Positions 1 through 64,000 of a stretch of DNA of 64,000 nucleotides are shown here, piece by piece. Made by a program: the position numbers and the translations under genes. Below the pieces are notes generated by a model. It worked only from the letters and a program-made list of their open reading frames with translations. It had not been told where the DNA came from and ran no database searches. The first letter of the stretch is position 1; every line of letters starts with the position of its first letter. Source of the stretch: Syncephalis plumigaleata (Eukaryota; Zoopagomycota; Zoopagomycetes; Zoopagales; Piptocephalidaceae); NCBI GenBank assembly GCA_025201365.1, contig JAIXMF010000001.1, positions 1,488,001 to 1,552,000 of the forward strand. Direction: 5' to 3'.

Positions 1-1109
1 CAGGTCAGTCTTACTGGTGGAACAACATACATCTCGGATTCTTCGATAAGCATTTATTTCCTTTGTTTTCCTTGCTACTACGTTAAGACTTAGAGTACAC
101 GCTGTGTGAAGGATATAGCATGGCGTACGCTGGCACTTAAAGCCAACCAATGGATTACATCATAACGAGTGGTAAGTGGTGGAAACCGAAGAAACAGGTT
201 ATGGCCAAGTCCACATACCAAACCATACCTCGTAACTATTGGTATTGTATGACACTATTGCACTATTCGATAGTTCGACTACAGGCTTGCTTAAGGATTG
301 ATTTGTATGGTCATTATTCCAATGTGATGGGTTTGTCACAAGCATGCAGTATATGTGTTTAACCATTTGAACATGGAAATACAAAGAACTATGCTGAACA
401 CATCAGGTAAAAGAGTATGAGACTGCTTTTATGATACATGATCGGTAAAAGAAGCACAAAAAGTGTACAGAACAAGAACTCCCATAATCGTCTAATTCGC
501 CCATTCATTCCCCAGAGGCAAGTTTCCCGGGCCTGCCTGTTTTGCAAGTACTTTGGTATCTGCACTTTTATCTCGAGGCTGTTCTCGCTTTCTTAACAAG
601 CACTTGCAACAGCAGTCTCGTAAACAGGTGACAGATAGGAAGGCAAAGCTGTAGTGTTGTGGTTTGAAGTTAATCCGTTTACTTTCACTTGTGGAGGTAA
701 GCAGAAGCGCGGATAATCGCGCATTACAGTGACTGTTTCTGTACTACAGCCTTTCCTTGCTCTATAGGATTGCGCTGTATTGAAGGAAACCAACAACTAT
801 TCTCTTATAGCAACAACAACAAAGATAATCTATTAATAATGTTTTTGAACTAAACAACGATGCTGATACTCGTACTTGTCATTATTACGCATTATAATAG
901 AATAAATAATTTCATTATTTTGTAAGAGCATTATCATTATAAAGATACTTAGCTTAGCTTTATGATTTATTATATCAATATTAACATGTGTAGCTTGTTG
1001 ACTGTATGAAATGATCATATTACACGATCAATTATGGTGGATAGTAATCATTATTTTTTCTTTTTTTTCTTTTTTTCTTTTGTGCTTGAATTCTATACCT
1101 CACATCGTA
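1..1109. other. No gene recognised (left edge, 1.1 kb)
   Basis: Only short unrelated open frames occur here and none has recognisable motifs. The last 150 bases before the CMS1-like start are AT-rich with a T-rich tract (about 1,050-1,080), which fits a fungal promoter or 5' untranslated region. The start of the window may hold the end of a neighbouring transcript, but nothing in the sequence shows it. Confidence 0.5.
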
Positions 1110-2257
1110 ATGATGCACGCCGACAAACACATACTAGCCGCCGACGACCTTGACGACGACTTTGTACCCGATGATGAGTTTACAGGATGGGCGTCAGAAC
1201 TATCGGGTTCAGATGCCGAAATGGGCGATGTTGTAATTGGTGTAAAGCGTTCCGTTTCTGATCGGGAACAGGACTCGAACGAGGGAAAACCTAGCAAGAG
1301 TACTAAGCAAAAGAAGGTAAGTAATAGGTTTGATACATGCGTAACTGCACACTAAGTAGTATATTTTGACATTGACGCGCAAAAAGCGAAAGCGTGGTCG
1401 CCGTGGACTGTTGGAACGAAGCGAGGATACACCCATGACTGCGCGTGCACAAGCAGACTATCTATTGCGATGTATTCGGGAGGCAAGACGTGGTATATCA
1501 GAGATTGAAATCGAGGAGGTTGCTTTTCGACGTAAGTTAACAGTAATTGATATGTAAAGCAGATCGGGAATACTTAGTGCGCGCATGCTAACAAACAATA
1601 TTCAGCTGAACACTTCATGGATACAACGGAATTTGAAGGCGATCACAACGTTGTCGACATTGAACAGTTTTTATCGAGTGTGGCGCCTGATGTCTACAAG
1701 AAGTGTACAGCGCCACCAATGAGGAATAAAACGAACGGGCAGCCCATGTTGATCATAGTATCCAGTTCAGGAATACGATGCACCGATGTCATTCGGTAAG
1801 TGGTGCTTACACATTTGACATTTTCATTCGAGCACACTATATACTAATAACGCGTGTAGTGCAATGCCAGAGATTCATAAGCGATCCCGTGTTGCAAAGT
1901 TGTTTGCGAAACACTTTAAGATCCCGGAACAAGTGGAGTATCTAAGAACTAACGACTGTCGTGCTGCAGCCGGTACACCAAATCGATTGGTAAAATTGGC
2001 CGACGAAGAGAATGGTATGTTTCATTGTAACCGTGTAGAACATAATATGTCGCACTCGTTAATACTAACTGTTTCAATGATGCACTTTAGCCCTAGATCT
2101 ATCGCAGCTTGCTCTCGTGGTGCTTGATCGTCATCGTGATTCAAAGCAACGCACCATGTTTGACATTCCCGAGATACGCGCCGATCTTTTGACAATGCTC
2201 GACGGCTCAATTGGACAGCGCGTACGATCAGGCAGCGCAAAGATTGTTGTTTTTTAA
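1110..2257 (+). CDS. CMS1: Cms1/CMSS1-like ribosome-biogenesis protein, 5 exons
   Basis: Exons by splice signals and frame: 1110-1316, 1387-1531, 1606-1795, 1860-2014 and 2091-2257, giving 287 residues. The N-terminus is acidic (DDLDDDF, then SGSDAE) and is followed by a basic patch, KRKRGRRG. The C-terminal half carries the family signature: LIIVSSSGIRCTDVIR, then VAKLFAKHFK, a GTP-x-R-like AGTPNRLVKL, and MFDIPEIRADLLTML. This matches the order in CMS1/CMSS1 proteins, which resemble a degenerate DEAD-box helicase half. Yeast Cms1 is associated with the 90S pre-ribosome, so the likely site is the nucleolus. Introns are 60-76 nt and two have CTAAC or ACTAATAA branch-like sequences. The start is the first of two adjacent ATGs (1110, 1113). 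No frame problems were seen. The call rests on motif recall, not on a search. Confidence 0.85.
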
Positions 2258-2520
2258 CGCTTTATAATTATATCATACAAACAGCAAGTTGTATAACCGC
2301 CGCAAGCTTTGCTAGATATGTTTCCTCCCAAAACAAAACAGCTTACGTTTAATAAATCCGATAATCAATACAGCTACTAAACTATAGGCTCTACACTTTA
2401 TTTTTGTCGTCTAAATGTGCACGCGCACGCGCTCTATACATATTACATATTCTTTACTTACATGTTCATATTAGCAAAAAATAACACCTAGCTACGAGTA
2501 ATTAGATGCAAAAAAGCGAG
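2258..2520. other. 3' flank of CMS1 gene and tRNA terminator
   Basis: AT-rich spacer between two genes. It contains AATAAA-like signals near 2,349. The tRNA transcript on the minus strand would end here in a run of six T (plus-strand A run, 2510-2515). Confidence 0.5.
2510..2515 (-). terminator. Pol III T-run terminator of tRNA-Arg
   Basis: Six consecutive T on the minus strand lie just downstream of the tRNA 3' end, the usual RNA polymerase III stop signal. Confidence 0.75.
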
Positions 2521-2593
2521 CGAGCACACCAGGACTCGAACCTGGAATCTCCTGATCCGTAGTCAGGCGCCTTATCCATTTGGCCATGCGCCC
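2521..2593 (-). tRNA. tRNA-Arg (anticodon ACG)
   Basis: Read on the minus strand, the 73-nt sequence folds as a cloverleaf. The 7-bp acceptor stem pairs GGGCGCA with TGTGCTC (two G-T wobbles) and has discriminator G. The D arm contains TGGCCAAATGGATAAGGC, the A box. The anticodon stem CCTGA/TCAGG has loop CTACGGA, giving anticodon ACG. The T arm is CCAGG-TTCGAGT-CCTGG, the B box. ACG (read as ICG) decodes CGU/CGC/CGA arginine. No intron is present and CCA is not encoded, as expected for a eukaryote. A six-T stretch eight nucleotides downstream is a Pol III terminator. Confidence 0.95.
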
Positions 2594-2716
2594 GTTAACG
2601 GGACAGCTCGTTAAAAATTTTGCAATTTTTTCGTTTATATTCATTCTAGTAACAAATCACGTGACTCCCAAAATTACTAAAAATGGAACAAGCGTAAGCT
2701 GTGCTTGTCCCATTAT

Positions 2717-2768
2717 GCCATTGAGTAAACGAGAGTGTACGCGCGTACACTTGTGCTTACTCAATGGC
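2717..2768. repeat. 52-bp perfect-stem hairpin with 16-bp inner palindrome
   Basis: Outer arms GCCATTGAGTAA (2717-2728) and TTACTCAATGGC (2757-2768) are exact reverse complements. Between them lies the self-complementary GTGTACGCGCGTACAC (2735-2750). The structure sits about 120 bp upstream of the tRNA 5' end. Function unknown. It could be a transposon footprint, a dyad-symmetric protein site or a small structured RNA. Confidence 0.6.
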
Positions 2769-3696
2769 AAAGTAATAGTGTCTAATAGGGGGTGTAGGTT
2801 AGCATAATGATGAAGGTGCCAGCTTAAACTTACTCGTTCGTATTAACGCGCATAGCGGTGCATATAGCAAGCTCGTCATCTAGAAAGAATGAGTACTAGT
2901 AAACGTTAGTAGTAAGGTTAATATTGATACTCTTATATTATCGACACTTTTCTCTGCTTGGAATACCTAGTTGTATGCAGCACTAGTTCATCATCTTTAC
3001 GTGAACAATACTCTATAAAGCTATGCTAATAATATCATACTCTATTGAGTAGTGTTTACGGTTCAAATAGCCATATGAACCAACGATGATGGTCAAGCTA
3101 GGTGTATGCATCATCAGTCATGGTGTGGTCAAATTGACGAGTGAGGAATAAATGGAAAGAGTTACGTAGACTAGGGTGTATATGATGATCACCTCGGTAA
3201 TTAATTATGTGTTAATCACCCACTCTTCTTCTTGAGCATGCATTCGTTTATTAGCTTAGATTAATATGTCTAGCCATCATTATATTGGCGGTTATCATTA
3301 TTGTCAAAATAATAATATACGTCATTTATTACATTACTGTTTTATTAAATGGCCTAATTAGTTCAATTATCATAGCAACATTATATAGAGTTCTATAATT
3401 ACATGGTCTATTTGTATATGATATAATAGTAATCCCATCCTCTGGCTTGTTAATGCTCCTGCATAAAGATGGCATAATGATTCATACATATTGCGTGCTT
3501 TATCACGTGCTATGTTGACTAATCTGCACATGTTAATTGCAATATTTAGTTGCAGCTTAACTCCCACGTAAACACCTCCGAATAGTTTTTCATTACAGCT
3601 AATTTTTTCTATGCAAAATACCTTTTATTCCTACTGTTCTCTGGTTGTATATTTGTACAAGAATAATTAGTAAAAAAGAAAAGTGATCAGTCTACA
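2769..3696. other. Intergenic, no gene recognised
   Basis: AT-rich spacer between the tRNA/hairpin and the F-box gene. One 65-codon open frame on the minus strand (3370-3567) shows no recognisable motif and is probably chance. The last 100 bases are the likely promoter and leader of the F-box gene. Confidence 0.5.
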
Positions 3697-5948
3697 ATGC
3701 ACAACCAGAGCAGTAATCAGGTCAGCACAGGGCCATGTACTCCTCACCACTGCATGGCTGCACTTGACTGCCGGCTTCCAACCGAGTTATTGACGCGCTT
3801 GCTCTACGCCCTTCCTCCGCATAGTGCAGCTATACTGTCACGTACAAATAAGAGAATGCACCAAATTGTACGTCAAGAATCACTATACTGGCGAGAATGC
3901 TACCGACAACAATACGGCGGTGAAGTATGTCGACAAGGATTCACCTGGTGCGATAACGAGGAGATTGCTGAGAGTATGGATTCCGAGGCCACGCTACGCT
4001 CTTTCCTACTTAATCGCAGCGTTAGCGGCAAGTATGGATCGTCGAATCTTCAGTCAGACTGGTATGCAGCATATCGTGCACGCGCCAACTTGGAATTACG
4101 ATGGCAACGCAATCCATCCAATGCTAATGCTGGCGCAACGGTAATCCCTAGTGTTCGATTGTTAAACACACTGACGCCAGCCTATACCGACAAACCGTCG
4201 CAACCGTGTCAAACCCATGGCGACGCTCGACGATCAATGTGCATGCCGCGTACACGGTTGTCGCAAATGAAAATGGCGTATGGATTAGTCATCATCCACT
4301 TCAAGAGGGACGTGTGCCACCCCCTAAAATGCTGTGTTACCCACTAGTATCCACTACCACATCTGATGATATCGCCCAGTCTTTGATATTGGCGGCGAAG
4401 CATGAATCGCAGCTTGACAATCAACTATCGGATACAATGCCAATTCCAATTAACGGCTATAATCCAAGACAGTGTTGGAGCAACGGACGTTGGATAGTAG
4501 TTGCCGAGAAATATAGCGACAGCGATGTGACACTATACCACGTATGGGAAGGTGCAACAGGCCGACGTATCTCCAATTGCCATGCATCATCTAATGTAAA
4601 TGACAACACAGTCGTTTCACTATTTAACGAATCCTCACGTTCAACAACACCAGCTAACACACCAAGCTCGACATTGATGATATCTACACCGTCGCCAACT
4701 ATTAGTAGTAGTGATGCGTCTCATCGACATGCATGTCACTTGCTAGCTGGATCACAACTACTTACTTGTAACATTACTAAAAGCAAATTGCAACTGGAAA
4801 CATCATTGACGACACAGCGTTGGCGATTGACACGTTCGGGAACGACCAAAGATTTGCCTGAAAATGAACGATACAACTTTATTACGGAACAAGGCTTCTG
4901 GCAATCTACCATTGAGAATGAATCAGCACCTATCGTAAAGCTGCTAGTTAGCAAGCTTCGACCTAATCTATTGACGGGCGTGCAACTAATGAAGCTGGCA
5001 AATGGTAATGATGCAAATCTAACTAGTACACAAATACGTCTGCTACTATGGGATATGCGTGGTACTACGCCCACCGATCAGCTACCGGATGGACGACACC
5101 AAACCAATGAATTAGAATCAGCACCGATCTATTCTCGAGTACTGCTGGACAATTTACAGCCACACGATACACCGACTGTTTGTCAAGACTTTACAGACGA
5201 TGCTGTCATTCTTCATGGTAATGCAGTGTCAACCGATGCATCGATAGGCCTCTACCATTGGATTGTTTGTTGCACGTTCAAGCAGCATCGACGTGGTAGT
5301 GTTGCCTCTGATAGTTATAAACTTGATCGCGACAATTACGGACGAGAACAATGGCGACGTGTATTTCCAGCCTGGCAGTCAATTTGGTCGGCACAGCCTT
5401 TGCATGCTGTCGGCCATTTGGCTATTACATTCGGTGAAGGCGATGGCAGCTGGCAGGATCCTTGGTTGTCCAATACTACTAACGCGGATGACGTCAGCCA
5501 TCAAGATTACGGGAAACGTCTCGAGCCAAGTGTAGATGGTTTTCATATTATGTCACTTGACGATGGCTCTCTACTACGGACGCTTCCAATGCGTCCCACA
5601 CGACTTATTGACGCTGTTGGATCGATGCTGATTGTAGCATGGGATAATGTACGTCATGGTGTTGCTGCAATCGACACGACAGCGGGTAAGATTCGTTGGC
5701 GACAGCGTTTCCCTGAAGATGATGACACCAATCAATCGACGACAGAAGATAGTAACGAGAACAATATTAACACGCAAACTACGCGTGGTTGGCTTGATGT
5801 TCGTGTGAGTTCCACGCGATTACTAATGATGGAACGACGTCGTCAACAACAACAACAACAGCGGCAGCAGCAGCAAGCATTGAACACCAATAATTATACA
5901 GCACAATCAGATCAACATGAACGTTTATTAATTGTTGATTTTGCTTAG
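3697..5948 (+). CDS. F-box protein with beta-propeller-like C-terminal region (one apparent frame break)
   Basis: An F-box lies near residues 26-70 (LPTELLTRLLYALPPHSAAILSRTNK, then IVRQESLYWRECYRQQYG) and is followed by DWYAAYRARANLELRW, a segment common after the F-box in F-box/WD proteins. The remainder (about 550 residues) has scattered W/D-rich strands (LYHVWEGATGRRI, LLLWDMRG, LIVAWDNVRHGVAAIDT) consistent with a degenerate propeller. A poly-Gln run lies near 5,847-5,877. By family rule it would bind Skp1 and recruit substrates to an SCF ubiquitin ligase. The reading frame changes once near 4,140-4,345. No GT-AG intron of suitable length fits. One missing C in the run at 4,214-4,216 would give a continuous 750-residue protein, so an assembly indel is favoured over a pseudogene. 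Confidence 0.75.
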
Positions 5949-6132
5949 ACATTAATTACAATAATATTTATGTATTGACCATTTATTAGATGTAATAATA
6001 TGTTGTTTCTGTTGCGCTTGAGTAGTTAAAAAGTGTATCTCTTCATTAATAAATAGTATTTGAATTGTAACTTATATAGTAAATACTACTCATTAGGTTA
6101 TTATAGTAATTGCTATATAGAATTCTAGATTA

Positions 6133-7437
6133 CAGGGTTTTCTAATCAGTTGGCATTGTTAGCCTATAACTTTTGCTCTTACTGAAAAATAATTTCGCAT
6201 AATTGTTAGCGTCGCTGTCTTTGTCAATACTGCACACGCAATCATACGATGAACACGATTAATAAGGAGTATAAGACGAGTGTGCTATGGAGAGGGTTAA
6301 TTACGTACACAGATACTAATGCTATATATTGACTTCAATAATAACAATAATAATAATGATACTAGCTAATGCGCAATATTATTTATTAATAAAAGCAGAG
6401 ATTAATGACTAACAGCGTTAAACGGTTGGAAAGACCTGTAATACCATGCTAATGATCAATGAATGGACGTACTAATGTTGTTATTACCCTCTATTAATGC
6501 CATGCTAGCTATTGATATGTACTATGCAAATAAAGATATAGCCATCATATAGGATTTCCTCGGCACATTTACAATATGCAATACAATGTCAGACAGTCCC
6601 ACTACAAATACAAAGTGCTAAGCGACGCGATTGGTAGTAGTTAGCGCGGACACTATGTATGTACGCGTACTTTCACAACACACGAGTAGACGCCGTAGTG
6701 TTCGTTACGTATACATGTCGCAATTAGAGGAACGAACAGCACTGGCTAGTAATTAACACGAGTACCGCGTACTTGCATATATTTATAAAGCACGAGTAAG
6801 TAATGCAAAACAACGAGTGGAGACGTTGTATGCTGGCAAGCAAGCATGGCACCTAATGAATAGCGCGAGTGTTACGTATGCGTACGTGTCCCCACATACT
6901 ACGAGCAAAGATCAGCAAGTCAACGCGAATAAAGTGGTACAACGTAGCAAGCAAACGCTGTGAATAAAGAGCATGGCATGAAATGATAGAAATACACGAG
7001 TGAGGGCAAGGGAGTGTCGCAAGCAAGTAGACAAGGGAGCGAGAAAGAGAGAACTGAATAGAGGATAGACCAGTATGAAAGACACAGTGGAGTATATGCC
7101 ACGTTGATCGACAACGAATAAAGAACCAACTACTACACAGCGTGAAGAGCAAAGTGTGCTTACGACAGAGTATACAGATTGGAGTGAGGCTGCCGACGAG
7201 TAACGATACAAAATACGAGTACGCGACATACAATCAACATAATCGACAAGTAGTCATTGGCAAAGCGGCAGACTAGACGGGAACAAAACGACCGACCGAG
7301 AACAACACAAAGACAAGTAGTATACGCTTACAGCTAAGTGTAGCCTGTATATGACTGTAAACGAAGGTGGAGTAAGAGGAAAAGCATGAGTTGTTGTGGT
7401 GTATGTGTGGTCAGAGGACGAATAAAAGAATAAAAAG
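6133..7437 (+). repeat. Left arm of 1.3-kb inverted repeat
   Basis: Pairs base for base with 11433-12737 in reverse complement. I noticed only a handful of mismatches (for example near 6,145 and 6,380). Homology stops sharply at the inner edge after the AATAAAAAG block. Open frames inside (6853-7233, minus) are Ser/Leu/Cys-rich, appear identically in the other arm and look non-coding. Confidence 0.9.
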
Positions 7438-8200
7438 TAATAGACGAGTGTGTGTGTTAACGAGCATTGCTACCGTCTAAGAGTGTCATGGGAATAGCTA
7501 TGCTATTAGCAAACGAATGAACGAACAAACGAACGAGTGAATGAATGAATGAGCAAACAACGGGTAAACAACCGGGTGAGTGTGCGAGTGAGCATATACA
7601 TCTTTTATTAGTGTCGCGGAATAGTTACGTGATAACGAGAGGACGAACAAAAGAATGAGCAAGGAAGGGTGCACGAACACGTATGTCAGTTTATTTGAAG
7701 AAGCAGTATATGCTTGTAGGTAGATAGAGTATGTAGATGGCAGTAAACAAATGAAAATACAAATAAAAGTATGACGTAATGGTGGCATACAAGCAGATGA
7801 CGGAAAAGAGCGGTAAAAGTAAAAGGTGCACGCCGATATAGATCAAATTGATTCATGTTTATTAATATTGCTAGTGGATACTTGTCAATGATGGATGGCA
7901 ATGAGTGTTGGCAATAAGCATTAGCATGGTTGATTATCCCGGTATGTTGTCGTTGTTATTGTTGAATATTAGTTGATTGACATTTAGTATGGGAATTAGT
8001 ACATATTATCTGGATATTGTCACTTGCATTAGCAATGAATAGAAATGTCAACTTACCGAATAGAATGGAAATAGTATGCAGTCAATATCGTTGACAGTTG
8101 GATGTTCTAATTGTAATATTGTTAGTGTATTATAATAAACGAACTTACCTGGTATTAATATGTATGAATGAATGAATGGATTACAATAAAGTGTTAAGAT

Positions 8201-8551
8201 ATGTTATGTCCCCATCATATCCGCAGCCGTAGCCATAGCCTTTTCTATGGAGCGGACATGCAATGCTGAGTCAGCTGGATAGCCTTACGACAATATACCA
8301 CTATACTGCTGAATGCTAGTGTGATAACATTCGGCAGTAGACACTATGGAAGAGCGGGCATATGGTCCATTCATTGCAAATGGCCATACATCACATCGAC
8401 AGTATGATGGTGATACTGGCTAAGCATCACCACCATAGACGATGCTGCTACTTCCGTAGCGGTTCATGGTACATCAACTGAAGCACATACGATGGGATCA
8501 GTAAATTAGCACATTTATACAAATGTATCTGTGCTAATTTGGACATAACAT
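8201..8551. mobile_element. Possible MITE, about 350 bp with 11-bp inverted ends
   Basis: ATGTTATGTCC at 8201-8211 is matched by GGACATAACAT at 8541-8551. The interior is rich in secondary structure, including AATTAGCACA near 8,503 pairing with TGTGCTAATT near 8,530. No clear target-site duplication is visible and no second copy was noticed in this window, so the call is tentative. Confidence 0.35.
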
Positions 8552-9720
8552 AATAAAGGGATTGGGATATGGAGATATGAATAAAAGTACAAATAGAATG
8601 CGATAAGATAACGCTAATAAAGAATGATTAAACATACACAAAAACATATCATTGAATAATGTCAGTCATCATAATACCAAGTAAACTAGGCCCTTCTCCC
8701 TGAAGCAGCAACATGATGATCAAATATCACGGCAAAGCATAACTTATATGATATTATGATGGCAAATTACCTAAACACATATCAATACAGAATAAAGATA
8801 TGTATTCAAGTATTTACAAACCGATACACTCCATAATATTCATATAATAGAGAGGCTACCCAGCTACATTAGCAACTTAATGACCTGTAGAAACAATGGC
8901 GACTTTCCTTCCGTAAGGATGCTACAATTTCCTTAAGCTCTCATTCAGAATTTAGTTTCACCGTTTGCTTTGCAGTAGCTTCATATTACGTAAATATATG
9001 AATGTCCGCAAGCAAGTATCGTAGAACATCGACACCCGTTACAGGTATCGATATTACACTGAGTTGAAAAAAGTCAACTACGCTCACTACCAAATATTCA
9101 GCGCTACGCTACACGCAAACAGTTTACAGAGCACTGACCTATTTTACTATGTGTATGTTTAAACAAAGAAAAGAATAAATATTTCATTTGAATGACAAAG
9201 AAGAGAAGAAGAAGAGAAGCGAAAAGTAAAGAGAAGAGTAAAGAGAAAAGTGAAGTGGTGTGAGCCATTGAATAGCTCACTATGTAGTGAGTGCTATGAT
9301 GCCGTCATCATTGGCCATTTAGGTTATACAAACTTCAGTATTTGGTAATAAATGTTTCAGTGATAGCGATAGCTATCGTCTACCTTATAGCATTCGTGAC
9401 GATACAAGCGTAGCAGTACAGTTTCATATTCACATGCGATGTACTTGCAAGTAGCAATAAGCAAGTATAAAAATACAATACAAAGCATACCGTGTAGTAT
9501 ACGAATGCTATCCGCTTTGCAAAACATATACTCGAACTACCTTTCCTTACCATTGTATATTTTGTATACATCCTCGCGATATTGTCCATTACGTTTATTC
9601 TTCTATTCTTCTCGCTCGCTTTGTAAATATTACGAGCGCAGTACTTTTCCTTTCCTGTATATCCTCCATAACCTTCGTCAATAACCTCTGTTTATTTTAT
9701 ATCTTAGCGATTACGTGTTT

Positions 9721-9740
9721 CTACTACTACTACTACTACT
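9721..9740 (+). repeat. CTA trinucleotide microsatellite
   Basis: About six and a half perfect CTA units, upstream of the Cdc20-like gene. Confidence 0.9.
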
Positions 9741-9887
9741 GCAATAGCAGTTTGTACTTGCTACCGCTGATCGAGACACGCGTTGTTTGCTATCGGTCTA
9801 GAAGTCACAGTTCTCTCAAGTTTTAAGCTTTGCATCCTTAAATCTTCTTGTTTATGCCCTGTATATTTCATATTAGCGGCAAACAAT

Positions 9888-11299
9888 ATGACTACTTCAA
9901 ATCTTAGCAGTCATAGTGGAGTAGTCACCCGAGCTATGGCACGCCGATTACGGAGTGGCAGAGCAACAACATCTACCACTACTACTACCACTACTGCTAC
10001 CGCTGGCACTACCACTACCACCACTACTGCTACCACTACTAGCACTGGCACTACTACTACCACCAACACAGAGCCAACATTCGACGAAACGACGTTATTA
10101 GAAGATAATGATTTTCAACATATAGCGGCATCGTCATCGTCACCGCCACCACCACAATTCCACCGAAGTGACTTCTCTAGAATGTTGGCGACAATATCTA
10201 GTATAATTAAACCGTATAGATTTGATACGGAACGACAAACTCATGGATCGGTGGAACGTCTCTTATCACAATTAACCGCACCAGCGTACGCAACAAGCAC
10301 AGTTCAACACCTTTATTCTAATCCTATTGATTGGTCACCAATCAATTTGTTAGCAGTCGGAACAAACGAGCACTTAACCGTAGTGAACACTACCACCGGT
10401 GCTGATATTAAATTGGATGAAATAAGCGCAAGCAATCCAATTACATGTGTAAGCTGGATGAAGGAAGTAAGTGGCAATCACTTCTAGTCAATTGTACCAA
10501 AATTTATTAATCCATTTATTTTCCTTTTATGTAGAGACCATACTTGGCTGTTGCAACAGCCAATGGTACTATTAACGTATGGGACGTAAATCAAGAGCGA
10601 GTGCTAAGTACATACGGCAGATCAGAGCACCCAATATACGCTATGACATGGTGTGGCTCAGTGCTAGACTCAGGCGAACGTGGCGAAAATGGCGGAAGAA
10701 TCATGCGGCGGGATATAAGAGCTCCCGATATTGAGGAAGAACGGTACCTCGAGCATACATCTGATGTATGTTGTTTGCACTGGAATCGTGCAAATACCTA
10801 TCAAGTTAGCGGTAGTATGAATGGCCACTTATTGCTTTGGGACAAATATTCGACGTCACCTCTTCATCGCTTGGACAAAGGTGATGGTAGTGCAATCAAA
10901 GCTGCCGCTTGGTCACCACATCGCGATGACTTACTAGTAGTCGGTGATGATTCGAGATATGGTAAAATTCGATTATGGAATGTAACAAATAGCTATATAT
11001 ATAGTAGACTTGAAACAAATTCTAAAGTTAGCAACTTGGCCTGGTTACCGCATAACCGCGGCATCTTATCAACACATACGTGCAAGAAAAAGAATATACG
11101 ACTTTGGGAGTATCCAGAGCTGATGCAACCGGACGTTGTCACTGAGATGGGTGACCGTATTGGACGTCATGCTGATCTGGACTTAATCAGCATGGCAACT
11201 GGACACGACAATGGTGTCTCATATCTGGCCACCTCGCCAGATGGCAATGTGTTTGCCACCAGTGCGCCCAACAAGCCCCTCTCCCTCTGGGAGATGTAA
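9888..11299 (+). CDS. Cdc20/Cdh1-family WD40 protein, 2 exons
   Basis: Exons 9888-10466 and 10535-11299 give 447 residues. The Cdc20-family blade order is clear: HLYSNPIDWSPINLLAVG, ITCVSWMKE, YLAVATANGTINVWDV, a DIRAPD-type loop, HTSDVCCLHWN, VSGSMNGHLLLWD, IKAAAWSPH, GKIRLWNV, LAWLPH, NIRLWEYPE and YLATSPDGNVFATSAPNKPLSLWEM. In the family these proteins deliver substrates to the anaphase-promoting complex. Here the N-terminal 130 residues are Thr-rich, encoded by ACT/ACC repeats, and I see neither a C-box (DR-[FY]-IP-x-R) nor a KEN box. The chain ends in LSLWEM with no Ile-Arg tail. It may therefore be a divergent, meiosis-type or non-APC member. The ATG at 9888 was chosen because the frame upstream of it looks non-coding. 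The gene lies wholly between the two 1.3-kb inverted repeats. Confidence 0.85.
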
Positions 11300-11432
11300 A
11301 CTCATGAATTGAGTTCTACTTTAGTGAACATAATAAAGTTGTTCCTTCAAACATTAATAGTTACTCGTTGTTTGTATCCCTATCAATCAATACATAATGC
11401 ACGCTAATGCACACACGCTCTCTCATTTATTG

Positions 11433-12737
11433 CTTTTTATTCTTTTATTCGTCCTCTGACCACACATACACCACAACAACTCATGCTTTTCCTCTTACTC
11501 CACCTTCGTTTACAGTCATATACAGGCTACACTTAGCTGTAAGCGTATACTACTTGTCTTTGTGTTGTTCTCGGTCGGTCGTTTTGTTCCCGTCTAGTCT
11601 GCCGCTTTGCCAATGACTACTTGTCGATTATGTTGATTGTATGTCGCGTACTCGTATTTTGTATCGTTACTCGTCGGCAGCCTCACTCCAATCTGTATAC
11701 TCTGTCGTAAGCACACTTTGCTCTTCACGCTGTGTAGTAGTTGGTTCTTTATTCGTTGTCGATCAACGTGGCATATACTCCACTGTGTCTTTCATACTGG
11801 TCTATCCTCTATTCAGTTCTCTCTTTCTCGCTCCCTTGTCTACTTGCTTGCGACACTCCCTTGCCCTCACTCGTGTATTTCTATCATTTCATGCCATGCT
11901 CTTTATTCACAGCGTTTGCTTGCTACGTTGTACCACTTTATTCGCGTTGACTTGCTGATCTTTGCTCGTAGTATGTGGGGACACGTACGCATACGTAACA
12001 CTCGCGCTATTCATTAGGTGCCATGCTTGCTTGCCAGCATACAACGTCTCCACTCGTTGTTTTGCATTACTTACTCGTGCTTTATAAATATATGCAAGTA
12101 CGCGGTACTCGTGTTAATTACTAGCCAGTGCTGTTCGTTCCTCTAATTGCGACATGTATACGTAACGAACACTACGGCGTCTACTCGTGTGTTGTGAAAG
12201 TACGCGTACATACATAGTGTCCGCGCTAACTACTACCAATCGCGTCGCTTAGCACTTTGTATTTGTAGTGGGACTGTCTGACATTGTATTGCATATTGTA
12301 AATGTGCCGAGGAAATCCTATATGATGGCTATATCTTTATTTGCATAGTACATATCAATAGCTAGCATGGCATTAATAGAGGGTAATAACAACATTAGTA
12401 CGTCCATTCATTGATCATTAGCATGGTATTACAGGTCTTTCCAACCGTTTAACGCTGTTAGTCATTAATCTCTGCTTTTATTAATAAATAGTATTGCGCA
12501 TTAGTTAGTATCATTATTATTATTGTTATTATTGAAGTCAATATATAGCATTAGTATCTGTGTACGTAATTAACCCTCTCCATAGCACACTCGTCTTATA
12601 CTCCTTATTAATCGTGTTCATCGTATGATTGCGTGTGCAGTATTGACAAAGACAGCGACGCTAACAATTATGCGAAATTATTTTTCAGTAAGAGCAAAAG
12701 TTATAGGCTAACAATGCCAACTGATTGGAAAACCCTG
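11433..12737 (-). repeat. Right arm of 1.3-kb inverted repeat
   Basis: Reverse complement of 6133-7437. It begins 134 bases after the stop codon of the WD40 gene and ends at GAAAACCCTG-TA. Equal arm length (1305 bp) and near identity imply a recent duplication, or homogenisation between arms. Confidence 0.9.
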
Positions 12738-12739
12738 TA

Positions 12740-13460
12740 TTAAAACGTAAACAGCTTACTATTCCGTGTTTGCGTCTACTTGTGTTGAGTCACGCGTATC
12801 TATCATTTTACACTTTATAATATTAATGAATGAAAGAAAGAAAGAAAGAAAGGCTTGAATAAATGAACATTATGGACAATGTAAACGGGATTTTAGTATG
12901 TTCGTGTAACAAACGTGATTTTACATCATGCGTGTCGTTAGTGGCACGGCAATTCGAATATGCAGCATGAATATGCATGCAACAGGGATGTTTCAGCTGT
13001 GTTGGCATGTGCATACCGGCTATTATAGAAGTAGGAGATGACCATTTAATAGCGGATTACTTACAATATCTCGCACTTTCGCTTTCGTTCTCTCTCTCTC
13101 TCTCGTTCTTTCGTTCTCTCGTTTGTCGTTCATTATCCACTGTGCTGGCACACTAGTCTGTTTGTTATCATTGTCATTTACTTCGTATTCCTCATTTGAT
13201 TACCTTGTATCAAGCCACTCCCTCCATTGACTTGGTTTGTATCTTATTCCGCACACATTGTAGTTTCCCAATTGCTCCCTTATCATTAACGGCCGGTCCG
13301 TTGTATTCGCTCCATCAAAATCATTATTATTTGTTTATAAGTCAACTGTTTATTATTGCTGTGCTAGCAACTTCATCAACTATACTATTGTGTATACAAA
13401 CTCATTGGCACGATATATATATATATATACGTACATTTGTGCTTACCATCGATATAAACA
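12740..13460. other. Intergenic, promoter of the RGS-domain gene
   Basis: No gene recognised. Contains a GAAA repeat near 12,832-12,852, a TC-rich tract at 13,084-13,122 and an ATATAT run near 13,413-13,429, about 30-45 bases before the start codon. These resemble polypyrimidine/TATA-type fungal core promoter elements. Confidence 0.5.
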
Positions 13461-14825
13461 ATGTCGCCAATCTCGGTTCCATCTACCCACGAATGTCGCC
13501 TCTTGCTCGAGGTACTACTCGCCGAGGATCACTCGGCCCTGGTGGGGATGACACAGGCGCCATTGAGCTCTGAAGATTTCCAGCTATATTTGCAAAAACA
13601 ACAAGACAAGACTCTCGAGCATTGTATCGAGTTCCTCGAATGGTTGGTCGACTATACCGTGCGATTCTCCAAGCTTGCTCACGATCTACAACAACGCAGT
13701 CCACCTGCACGCGGTGATCGCGTAGAAATGAGCAGTGTCCAGTCAACGGTACCCGGTATTCGGTATGGACTATCTCCACCGGGCAAACAGCCATTTCGTA
13801 GTGCCGCTGATTTTTGCCAGCTACGATTTCTTAATCCAGGTGCACCACTCGACCTAAGAATGCCACTTGGTATTCGTGACACGAGTCTCGCTCTACTAGC
13901 TCGGACCACACATCCAAGCGCGTTTGCCGGTGTAGCCGATCATTGTCGACGCCGATTGGCCTCCGAGGCATTGCCGAAATACGTATCGAGTGCCTGTCGA
14001 AACATTAATCAACGATCCGTACGCACGCGTAATATATGGTGTGCCCTCGGTATCACATTGGTGATTGCAGCCATTCTAACGACTGTCCTATTGGGATGGT
14101 CACGTTGGATTCGGTTTGCACTGGTTCCTTTTATATTCTACATTATCTTCACTCTGTTGGGATCGCATCTATCTCTGTGTTTCTTTCGCTACCTAAAGGG
14201 TATTCGTGACGACAGCGGATATGATGGCGATGCACATGACGGATCGGATCATCAGAGTGGCAGCGGCAATGGTAGCAATAGTCCGTTAGACGACATCGAC
14301 GATGCTAGAAGACTGGAGTCTGGCCTGTGCCCAGCCGGTGGTCTGGAGACCGTACCCGAGGTTAACGAAACGGAGGAGGAAAAGTCAGTGGTGGTAGACG
14401 AGGAGAAATCGGGAACATCCGTGGATCCTGCAAAAGTCAGCCTAGATGGCGAAACAAAGTATTCCGGTAGTATTCATCGGTTGTCGTCGATTACCACACG
14501 ACTACCCTCGCTCGACTATATTGAATCGGATCCAAGTATATTTGAGGTTGAAGCATCATCAGCACCAACATCGGCACCATCATCATCATGGTCTCGATGG
14601 ATGTTCTGGCGTCGAAGACAACAAGTGGAACCGAAGAAGAAGCAAGGCTATAGCAAATCATTCGAGAAGATGCCCACCGATAGCTACAAGCGAGTGGTGC
14701 GCTCGTCTCTTGTACGTCGACTACAACGACGTCAAATCCTTCGTAATGTCATTCCAATGTCTATAATTACTACCTTAATGTTTTCAGCTGCTTTGTTGGC
14801 CATTCCCGAAACTATATTCGACTAG
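13461..14825 (+). CDS. RAX1: RGS-domain multi-pass membrane protein, Rax1-like
   Basis: Single exon, 454 residues. The N-terminal 190 residues resemble an RGS domain (ECRLLLEVLLAEDHSAL, then FQLYLQKQQDKTLEHCIEFLEWLVDY, ending near CRRRLASEALPKYV). Two hydrophobic helices follow (about 195-216 and 222-246), then a long acidic/Ser-rich cytoplasmic-type stretch with a WSRWMFWRRRQ patch, and a last helix near the C-terminus (VIPMSIITTLMFSAALLAIP). An N-terminal RGS-like domain plus C-terminal membrane helices is the layout of fungal Rax1, a bud-site/polarity protein of about 435 residues. Homology is inferred from layout, not from alignment. Length and start codon (first ATG after a TATA-like run) agree with this. 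Confidence 0.65.
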   Translation: MSPISVPSTHECRLLLEVLLAEDHSALVGMTQAPLSSEDFQLYLQKQQDKTLEHCIEFLEWLVDYTVRFSKLAHDLQQRSPPARGDRVEMSSVQSTVPGIRYGLSPPGKQPFRSAADFCQLRFLNPGAPLDLRMPLGIRDTSLALLARTTHPSAFAGVADHCRRRLASEALPKYVSSACRNINQRSVRTRNIWCALGITLVIAAILTTVLLGWSRWIRFALVPFIFYIIFTLLGSHLSLCFFRYLKGIRDDSGYDGDAHDGSDHQSGSGNGSNSPLDDIDDARRLESGLCPAGGLETVPEVNETEEEKSVVVDEEKSGTSVDPAKVSLDGETKYSGSIHRLSSITTRLPSLDYIESDPSIFEVEASSAPTSAPSSSWSRWMFWRRRQQVEPKKKQGYSKSFEKMPTDSYKRVVRSSLVRRLQRRQILRNVIPMSIITTLMFSAALLAIPETIFD

Positions 14826-16902
14826 CTTCCTCCCCCCTCTCTCTATCTATCTCTATCTATCTACTAGTTGATTATAAAAATAAATGATATTTACGAGCAT
14901 TTTAGAAATATGGGTTATTGCCATGATAATTGTTGGACAGACTAACTAGTTGTATAGCATTGTTACATGCATCTACTTTATATTACATTAGTTGGTGGAT
15001 ATCATTTCTCGAAACAAGCCATTCACTACAAAGCAGCAATAATCCATGCGAGTTTCCGTGACAGACATACTTATCGACTACGTCACCTATCCGTATATCC
15101 ATATCCATAATCATATTCATATTCATATCTATACCCATATATGAATATATGAATACATTTATGCGTTCTATCCTATGCAATAGTCCTAACCACCTTGGCC
15201 GTTCGAGTACTATCCTTTGCACTAAACGTGCAATAATCCAACTGGTAGGATCTACCTTGATCAAAAAGGACGAGTAGTGGCACAAATAATCCTAATTTGC
15301 TATGGACCGGTTCATCATCAGGTGATCATTCTAGTTGGTGTGGGCGGTGCAAGGACAACCTGCATAAGGCAGAAAGTCTACCTGTGAACCTAGTCTATCC
15401 CATTGCTGTAGCATTTCTCTATGGCAAGCAAGAACAACGCGCAAGCTAGTTTTCCTTTTCCTTCATTGTCTCCTTGTCAATCTTCCCCTAATAGCGAGAC
15501 TCTATTATAATAAAATATATTGCTCACGCTGTATTCAGCGGATAGCTCGCAAAAAGAACTTGCCATTTGCCATTTGAATAAGCGTGACGATCTAACTCAC
15601 GGTATGGTAAAGAAGTAGGCTAGCATGGCAACTCCGCACGTTCCTACACACACGCACGCGACCATTCTGGCAAGAATGACTGGCTCAACTGGTAAGCATG
15701 TCCATGTCCATGTGTGTCTGTCTATGTCGATTCAAGTCATCATTCTCAATTCAGCATGTGGCTGCAGATTATCGCGGTGGCCTTGTTCTAAGCACTACAT
15801 CGTTCGTCATTATTATTCCTTCCCTTTTATTAACTACTTGCACAGAACGACGCTTCTCTTCCAACACTTCTCCTACTTCTTCTTCTTCTCTCCTTTCATT
15901 TAATTACAATCTACTATTCATTTCAATTCGTATTCGTTATTGGTCGTGGCTTGATTGCTCGTCCAGATTTATTCCAATAGCTATATCCGCTATCATTGTT
16001 ATTTTTCTTATTTGTAGTAGTATCTCGACGAATTCAATTATCCAATTCACCAAACTGTCGAAACACAACCGTGTATTGTCGTTCTCATTCAAGATAGTGT
16101 AGAGTAAGTGGTATTTCTATGTGCATGCTGAATACGCTACCGAGTTATCGCACGTTTGCTTTTAACCTCCTTACTTGGCAAGCCTACGGTGCCCACCTAT
16201 CATCTTCCTTGTCGGCGGTCACAAAATCAGACTAAACAGTTTATTTGTGGCTTTACGGCCTTGACACTTCAAACTGCTGTGTCACTGCCGTTGACTGTAC
16301 TTCGTCAGCGTTACGTTTCTTGCTTTCTTCATTAACAAATACTACATAACATTAGTTCATATTCGGAGGGAGGTCTGGGTTTATTTTAGAATATATATTT
16401 CGTATATTATTCGACTTTGAAATCTCCGACCATTATTTCCGTTACACTTCGTTCTTTTATTTATTCGCTCCACACACACACACACACGTACGCATACGTC
16501 CACACACCACCACCACAACCACTCGATTCTTGTTCTCTCGTCCTCCCTTTCTTAAAGGCTGGTTCATTCTAATATACTTGCTATAGTCACTGCAGTCGAG
16601 TGTCTACCTCATTACTCTTCCTTTCACCCCCACCTTTGGTTAAACATTGTCATTATCATCATCATCTTCCTCTACTAATTTACATTTCTATACTATTGCG
16701 TCCTACACTAGTACGCATATACATACACTGATACATATTACGACATAATCTAGGTTTTGTTGATCAAGTTTACGCAATTGTGAACCACTATCTACCGCGG
16801 TTGTCTTTAATATTGCGTAGCAGACTAGGCTCGTTTACTTCCCTTTTCGATATACCACTATTCGTATCTTATTATTCACCATTATACAACTAATCGACAA
16901 AC
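14826..16902. other. 2.1-kb gene-free interval upstream of the kinesin
   Basis: Begins with a CTAT/CTCT tract (14,838-14,865). It contains degenerate ATTCAT/ATATCC repeats near 15,095-15,160 and a CA run near 16,474-16,486. A 134-codon open frame at 15,698-16,102 has hydrophobic stretches but low-complexity Ser-rich composition, and I do not call it a gene. The last several hundred bases are pyrimidine-rich and probably form the kinesin promoter and leader. Confidence 0.45.
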
Positions 16903-17651
16903 ATGGCACCGACTAGTAGCGAAGGCACTGATGTGTCAGTCCAAGTTGGTAAGTGCTTATGTCTGTGACTTCCTAGGAAGATGATGTTTCGGGAATAGAC
17001 GCTAAACATGCGATACCGCTATTATTGTATGTCTAGCCCTTCGTATACGTCCACTAAACGACTCGGAGATCGTACAACGTGCTCCCTCGATGCGCAATTT
17101 GCCCGCTGAAGTGCTCAGTCTTTCCCCTAATCTACCCAGGGTTACGGTAGTGCCATATCAACGTCACTTCACCTATGATCATATATTCGGACCGTCTACC
17201 TCGCAGCAGGAAGTGTTCGACCAGTGTGTCGCTCGTTTGATGGACAAATTTCTAGACGGATACAACGCCACCATCCTTGCTTATGGTCAGACCTCCTCGG
17301 GTAAAACGTTTACAATGGGCACCGGGCTTGGCGAGGGTTACGCCGATAGCGAGAACACACGGGGTATTGTACCACGAGCCGCGGCAGCTCTATTTGATCA
17401 TTTGCAACGAATGCCTCGCAATGAATTCAGATATCAAGTACAAGTATCGTTTCTCGAGATTTACAACGAGGATCTCATTGATTTACTGTCGATTACTTCT
17501 CGCGATGGACCGCGCAACACGGTCACCATTCGCGAGGACACCCGCGGCAACATCATATGGACAGGTGTACGCGAGTTACGAGTTAATAGCATGCTAGAAC
17601 TGTTGAGGTAAGTGGCATTTTATTTGGTTTTTATTACGTTAAACTAATGCG

Positions 17652-17688
<37 letters not shown>

Positions 17689-20600
17689 GTGACGATAATA
17701 GCTGTCTAGAGAATGGATCAGCCCTTCGTCAGACCGGCTCCACCGATATGAATGAAGCCTCCTCTCGATCGCACGCCATCTTTAGCGTATCTCTTAAGCA
17801 GGAGAAATGGGTGCCTAATGAGCCTGAAGGCGGCGCGGCCAATGCCAACGGACACGCTAATGGCAGGTCAACACCGAATGGTACTCGTTTGCCCATGCGA
17901 ACTGGCACACCCACCGGTCGACGTAGCGCACTTGGTGGTCGAGCCACACCCTCTGGACTACCACGTCCCGGTTCCATGTATAGTCGCGGATCACCTTCCT
18001 CGGCCATCGCTGAGCCTAATCCTAATGGTCCGGAATCTGGAAACGGTCAATGGGTGGTGATGCAGAGCAAGTTCCATTTCGTTGATTTGGCAGGCTCCGA
18101 ACGGGTAAGTGTTTTATTATGATTTCAATATAATTACAATGGAATCCATTAACGCTGAATTTATCATTTTTAGCTTAAACGTACCAATGCAGTCGGTGAC
18201 CGAGCCAGGGAAGGCATCAGCATTAATGCCGGTCTGTCCGCTCTAGGCAACGTGATTAGCGCGCTAGGTGATACGACCAAGAAATCCGTCCACGTACCAT
18301 ATCGTGATTCAAAGCTTACCCGTCTATTGCAAGACTCACTAGGCGGTAACAGTCAAACGCTCATGATCGCTTGTGCCTCACCAGCAGCCAGCAATCTCAC
18401 AGAAACGATTAATACGCTCAAATACGCAAATCGGGCACGTAACATTAAGAATCAAGTGACGCAGAATCAGGAAATGTCGCTTGACGTCGATTATCTACAG
18501 GCACAAATTGCCAAGCTTAAGGCGGAAATTCGTCATCTTAAATCGATGAGTATGGCGTCGGATGACACGGACTACATGCAACAGGCCGTCAATCATGAAA
18601 CCAACTTCCTTCGTAAACGCAACGAATCGCTCGAGCAAGAACTGGAAAAGGTCAACACTAGTTACGCTCAATTGGAAGCGCACTTTGAAACGGTCTCGTT
18701 AGAGTTGACGCAACTACAGGAGCAACAGGAGGTTTGGCGTCAACAACAAACGGCAGCCCTTCATCGCTCGACTACCGGATCGTCAGTCGATTCGTCGTCA
18801 GAGCAACGCGGTGCCACTCGCGGATCGAACCTCGCCAACATTCGTAGTCTAACCGAGTCAGGATCCTCGAACTTTCAACGGGAGGTCGAGCCGGTTATCG
18901 AGGAATACGAAAAGGTGGTCTCGGCCTTGGAGGAGCAATTGAATCAAGCGCGCGAGGCTATTGCCGCGGCAGAGGCACAAGTGCAAATTACCTCGGCCAA
19001 ATTACGGTTTGAAGAGACGGTACGCGAAAGCAACTCCATCGTTATCGCCAAGCTTAAATCGCGCGTCAACGAATTGCACGAGCGGGAATCCGGCTCCATT
19101 GCCTATATCCACGAGCTTGAAGCCAAGGTACACGGTGGAATTATCGAGGAGATCAGTGAAGATGCCAGCGCATTACGCCGTGAACTCGCCAAGGAACGCA
19201 CTGAAGTTAGTCGATTGCGTCAGGAGTTGGAGACGCACAAAGATCCGGACGTGTTGGCATTGGTGGAAACGGTCACGGAGCTAGAGGAGAAGATTCAATC
19301 GTTGCAAAAAGATGCCGAGTCGCGTCAGAATCGTCGTCGTCGTATTCCTCAAGTCAACGGCATTGCTCGACCGCAAACCGAGATATTCCTTCCTGGAGAG
19401 GAGCCGATACTATCGTTGAACGGTCAGAATGGCGAACATGCCAACGACGCCAAGAATGGTAGCGAGGCCGTTACGGGTGATGACACTGCGGTTGGTGCTG
19501 CAAATCAACGTCATCGTCGTGGTAGCAGTTTCACGGATCTATCACCGGAGCGACTAGCCCTGGACGCCATTAGCAACAATCCACAGGCTACACTCGAAAA
19601 ATTGACGGTGCTCGAGGAAGAGCTTGCTCAATTGCAACAACGCAATCAATCGTTAATGAAGGAGCATGAAGAGCGCGTTAAAGATCTCATGAATCAGGAG
19701 ATGGTGGAAACGGAATCACGTCGTCGTGAACGCGAAGCAACCGAGAGTGAAATGGCACAACTACGCGGTCGTTTGGCGGCGGCAGAAGCGGAATTAGCAG
19801 CAGCACGTGCTCAACTAGATCCTAATAGCTCGGAGAGAATGGCCGAGATTGAAATGCGTATTCGCGAGGTGCAAGAGGAATCGGAGCGTGCACACAACGA
19901 GGAATTGCAACGTCATGAAGCGGAACTCGTGGAACTCGAGAGCAAGATGGCCGATCTACAAGCGGAGGCTACCTCGCTACGTGAAGAGGAGCGTGAACGA
20001 CATCGTCAAGTGGTACGCCGTCTCGAGAATGAACTGACGGAATTACGCGCGCAAGCGGAAAAGAGCGGCAAACTACGCAGTATGGACACCAAGATCATCG
20101 CCACTTTACGCGACAAGATCGCGATGCTTGATGGCGAGCTGAAGCGTACCGAACAGCAACTGGCCGAGGAACGCGATCGTGTCTTGACCGCTAAACGCGC
20201 CGTACTGGACGAGGCATCTTTCATGGTGTCGCCATTATCGCCATCTATTCGCGAGAATGAACTGTCAGCACTAGTGGAGGAACTTGGCCAAAAGGCGGAG
20301 GCACTCAAGAATGCACGTCAAGCGACAGTCGAGCAAGCCGAAGACGAGGAGAATGCCCAGGCCGAGCAAATTGCCGAGTTGGAAGTTCGCATCATCAACC
20401 TGATCAAGGAATTGGAACAAACGCGCAATGCCGATCGTGCTCAGCATACCCGTCAAGTATCCGGCATGTTGACCAAGATTGCCCAGCTAGAGAATGAGGT
20501 GCTTGAAGCACGCGAGCGTTACGAAGTAGCGGCCGCCAATGATGCGGAAGAGATTGCCCACCTTCGGGAACAAGTTGAACTCAAGACGCAGCGCATTCAG

Positions 20601-23294
20601 GAGCTTGAAGAGCTGCTCGACGAGCATGACGAAGAGATGGCCATGATCAATGCGTCCAAGCAGGAACACGAAAGCAAGGTGCTAGCACTCGAGCAGCAAG
20701 TGGCCGCTTTGAAGTTGGCCAGCAATCGAGTAGCCTCGGAATTGGAGCAACTTCACAACGATGATGGCAGCGACAATCCATCGGAATCTAACGCCGAGCA
20801 TCGCATTCGTCTATTGACCGCTGAAGCAACCGATCTACGTCGTGTCAATGAACGTATGGCGGCGCAACTGCAACGCTTGGAGAACATCTCGCTCATGACA
20901 ACGGATACCAGTCAGGTGATGTCGTTGCAACAAGAGATACAACAGCTTGAAGCGACCAATTATCGTCTATTGGAGCAACTGGAGAAGGTAGCGGGCGATG
21001 AGGGTGAATCGGCCGGTCAGTTCCTATCGCTGGAAGAGGAGATTCAACGTTTAGAATCGACCAATGGTCGAATGCTCGATCAAGTGAAGATGCTTGAAAC
21101 GCGTATGCGTGAATTGGACGCTCAAAAGAAGGCGGAGGCCCTTCGTGCAAGTCAAGTGGAGGCCGAGCTACAACACATCCACATGAAGTACCAAGGAGCT
21201 CATGCGCCACAAGCTGACACCGATGCTAAACAAGATGAATCACATGCCACGCGCGAATTGGCCAATGAAGCTAACGATGTCATTTCCGCGGATCTAATCA
21301 AGCTACAAGAGCAATTGACGTTGCTAGCCCAGGCTAAAGACGATTGTGCACGCGAGCTGGAGGAGGTACGCGCGCAGTTGACGGCATCGCAAGAAGAAAG
21401 CGTGAAACAGATTGAAAGCTTGCGCGAGGAACTCGAGACACTTCAGACCACCCATGCCACCGAGCTAGAACGTCTAAAAGCGGAGCGTGATGAATTGGAA
21501 GCAGCTCGCGCAGCAGCAGATGCTCGTGCCACGAAACTCGACACTGAACTGCAGTCGCAGGATGACACGACACTTGAATCACTTCGCAATGTTGTCCGTG
21601 AATTGGAGGCCACCAGTGATGCCTCACTCCAACGATTAACCGAGCTACAAAAGCAATTGCTAGCTTTGGAATCGGAGAATAGCGAGTATAAGGAGTTGGT
21701 AGCCGAGCTTGAGACGGCACTTTCACGCGCACAAGATGGTACAGACACCAATCTAGTCCAGCTGGAGGAGCAGTTGCGCGATGCTCAACAACGTCATCGT
21801 GATGAAATACATGCAACGCAATCGCAACTTGAGGAAGCACGCACGGCTAATGAGGCATTGCAGAAGCAGCTAGTCGAGCTGGAGACCACAGCATCCGCCG
21901 CTCAGGAAGACAAGAAAGCCACTGAGGAGATTCTAGTTGCATTGGAGGCAACTCACAATGAACAAGCTGACCGTATTAGCAGTTTGGAGCAGGAGCTGAA
22001 GATGGCCCAAGAAGCATTGGCGAAATCGTCGGCATCAGAGGCGCAATCGGTTAGCGGTCCAACTGCGGAGATGTTTGCCTTATTGCAAAAGGAGCTAAGC
22101 ACGCTGGAGGAGACACTCGAACTTAAGCAATCGGTAGATAATGGTGATGATCAGCAGGATGCTAATGTCGTGGCAGTTCGCTCGCTACTTGCACGCGTAC
22201 GTCAAGTTGAAGAGGCACGCGCGGTATTGGACAAGCGATCACAAGGATACGAGGCTGATGTCAGGGATTTAGAGTCACTAGTGGAGGAGCTTTCCGATAA
22301 CAACAAGCAGCTAACCGAGCAACTATCGTCAAAGCAAAGTGGCGATTCTAGCGATAGTCTAACAGAGCGTATTGCACAACTCGAGAACGAGCGTGCCGAG
22401 CTGAATAAGGAGAAGGAAAAGTATACGCTAGAGGTGCGACAGCTTGAAGAGGAAATGGAACAGGTTGGCGCTATCAACTTGGAGCTGGAGAACGAGGTCA
22501 CACGACTAGTTGATGCCTTGCGTAAGATGGAGCAAGCCAAGAAGCAGGACAACGGTGTCGAGGGCAGCGATAATTCTGATGCCGGTCAACTACGCGATAA
22601 GCTTGCCAGTCAGGAAACGAACATCATCCAGCAGACTAAGCTTATTAAGACGCAAGAAGAGCGTATCGTTGAATTGGAGTTGACCATCGAAGCCATGCAT
22701 CGTCAACAGTTGAGCTCGCCGTCACGTCGTCCATCCAGACTATCGGATGAATCCAACGGTGGTTACAAGCACAAGTTGGCGAATGGCTCGCTTAGCAATA
22801 TCGATGTGAGTCCACCGCCTACACCGCCACCACGTATTCCGCCACCACCCACACCGATTCCTACATCCAGTCCACCGTCACCAACATCGTCTCGATCACC
22901 CTCACCACCTGGCCACAACAACAACAACAGCAGCAATAATGGAAACCCGGCTGAAGAGGCTCGTCTACGTAATCAAGTAAAACAGCTCGAGGGTGATTTA
23001 CGTGGACATGTTGCACTTATCGAGACACTGGAAAAGTCACTTGGCGATATGGAGATCGCACAACGGGATCTTGAGCGTAGCAAGGAGAGTGTTAGTCAAC
23101 AGGTGGAAAGGGAGCGTATCGAGAAGCAAAAGATGACGGAAGCCCTCGAAACACTACAACGCAAGATGGATGAGATGCGGGGCATGTTTGAAGGAGAACG
23201 CGTGAAAAGTGCGCAACTCTTGGAGAAGAATCGTGCACTCGAGCGTCAGATGCTAGAGTTGAAGGCGAAGAAGAGCAAATTGCTATGCTTCTAA
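16903..23294 (+). CDS. Long N-terminal-motor kinesin, kinesin-4 (chromokinesin)-like, 4 exons
   Basis: Exons 16903-16948, 17037-17607, 17702-18104 and 18174-23294 encode 2046 residues. The motor domain spans about residues 12-426: [10 protein letters not shown]-loop GQTSSGKT (99-106), switch I NEASSRSH (223-230), switch II DLAGSE (334-339), then [18 protein letters not shown] and the neck sequence [13 protein letters not shown]. An insertion of about 80 Gly/Pro/Thr-rich residues separates switch I from switch II. After the motor comes about 1,450 residues of Glu/Leu/Gln-rich heptads (coiled coil). A proline-rich segment follows (about residues 1,886-1,930) and then a final coiled coil. [14 protein letters not shown] and the long stalk favour kinesin-4/KIF21 over kinesin-1, but the class is an inference. 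Its role would be microtubule plus-end motility as a dimer. No frame breaks were found across the 5.1-kb last exon. Confidence 0.9.
17651..17688 (+). repeat. CA/TA microsatellite in kinesin intron 2
   Basis: A perfect CA run is followed directly by a TA run inside the 94-nt intron 17608-17701. It takes up about 40 percent of the intron and leaves the donor and acceptor intact. Confidence 0.9.
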
Positions 23295-24297
23295 TCTAAA
23301 GATGCACCTTTCTGCGTTCTTTATTACTCTGCGTCTGTGTACTCATCTCTTCATTCAATCTTTGCCTTTTGCCTTTATTCGTCAAGTTCACCTAGGTGGA
23401 CGTCTTCCATGTACTCTTGTTTGGATACGCGTTTACCTTGTCATGATATCATATTGTGTATTATCTACTTGTTAGTCGCCCTTTTTGGCGGTAGGACGTG
23501 CATAGTAATTTAGAACACGCGATTTTGCTCTATTTGATCCTTGTTTCATTTAGCGTTATTAGACCGTGCACTATTAGTACTACTATTTTGCATGACTGGT
23601 TATGATAAATAGTCTGGTTACCGTTTATCAGTAATGGTCGTGCACTAGCGGTCGATAGATGCATATGATATCATTTGCGTATTCGTTGGCTATATACTTT
23701 TTACATTTCTCGATTCAAGCTCTCTTTCTTACGTATAGTTTATAGTGGTCTCTACCATTATTGCTACTGCTACTGTTCTTCATTTTTGATGACGATGCTC
23801 TTGATCGTCTCTCTCACTCGCTCACTCGCTCGCTCTCTTGTGTTCAATTCTTTCCTTTCCATTCTTCTTAATATACCATTATTACTATATTATTATACTA
23901 TATTATTAGCTCCCGTCCTTTGTACGGAATTTATTCAATTGAACAACAATAATAAACAGAATTTGTTTAACTCGCTAGGTGCATAATCAGCCATCTATGA
24001 TGTCGTATAGAATACGCTTAAACTATAATTACTTCAAGTTAAATGACAAAGGTTCTATGTATGGCCATGCTGTAGCCAAGCGACCAATGGGGCACGGCAA
24101 TTATGATAAATCTTGCTGCCGTGTAACCGCATGGCACGCCAGACACGCAGGATTGAGCGATAAAAGCAAGCGACTATTTCATGCTTGCAAGACATTATCC
24201 AGCTCTCTTTCACTCTCTCGCTCTCTTATTCAGATACTACATTTTATATATTCCATAATTTCCATTCCTTGTTACTCTCGTTATTACTCTTGTTACT
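23295..24297. other. Intergenic, no gene recognised
   Basis: 3' flank of the kinesin and 5' flank of the small secreted-protein gene. T-rich with CTCACTCG repeats near 23,812-23,840. Open frames here are short and low in complexity. Confidence 0.5.
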
Positions 24298-24825
24298 ATG
24301 CAGCGTACCATCCTCCTATTGAGCACTCTTCTCGTGGCTTTTATAGCCAGCGAAGTGACTGTTGTAAATGCCTCACCTTTACCTAATTTACCACAGCTCA
24401 CGTCTCTGGTGCGTCGAGGTATGTTATCATTGCTGCATGAATAGTAAGATACTCGATTGACCTTTATTAATTGAACAATAATACCATTAGATGATGTGCC
24501 CGTCAGTGAACCAGCCAATACAGGCCTAACACCGGACAACAATGGACAGGCGGACACGAAGCCTCTTCCCACTGGTACTCCAGCCAATCCAGCAACCACA
24601 ACCACAACAACACCACCACCAACACCTAGTCAAGTTAATACTGTTGGATCGAGTGGTGCCAATGGACAGTCGGTAACAAATAAAGACGGATCTACAGGAT
24701 CAGGAAGTGGTTCAGCCTTCAGTCAAACGGCAAGCAATAAACCCATTAGTAGTAGCAGCGTTGCTCGATCTAGTAGTAGCGGAAATGGTAGTACCGGTGA
24801 AGGTGGCGCATCTACGACAGGATAA
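24298..24825 (+). CDS. Small secreted Ser/Thr/Gly-rich protein, 2 exons
   Basis: Exons 24298-24418 and 24491-24825 encode 151 residues. Residues 1-26 form a clear signal peptide (MQRTILLLSTLLVAFIASEV, then TVVNAS). A dibasic VRR site follows just before the intron and could be a Kex2-type cleavage site. The remainder is low in complexity: Thr/Pro runs (ATTTTTTPPPTP) and Gly/Ser repeats. That is typical of an O-glycosylated cell-wall or secreted protein. There is no hydrophobic C-terminus, so a GPI anchor is unlikely. No known domain is recognised. The gene could also encode a small effector-like protein, but nothing in the sequence decides this. Confidence 0.65.
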
Positions 24826-25992
24826 TAGATAGATTGTAGAGATACTGATAGTCATTATCGCTATCTCCAAAATAAAATATGTCATTGTTTGATATTCATT
24901 AGTGTCATGCTGCTGTTGACTCCTTATTCTTCCTATTATATTGGTATATTGATGAAACGCAAGCTGACTTCTAACTAGCATCAACCTTACTCGGTTGCTC
25001 ATCTAGAGTACAATTGGATTTCTATATGGTGTTTGTAAGAACCATTACAGGCCATGTCACTAGGGATGTTAATGATCTACGCTATGCATGGAGTATGATG
25101 ACTATCATTTTCGGTATGGTCCAATTTGGAAAGTAGAACCTGAGCCTGGCTGCAATGTTGGTGTACTCGTATCACCTTATGAATGGCTAAGGAGAGAGAG
25201 AGTTCCTGTTAGGTTTGTGCAATAACAAACAGAAAATTGATGGGAAGCCAAGTTGACAATTACTAGAAGTGCGTATGTGCGTATTATTGCTTTTTAACTT
25301 GTCAAGGAATACTATTAATAAATGGCGGATATAGTATAGACCGCTTGCTCTATTATCAATGAAACAATGTGTGCATGACTGATTCGCGCCAACCGTACAC
25401 CAACACCATTATCGATTGTGAAGCAACAAGGAGCAATTCTACGGTATTTTAGACGAGCAAGCAGCATGCTCAACCTCCTGTTACACACGATGGAAGTGAC
25501 AATCAATGCTCACGGAGCTATTGCTCCCATTAAGAAGATTCGTGCCTCTAGTGGCAACAATGAATGAGTACACTCCGTTGTAAGTATATTTCCGAGTTGC
25601 CAACACGGCCAAGGCTATTAGCAATATCGCTGTGTCTGCATATACCATCAGCGTTGCCAGTGCCATTATCAGTAGCATGGCCATTTCCGGTGCAATGCCG
25701 TCAATGATGCCTATGGTTCTCATGGAAGTTAGCTGTTGCATATGGTTTTTATTCGCGGTTACCAGCTCTTTCCGTATAGCCATCGATTCCATACTCTTTC
25801 TCGTCAACATTACTTGATTCATTGATTCATTCACTTATTTGTTTGTTCATTCTTATATTCGATACCTTCCTTGTCTCACCTTCTCCCCCAAAGCTATGCG
25901 CATAGTTAGATATACGTTTACAGCTGCGCTGTGATATTGTTATATCTACTATCCCGTTCCACCATTGAGCTATCCTCTAGTCTGTGCTACTT
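24826..25992. other. Intergenic, 1.2 kb
   Basis: Mostly AT-rich without gene signals. On the minus strand an open frame (25481-25834) contains a long hydrophobic stretch and is listed separately with low confidence. The rest shows nothing recognisable. Confidence 0.4.
25481..25834 (-). CDS. Possible small membrane protein (uncertain)
   Basis: 117 codons from ATG. A central hydrophobic region (MAMLLIMALATLMVYADTAI, then LLIALAVLA) could form one or two membrane helices. A second open frame in another phase follows at lower coordinates (25315-25506). No splice signals convincingly join them and no family is recognised. It would converge on the secreted-protein gene and diverge from the seven-helix gene. 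It may be a chance frame. Confidence 0.25.
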   Translation of the reverse strand: MNESMNQVMLTRKSMESMAIRKELVTANKNHMQQLTSMRTIGIIDGIAPEMAMLLIMALATLMVYADTAILLIALAVLATRKYTYNGVYSFIVATRGTNLLNGSNSSVSIDCHFHRV

Positions 25993-27365
25993 ATGCATTA
26001 TCAAACATTACCGCCATTTGGCAAACATTGTCTATGGACAATAAACATCTATGACTGCAATTCTGATCAGATATTCATACTTATCACCTACATTAGTAGT
26101 GCTATGTACGGTCTAGTCGCACTGACCGGTATTGCTTTACTGATCCATCGATGGCGTTACATCTGGCTTGTGGAAAAACACACGTCTAGTACGCGTTTTA
26201 TTCGACGTCCCGTTGATTGGATGATCATCCATTTTACATGGTGTTCACTCGTTCGTTCTATCCATGGGTTACTGCTAGTGTTGGATGTCATGCAAAGCTA
26301 CGCTATTCGACAATTACTCCTATCGCTGGCCAGTTGGGGCTATCTATGGGCGCTGGGCGTCTTTCTCGCCGGCGTGGTTGAAGCGGTCTTCCTCGTGCTG
26401 AGGCAGACCTCGTTTAAAACAAATATGCGCTGGTATCGTCGTGCCGACAAATCAAGGGACACGAGACAATACTTGACGCCAACAATAGGAGGGATACCGA
26501 AGCACACGCTCCTCGAACGAAGTATCCTATTCATCGTCGCCCTGATACTAGCGGTTATTCCCTGTGGGGCCACTGCCCTCGCCTATATGGCGGGACTCGC
26601 TATCGATGTCGGTGACTGGCACGAGTACGAGCAGCTGGATCAATTCACTTGGATAGTCTGGACGATAGGCATCCTGTGCCTGTCGCTACTCGCCTCCATT
26701 TACCTTGGCTCGTTAACCTCCGTGCTACGTCAGTCCACCTACTGTCTACGTTTAAGTGCCGCGAGCTTTGACGCGGACATGTCGCACCAGTTGATCTGGC
26801 TGATTAAATTGATGGTCGTGTTCTACATTAGCAGTGCACTCACCACTATTATTCGCCTCTGTTTATTTTCGACGATCTTGTCCCAGCTATACGCAAGTAT
26901 CGCTTATTACTCGTTCTTCAACGTGTTTTGGTGGCCATTTCTTACTTTGGCCATTTTTATCGTTGTCGGTCAGAAGGGAAAACAGAAAACGCCGCAGTAT
27001 GACGAGCATAGTGTCTCACAGGTGGCATTAGGATCACCGGATTCCGCAAGGTTAGTATTGCCGCAAGATACAATGGCGGTGTATGAGGTCTCGCAAAAGT
27101 CATCGAATCTCGAGGGGACGACACAAGTTGCAGTTCTTTCGTTGGCTTGCAGGAAATACCGCTTACGCATACACCATGGTCGACTCTCTTCGATCAGCGT
27201 AATATGGCGATGATGGTCCCGACAGTTCCTGTACCCGTTAGAAAGAGCTCATTGTCACATGAATCATTTCCTGCCTCGCCGATATCTGTTACAATGGTTA
27301 TAGAGAAATCGGCCATACGGCGCACTGAATCGGGTGCATCATCGAATTATCTTTCAGTTCATTAA
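25993..27365 (+). CDS. Seven-transmembrane protein, orphan GPCR-like topology
   Basis: From the ATG at 25993 the first frame runs to 27213. It has seven hydrophobic helices at about residues 27-51, 77-100, 107-135, 178-205, 216-240, 265-290 and 300-323, a short N-terminus and a cytoplasmic-type C-terminal tail. No family motif (such as Git3, Ste2/3 or microbial rhodopsin lysine) was recognised, so a receptor role is inference from topology. The tail probably continues in another phase to 27365 (EIPLTHTPWSTLFDQ ... SGASSNYLSVH), a Ser-rich end like a regulated receptor tail. One missing G in the G-run at 27114-27117 would join the two and give 457 residues. An intron with a weak donor at 27079 is the alternative. 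A GTG at 25984 was rejected as the start. Confidence 0.6.
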
Positions 27366-28118
27366 GACACGTAATATCTATGTATGTTCTATTATAATAC
27401 ACATACGAAGCAATCGCCATCGATTGATTGTTTAGTTGATTGCCGTTTATTTCTATTATGACGGTATTGCAAGCGACGTTTCTTTCATTTAATCCTGTAT
27501 TCCATTAGTATGCAAACACTAAGGCATCACTACTTTTCATTTGAGATCATGTCATTCTAACAATTTTGAATAAATATACTAATGATACTACAATCGATAT
27601 GCCATCCATTTATTATTACACATGCAAGCTAGTAAATAAATATGAAGTATTTATGGATTAATGCATGTCGTGCAGAACAGTTTCCTTTCATTCAATATCG
27701 CTTATATTACATTATTATTAGTATGTTCTTAGCGTCTGTTAGTATAAATAGCAGGACTTTTTTAACTAATAAAGGACAATTATTCTTACAGCAACAATTG
27801 GCTTGTTATGTTCACCTACTGTATTATTGTGCCACCCGCATCAAATCTATCGTCAAGTAACAAATTACTGCTTGATTAGGTCTACGCGATTCGTAATAAA
27901 CTCACCACGTCACGAATTCCGCGTGACAAATCTATGTAAGGAGTGTCTAAGGAGCCAGACGCATGAAGCTATTGCTTATACGCACAGACAAGTGACCATT
28001 TCAGCTCATTGATGAATGATTTACAATTACCAGATTTATTTGTTTTTTTTTCTCGTATACTCTTTCATTATTGACACCTATTATTTTTAGTTTCTACGAC
28101 GAATCAACTAGTCACATT
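27366..28118. other. Intergenic, AT-rich
   Basis: No gene recognised. Short open frames at 27642-28012 lack motifs. The region contains the 3' flank of the seven-helix gene and the promoter of DPH6. Confidence 0.5.
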
Positions 28119-31100
28119 ATGAAAGTGGTCGCCCTCATAAGGTATTGCTATTAGACTGAAGTGGCAGAGAGCGATATCTGATGGAACAAGTACAACTCTT
28201 ATAGCGGTGGCAAGGACAGTTGCTTTAATATGATGCACTGTCGTGCCAATGGACACGAGATTGTTGCACTAGCCAATTTGTATCCACCGAAACATTCAGG
28301 TAAAGGTAAGCAGTATATTTCCATAGCTAAAGAGACATGCAAATACGCTAAACTGTATGGTATGATGCGCAAGATGAGCTCGATAGCTTTGTTTACCAGA
28401 CAGTTGGTCATGATGCTATTCACTGGTATGCTGAATGTATGAACCTGCCCTTGTTGCGACGAGAAATCCACGGTACACCCAAACGACAAGCACTTGACTA
28501 CGAGACCACCGTGGAGGATGAGACAGAAGACTTGTATGAGCTGCTAAAAGAGGTCAAGGTAAGTGGCTGCCTTAACCAATGGAAATAAGCATGGCGACCG
28601 AGTAAACCGCGTCATTGATATGGTTGTTCCCTATAGACGTGTTATCCTGAGATTGAAGCAGTATCTGTCGGTGCAATTCTATCCAACTACCAACGTATTC
28701 GCGTGGAACATGTGTAAGTAATAATTGTTGTAGCTAATGATGCATGATTAAATAAAGTGCGTCTAGATGTCAACGTCTTGGTCTAACGTCGTTGGCCTAT
28801 CTATGGCAACAAGACCAAGCGGAACTATTGAATTCCATGATAGAGAATTCATTACATTCTGTGCTGATCAAAGTGGCTGCCATGGGTAATGAACACTAGT
28901 GACGCACTACCAATAGTGTACTATGGCTAATTCATATGGAATATCTAGGATTAAACGAACGACATTTGGGTAAATCATTACAGGAGATGCAGCCTACTCT
29001 GTTGAAATTGGTAACTATACGAGTTGTCCGCTTATCACGCAGTAATAGCTCATTTGGATGACGTATCATTTAGCATGATCAATTCGGTGTACATGTCTGC
29101 GGTGAAGGCGGTGAATACGAGACATTCACGCTGGACTGTCCTCTCTTCGTCAAGCGTATTGTAGTGTAAGTACTCCATACTACGTAGAGAAGGTATTTAA
29201 TTCGATTTATATATATTTATGTGAATGTATGTACATTTTATTCTATCCTAGTAAATCGTCAGAAGTGGTCGTTCACTCTAATGATGCATTTGCGCCAGTG
29301 GCTTATTTGAAGTTTAAAGAACTTGATATTGAACCGAAATCCGAACAAATCCCATTAACGATTACACCGCCTGACATGACGAATGTATCGCCTGTTGCAT
29401 CTTACATTGAGGTAAGAATCTAAGCAATCATTAGTCGATTAGTCTACTAGTCGATATAACCATTCTCTAGTCTGATATAGTGGCGCCTTCATTGCGTATA
29501 AATGTGCTAGAAAGTAACAACGATGAGTGTAAGCATATTCTATTGAATGACATTATTTCGCTTGTTAACCTTTTATTCCGTATAGCCTTGGATGTACCAC
29601 GGGTAACCGTTCATGCCAATGGACTGCTTGCCATCTCTGGTATAGCTATGCCTAAAGCTACATTGGAAGAAGAAGTAAGCGCGTGCATGCATCAATTACA
29701 AGGTAGGGAGATCAGTATGAGACACTAATAATAATAATAGTAGCAGCTTATTAATTAGTTGTATCTTTCCCTATTAGAATTGTTGCAATCACATTCACGA
29801 ACCTGGCAACATGTACTGGCCATGCATTTATGGGTGAATAACATGGCCGATTTCAAGCGTATTAACAAGGTGTATCAACAATACTTCGGTAACAATCCAC
29901 CTACTCGGTAATGCTGTTACATACAAATGAATAACGATGTTTGCTTACGATGATGACTTAATTTCTTCTAATGCTACACGATAGTGTATGTGTTCAGGTC
30001 AATCTTCCCTTTCGCCATCGGCTGCATATCGATTGTATTGTAGGCGACACGTTGAAACAGCATAGCGAGGAGCGTGACACACTACACGTACAAGGACTAT
30101 CCTATTGGGCGCCAGCCAATATTGGACCTTACTCACAATGCGTTCGGGTAAGTCATTGTTATCCACTTGTGAATTATATAGAACATAGCCGTTTATTGGC
30201 TGCAATAATACTAATAATCCATGTGATTACAACTATTCTAGAGTAAGGGACAGTTATGGATTGCTGGACAGATTGGCTTAATACCGCTACATTACAACTG
30301 CCAACCATCGATGATGCTGCCGCCGCTAATGACGATTCAGAATATCATCAATTCTACGCTGAAACCATGCTATCCCTGCGACATTTGGCGCGTATTAGTC
30401 GAGCGATGAACAAACATTTGCCCAACAATGGTAATGGGGATTGGTTATGTTACAGATACAAAATGGATACGCTTGCACAACAGCAATGGAAGCAATACTG
30501 GATTAAGGTAATTAGCTAGTTAATATATATATGTGTGTGAGTAGATTTACTAATTGATTATGAATAGGAGCAGGATAATAATGATAGTATAGTGCCGGCT
30601 ATGCTATGCGTGACAGTGCCAGCATTACCACGCGGTGCAATGATTGAATGGCAAACTGTGTTATCCACCGTGTCAACAACTGAAGATGCATCTCTGCTAA
30701 TGACAGCTTATGGTAAGTCATTCGTTATAATTACCTATATCGGGATAGATAGATAGTCCACTAATCTAACATACAAATCATATAGATACAACTTTGGACA
30801 GTGTCAGCTATGGTATTATACTTGGTAGTGTAGGTACTATCATGGCTACAGCTACATCTACAGCAGCTACCGCTGCAAGTCTAGCAAGTGTAGACGACAT
30901 CACCTCCATTATTGGTGATTTGATTCGTTTAATGGAAACGACGTTAGCAAAATTACAACAATCATGGATGAACGCGCTAATACTACGTGTCTTTTATTAT
31001 CATGAAATACCACAATCATGGCTGGAACAAGGTAATACTTACAATAGGCTGCGCTAGTGAGATTATTATTATTATTAACAGCAGCAACAATTAGGATTCA

Positions 31101-31276
31101 ATACTATTCTACAGCGACGTTATGGTAATGGTACAGATTCACGTAAACTTGCCGTGTCATTTGTATCTGTAGCTGCCATGTCACTGGATTACGCTTCACA
31201 TTCACCGAGCAATCATGCTATACTAGGTACATGCCTACAATTATGTTCTACTGATGAATCGATAACGACATTTTAG
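28119..31276 (+). CDS. DPH6: Diphthine-ammonia ligase (Dph6) with C-terminal RidA-like domains, 16 exons
   Basis: Exons: 28119-28141, 28205-28305, 28374-28558, 28637-28713, 28767-28885, 28949-29010, 29074-29165, 29252-29411, 29471-29528, 29586-29702, 29778-29907, 29985-30147, 30242-30507, 30568-30712, 30786-31031, 31095-31276. It performs the last, ATP-dependent amidation that makes diphthamide on elongation factor 2. The PP-loop SGGKDS (residues 8-13) spans the first intron. Family blocks follow: ELDSFVYQTVGHDA, EDETEDLYELL, SVGAILSNYQRIRVE, LAYLWQ, VCGEGGEYETFTLDCPLF and VVHSNDAFAPVAYL. The C-terminal half has RutC/YjgF-like segments (YWAPANIGPYSQC, WIAGQIGLIP), as in fungal Dph6 of about 690 residues. 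The frame breaks once in exon 13 near 30,284. One extra C restores IPATLQLP and gives 708 residues, so an indel error is likely. It is convergent with the sphingomyelinase gene. Confidence 0.93.
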
Positions 31277-31440
31277 TAATAATAAATGTAATGAGCGTAT
31301 TTATTTACGAGTTGAATGATGGGTCATTTCTTATATCCTATCATTATTACAAATACGCTAATGAATATACTCGGTTTATTAGTAAACAGTTAACACGGCA
31401 CTAATAGAATGTAGATGTGCCATTGTCTTCTTCAAATAAA

Positions 31441-33143
31441 TTACGTATATTTAAATACAGTACTCAATCCATAATGATCTAATTGAACATAACAGAATCA
31501 ATCAGTCAATCAATCAATAAGCGTAAATCGTTCTACTCACCTGATAATTGCGTAGTAGGCATGCCATCCTGGTACTTTTTATCAACGAGGAATTTTTCCA
31601 CTATCGTACTCTTTGGATCGGTCACGTTAGGCGCCACGGAATGCGGATCTTCACCGCGACGTAGCACGAGTATGTAGTCAAGTCGTTGTCGCCAGCATAA
31701 AGCACCACTTGTGGTGAGTATGGTCTCCACGGGAATCGGTTGACCATGCGCGTCAAGTTCCACTTGATTGTTCGCATCGCGTTTCACGTCAGCGAATGTT
31801 TCCGGATGCACTTGCAAGTGTTCATACAACAAGTCCTGCACGAGATACTTATCCTCGGACACGTACACATTGCTGTCGTGACGTGCACCAGGTACGAGCG
31901 AGGGATGAATACCGACACCCTTTAGAATGTTAAGTGCCGCTTGGTACTCGTCGCTACTGGCACCTTTCTCGGCTGCAGATGTGTCATCGGCACGTCCATT
32001 CACGTTTAGATCGCCGGCAAACACAATAAGACTGTCGCTGGGTTCATCCTGTAGTTGAGCATCGATGAAACGACGTGCTGCGTACAATTGTTTCAAACGG
32101 ATCTGTACCGCTTGATCAGACATTGGATAGTTGCGCGTATAGGACGATTGAAGATGAGTGGAGAATACGTGCAAGTATTGTTTACCGGCTACGCGTAGCT
32201 TAGCGTAGACAACACCCTTTGCCGCCAACCAGTCGCTGTCAACGCCACGGTCGAAGGTAAGCGAAGCATGTCGAATGATGGGGAATCGACTGATGATCAC
32301 CACACCGCCATCGATACGGAGTGCCGCGGCACACTGTCTCGGCGATGACACGGAATACTTGAAGCCGCGTGCATCCGCTTCTTTCAACAGGGTGGCACGT
32401 CTATTCGAACCAAAGCCGAACAACTCTTGGAAAGCAATGACATCGAAGCGATCCAGCTCATGTTCAATGAAATAGCGAAGACGATCGGATTTATAGTCAT
32501 TACCGTTGGAGTTGATGCCTGGTGGGCGCATGTAGAAATTATACTGAGCAAAGCGTATCGTATAGTCGGCAAATGGATCCTTGTCCTTGTTGCTATCTTC
32601 ATTGTCACTATCGGGTAGAGTGGCTGTAATAGCTACATCGCTGGCCACCTCACTGGTGACCGCTTGTGTTTCTAATTCGGACGACATTGAATAACAAATA
32701 AAATCTGACCAGTAAAGACGTAACGGAATAGTAGTAGTAGTAGTAGACGACAATGGATGAATAAACGATAGTGGCGATAAACGTACAAGTAGGTCAGCTG
32801 GTGATTGGTAAATGCTGAACTCCTCACAATAGTAGAACAAGCAAACTAGACAACTGAATAGTAGTGGCAAAGCTAACTGCAGTAGTTTCTTACAATAAAT
32901 AAACGACAAATATCGAGTGAAGCTGAACGAGTTAGACACGGATAGTAATGAGAGTGGTGGCACAGGGTCAGCAGGTAAAGAAGCGGCAGTGTCAACCGAA
33001 AGTGAATTACAACGAGGAGTGTCACCTGATGCTGTTGTCGATAAAATAGGCAAGTCTGGAGTAGCACTTGCACTAATGCTGGTAGAATCAGATAGAATGG
33101 ATGATGTGGTTGCTGTTGCTGGTATTGATTCCCGCGATGACAT
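31441..33143 (-). CDS. Neutral sphingomyelinase-like phosphodiesterase (EEP fold), 2 exons
   Basis: Exon 1 runs 33143-31541 and exon 2 runs 31478-31441; together 546 residues. The catalytic domain starts near residue 198: FAQYNFYMRPP, FDVIAFQELF (metal-binding Glu), STHLQSSY, FAGDLNVNG and RLDYILV. The last exon, only 38 nt, supplies SDHYGLSTVF, the catalytic SDH motif of Mg-dependent sphingomyelinases. The retained domain order supports hydrolysis of sphingomyelin-type (in fungi, inositol-phospho-) sphingolipids to ceramide. Upstream of the catalytic domain lies a Ser/Thr-rich region with one hydrophobic helix (about 87-106) that could anchor it in a membrane. A second in-frame ATG at 32687 gives 394 residues without that helix. 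Which start is used cannot be decided here. Confidence 0.85.
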
Positions 33144-33543
33144 ACGGATAGAACAAGGGAATCAATAGGATTAAAGTGAAAAGGAAAAGGGAAAGATAAA
33201 CGGATTAGACAAGGCAGGTTACTAAGTAGGAACGCGCAATGCGGAGTACCTGACGGAAGAGTGGGGTGATCAACATCCGTGGCCAATTCACACGCGGCCA
33301 CACCAAGTCATCATTGATTGGACGGTAGCATTTGTATCTCTATGAATAGAATAGCGCATACATACGAATGCTCCAGTTTATTAGATGAGATGAATCGCAG
33401 TAACGGTATTGCAAATAGACGGGTGTTACAACCATGCAATAAGAATATAACGGTGTATATTTGATATGATAATGCCTATTGTTCTCCTTGTTTATGTTTC
33501 TCCTTTACTTTGACTATTATTATTGTTAGCACTACTATTGGTT
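33144..33543. promoter_or_regulatory. Shared divergent promoter region
   Basis: 400-bp spacer between the divergently oriented sphingomyelinase-like and DUF962/Mpo1-like genes. No open frame of note. Divergence implies a common promoter region, but no specific binding site can be named. Confidence 0.4.
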
Positions 33544-34149
33544 ATGAGAATGTCTTCCATTACTACTACTACTACTATAACTACTACTACTAGTCATGAA
33601 TCGACTACATACGATTCTACTCGATCCACTGGCAGTGTTGTGAATCCAAACTATGAACCACAGCCGTATCAATTGGATGGTTATCGATCATTTGCCGAAT
33701 TCTATCCGTTCTATTTGGGCGAACATCGTTCCGTGATTAATCGTCGTTTACACTTGCTCGGTATGTTATAATAATAATCATCATGAACAATTCTATAGGA
33801 TAATGGAATTGATATTTACTGTTATTGCATAGGTACTGGAACTGCTCTAACTGCTCTAGCGACTATGATTGCATCAGGTAGATCGTCTTCCTATATACCT
33901 TTAGCGTTTGTTCCTGGCTATTTCTTTGCATGGATTGGCCATTTCATATTCGGTAAGTAGAGCGACCATTGTCGTTTTATTGTCTTATACGAAGAAATGA
34001 ATGAGGCAAGCGGTGTACTTACTCCAGATGATGATGTGCATATAAAAATAGAGAAAAACAAACCGGCTACCTTTAAACATCCATTCTACTCGCTTCTCGG
34101 TGATCTACGTCTATTCTTCGAGGTAGTCATAGGAAGACGTCGATTCTAA
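33544..34149 (+). CDS. DUF962/Mpo1-like small membrane protein, 3 exons
   Basis: Exons 33544-33760, 33833-33952 and 34052-34149 encode 144 residues. The conserved blocks are FYPFYLGEHRSVINRRLHLLG, two hydrophobic helices, FFAWIGHFIF, and KNKPATFKHPFYSLLGDLR. These match the DUF962 family, whose yeast relative Mpo1 is an Fe-dependent dioxygenase of 2-hydroxy fatty acids in the ER. The histidines in GEHR, RLH and GHF, and the HP of FKHP, are candidate metal ligands. Catalysis is not shown by sequence alone. The first 30 residues are Thr-rich from an ACT repeat. It sits next to a sphingolipid hydrolase gene. Both fit sphingolipid/long-chain base turnover, but adjacency in a fungus is weak evidence. 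Confidence 0.8.
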
Positions 34150-34286
34150 TGGATGACATACACTTGTCGTAGCTTATAATAAATAATATTGGCCGTTATC
34201 TTGTATAATCAATTCATCTCAATGTACTAATGACTATTTTATTTTATTAGTTAATCATTGCTAAATAGCATGGTATTTCAACATAT

Positions 34287-34904
34287 CTACTGATCCACTG
34301 GAGCATAACAATGATCCAAATATTGCTTACTGGTGAATGATGGCTCGACGCCAACGGATCTCATTAGTTTCACTAATGTTGCATAATCCTCGAGTATTTT
34401 CGGTGCAGCTGATTCCCCTTGGTTGCCCAGCTCCACCACGTCAACCAGGAAGATAGTAAGCATCTTCTCGGCCACCGTGTCATGTCGATTGAACTGCGTG
34501 TTGTACTCGCTAATCCATACATTAAGGATACGAAACTCGGCGAGCGAGTCTCCCTTTAGCTTCGAGGTAGCGGTCACTTGCTGGGCGATCCACGCGGCTG
34601 CGATCGTGTCGGCACTATTATCCTGTCGTTTGCGAAAGCTCTCTTTGAAGGCAAGTTCTTTCAGATCGGCGAGTGCGCCCTCCACATTACGTACTGGTAA
34701 GTGGTCGGGCGGTTGTGATACGTAGGCGGCCAGTGACTCGGCTCCATCGAATGGTATCAGCTTTACATCTGCATAAGTGTCGGTCGAGTCATTCCTAACG
34801 CCACTACCCGCAATACTTGCTCTAGCCGTGTATACACTTGCGAGAAGCAGAAACACGACGAGTAAGAGTAATTTAATAATACCAGCAAGCTTAACGTTAT
34901 CCAT
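34287..34904 (-). CDS. Secreted protein of unknown function
   Basis: Single-exon frame of 205 residues. Residues 1-29 are a textbook signal peptide: a Lys, then IIKLLLLVVFLLLASVY and a TARA-S cleavage-like site. The mature part is helical and charged, with ALADLKELAFKESFRKR, DTIAAAWIAQQV and ILNVWISEYNTQF, and a single Cys near the end. No repeats, membrane helix or known domain were recognised. It is convergent with the DUF962 gene (137-bp gap) and divergent from the BTB/CAP-Gly gene. Confidence 0.65.
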   Translation of the reverse strand: MDNVKLAGIIKLLLLVVFLLLASVYTARASIAGSGVRNDSTDTYADVKLIPFDGAESLAAYVSQPPDHLPVRNVEGALADLKELAFKESFRKRQDNSADTIAAAWIAQQVTATSKLKGDSLAEFRILNVWISEYNTQFNRHDTVAEKMLTIFLVDVVELGNQGESAAPKILEDYATLVKLMRSVGVEPSFTSKQYLDHCYAPVDQ

Positions 34905-35329
34905 ACGAGTTGGTAATCTTATGGAAAGCTAGAAGGAAATAAAGGAATGAAAGTGACACTCATCGTGCCATTCTATTGATGTGGTCAAGGTTTAAGAAAC
35001 ATTTCTTGTATGACATATGTGAAATTATGACGTAATAAAGTGGTTCCACGATGATGTCGACGATTATATGAACCGAACAACAATAATATACTATTTATTT
35101 ATTACAAGTTGATCCAAGAAGCAAATATTAAATACTAGTAGGAACTGACGAGTACAACTATACAAATCCAGCAGTAAGTTGGTGAACAGCATGATCAACT
35201 TTGTTGATAGGGAGTGCCGTTGCCATCGTGATAACGCTATTAATGGCAAGCTTGCGTTGCATAATGCTCCACCGTCATTTTCGTTAGCTTCCTTTTCCCT
35301 TTACGCATCCGACAAATTATAGCATTACA
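34905..35329. promoter_or_regulatory. Divergent intergenic region
   Basis: 425 bp between the starts of the secreted-protein gene (minus) and the BTB/CAP-Gly gene (plus). No gene. Contains AT-rich stretches near 35,080-35,105. Assumed to hold both promoters. Confidence 0.4.
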
Positions 35330-37638
35330 ATGACCAACAAGAAGACTACACCGGCGAAACGTTTTCTATTACCGTATGCTTCCAAAGAGTTACGTCATTT
35401 GTTTAGTAAACCAGCATCTAGTTTAGGTCGTGAATTGGTACAACTATTTATTGCGGCAGATCATAACACGGAATGCGAACAACTTCTATTGACCGACACT
35501 AGTATTAACGGATTGCGCGTACATGCCGGTATACTACACCATTACGGTCATTGTGGCTGCTCAGCAAACAATAGCAGCGTAATAGAGACGACGACGCAGC
35601 AGCAACAACAACAACGACAACAACTATAGAAACAGCTTTATTGTCATCAGAGTCAACACCAGTACCGACATCCATTGCCGAATTACGTAGTTACTATACT
35701 GCTATCACTACACTAGAGTGTCTATTGACAAACAAAGAGCATAATGACGCGGTATTAAGTATAGAATGTGAGAATAGTAATGACACGGCTAACGGGGAAG
35801 AGCAACAACAGTCGCAGCCACTTCATGAGCCGGTACATCGATTTCTTCTAGCTGCACGATCCGGCTACTTTCGCGCTATCCTCTCGGTGGATGATCGTTA
35901 CAGCGAATCGTCGGGCACCCAGTTTAAACTATCGGATACGTGCGTGCCAGCACGTGCCCTCCCCTTTATCGTACACTTCCTATACACTGATGCTAGAGTG
36001 GCGACATTAGACAAGGAATCGACGCTCACACTAGCGGATTGGACGGCCATCTGGCGTGCGGCGGATTTCCTTGACTTCCAGCATTGCAGAACTATTGTCT
36101 ACACAAAATCGTGGATCGTCTTCATGGACTGCGTTGTCTATGCGATACGTGTGTCCCGCAGATTCCTGGTCTGTTATCATTCTCCGAACGATACGATCTA
36201 CCGATGCTGGTAGACGGATGCGTCTACGTGCTTGTTCACGGCTATCAACGCTCGTGGGTGTCGTACAATTTCGTGACTCGCTTATGTGACGAGAAGCGGG
36301 AAGAACTCCTACAATTAGTATTGGATAACGTGCAGTCGAACAACATTGTCGATACGCTGATGCGATGCCAGGAACTTGTCTGGCAACTTTCTCAACGAGA
36401 AGCCACGGCTGGTGCCTCTAAATCCGCTCAATGGATAGGGCAGATACAACCGATGCATGATGCGATACAAGAACGAGCCGTTGCATGTGCCGCGAAAGAT
36501 TTTATCCGTTGGATAAACACTGATAGAAAACTACCGGAACTACTAGCTGGATGGAGTGCCGATCTGACGACTCGACTATTAGACGCGATACTTGCACTGC
36601 CTGGTAACGAACGGAACAAGATGATTTATTACATGGAGATTCGGAAACTGATGAATACCGAGACGAAACGTCGACACGATGAAGGGAATATGGCCACATC
36701 ACCCGTATTACAATCGGATATAGTAGTGGTGACGCGTCCGTTAAATGGGAATGAACACATCAATCCATTTGCTAATGACAATAGTAATGCATTACCCAAT
36801 ACTAGTTCTACTTCTGATGGTAGTGTAGTCATCGCAGAGATATCTGATGTTAATATGGCAGCGCTATCTCGATTTATCAGTAATTGTATAGAGTATTTTA
36901 GTCGACGATGGCCGAGTATCGTGGCAAATAATGGATTCGACTGGTTGCCCGGTGACGTGATTGAAGAATTAGCCGATGGTAAGCAAGCATGAATTTGTCC
37001 TATCCCTTGGCAGTAATACAACTAATGAGTATATTATTATAATACTTATTTTGTTTGTTAAATAGTTATTGGTGTAAAGAAGGAAAGTCTAGTACCGATG
37101 ACACCGAGAAAACCGCCATCTAGTAGAAATGTTAATGCTCGACTAGAGCGTGCTAGAACAGAAAACTCAACTAGGGAGAAAATCACACCAACTACATTAG
37201 AACAACTAGACAACGCAATGCTACACCGGTTAGACAAACACCCATGCGCAGTCGTATCGAGGACAGAGTTAACGCTACTACTGATACTACTGATACTACT
37301 GATACTACTGCAAGGCCATTAACAACTAATGAGTTGCCACAGATTGGCGATAGAGTGCGTATACTACCGACAGATACAACTCGATTTGGTATTGTACGAT
37401 TTGTTGGTATGGCTCATTTTGCACAGGATACATGGATTGGTGTAGAACTGGAGTCAACAGGTAATGTACTGATAGGAAACAAATATACGTGTTACTATGT
37501 ATGCTAACAAGGCATTATTTCTGTTTAGTTGGTCGTAATGATGGTTCAGTCAATGGTATACGATATTTTACCGCGGAGGCAAATCGCGGTCTATTTGTTC
37601 GATCGACAAATATTCAAATAGTAGGAGCGCAATCTTAA
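35330..37638 (+). CDS. BTB/POZ protein with C-terminal CAP-Gly domain, 3 exons (three apparent frame breaks)
   Basis: Exons 35330-36978, 37066-37460 and 37529-37638. The BTB fold is visible as HRFLLAARSGYFRAIL, QFKLSDTCVPARALPFIVHFLYTD and WTAIWRAADFL, followed by a helical BACK-like region. The last 85 residues are a CAP-Gly domain: IGDRVRILP, GIVRFVGMAHFAQDTWIGVELES, GRNDGSVNGIRYF and GLFVR. CAP-Gly domains bind EEY/F tails of tubulin or CLIP/EB proteins, and BTB domains dimerise and often bind Cullin-3. The protein could link microtubules to a ubiquitin ligase, which is inference. The phase changes three times: within 35575-35629 in a CAG/CAA repeat, near 36078 and near 37241. Each is compensated by one missing base, the last two in C-runs. 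With these the protein is 718 residues, so I read it as an intact gene with assembly indels. Confidence 0.75.
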
Positions 37639-38107
37639 GATGATATTGTTCTGAACCTCATTGATTTACACCTGTATCGTTCATCCTAGCGCACTAGTTG
37701 CCTGTATGATTGCCACTAGCGTTGTGTATTTATAATAAAATGCTTTATAATCATAATCGGGCACTGCTCGTATAATTTATTACTAGAATGTAGAAGTACC
37801 ACGCGTTATCTCAATTCATAACTCGTCTATTCACCGCTATTAATAGAATATATCAGTATCATTTGTATACTTATTGCTTGGTTGATTGTTAATATAGCGC
37901 GAATAAATTTATTAGTACCTTTGCAAGTAGTTTTATTAGCCATTTATTAATAGTGCATTAACGATCACTACCCACCACTTCTTGTTCCTTCTTTTCTCTC
38001 TATAAACAACCATTTATTCAGTAATCTCACTGCTCATTCCTCTACTATTCTATGCAATCCACTATACTCTTCTTGCTCTCTATCTCTTAGTACTATTCAA
38101 TAAAATT
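37639..38107. other. Transition from genes to the repeat block
   Basis: 3' flank of the BTB/CAP-Gly gene, AT-rich and then pyrimidine-rich. From about 38,108 the sequence becomes homologous to 44,981 onward, which marks the start of repeat unit A. Confidence 0.6.
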
Positions 38108-38879
38108 GCTCAACCTTGTTACTATACTCGCTCCTCTTGCTCGATCTCGTTTCTCCCGTTTTACTCTTTACTCTTTACTCGTTCGCTCAATAGTCGCGTA
38201 ACTCGCTGCATACCGTCTTCGGGTACATAGTAATATGGAACATACATTGATCGGTTAATGTTACCTGGTTCTATGCAAGGTGTACTAAAGGTTTATTGTT
38301 ATTAACAAGTGAGTCAAGAACAGACCTCGAGCGTGTCCTATGAGGCTTGACGCTTTCACTTCATCATGACTAACTCCTGTTCTAGAAGGCAGTTTAGCTT
38401 CACGATCTAGCATGCATATATAATACCCGGTCAAAGGGACATTCAGTCGTGTATCGCTCAGTCTACTATTACCTGATCTACGCCGTTTAACGCCACTCTC
38501 TACATATCAACAGACTATGAAACAACGTGTCCATTCTCGACTACGTGTCAATATGCTCCATATATTGACCGGTGCATCCTACGTGAACCTATACCGCGTA
38601 ACTAACCGCATGGTTACATGTACTGCGGTTAATAGTTCCTAATCATTCTGGTTATTGGTGAATACCACCTGCTTTGCACGTTCACCCCTCTCCCTCTCTC
38701 TGTTGTTTACTCTTTCTTTCTCTCTTTCTTCGCCGTTCACTGCTCATATTCGTAATGCTCGCTGTACCTGTTCTTTATTTCTCCTATTCCTTCTCCTTGT
38801 ATGCACTTACCTTTGCTTAACACACTCGCGTACTTGTACTTTCTCCTCTCTCGCTTGTTTATGTTTTACTCGCGTTCGC

Positions 38880-39137
38880 TGTTCACCGCTTCTCGTTGGT
38901 GTCGTTGATCTAACGTTAGTTCGCGTCATCATCTACGCGTTTGCTGTTCACCACTCCTTCTTGTTGTTGTCGTTGATCTAACGGTAGTTCGCGTCATCAT
39001 CTACGCGATTTCTTTACAGCTTCTCGTTGGTGTCGTTGATCTAACGTTAGTTCGTGTCATCATCTACGCGTTTGCTGTTCACCGCTCCTTGTTGTTGTCG
39101 TTGATCTAACGTTAGTTCGCGTCATCATCTACGCGAT
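38880..39137 (+). repeat. 64-bp minisatellite in unit A, 4 units
   Basis: Each unit carries TTGATCTAACGTTAG (or ACGGTAG) followed by a TCATCATCTACGCG segment. The alternating spacer variants contain TTCTCGTTGGTGTCG or TTGTTGTTGTCG. Confidence 0.9.
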
Positions 39138-39855
39138 CTATTCATCCTGCCTGTTGCCCTTACCTCTTTGTAGTTTACGGTGCTTTTCTACGCACGCTCG
39201 CTACGATCGCGCGTTCATACTCACTTTATTCTGCTGCAATCACCTCCCCTTCAGACTGTAGCACTTGTGCACGACAAGACTACCGTGTTGTTCCTGCGAG
39301 TGCCTTACAGCTGTCATTGCGTCATGATCCACTCGCGCGTTTATTCCTTTGTACGTTAACAGTGCTCATCTGCTACTCTTTGTATTGCAATGTATGCTGC
39401 CGTTTGTTTATTAGATTTCTACTGTGCACTCACCACGGGTAGCGCTTGCACGTCTAGGTTATTCTGTATGCTGTTTTGCATACTGTGTACGCTTCAAGTA
39501 AGTTCCGCTTGCTTACCTTTCTATGATCATTACACTCGTATAAGCCATTTATTAATAAAAAGCAATAAAGCTATTAGTAACCTACTAATTGGCCATTAGT
39601 ATGGTATTAATAAAGTGGTAATAAATTACTAATATAGCCATTAGTAAAATTAACAAGGGTTAGCAGCTTAAAACTAGCAAAAATTACTAATGAACCCATT
39701 AATAAATGTTAACAAATTTATTAATAAAAGTTAACAGTTAAAAAATTGCCAATTTAAAACTAGTAAAATATTACTAATGAACCCATTAGTAAAAGTTAAC
39801 AAAAAGTTAACAAATTTATTAACATTTATTAACACCTATCCCCCATTATTAACGG

Positions 39856-39872
39856 CCCTAACCCTAACCCTA
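39856..39872 (+). repeat. Short interstitial telomere-type motif (CCCTAA), unit A
   Basis: CCCTAACCCTAACCCTA, just under three TTAGGG-type units. Flanked on both sides by conserved unit sequence. Confidence 0.8.
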
Positions 39873-40281
39873 TATAGCTATTAATAGAAACGCAGTCACA
39901 GTGCTATTTGTATGGCGCTTTACTTTCCCCCATTAACTATCGTTGTTGTGGTCCAATCTCGCTGTTTGTGTGCTCATTCGACGTATCTCGCTTTTCCGGA
40001 CCAGAATATGTACCTGTTGCCTAAATAAATGACAAATAGGGCGAGTAAAATGTCGATAGTTGTCGTGATTCTTGATTTGGCTGTGCTTTCCACTATCCAT
40101 GTTTTCCTCCCCCGATATCCATCAGATCGGCATGCAGGTGCTACCATTCTGCTGGGCATCACAGGGTGCACAAGTCTACTTATTCGCTAAACCCAGCATA
40201 GCTTAGTAGTACGGCGAGTAAAGCCGCGGAAATCGCCGTGATTCTTGAATTTGTATGGTAGTTTCCCTATAATACCGTGTT

Positions 40282-40476
40282 TCACAATGCTATTGCCATA
40301 ACGCACTTGAAAGCATGCACAAATAGTGCATTTCGCATGTCCAGACCGCAATAGCGAGCTGATTGATATGCGAGTCGGCTACAATCGATGCATTTCCAGG
40401 CAATAAATCGCAAATAGTCTATTTCTCCCATACAAATCGCGTTATTTGGTCGTCCGGTCCTTTTCATTTTGCTCAA
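40282..40476 (-). other. 64-codon open frame conserved in all four A/B units (doubtful gene)
   Basis: An identical 64-residue translation occurs at 40282-40476, 47420-47614 (minus), 51403-51597 and 58481-58675 (plus). A second frame of 65 codons lies about 110 bp downstream in each unit and varies between copies. Composition (Cys-Ile-Asp-Cys, aromatic-rich) matches no family I know. Identity can be explained by recent duplication alone, so coding is not supported. Confidence 0.2.
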
Positions 40477-40956
40477 ATGGCGTTATTTCTCAATGGTAGT
40501 GGCATATTCTGGTCCGGACGGGCCTTCTGACTTCAATAGGTGCAATACTACCTCCAGAAGACCAGAATTGAGCGAGAAAAATGGATATACCAGAAAAATG
40601 ACCTGATTCTCCAAGGGCCCCAATGGGCCATTAACTTTTATTAATAAGTTTGTTAACTTTTATTAGTAATTTTATTAACTTTTTATTAGTAATTACTAGC
40701 ATTTATTAGCCAGACAAGGGTCCGGTCCCCTCAAGAGCCGCAGAAGAGCCCAAATAGCTATTAACTTTTATTAATAAATTCATTAACTTTTTATTAGTAA
40801 TTTTATTAACTTTTATTAACCAGAAAATGACCTGGTCCTCCATGAGTCGCAATGGTCCCCCATTGGCCTATTAACTTTTATTAATAAACTTGTTAACTTT
40901 TGTTAACCTTTGAGTCATGAGCTTTCATTAGAAATTTGTTAACTTTTGTTAACCAT

Positions 40957-43900
40957 TGTGTTGTAAGTATCATGAGCTTCACTAATCATCATCTATAGGA
41001 ACATTCTATTCACATAACTCGAATATCGGAATTTATATTCATTAACAAATACTCTCATTAATTACGATATCACCGATATCATTACTAATATCATTCATAA
41101 TATTCGTCTATATAAGCTAGCATATTTTATTATAATAAAAATCAATGCTTCTAATATATATCCTCCTACATACTAGTGTTTATTTATCTTATTGCGTACG
41201 CTAACTGAGCATTCATTTCTACACATTGATTAGTAGCTTTCATTAGTAAATCACCTATCTAGTAATGAGGAGATGATAATGAAGCTTAGTAATAAAGAAT
41301 TAAGAAGACATCACTAATGGCATATTAATAAATCTATTGACATTTATTAATGCTGTTCCTTATGATTTCCTCCTATCTTTCCCTTCCATTTTGTTAATGC
41401 TCCCATTAGTAGGTGTTGTTAGCCTTTATTGACCAATGATGACTATGCATAACACTAAGGACAATAGGACAATTCGAATGAATTCATTAATAAATTTATG
41501 TATTCTTATTAACATTTACTAGTAACAATGACTAATGACAATAATGATACACATGAATGATGATGGCCATGCACCTTGCTCTCATGACACTAGCTCCATT
41601 AATGCTCCTCCTATATTTTTCTAATGTATACCATCATGTTCCTCATTACAATACGCGCCGAATGAATATAATTATAATGATGTAACTTTATTATTCAATT
41701 CATTATACATTATTGCACCCATTCAATGTCATTATACTCATTTCTTCACTAATCCCGCTCATTCCTTGCTCGCTATATTCATTACTCTCGTTCACTCGCT
41801 CTACTTATTCCTTGCGCGTTCTACTCATTCCAGTCATTACGCTTACAGTCTACTCATTTCCCTTTAGATCTACTCACTCCTCTCGCACGATCTACTCGTT
41901 GTTCATGCACTTTACTCTCTATACTTGTTCCTCTTGCACGATCTACTTCTTCCTCTTACTTCCTCGCTCCATCTGCTCCATCTTCTTACGTTCGTCACGC
42001 GTTCTATCCGTTCCACTTACTTGCCTCGCTTGATCTACTCGTTCTACGCATTCCTCGTTCGATCTACTCACTATACTTATTTCCCTTGCACGATCTACTC
42101 GTTCGTCACGCGCGTTATACTCATTCTAGTCATTGCGTTTATTTTTACTCGTTCTTTGTGCGTCTACTCACTACGTTCACTTCTCTCGCTCGGATCTAGC
42201 CACTATACTCATTACGCTCGCACATTCGTCTTACCTTCCTCGCTTGATCTACTTGTTTCTCGCACGATCTTGTCATTATACTCACTGCTTTCGCGTTCTA
42301 CTCACTTCTCTCTCTGTCTCAAGTGGCTCATTGCTCGTGCGTCCTACTCCTTATGCTCACTCATCTCGTCCGATCACTCGTTTCCCGCTCAACCTACTCG
42401 CTCGCTGCACGCCATACTTGTTTCTCTTACTCGTTCCACTTATTACTCGTGCGCTATACCCACTATACTCACTCATCTCGCTCGATCTTGTTCCTCTTAC
42501 TCATATACTCGTTGCTCACGCGCTTTACTCACTCCTTCCGCTCGATCTCGTTCGTTGCGCGCTTTACTCACATTCCTCTCGCGTTCTACTCGCTCCTCTT
42601 GTACGATCTATTCACTATACTCGTTTCTCGCGCGTTCTATTCGTCCCACTTACGTTCGTCGCGCGTTCTAGTCTCTCCTCTTGCGCGTTCTATTCTTCTG
42701 TCGTGCGCTTTACTCACTCCTCTTGCACGATCTCGTTCGTTGCGTGCTTTACTTACATTCCTCGCGTTCGATCTACTCACTATACTCGTTCCTCGCGCGT
42801 TGTAGTCACTATACTTACTCCTCTGGCTCGATCTACTCATTACTCGCGCGTTCTAGTCGTAATACTTGTTCCTCTCGCATTCTAGTCATTTCTCGTGCTC
42901 GATTAACTCGTTCCTCGTGCGCTATACTCGCTATACTCACTCCTTTCTCTTGATCTACTCACTCTTCTCGCGTTTTACTCACTCCACTTATTCCTCGCCC
43001 AATCTTGTTACTATACTCACTCATCTCGCTCGCGCTACTCATTCACTTGCGCGTCCCAGTCCTTCCTCTTGTCACTTTACTCACTTCTCTTACTCGTTCT
43101 GGTCATTCCTCGCTTGCCCTACTTGTTTCTCGCACGAACTTGTCTCTGTACTCACTCCTCATGCGTTCTACTAATTACTCTTTCGTTCGGCGCGCGAGCT
43201 ACTCACTTCTCCTGCACTTCTATTTATTCATTGCGCGCTTTACTCCTTATTCTTACTCGTTTTACTCCTACTACTCACTCCACTTGCATGGGCTTGCCAC
43301 TATACTCCTTCCTCTCGCACTATCTACTCACTATACTCGTTTCTCGCGTGTTCTACTCACTTCTCTTGCACGTTCTAGTCCTTCCTCGCGCTTTCTACTC
43401 ACTCCTCTTGTATGATCTGCTCACTATACTCACTCCTCGTGCGTCCAACTTGTTTCTCACTTATTCCTCGCTCGATCGTGTCACTATGCTTACTCCTTTT
43501 GCTCGATCTACTCGTTCGTCGCGTTCCGCTCATTATATTCAATATGCTTCCTATTGCATACAAACTATTAAAATTATCGTTCAACATATATTCTCTTACT
43601 ACACATGTATACACTCGTTACTATTAACTATTCAAGCTACTACGTCCACTATTTCTCTTGCACGCTCTACTCATTACTCGCCCGTTCTCGTCATAATACT
43701 TATTCCTCTTGCTCGATCTCGTTCGTTGCGCGCTTTACTCACATTTCTCAAGTGTTCTACTCGCTCCTCTTGTACGATCTACTCCCTTCTCTCGCTCGAT
43801 CTCGTTCTTCGTGCGCTATACTCGCTATACTCACTCCTTTCTCTCGAGCTACTCGCTCTTCTCGCGCTTTACTCATCATACTTATTCCTCACGTGTTGTG

Positions 43901-44980
43901 GTCATTCTACTCGTTCGTCGCTCTATCTGCTCATTCTTCTTACGTTCATCGTGCGTTCTATTCGTTCCACTTACTTTTCTAGCTTGATCTACTCATTATA
44001 TTCGTTCTTCGCGCGCTATAATCACTATACTTATCTCCCTTGCACGATCTACTCGTTCTTCGTGCGCGTTATACTCATTCTAGTCATTGCGTTTACATTC
44101 TACTCGTTATTCGTGTGTTCTAATCACCACGTTCACTCCTCTCGGTCGAATCTACTCACTATACTCAATACGCTCGCATATTCGTCTTACATTCCTCGCG
44201 CGCTCTATTCATTCCTAATTACTCGTGCGCTATACTCCCTATACTTATTCCTCTCGCGTTCTACTCACTTCTCTTACTCATTCCTTTTACGTTCCTCGCG
44301 CACTTCACCCATTTCTCTACCCCTTCGTTGCACACGGTCTACTCACTATGCTCCTTACTCCTGCTTTATATTCTCGGTGCTTATGTAGCGGTTGTATCCA
44401 TACTTCTTTTAACACTTACCGTGGCGCTAATACTGAACTTCATATATAGTACCACTTCTGTAAATACGCTTTCCACTGCATGCAAACTAATAAAAATTAC
44501 CGTTCAATATATATTATTTTATTATAAAGTGTATGCGCTCGTTACTATGTACTAATCAAGCTGCTACAGCAATAATTCCTCTTGCACGATCTACTCATTC
44601 CTCTCGCGTTCTAGTCATAATACTAACTTCTCTCGCTTGATCTCGTCCCTCGTGCGTTCAAGTTGCTATACTCATTCCTCTTGCACGATCTACTCCCTAG
44701 ACTCATTATACTCTTTCCTCGCACGATCTACTCGTTGCTCATGCGCCCCACTCACTATACTCACTTCTCCCGCTCGATCTACTCATTACTCGCTCGATCT
44801 CGTCACTATACTCACTTCTCTCGCTCGATCTACTCATTACTCGTGCGTTCTACTCATCCCCCTCGCTCGATCTCGTCACTCCTCTCGCGTTCTACTCATT
44901 CCTTGCTATACTCGTTTCCCGCTCGATCTACTCATTCCTCTCGCGTTCTACTCGTTTGTTGCACGCTATAGTCGTTTCTT
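40957..44980 (+). repeat. Spacer X: AT-rich head and pyrimidine-rich degenerate satellite
   Basis: 40,957-41,700 is AT-rich. 41,700-44,980 consists of degenerate CTACTC/CGTTC/CTCGCG-type units with very few purine runs on the plus strand. All three plus frames stay open for long stretches, giving Ser/Tyr/Leu/Arg-rich open frames of up to 439 codons. The same composition in every frame indicates non-coding repeat rather than genes. Two diverged copies of a 120-bp non-pyrimidine motif lie at about 43,535-43,655 and 44,450-44,575. Confidence 0.85.
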
Positions 44981-45754
44981 GCTCGACCTTGTTACTATAT
45001 TCACTCCTCTTGCTCGATCTCGTTTCTCCCGTTTTACTCTTTACTCTTTACTCGTTCGCTCAATAGTCGCGTAACTCGCTGCATACCGTCTTCGGGTACA
45101 TAGTAATATGGAACATACATTGATCGGTTAATGTTACCTGGTTCTACGCAAGGTGTACTAAAGGTTTATTGCTATTAACGAGTAAGTCTAGAACAGACCT
45201 CGAGCGTGGCCTATGAGCCTTGACGCTTTCACTTCATCATGACTAACTCCTGTTCTAGAAGGCAACTTAGCTTCACGATCCAGCATGCATATATAATACC
45301 CGGTCAAAGGGACATTCAGTCGTGTATCGCTCAGTCTACTATTACCTGATCTACGCCGTCTAACGCCACTCTCTACATATCAACAGGCTATGAAACAGCG
45401 TGTGCCATTCTCGACTACGTGCTTATATGCTCCATATATTGACTGGTGCATCCTACGTGGACCTATACCGCGTAACTAACTCGCATGGTTACATGTACCT
45501 GGTGGTTAATAGTTCCTAATCATTCATGGTTATTGGTGAATACCACCTGCTTTGCACGTTCACCCCTCTCCCTCTCTCTGTTGTTTACTCTTTCTTTCTC
45601 TCTTTCTTCGCCGTTCACTGCTCATATTCGTAATGCTCGCTGTACCTGTTCTTTATTTCTCCTATTCCTTCTCCTTGTATGCACTTACCTTTGCTTAACA
45701 CACTCGCGTACTTGTACTTTCTCCTCTCTCGCTTGTTTATGTTTTACTCGCGTT

Positions 45755-46270
45755 CGCTGTTCACCGCTTCTCGTTGGTGTCGTTGATCTAACGGTGTTCG
45801 TGTCATCATCTACGCGTTTGCTGTTCACAGCTTCTCGTTGGTGTCGTTGATCTAACGTTAGTTCGCGTCATCATCTACGCGATTTCTTTACAGCTTCTCG
45901 TTGGTGTCGTTGATCTAACGTTAGTTCGCGTCATCATCTACGCGATTTCTTTACAGCTTCTCGTTGGTGTCGTTGATCTAACGTTAGTTCGTGTCATCAT
46001 CTACGCGTTTGCTGTTCACCACTCCTTCTTGTTGTTGTCGTTGATCTAACGGTAGATTGCGTCATCATCTACGCGTTTGCTGTTCACCACTCCTTCTTGT
46101 TGTTGTCGTTGATCTAACGGTAGTTCGCGTCATCATCTACGCGATTTCTTTACAGCTTCTCGTTGGTGTCGTTGATCTAACGTTAGTTCGTGTCATCATC
46201 TACGCGTTTGCTGTTCACAGCTTCTCGTTGGTGTCGTTGATCTAACGGTAGATTGCGTCATCATCTACGC
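45755..46270 (+). repeat. 64-bp minisatellite in unit B, 8 units
   Basis: Same unit as in A. Two adjacent TTGTTGTTGTCG-type units near 46,020-46,140 form a local duplication not present in B'. Confidence 0.9.
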
Positions 46271-46993
46271 GTTCTATTCATCCTGCCTGTTGCCCTTACC
46301 TCTTTGTAGTTTGCGGTGCTTTTCTACGCACGCTCGCTACGATCGCGCGTTCATACTCACGTTATTCTGCTGTAATCACCTCCCCTTCAGACTGTAGCAC
46401 TTGTGCACGACAAGACTACCGTGTTGTTCCTGCGAGTGCCTTACAGCTGTCATTGCGTCATGATCCACTCGCGCGTTTATTCCTTTGTACGTTAACAGTG
46501 CTCATCTGCTACTCTTTGTATTGCAATGTATGCTGCTGTCTGTTTATTAGATTTCTACTGTGCACTCACCACGGGTAGCGCTTGCACGTCTAACGCTATT
46601 CTGTATGCTGTTTTGCATACTGTGTACGCTTCAAGTAAGTTCCGCTTGCTTACCTTTCTATGATCATTACACTCGTATAAGCCATTTATTAATAAAAAGC
46701 AATAAAGCTATTAGTACACCTACTAATTGGTCATTAGTATGGTATTAATAAAGTGGTAATAAATTACTAATATAGCCATTAGTAAAATTAACAAGGGTTA
46801 GCAGCTTAAAACTAGCAAAAATTACTAATGAACCCATTAATAAATGTTAACAAATTTATTAATAAAAGTTAACAGTTAAAAAATTGCCAATTTAAAACTA
46901 GTAAAATATTACTAATGAACCCATTAGTAAAAGTTAACAAAAAGTTAACAAATTTATTAACATTTATTAACACCTATCCCCCATTATTAACGG

Positions 46994-47010
46994 CCCTAAC
47001 CCTAACCCTA
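46994..47010 (+). repeat. Short interstitial telomere-type motif, unit B
   Basis: Same 17-base motif and same flanks as in unit A. Confidence 0.8.
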
Positions 47011-48200
47011 TATAGCTATTAATAGAAACGCAGTCACAGTGCTATTTGTATGGCGCTTTACTTTCCCCCATTAACTATCGTTGTTGTGGTCCAATCTCGC
47101 TGTTTATGCACTCATTCGACGTATCTCGCTTTTCCGGACCAGAATATGTACCTGTTGCCTAAATAAATGACAAATAGGGCGAGTAAAATGCCGATAGTTG
47201 TCGTGATTCTTGATTTGGCTGTGCTTTCCAGTAGCCGTGCTTTCCTCCCCCAATATCCATCAGATCGGCATGCGGATGCTACCATTCTACTGGGCATCAC
47301 AGAGTGCACAAGTCTACTTATTCGCTAAACCCAGCATAGCTTAGTAGTACGGCGAGTAAAGCCGCGGAAATCGCCGTGATTCTTGAATTTGTATGGTAGT
47401 TTCCCTATAATACCGTGTTTCACAATGCTATTGCCATAACGCACTTGAAAGCATGCACAAATAGTGCATTTCGCATGTCCAGACCGCAATAGCGAGCTGA
47501 TTGATATGCGAGTCGGCTACAATCGATGCATTTCCAGGCAATAAATCGCAAATAGTCTATTTCTCCCATACAAATCGCGTTATTTGGTCGTCCGGTCCTT
47601 TTCATTTTGCTCAAATGGCGTTATTTCTCAATGGTAGTGGCATATTCTGGTCCGGACGGGCCTTCTGACTTCAATAGGTGCAATACTACCTCCAGAAGAC
47701 CAGAATTGAGCGAGAAAAATGGATATACCAGAAAAATGACCTGATTCTCCAAGGGCCCCAATGGGCCATTAACTTTTATTAATAAGTTTGTTAACTTTTA
47801 TTAGTAATTTTATTAACTTTTTATTAGTAATTCACTAGCATTTATTAGCCAGACAAGGGTCCGGTCCCCTCAAGAGCCGCAGAAGAGCCCAAATAGCTAT
47901 TAACTTTTATTAATAAATTCATTAACTTTTTATTAGTAATTTTATTAACTTTTATTAACCAGAAAATGACCTGGTCCTCCATGAGTCGCAATGGTCCCCC
48001 ATTGGCCTATTAACTTTTATTAATAAACTTGTTAACTTTTGTTAACCTTTGAGTCATGAGTTTTCATTAGAAATTTGTTAACTTTTGTTAACCATCGATT
48101 CATATAGGGGCTCTCGACACCCCATGGCACCCCCTGATACCCCCCGAGGGCCGGCTGAAGCTGGCTTCAAGGGTCCCGGTCCCTAGTGGGCCCCCTATTT

Positions 48201-50822
48201 GTAAAAATTCGAATTTCACTCCTAAAATTCAGGTAAAAATATATGTTGCTCAGCCGCACATTCTGGACTATATATATATTTATTTGAATTTTAGGAGCGA
48301 AATTTGAATTTATAAAAATCAAAGGTTCAGTGGGGACCGGCCGAGAGCCTGGGCTCTTGACCTCAAGATGACCAAACTTGACCGATTTTGACCAGTTAGA
48401 GTGAAGGGTCCGGGCTCTTCACTGACCCCCCTTGAGCTCTTAATTTTTATAAATTCAAATATAGCCTGTAAAATCCAGGTAATAATATATTCTAGTCCAG
48501 AATTGATGGCTGAGCACAAACATATTTTTATTTGGATTTTAGGAGCGATATTTGAATTTATAAAAATAGAAGACTCGGGAGGGCCCGTATAATTGGACAA
48601 AATCGGCTCAAATTGGTCATCTTGGGCCAAGAGCCCGGGCTCTCTGCCGGTCCCCAGTAAGCCCTCTATTTTTATAAATTCGAATTTCGCTCCTAAAATC
48701 CAGGTAAAAATATATATAGTCCAGAATGTGCGGCTGAGCAACATATATTTTTATCTGGATTTTAGGAGTGAAATTCGAATTTTTACAAATAGGGGGCCCA
48801 CTAGGGACCGGGACCTTTGAAGCCAGCTTCAGCCGGCTCTAGCCGGCTCTCAAGGGGTGTCAAGGGGTGTAAAGGGGGCATTGACCGTCACTGGCCTTTA
48901 TTGACCTTCATTAGCTTTCATTAGTAAAGTTGTTAACTATTGTTAACTTTTTATTACCTTTTGTTAACTTTGATTAATGCCTCTAAAACCCCCATGGTAC
49001 CCCTTTGACACCTTTGATGTAATCATGACCATTAGTAAAAGTTAATAAAAGTTAATAAAAAATTAACAAAAGTTAACAAATTTATTAATTAGAATTAATG
49101 AAGGCTAGTAAAGAACAAGTACACCCTTGACGCCAATGGTACCCCTTTGACACCCCTTGAGAGCCGGCTAGAGTCGGCTGAAGCTGGCTTCAAAGGTCCC
49201 GGTCCCTAGTGGGCCCCCTATTTGTAAAAATTCGAATTTCACTCCTAAAATTCAGGTAAAAATATATGTTGCTCAGCCGCACATTCTGGACTATATATAT
49301 TTTTACCTGGATTTTAGGAGCGAAATTCGAATTTATAAAAATAGAGGGCTTACTGGGGACCGGCAGAGAGCCCGGGCTCTTGGCCCAAGATGACCAATTT
49401 GAGCCGATTTTGTCCAATTATACGGGCCCTCCCGAGTCTTCTATTTTTATAAATTCAAATATCGCTCCTAAAATCCAAATAAAAATATGTTTGTGCTCAG
49501 CCATCAATTCTGGACTAGAATATATTATTACCTGGATTTTACAGGCTATATTTGAATTTATAAAAATTAAGAGCTCAAGGGGGTCAGTGAAGAGCCCGGA
49601 CCCTTCACTCTAACTGGTCAAAATCGGTCAAGTTTGGTCATCTTGAGGTCAAGAGCCCGGGCTCTCGGCCGGTCCCCACTGAACCTTTGATTTTTATAAA
49701 TTCAAATTTCGCTCCTAAAATTCAAATAAATATATATATAGTCCAGAATGTGCGGCTGAGCAACATATATTTTTACCTGAATTTTAGGAGTGAAATTCGA
49801 ATTTTTACAAATAGGGGGCCCACTAGGGACCGGGACCTTTGAAGCCAGCTTCAGCCGACTCTAGCCGGCTCTCAAGGGGTGTCAAAGGGGTACCATTGGC
49901 GTCAAGGGTGTACTTGTTCTTTACTAGCCTTCATTAATTCTAATTAATAAATTTGTTAACTTTTGTTAATTTTTTATTAACTTTTATTAACTTTTACTAA
50001 TGGTCATGATTACATCAAAGGTGTCAAAGGGGTACCATGGGGGTTTTAGAGGCATTAATCAAAGTTAACAAAAGGTAATAAAAAGTTAACAATAGTTAAC
50101 AACTTTACTAATGAAAGCTAATGAAGGTCAATAAAGGCCAGTGACGGTCAATGCCCCCTTTACACCCCTTGACACCCCTTGAGAGCCGGCTAGAGCCGGC
50201 TGAAGCTGGCTTCAAAGGTCCCGGTCCCTAGTGGGCCCCCTATTTGTAAAAATTCGAATTTCACTCCTAAAATCCAGATAAAAATATATGTTGCTCAGCC
50301 GCACATTCTGGACTATATATATTTTTACCTGGATTTTAGGAGCGAAATTCGAATTTATAAAAATAGAGGGCTTACTGGGGACCGGCAGAGAGCCCGGGCT
50401 CTTGACCCAAAATGACCATTTTGACCAATTATACGGTCCCATTTGAGCCCCCTATTTTTATAAATTCGAATTTTGCTCCTAAAATCCAGGTGAAAATATA
50501 TGTTGCTCAGCCGCACATTCTGGACTATATATATTTTTACCTGGATTTTAGGAGCGAAATTCGAATTTATAAAAATAGAGGGCTCAAGGGGACCGGGGAA
50601 GAGCTGGCACAATTGGCCCTAACTGGTCAAAATCGGTCAAGTTTGGTCATCTTGAGGTCAAGAGCCCGGGCTCTCGGCCGGTCCCCACTGAACCTTTGAT
50701 TTTTATAAATTCGAATTTCGCTCCTAAAATTCAAGTAAATATATATATAGTCCAGAATGTGCGGCTGAGCAACATATATTTTCACCTGGATTTTAGGAGC
50801 AAAATTCGAATTTATAAAAATA
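48201..50822. repeat. Nine copies of a 120-bp hairpin repeat
   Basis: Copies at about 48,201-48,320, 48,441-48,568, 48,668-48,790, 49,221-49,342, 49,441-49,569, 49,688-49,811, 50,240-50,364, 50,453-50,577 and 50,699-50,822. Each has arms of about 40-50 bp built from AAATTCGAATTTCGCTCC, then TAAAATCCAGGTAAAAATAT and their reverse complement. The roughly 25-base asymmetric loop contains GCTCAGCCGCACATTCTGGAC, or ATCAATTCTGGAC in copies 2 and 5. Confidence 0.9.
49441..49569. repeat. Central hairpin at the palindrome axis
   Basis: Fifth of nine hairpins. Its loop (about 49,490-49,515) contains the symmetry point 49,508.5 computed from two independent exact pairs (47,420-47,614 with 51,403-51,597, and 48,092-48,101 with 50,916-50,925). 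Confidence 0.85.
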
Positions 50823-52006
50823 GAGGGCTCAAATGGGACCCGGTCCCTTGAAGCCAGCTTCAGCCGGCCCTCGGGGGTATCAGGGGGTGCCATGGGGTGT
50901 CGAGAGCCCCTATATGAATCGATGGTTAACAAAAGTTAACAAATTTCTAATGAAAACTCATGACTCAAAGGTTAACAAAAGTTAACAAGTTTATTAATAA
51001 AAGTTAATAGGCCAATGGGGGACCATTGCGACTCATGGAGGACCAGGTCATTTTCTGGTTAATAAAAGTTAATAAAATTACTAATAAAAAGTTAATGAAT
51101 TTATTAATAAAAGTTAATAGCTATTTGGGCTCTTCTGCGGCTCTTGAGGGGACCGGACCCTTGTCTGGCTAATAAATGCTAGTGAATTACTAATAAAAAG
51201 TTAATAAAATTACTAATAAAAGTTAACAAACTTATTAATAAAAGTTAATGGCCCATTGGGGCCCTTGGAGAATCAGGTCATTTTTCTGGTATATCCATTT
51301 TTCTCGCTCAATTCTGGTCTTCTGGAGGTAGTATTGCACCTATTGAAGTCAGAAGGCCCGTCCGGACCAGAATATGCCACTACCATTGAGAAATAACGCC
51401 ATTTGAGCAAAATGAAAAGGACCGGACGACCAAATAACGCGATTTGTATGGGAGAAATAGACTATTTGCGATTTATTGCCTGGAAATGCATCGATTGTAG
51501 CCGACTCGCATATCAATCAGCTCGCTATTGCGGTCTGGACATGCGAAATGCACTATTTGTGCATGCTTTCAAGTGCGTTATGGCAATAGCATTGTGAAAC
51601 ACGGTATTATAGGGAAACTACCATACAAATTCAAGAATCACGGCGATTTCCGCGGCTTTACTCGCCGTACTACTAAGCTATGCTGGGTTTAGCGAATAAG
51701 TAGACTTGTGCACTCTGTGATGCCCAGTAGAATGGTAGCACCTGCATGCCGATCTGATGGATATTGGGGGAGGAAAGCACGGCTACTGGAAAGCACAGCC
51801 AAATCAAGAATCACGACAACTATCGGCATTTTACTCGCCCTATTTGTCATTTATTTAGGCAACAGGTACATATTCTGGTCCGGAAAAGCGAGATACGTCG
51901 AATGAGTGCATAAACAGCGAGATTGGACCACAACAACGATAGTTAATGGGGGAAAGTAAAGCGCCATACAAATAGCACTGTGACTGCGTTTCTATTAATA
52001 GCTATA

Positions 52007-52023
52007 TAGGGTTAGGGTTAGGG
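52007..52023 (-). repeat. Short interstitial telomere-type motif, unit B'
   Basis: TAGGGTTAGGGTTAGGG on the plus strand; inverted counterpart of 46,994-47,010. Confidence 0.8.
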
Positions 52024-52741
52024 CCGTTAATAATGGGGGATAGGTGTTAATAAATGTTAATAAATTTGTTAACTTTTTGTTAACTTTTACTAATGGGTTC
52101 ATTAGTAATATTTTACTAGTTTTAAATTGGCAATTTTTTAACTGTTAACTTTTATTAATAAATTTGTTAACATTTATTAATGGGTTCATTAGTAATTTTT
52201 GCTAGTTTTAAGCTGCTAACCCTTGTTAATTTTACTAATGGCTATATTAGTAATTTATTACCACTTTATTAATACCATACTAATGACCAATTAGTAGGTG
52301 TACTAATAGCTTTATTGCTTTTTATTAATAAATGGCTTATACGAGTGTAATGATCATAGAAAGGTAAGCAAGCGGAACTTACTTGAAGCGTACACAGTAT
52401 GCAAAACAGCATACAGAATAGCGTTAGACGTGCAAGCGCTACCCGTGGTGAGTGCACAGTAGAAATCTAATAAACAGACAGCAGCATACATTGCAATACA
52501 AAGAGTAGCAGATGAGCACTGTTAACGTACAAAGGAATAAACGCGCGAGTGGATCATGACGCAATGACAGCTGTAAGGCACTCGCAGGAACAACACGGTA
52601 GTCTTGTCGTGCACAAGTGCTACAGTCTGAAGGGGAGGTGATTACAGCAGAATAACGTGAGTATGAACGCGCGATCGTAGCGAGCGTGCGTAGAAAAGCA
52701 CCGCAAACTACAAAGAGGTAAGGGCAACAGGCAGGATGAAT

Positions 52742-53212
52742 AGAACGCGTAGATGATGACGCAATCTACCGTTAGATCAACGACACCAACGAGAAGCTGT
52801 GAACAGCAAACGCGTAGATGATGACACGAACTAACGTTAGATCAACGACACCAACGAGAAGCTGTAAAGAAATCGCGTAGATGATGACGCGAACTACCGT
52901 TAGATCAACGACAACAACAAGAAGGAGTGGTGAACAGCAAACGCGTAGATGATGACACGAACTAACGTTAGATCAACGACACCAACGAGAAGCTGTAAAG
53001 AAATCGCGTAGATGATGACGCGAACTAACGTTAGATCAACGACACCAACGAGAAGCTGTAAAGAAATCGCGTAGATGATGACGCGAACTAACGTTAGATC
53101 AACGACACCAACGAGAAGCTGTGAACAGCAAACGCGTAGATGATGACACGAACACCGTTAGATCAACGACACCAACGAGAAGCGGTGAACAGCGAACGCG
53201 AGTAAAACATAA
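52742..53212 (-). repeat. 64-bp minisatellite in unit B', 7 units
   Basis: Inverted counterpart of the B array. It contains a single TTGTTGTTGTCG-type unit near 52,900. Confidence 0.9.
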
Positions 53213-53968
53213 ACAAGCGAGAGAGGAGAAAGTACAAGTACGCGAGTGTGTTAAGCAAAGGTAAGTGCATACAAGGAGAAGGAATAGGAGAAATAAAGAA
53301 CAGGTACAGCGAGCATTACGAATATGAGCAGTGAACGGCGAAGAAAGAGAGAAAGAAAGAGTAAACAACAGAGAGAGGGAGAGGGGTGAACGTGCAAAGC
53401 AGGTGGTATTCACCAATAACCATGAATGATTAGGAACTATTAACCACCAGGTACATGTAACCATGCGAGTTAGTTACGCGGTATAGGTCCACGTAGGATG
53501 CACCAGTCAATATATGGAGCATATAAGCACGTAGTCGAGAATGGCACACGCTGTTTCATAGCCTGTTGATATGTAGAGAGTGGCGTTAGACGGCGTAGAT
53601 CAGGTAATAGTAGACTGAGCGATACACGACTGAATGTCCCTTTGACCGGGTATTATATATGCATGCTGGATCGTGAAGCTAAGTTGCCTTCTAGAACAGG
53701 AGTTAGTCATGATGAAGTGAAAGCGTCAAGGCTCATAGGCCACGCTCGAGGTCTGTTCTAGACTTACTCGTTAATAGCAATAAACCTTTAGTACACCTTG
53801 CGTAGAACCAGGTAACATTAACCGATCAATGTATGTTCCATATTACTATGTACCCGAAGACGGTATGCAGCGAGTTACGCGACTATTGAGCGAACGAGTA
53901 AAGAGTAAAGAGTAAAACGGGAGAAACGAGATCGAGCAAGAGGAGTGAATATAGTAACAAGGTCGAGC

Positions 53969-56900
53969 AAGAAACGACTATAGCGTGCAACAAACGAGTA
54001 GAACGCGAGAGGAATGAGTAGATCGAGCGGGAAACGAGTATAGCAAGGAATGAGTAGAACGCGAGAGGAGTGACGAGATCGAGCGAGGGGGATGAGTAGA
54101 ACGCACGAGTAATGAGTAGATCGAGCGAGAGAAGTGAGTATAGTGACGAGATCGAGCGAGTAATGAGTAGATCGAGCGGGAGAAGTGAGTATAGTGAGTG
54201 GGGCGCATGAGCAACGAGTAGATCGTGCGAGGAAAGAGTATAATGAGTCTAGGGAGTAGATCGTGCAAGAGGAATGAGTATAGCAACTTGAACGCACGAG
54301 GGACGAGATCAAGCGAGAGAAGTTAGTATTATGACTAGAACGCGAGAGGAATGAGTAGATCGTGCAAGAGGAATTATTGCTGTAGCAGCTTGATTAGTAC
54401 ATAGTAACGAGCGCATACACTTTATAATAAAATAATATATATTGAACGGTAATTTTTATTAGTTTGCATGCAGTGGAAAGCGTATTTACAGAAGTGGTAC
54501 TATATATGAAGTTCAGTATTAGCGCCACGGTAAGTGTTAAAAGAAGTATGGATACAACCGCTACATAAGCACCGAGAATATAAAGCAGGAGTAAGGAGCA
54601 TAGTGAGTAGACCGTGTGCAACGAAGGGGTAGAGAAATGGGTGAAGTGCGCGAGGAACGTAAAAGGAATGAGTAAGAGAAGTGAGTAGAACGCGAGAGGA
54701 ATAAGTATAGGGAGTATAGCGCACGAGTAATTAGGAATGAATAGAGCGCGCGAGGAATGTAAGACGAATATGCGAGCGTATTGAGTATAGTGAGTAGATT
54801 CGACCGAGAGGAGTGAACGTGGTGATTAGAACACACGAATAACGAGTAGAATGTAAACGCAATGACTAGAATGAGTATAACGCGCACGAAGAACGAGTAG
54901 ATCGTGCAAGGGAGATAAGTATAGTGATTATAGCGCGCGAAGAACGAATATAATGAGTAGATCAAGCTAGAAAAGTAAGTGGAACGAATAGAACGCACGA
55001 TGAACGTAAGAAGAATGAGCAGATAGAGCGACGAACGAGTAGAATGACCACAACACGTGAGGAATAAGTATGATGAGTAAAGCGCGAGAAGAGCGAGTAG
55101 CTCGAGAGAAAGGAGTGAGTATAGCGAGTATAGCGCACGAAGAACGAGATCGAGCGAGAGAAGGGAGTAGATCGTACAAGAGGAGCGAGTAGAACACTTG
55201 AGAAATGTGAGTAAAGCGCGCAACGAACGAGATCGAGCAAGAGGAATAAGTATTATGACGAGAACGGGCGAGTAATGAGTAGAGCGTGCAAGAGAAATAG
55301 TGGACGTAGTAGCTTGAATAGTTAATAGTAACGAGTGTATACATGTGTAGTAAGAGAATATATGTTGAACGATAATTTTAATAGTTTGTATGCAATAGGA
55401 AGCATATTGAATATAATGAGCGGAACGCGACGAACGAGTAGATCGAGCAAAAGGAGTAAGCATAGTGACACGATCGAGCGAGGAATAAGTGAGAAACAAG
55501 TTGGACGCACGAGGAGTGAGTATAGTGAGCAGATCATACAAGAGGAGTGAGTAGAAAGCGCGAGGAAGGACTAGAACGTGCAAGAGAAGTGAGTAGAACA
55601 CGCGAGAAACGAGTATAGTGAGTAGATAGTGCGAGAGGAAGGAGTATAGTGGCAAGCCCATGCAAGTGGAGTGAGTAGTAGGAGTAAAACGAGTAAGAAT
55701 AAGGAGTAAAGCGCGCAATGAATAAATAGAAGTGCAGGAGAAGTGAGTAGCTCGCGCGCCGAACGAAAGAGTAATTAGTAGAACGCATGAGGAGTGAGTA
55801 CAGAGACAAGTTCGTGCGAGAAACAAGTAGGGCAAGCGAGGAATGACCAGAACGAGTAAGAGAAGTGAGTAAAGTGACAAGAGGAAGGACTGGGACGCGC
55901 AAGTGAATGAGTAGCGCGAGCGAGATGAGTGAGTATAGTAACAAGATTGGGCGAGGAATAAGTGGAGTGAGTAAAACGCGAGAAGAGTGAGTAGATCAAG
56001 AGAAAGGAGTGAGTATAGCGAGTATAGCGCACGAGGAACGAGTTAATCGAGCACGAGAAATGACTAGAATGCGAGAGGAACAAGTATTACGACTAGAACG
56101 CGCGAGTAATGAGTAGATCGAGCCAGAGGAGTAAGTATAGTGACTACAACGCGCGAGGAACGAGTATAGTGAGTAGATCGAACGCGAGGAATGTAAGTAA
56201 AGCACGCAACGAACGAGATCGTGCAAGAGGAGTGAGTAAAGCGCACGACAGAAGAATAGAACGCGCAAGAGGAGAGACTAGAACGCGCGACGAACGTAAG
56301 TGGGACGAATAGAACGCGCGAGAAACGAGTATAGTGAATAGATCGTACAAGAGGAGCGAGTAGAACGCGAGAGGAATGTGAGTAAAGCGCGCAACGAACG
56401 AGATCGAGCGGAAGGAGTGAGTAAAGCGCGTGAGCAACGAGTATATGAGTAAGAGGAACAAGATCGAGCGAGATGAGTGAGTATAGTGGGTATAGCGCAC
56501 GAGTAATAAGTGGAACGAGTAAGAGAAACAAGTATGGCGTGCAGCGAGCGAGTAGGTTGAGCGGGAAACGAGTGATCGGACGAGATGAGTGAGCATAAGG
56601 AGTAGGACGCACGAGCAATGAGCCACTTGAGACAGAGAGAGAAGTGAGTAGAACGCGAAAGCAGTGAGTATAATGACAAGATCGTGCGAGAAACAAGTAG
56701 ATCAAGCGAGGAAGGTAAGACGAATGTGCGAGCGTAATGAGTATAGTGGCTAGATCCGAGCGAGAGAAGTGAACGTAGTGAGTAGACGCACAAAGAACGA
56801 GTAAAAATAAACGCAATGACTAGAATGAGTATAACGCGCGTGACGAACGAGTAGATCGTGCAAGGGAAATAAGTATAGTGAGTAGATCGAACGAGGAATG

Positions 56901-57999
56901 CGTAGAACGAGTAGATCAAGCGAGGCAAGTAAGTGGAACGGATAGAACGCGTGACGAACGTAAGAAGATGGAGCAGATGGAGCGAGGAAGTAAGAGGAAG
57001 AAGTAGATCGTGCAAGAGGAACAAGTATAGAGAGTAAAGTGCATGAACAACGAGTAGATCGTGCGAGAGGAGTGAGTAGATCTAAAGGGAAATGAGTAGA
57101 CTGTAAGCGTAATGACTGGAATGAGTAGAACGCGCAAGGAATAAGTAGAGCGAGTGAACGAGAGTAATGAATATAGCGAGCAAGGAATGAGCGGGATTAG
57201 TGAAGAAATGAGTATAATGACATTGAATGGGTGCAATAATGTATAATGAATTGAATAATAAAGTTACATCATTATAATTATATTCATTCGGCGCGTATTG
57301 TAATGAGGAACATGATGGTATACATTAGAAAAATATAGGAGGAGCATTAATGGAGCTAGTGTCATGAGAGCAAGGTGCATGGCCATCATCATTCATGTGT
57401 ATCATTATTGTCATTAGTCATTGTTACTAGTAAATGTTAATAAGAATACATAAATTTATTAATGAATTCATTCGAATTGTCCTATTGTCCTTAGTGTTAT
57501 GCATAGTCATCATTGGTCAATAAAGGCTAACAACACCTACTAATGGGAGCATTAACAAAATGGAAGGGAAAGATAGGAGGAAATCATAAGGAACAGCATT
57601 AATAAATGTCAATAGATTTATTAATATGCCATTAGTGATGTCTTCTTAATTCTTTATTACTAAGCTTCATTATCATCTCCTCATTACTAGATAGGTGATT
57701 TACTAATGAAAGCTACTAATCAATGTGTAGAAATGAATGCTCAGTTAGCGTACGCAATAAGATAAATAAGACACTAGTATGTAGGAGGAGTATATATTAG
57801 AAGCATTGATTGTTTTATTATAATAAAATATGCTAGCTTATATAGACGAATATTATTGAATGATATTAGTAATGATATCGGGTGATATCGTAATTAATGA
57901 GAGTATTTGTTAATGAATATAAATCTCCGATATTCGAGTTATGTGAATAGAATGTTCCTATAGATGATGATTAGTGAAGCTCATGATACTTACAACACA
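53969..57999 (-). repeat. Spacer X' (inverted copy of X)
   Basis: Reverse complement of 40,957-44,980, purine-rich on the plus strand. A few single-base and short indel differences from X were seen in the AT-rich part (57,780-57,930 versus 40,990-41,150). Confidence 0.9.
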
Positions 58000-59686
58000 A
58001 TGGTTAACAAAAGTTAACAAATTTCTAATGAAAGCTCATGACTCAAAGGTTAACAAAAGTTAACAAGTTTATTAATAAAAGTTAATAGGCCAATGGGGGA
58101 CCATTGCGACTCATGGAGGACCAGGTCATTTTCTGGTTAATAAAAGTTAATAAAATTACTAATAAAAAGTTAATGAATTTATTAATAAAAGTTAATAGCT
58201 ATTTGGGCTCTTCTGCGGCTCTTGAGGGGACCGGACCCTTGTCTGGCTAATAAATGCTAGTGAATTACTAATAAAAAGTTAATAAAATTACTAATAAAAG
58301 TTAACAAACTTATTAATAAAAGTTAATGGCCCATTGGGGCCCTTGGAGAATCAGGTCATTTTTCTGGTATATCCATTTTTCTCGCTCAATTCTGGTCTTC
58401 TGGAGGTAGTATTGCACCTATTGAAGTCAGAAGGCCCGTCCGGACCAGAATATGCCACTACCATTGAGAAATAACGCCATTTGAGCAAAATGAAAAGGAC
58501 CGGACGACCAAATAACGCGATTTGTATGGGAGAAATAGACTATTTGCGATTTATTGCCTGGAAATGCATCGATTGTAGCCGACTCGCATATCAATCAGCT
58601 CGCTATTGCGGTCTGGACATGCGAAATGCACTATTTGTGCATGCTTTCAAGTGCGTTATGGCAATAGCATTGTGAAACACGGTATTATAGGGAAACTACC
58701 ATACAAATTCAAGAATCACGGCGATTTCCGCGGCTTTACTCGCCGTACTACTAAGCTATGCTGGGTTTAGCGAATAAGTAGACTTGTGCACTCTGTGATG
58801 CCCAGTAGAATGGTAGCATCCGCATGCCGATCTGATGGATATTGGGGGAGGAAAGCACGGCTACTGGAAAGCACAGCCAAATCAAGAATCACGACAACTA
58901 TCGGCATTTTACTCGCCCTATTTGTCATTTATTTAGGCAACAGGTACATATTCTGGTCCGGAAAAGCGAGATACGTCGAATGAGTGCATAAACAGCGAGA
59001 TTGGACCACAACAACGATAGTTAATGGGGGAAAGTAAAGCGCCATACAAATAGCACTGTGACTGCGTTTCTATTAATAGCTATATAGGGTTAGGGTTAGG
59101 GCCGTTAATAATGGGGGATAGGTGTTAATAAATGTTAATAAATTTGTTAACTTTTTGTTAACTTTTACTAATGGGTTCATTAGTAATATTTTACTAGTTT
59201 TAAATTGGCAATTTTTTAACTGTTAACATTTATTAATGGGTTCATTAGTAATTTTTTGCTAGTTTTAAGCTGCTAACCCTTGTTAATTTTACTAAGGGCT
59301 ATATTAATAATTTGCTAGTTTTTATTAATACACAGTTAATAAAAACACTTACAAATGTACTAATAGCTTTATTACCAATTTACTAACAATTTATTAATAC
59401 CATACTAATGGCGTCATTCCTTTTTACTAATAAATGGCTTATACGAGTGTAATGATCATAGAAAGGTAAGCAAGCGGAACTTACTTGAAGCGTACACAGT
59501 ATGCAAAACAGCATACAGAATAACCTAGACGTGCAAGCGCTACCCGTGGTGAGTGCACAGTAGAAATCTAATAAACAAACGGCAGCATACATTGCAATAC
59601 AAAGAGTAGCAGATGAGCACTGTTAACGTACAAAGGAATAAACGCGCGAGTGGATCATGACGCAATGACAGCTGTAGGGCACCCGC
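58000..59686 (-). repeat. Repeat unit A' (truncated inverted copy of A)
   Basis: Matches the inner 1.7 kb of A and stops at about 59,686, inside the segment that in A lies just left of GCGAGTGCC. The minisatellite and leader are missing. A 130-bp patch around 59,280-59,420 differs from the other three copies. GGGTTA motif at 59,085-59,101. Confidence 0.9.
59085..59101 (-). repeat. Short interstitial telomere-type motif, unit A'
   Basis: Inverted counterpart of 39,856-39,872. Confidence 0.8.
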
Positions 59687-60030
59687 GTGACTATCCTGAT
59701 TAGATTGTTTTCATTCAAGCATAAGTTATAAGTTATAATCGTTTATAACCACTTAGGATAATTGCAGCGTTAATGGTTGTCATAAGTAATCCGTTATTTA
59801 AGCAATAACCGTCAGTAGAACGTTTGATGATTGGAAGGAAGAGCAATGAACGTGTATAAACACTGATCTATAAGCACTTGTACGTCATTGAGATTACTGA
59901 TCTATTACTAGAATTATGAATTGAGTGTAAACAGAAGAGCGCGCGCCTTTTATTATATTGTTAACGAGGATGTACAGGCCACACCACAGGTTAGTTCAGT
60001 TAATAGTATACAATATTAGATAGGATGAAT
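59687..60030. other. Right junction of the palindrome and 3' flank of the ADCK gene
   Basis: Unique AT-rich sequence begins abruptly at about 59,686. No gene. Contains ATAAGTTATAAGTTATAA-type short repeats near 59,721-59,745. Confidence 0.5.
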
Positions 60031-62449
60031 CTATATTTCCGGCATGTAGAGATCGCTATCACGAATCACTTCACGGCCATCCCACGTAATGGACACCCAT
60101 TCCTTAGCTTCGAGCCATAGCCACATCTTCAGGAATAACTCATCGGTAGCGCCCAACTCGCGTAGGCCGGCGAACACGCGCTTACCCGCTTGTTGTCGTC
60201 CAAAGTCGCGTAATGCGGCCAATGAAACACTGGCGAGATCCAGGTTGGGATCCAATTGACGACCAATACCTTCCAATATTAGCAGCGACAATACGACATT
60301 GGCAAAGTCGCCCTCCAGACGTACGTGATGCTCTCGCACCATGCGCATTACATCCATCAGTATATCGCCAATGGAGACTTTGCCTAACGAGAATGTAATA
60401 TCGCGTAGTTGCATAATTAGATTTTGCATTTTATGCGCAAACACCTCCGGTTCAACCACGAGCTCTGGCGTCCTACAACGCTCTACCATAAGGCGTCCAG
60501 CGGTATACCTAGCGATTATCGTACATTCATTAGCACGTTAATTATTCGCCGTCATTGCGACATACCCATCGAATGTGACGACAGCTTTGAATAGGTCAAT
60601 AAAGTTTCGACGATTCGTATCGTTTAACTCGGCGATTAGCCCTGCGTCGAGGAACACTAGTCGAGGACGGTAGCCCTCGGAGAATAATGCCATTAATTCA
60701 TTCTTCCATGCGAGTTCATCCGTTTCAACCGCACTCAACCGATCGATAACCGTTGGATCTGGACGATGTGGTGGCGGGATACCCTGCGTGAGCGAAGACC
60801 AAATACGTTTAATCATATCGCGTAAGCTGGGGCGTGCAAATCGAACAAGGATGTTACCCGGATGCAGATCGGCATGGATAAAGTTATCCAGAATAAGCAT
60901 ATGCTAAGTATAGTAGTAGTAATCGTAATCGTAATAATACTAATAATTAGTGCTCCTTTACAGCTCAATTGGCTATGCCACCACTGAAACTTACCAGGAA
61001 TGCGTCAATACCTAATGATGTTAAGCTAATTAATAAATGTCCGTTACTTATTAATTAATCGTTTAGTCGCTTACCAATACCGGACATAATTTTATCGTAC
61101 ACAGTACCGTTAGCGTTTAAGAATCGCTTTATCGGTATGGCATAAATGTATTCTTCTACGAGTACATCGGATGTACCATGAAATATAGGCCGTGGAAATG
61201 CAACGGTATAACAGTAGCGGAAGCCATGCTTGAACTTTTCCAAATTCTTAGCCTCGTGACGTAGATCAAGCTGCGAGTTCATCATTTCGCCAAACACGCG
61301 TACCTCATCGGGTAGCGATAGCCATTTCATACCGGGTATAATATCGATTACCCGTGCGAATGCATTCATGATTTTAAGATCGCGCGCTATCTTCTTGTCG
61401 ATACCTGGATGCACCACCTTGATGGCTACCATATTATGTGGATAGGATACAGTGTCATTTGGATCAGATGGCTGCGGTGGTAATAGATGCGGATGTAGTT
61501 TGGCACGGTACACCTGAGCAATGGCGCCCACACCTACTGGCGTTTCGTCGAACCATTCAAACAACGATTCCATGGTGCGACCGCCGGTGGCGCGTTCGAT
61601 TGCACGACGTGTATAACGGAAAGCGTGCGGTCTATTACTAGCGTGTAATCGACTCAGACTATGGCAAAACTCGGTGGGGAATATATCAACGCGCGTGGCA
61701 GCCCATTGCGCCAACTACAAAGGTAATAATGCCAACAACGGTGGTTAGCGACGACGAGCGCGTTCTCTTCTTTTCCTTCATAGCGCATAGTAATGAACAT
61801 ACCTTAATAAAGGACGGTCCTGCATATTCCATTTGTCGTGCCAGCAAATCATACCACCATACGTGCCAACTCTTGTTTAACGATGATACAGGTTGTGCCT
61901 CGGTACATACAAGTACGGGAATGGTGACGATACAAGGTAGGAATATAATAACCAGCTGTAGAAAACGCCATCCCGTCATTAGCGGCTCAATGAATATAGC
62001 GTGTAGACGGTGGCCTAATCTACACAGCAGCGATCGTGTCTCCTTGTCGACATTTGCGTTACTGAGTATTATGTTGGATTCAGCTGAAGGCGTAGTAGCA
62101 GTAGTAGATGCTTTATCATACGTCAAGCACCTATGGTCATACCCGTCATTAGACAGCGACTAACGCGGTATTGGGATTGCTGTCCAACTCGAGCTACAAC
62201 AAGTGAATGTAGCGTACGCCAATGAGATGACGATGATCGTGCAGCAGCAGCAGCAGCAGCTTTACTGATCAGTCGATTGCTGCGACGACATAGATTAGTC
62301 GAGTATGATGCGTTATTAATTGGTTGCAATAATACTTTGCGAGAATGTTGAACAAAACTACCACCCAACGCTCCCTGTTGCACTAGCGCGGTAGCATTAC
62401 TGAACACATGCCGAGACAATGCTCGTCGTTGTAACACGGCAGATAACAT
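60031..62449 (-). CDS. Mitochondrial UbiB/ADCK2-type atypical kinase, 5 exons
   Basis: Exons on the minus strand: 62449-61803, 61714-61075, 61011-60995 (17 nt), 60903-60566 and 60508-60031. The N-terminus is Arg/Ser/Ala-rich without acidic residues, like a mitochondrial presequence. UbiB motifs in order: AGPSFIKLAQWAATRVDIFP (the KxGQ region), GVGAIAQVYRAKL (Ala-rich loop), MVAIKVVHPG (Lys), FIHADLHPGNILV (catalytic loop) and LVFLDAGL (DFG-like). The spacing and WAATR-x-DIFP context fit ADCK2-like members of the coenzyme-Q-linked ABC1 family. The conserved Gly of KxGQ is Ala here. The phase changes once near 62142. One missing C in the CCC run (GGG on the coding strand) restores a 706-residue protein, so an indel error is favoured. 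Divergent from the next gene. Confidence 0.88.
60995..61011 (-). other. 17-nt microexon of the ADCK-like gene
   Basis: Flanked by ATTAG acceptor and GTAAGT donor on the minus strand. It encodes GIDAFL with one base from the previous exon and joins SGI to HMLILDNFIHADLHPGN in frame, just as UbiB family spacing requires. Confidence 0.75.
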
Positions 62450-63108
62450 GAGATGGCAGTAAGAATTATAACAAACAAAACAAATAGTCGTTTGTTTACT
62501 CTATCAATATTGGAGAAGCGTAGTCAGCCTTCTTTTCAGTATCGGGAGGTTACGGCTGGTAAAAACTGTTAAAAAAAGCATGCTACTTGCAAGTTTGCTA
62601 AAGGAGTATGACTGTCATTTCAGTCTATTGTGGTAACGTAAAGAGTATTGATTAAATGGTGAAATCGTCATCTTATAGTCATGAACGACAGCTGGAACAT
62701 GTTGTTATATTCGTCGATCTCTTCATATATACACGAGTGTAATGTATCTATATACGAAAAAGGTAATGAATTACATGGGAACGATAATCTACTTTGCAGT
62801 ATTATCATCAGTGCAGCAACATCGAGCGATATCATTGTACATAATATGCGTACGTCAATGCATCAATTCGTGTATGCTAGGGCGTCGATAAATGGGGCTA
62901 CTACATTATTATAAAGGTACTAGTTGATGCAGCGACGAGAACTAACAATAAACAAAGAGCCATAGCTGGTTGCTAGCATGCATAAATAATCTCCTTTACC
63001 GTTACCCCTTGGATTGCCATCAAGGATAAGCCTCGTTTATAGAATAGGACGACTCTTCGAGTTCAACAGTCAAAGCACGCTAAATCCCTTATTGCTTTGT
63101 TCATTTCC
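62450..63108. promoter_or_regulatory. Divergent intergenic region
   Basis: 659 bp between two divergent starts. No convincing gene: a 77-codon frame at 62681-62914 has no motif. It must contain both promoters. Confidence 0.45.
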
Positions 63109-64000
63109 ATGTTGGAACAAGATACCAACGTAGTCAGCATTGCTCGTCCTAAATCAGCTTATCGCCACGTAGCTCACGGTGCACTTTCGACGAATATCAC
63201 CGATAGTCGGCCAACTATTAGTACAGAAAGCGCAGCAGCCTATTCGTCACTCGCACTTTGCGATCCTATACGAACTAGCAAGGAGCATCAGCTACCGATT
63301 GCCGCAAGTGAAGTAGGCGAAGGATCAATTATTAAAACGTCGAAAATGACGCCAGAACCACCGCCACCGGCTCATCCGCGTGTAGCACGTCACACTGAAC
63401 CCATGGATGGATCAGGTTATCCGCAGCGCCATATTGGATTCGATGGCTCGCCCGTGGATACACCTACACTTTCCAGCGAGGGAATGACAACTGTACACAC
63501 ATCGACTTTGGCAGATACAACAAACACGACACAACAATCGAAACGCTACCAGCATTTGCCATCGGTGGAGCAAGTAGGACCGGTGGGTTATGTTAAAGGA
63601 TTGGCGTTGGCCGCCAAAGATGCCGTGTCAACAGTATGGTCACGTATGCGGTCGGGCAATACTGGACGTACAAGTAAACCCGCTCGAGCATCCTCATCGA
63701 CCGCTGTATCTGTCGCGCCCAAAGGAAAAGGTCGAGAAGCTGATACACCTTCGCGTGAACCATCTCCACCAATTGACTCTACTACTCGTGCGGCAAACCA
63801 GGACAGCGACACTACTCGTCGACATTCGATACGTGATATGCCGGCTTTGCTACCAATAGTAAATACTAGTCAAGCTGAACAAAGCAAAGAAATGAGAAGG
63901 CAGCCGAGAAAATGGAGGCATTATCTGTGAAAAGTGGCACGGTCGATATTAGTCATCCACTGGCTAGTACGTATTCTGTGCAATCCGATACGATGAAGGC
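63109..64000 (+). CDS. Ser/Thr/Pro-rich protein of unknown function, 5' part only
   Basis: From ATG 63109 a frame of 273 codons runs to 63930. It is disordered, with PEPPPPAHP, a GYVKGLALAAKDAVSTVWSRM helix and many SR/TP sites. No domain was recognised. Near 63890 the phase shifts. The alternative frame reads KAAEKMEALSVKSGTVDISHP and stays open to the window end, while the first frame ends in a basic tail. One missing A in the AAA at 63890-63892 explains this, so the gene probably continues past 64,000. The likely helical, Lys/Glu-rich continuation could be a coiled coil. Confidence 0.55.

Follow-up and report, generated by a model that had tools for sequence, protein, structure and literature searches.

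A candidate regional centromere with inverted arms and a motif-bearing hairpin core in the early-diverging fungus Syncephalis plumigaleata

In the genome of Syncephalis plumigaleata, a mycoparasitic fungus of the early-diverging Zoopagomycota, we found a gene-free inverted-repeat block that is probably (at a rough probability of 0.85) a regional centromere, working like the inverted-repeat centromeres of yeasts and built around a hairpin core that bears a conserved motif. Centromeres are the sites at which chromosomes are grasped in cell division. A regional centromere is the best reading because the core was limited to four loci, its flank was shared between two haplotypes, its palindromic arms were homogenised and a CENP-A gene was recognised in the genome. 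The reading rests on genome anatomy, which amounts to support rather than proof. The first-pass annotation of the window (the whole stretch of 64,000 nucleotides analysed here, C1:1488001-1552000) had proposed a candidate regional centromere, and this proposal gained support from the distribution of the core, the internal position of the block and the CENP-A and CENP-C-like genes.

Self-BLAST delimited the block at window positions 38106-59686, which places it mid-contig, at 1.526-1.548 Mb of C1 (3,046,566 bp; the assembly comprises 32.64 Mb in 383 contigs). The block consists of a left arm (38106-48095, 10.0 kb), a core of 2.83 kb and an inverted right arm (50922-59686, 8.8 kb), and the main alignment between the arms pairs 39604-46208 with 59331-52744 (6.6 kb, 98.9% identity, BLAST E 0). 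Two inverted arms of 10.2 kb each had been described; the inversion stands and the length does not, as ~1.2 kb is missing from the start of the outer right A, which terminates at 59686. The internal order had been read as A-X-B. The supposed B proved to be A repeated in the same direction (46004-48095 versus 38871-40956, 97.9%; 44979-46007 versus 38106-39135, 95.5%), so that the block is ordered A-X-A' / core / A'-X-A (Table 1). X, which spans 40957-44978 on the left and 53971-57999 on the right when its solo LTR is included, is pyrimidine-rich (69% C+T).

Among the 33 open reading frames of at least 80 amino acids that overlap 37.6-60.5 kb, one (60031-60489) belongs to the beginning of the gene on the right flank. 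The three largest in the left arm, which are low-complexity readings of the pyrimidine-rich X, gave no match in a Pfam scan, and no tRNA or Rfam match was found inside the block. Judged from unspliced open reading frames, three of the 33 scanned against Pfam, nothing between about 37.6 and 60.0 kb looks like a credible gene. Both flanks are genic: the left has kinesin, Cdc20-like (168.6 bits, below the family cut-off of 200) and Exo_endo_phos proteins, together with a CAP-Gly-like frame, recognised by eye, that ends near 37.64 kb, and the right has an ABC1 kinase gene. The gene-free inverted-repeat block around a 2.8-kb core and the gene-dense flanks of the first-pass annotation were therefore both borne out.

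Table 1. Features of the block and its right flank, in window positions.
Feature	Position	Strand	Basis and remarks
Repeat A, outer copy, left arm	38106..40956	+	Self-comparison; A5 38106-38870, A3 38871-40956
Solo LTR, Ty1/copia, left arm	40959..41223	+	5-bp target duplication CATTG at 40954-40958 and 41224-41228; empty site in C283
X pyrimidine-rich block, left arm	41224..44978	+	Skews, composition; 41228-44978 at 100% in both C1 arms
Repeat A', inner copy, left arm; family and direction as outer A	44979..48095	+	Self-comparison
Core, self-complementary hairpin array	48096..50921	.	About three ~750-bp palindromic units, ~270-bp spacers
42-bp motif, hairpin tip	48236..48277	+	24-mer search; fold of 48190-48330
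42-bp motif	48710..48751	-	24-mer search
42-bp motif	49259..49300	+	24-mer search
42-bp motif	49732..49773	-	24-mer search
42-bp motif	50281..50322	+	24-mer search
42-bp motif	50493..50534	+	24-mer search
42-bp motif	50741..50782	-	24-mer search
Repeat A', inner copy, right arm	50922..53970	-	Self-comparison
X, right arm	53971..57725	-	Self-comparison; X copy search
Solo copia LTR, right arm	57726..57997	-	Arm position identical to left LTR, to the base
Repeat A, outer copy, right arm	58000..59686	-	Truncated: A5 and first ~425 bp of A3 missing
ABC1 atypical kinase gene (exons), first gene right of block	60031..61714	-	ORF 61055-61714 matches PF03109; ORF 60031-60489; both ORFs also in haplotype contig C283

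When the whole assembly was searched for a 24-mer of the core with up to 3 mismatches allowed, 37 matches were found (19 forward, 18 reverse), all with 0 mismatches. They form seven clusters, one per contig (C1, C2, C13, C223, C236, C283 and C372), and the same 24-mer read backwards, used as a control, gave 0 matches in the assembly. The seven contigs were also among the matches listed in a BLAST search with the core (40 of 42 candidates scored). For several genes and core blocks there is one copy on a long contig and another on a short one, and we read these duplicates as second haplotypes. C283 matched the right flank of C1 at 98.9% over 3.9 kb of unique flank, C372 matched C2 (97339-100346) at 98% over 3.0 kb of flank, and C236, which is all block and no flank, could be compared with C223 in the arm only (7.6 kb, 98.0%). 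C283, C372 and C236 look like second-haplotype copies of C1, C2 and C223, respectively, and these three pairs reduce the seven clusters to four loci, on contigs of 3.05, 1.95, 0.84 and 0.75 Mb. At both loci where flank was comparable, the same flank lies beside the core in the two haplotypes. The core lies between inverted A copies in six of the seven clusters; the exception is C283, a contig that starts inside its core and holds the right arm only. The C13 core, at 15.7-18.3 kb, has no partner contig, and C13 starts inside the block. The first-pass check, for the same blocks once per chromosome, failed for A and X, which are dispersed and also lie near contig ends; for the core, as far as the assembly allows, one cluster per contig may correspond to one per chromosome.

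The core had been taken to be unique. We found instead that it is a self-complementary hairpin array, as the C1 core aligned with its own reverse complement over 2,826 bp at 90.7%. Four of the seven cores are self-complementary as a whole in one alignment (C1, as above; C223, 96.7%; C236, 97.4%; C372, 98.6%), and in C2, C13 and C283 the self-complementarity is broken into pieces. The GC content of the core is 0.415, compared with 0.43 in the window's first 38 kb. A scan of the cores for stem pairs, blind to the loop, returned 57 hairpins, of which 37 have the 42-bp motif as their loop, exact in each, and 20 have a second related loop, a class absent from C1 and C283. The motif, AAAATATATGTTGCTCAGCCGCACATTCTGGACTATATATAT, is identical in 37/37 copies; each core carries 4-7 copies, some in each orientation. 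The surrounding 160 columns include 69 that are invariant, with at most 6 of these in a row. Choosing the copies by exact 24-mer match fixed 24 of the 42 columns in advance; as checks on that choice, the genome search gave no matches with 1-3 mismatches and the hairpins were picked by their stems. A looser scan inside the cores turned up four decayed copies, all in C1 and C283, each of which differs from the motif at 4 of 21 bases. Folded as single-stranded DNA, positions 48190-48330 formed a long stem with the motif at its tip (-25.9 kcal/mol, z -6.2). As an alternative to selection, the invariance of the motif may come from the hairpin tip acting as a centre of gene conversion. The C1 and C283 cores aligned at 95.1% inverted versus 89.4% direct, over different stretches; an inversion of the core between these haplotypes was set aside, since palindromic cores make an orientation preference non-decisive.

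Matches to PF00125 include an intron-split histone H3 variant on C57 (L058). Its exons, joined by eye, had S. pombe cnp1 as their best PDB match (140.9 bits, above 126.6 for H3), and the alignment revealed a longer loop and a shared Trp, both of which are marks of CENP-A. By these sequence features, the genome encodes CENP-A. A CENP-C cupin match at C1:763 kb, with a copy on C224, scored 24 bits, below the Pfam cut-off of 29, in a loose search that also matched 8 of 14 prokaryote control genomes, none above the cut-off. The frames around this match (L051/L052) read VRRSTRRRIPPLAYWRNER, which we recognised by eye as presumably the CENP-C motif, plus cupin pieces. A weak cupin match and a motif read by eye suggest that a CENP-C-like gene is present. 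Piwi-domain (Argonaute) genes were found on C112/C108 and C223.

In such a regional centromere, the ~2.8-kb hairpin core with its motif in both orientations would be the site of CENP-A nucleosomes, and CENP-C would link core CENP-A to kinetochore assembly. The A-X-A arms would form the pericentromere, silenced by heterochromatin, and RNAi may share in their silencing, Argonaute genes being present. A protein- or cruciform-dependent step would read the motif. A more specific and tentative version is that this CENP-A regional centromere might be specified by sequence, with CENP-A placed through recognition of the 42-bp motif at the tips of extruding hairpins, whether by a DNA-binding protein or in cruciform form. 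Equally tentatively, such a centromere could combine a motif like that of point centromeres with inverted arms like those of fission yeast. The four decayed motif copies and the second hairpin loop class led us to lower our confidence in the sequence-specified version slightly.

The centromeres of S. pombe have inverted outer-repeat arms around a core that is largely non-repetitive; their repeat number varies, and related repeats occur at other silent regions. By this description, the block resembles them in its inverted arms around a core, its variable repeat number and its related repeats elsewhere, and differs in that its core is a repetitive hairpin array with a conserved tip motif. To our knowledge, no conserved hairpin-tip motif has been described for S. 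pombe centromeres. Candida tropicalis centromeres, in the parts of the source drawn on here, have a non-repetitive mid core and inverted repeats that are more alike within than between centromeres (PMC4741521). Within the same scope, the block is similar in its few-kb core with inverted repeats, its arms that are more alike within a centromere and its sequence common to centromeres, whereas a palindromic hairpin array with a conserved motif replaces the non-repetitive mid core, and arms of ~10 kb or more, made of A-X units with retrotransposons, replace arms of 2-5 kb (PMC4741521). The block shares the inverted arms around a core with both yeast types; as its core is a self-complementary hairpin array and not non-repetitive, we classed it as working like the inverted-repeat type, not as a member of it.

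The centromeres described for early-diverging fungi, in the portions of the reports consulted, are those of Mucor and its kin, in which CENP-A is absent; Mucor has a ~1-kb core, a 41-bp motif and an AT-rich region (PMC9089191, PMC7385547, PMC12925627). As far as those portions go, the likeness to the mosaic centromeres of Mucor lies in an early-diverging fungus, a conserved core motif of ~40 bp and gene-free flanks with transposable elements. The block is unlike them in that a CENP-A gene is present and in that its motif occurs several times per core in both orientations; the 41-bp and 42-bp motifs are set side by side by description, not by sequence. In the open literature, at the level of titles and abstract starts, we found no described centromere for the Zoopagomycota lineage, which agrees with the earlier statement that this architecture was undescribed for its lineage. 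What is probably new here is an inverted-repeat centromere type with a motif-bearing hairpin core instead of a unique core. If the centromere reading is true, the inverted-repeat architecture arose or persisted far outside the yeasts, in an early-diverging fungus that bears CENP-A. The motif at hairpin tips also opens to test the long-debated question of whether the position of a regional centromere depends in part on DNA sequence or on non-B DNA structure.

The alternative that survives best, with a small chance of being right, is that these are subtelomere-like heterochromatin, subtelomeric repeat blocks that perhaps reflect an ancient end-to-end fusion and have no kinetochore role. It is favoured by X-like DNA outside the core blocks, which was found near the ends of C1, C13, C46, C57, C79, C113 and C362, as well as at some internal sites, and in C316, the only contig matched by a 24-bp TTAGGG search across the assembly. 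A 12-bp CCCTAACCCTAA (CCCTAA) box inside A, present in 4/4 window copies, points the same way, as do two of the four core loci, those of C13 and C2 (67-70 kb of 837 kb), which lie near the contig start. However, the search with the core 24-mer gave no match in C316, C46, C57, C79, C113 or C362, and none where X lies at the ends of C1 and C13 (right end). The window contains these 12-bp boxes only, with no telomere array found in it and no telomere repeats adjacent to the block, and the C1 block sits in the middle of 3.05 Mb between unique flanks that differ by side. Telomere-to-telomere status of C1 was considered and found no support, given the single TTAGGG-matching contig and the absence of a telomere array from its first and last 300 bp. 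Several observations speak against a centromere: some large contigs, C112 (2.35 Mb) among them, gave no match to the core 24-mer, the searched C1 ends had no telomere array, the C13 and C2 cores lie near contig starts, A and X are non-specific, the core is not AT-rich and the CENP-C match is below its cut-off.

Still less probable is a large selfish or mobile palindromic element that has spread to several sites. A is indeed dispersed: at least 40 copies of A5 (40 of 54 candidates scored; 19 in core-bearing blocks and 21 outside) and at least 40 of the A3 piece (40 of 50 candidates scored) were found in the genome. As 40 of 132 candidates were scored in the X search and 12 of 158 in the window-placing search, the repeat counts are lower bounds. 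Both A and X were ruled out as centromere markers, being dispersed, X also near contig ends. The blocks also hold retrotransposons. The C2 right arm has an 11.2-kb tandem A-X unit with an intact full-length copia pol ORF of 1,328 amino acids, and the C13 block has a gag ORF (Retrotrans_gag and Ty3_capsid matches). Copia was not supported as a centromere-specific retrotransposon, since its 14 LTR matches in the genome include C24, C373, C119 and C1:1.35 and 1.42 Mb. Against a mobile element, the copies have no fixed ends in common (the left end of the C1 block is the A5 start and its right end lies inside A3), the blocks are of different lengths (C1, about 21.6 kb; C2, about 39 kb) and the scanned window ORFs have no Pfam match. 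One core cluster per contig, and the same flank in two haplotypes at both comparable loci, also argue against it.

Near-perfect palindromes are known assembly artefacts, but an assembly or amplification artefact with fold-back of long reads is highly improbable, as A diverges by about 1-4% between the two arms, one arm is longer than the other, each side has its own flank, and other contigs repeat this plan with an X that is only 75-95% alike in patches.

A regional centromere remains our preferred reading, and the arms of the block are homogenised, as seen in the A identities, a shared LTR and identical X. In 24 copies of A compared over 1.2 kb, pairs on one contig were on average 98.44% identical (24 pairs), pairs from two haplotypes 97.42% (18 pairs) and pairs from other core contigs 96.41% (148 pairs), with one partial C223 copy left out and C223/C236 pairs counted as different loci. 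Without the LTR, X is identical between the two C1 arms over 3,751 bp, and other loci match it only in patches; assembly or polishing could have inflated the identity of the arms. The solo copia LTR, with its target duplication CATTG, has the same insertion point, to the base, in the left and right arms of C1, and the site is empty in C283, with a single CATTG, which shows that the arms exchange sequence. Most simply, the LTR would have inserted once, after the haplotypes split, and then been copied to the other arm; loss by conversion in C283 is possible. The haplotype pairs offer a natural experiment on how the similarity of palindromic arms is kept up.

When copies of repeat A, the dispersed repeat of the candidate centromere's arms, were compared with the window sequence, a piece within its A3 part showed 96-100% identity, against 91-100% for the A5 part (40 scored copies of 50 candidates and 40 of 54, respectively). 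This piece adjoins the CCCTAACCCTAA box.

Coordinates of the features (window positions unless a contig is named)
Feature	Position	Remark
CCCTAACCCTAA box	39856, 46994, 52012, 59090	one per A3 copy, 4/4 window copies
A piece	39880-40640	
1.3-kb inverted repeat	6131-7457 / 11413-12739	arms 99.3% identical
Cdc20-like gene	9783-11299 (ORFs)	enclosed by the inverted repeat
A3-start tandem	C223:360639-363957	left arm of block
L048	C1:2171501-2180500	~4.17-kb tandem

In the C223 block, a piece of ~265 bp from the A3 start is amplified in tandem, with more copies in the left arm than in the right. Repeat A also forms a tandem at L048, where it is accompanied by ORFs that, judged by eye, look like protein kinase family fragments. 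Related units were found on C79, C113 and C362, and the first two of these contigs also carry relatives of the inverted repeat around the Cdc20-like gene.

Parts of long contigs in this assembly, including the histone, CENP-C-like and core loci, recur on several short contigs, and the strain therefore looks diploid or heterokaryotic. The end of contig C316 (L047) is a telomere end at which TTAGGC repeats pass into TTAGGG repeats, and DNA resembling X, the pyrimidine-rich arm block, lies ~1-4 kb inward of it.
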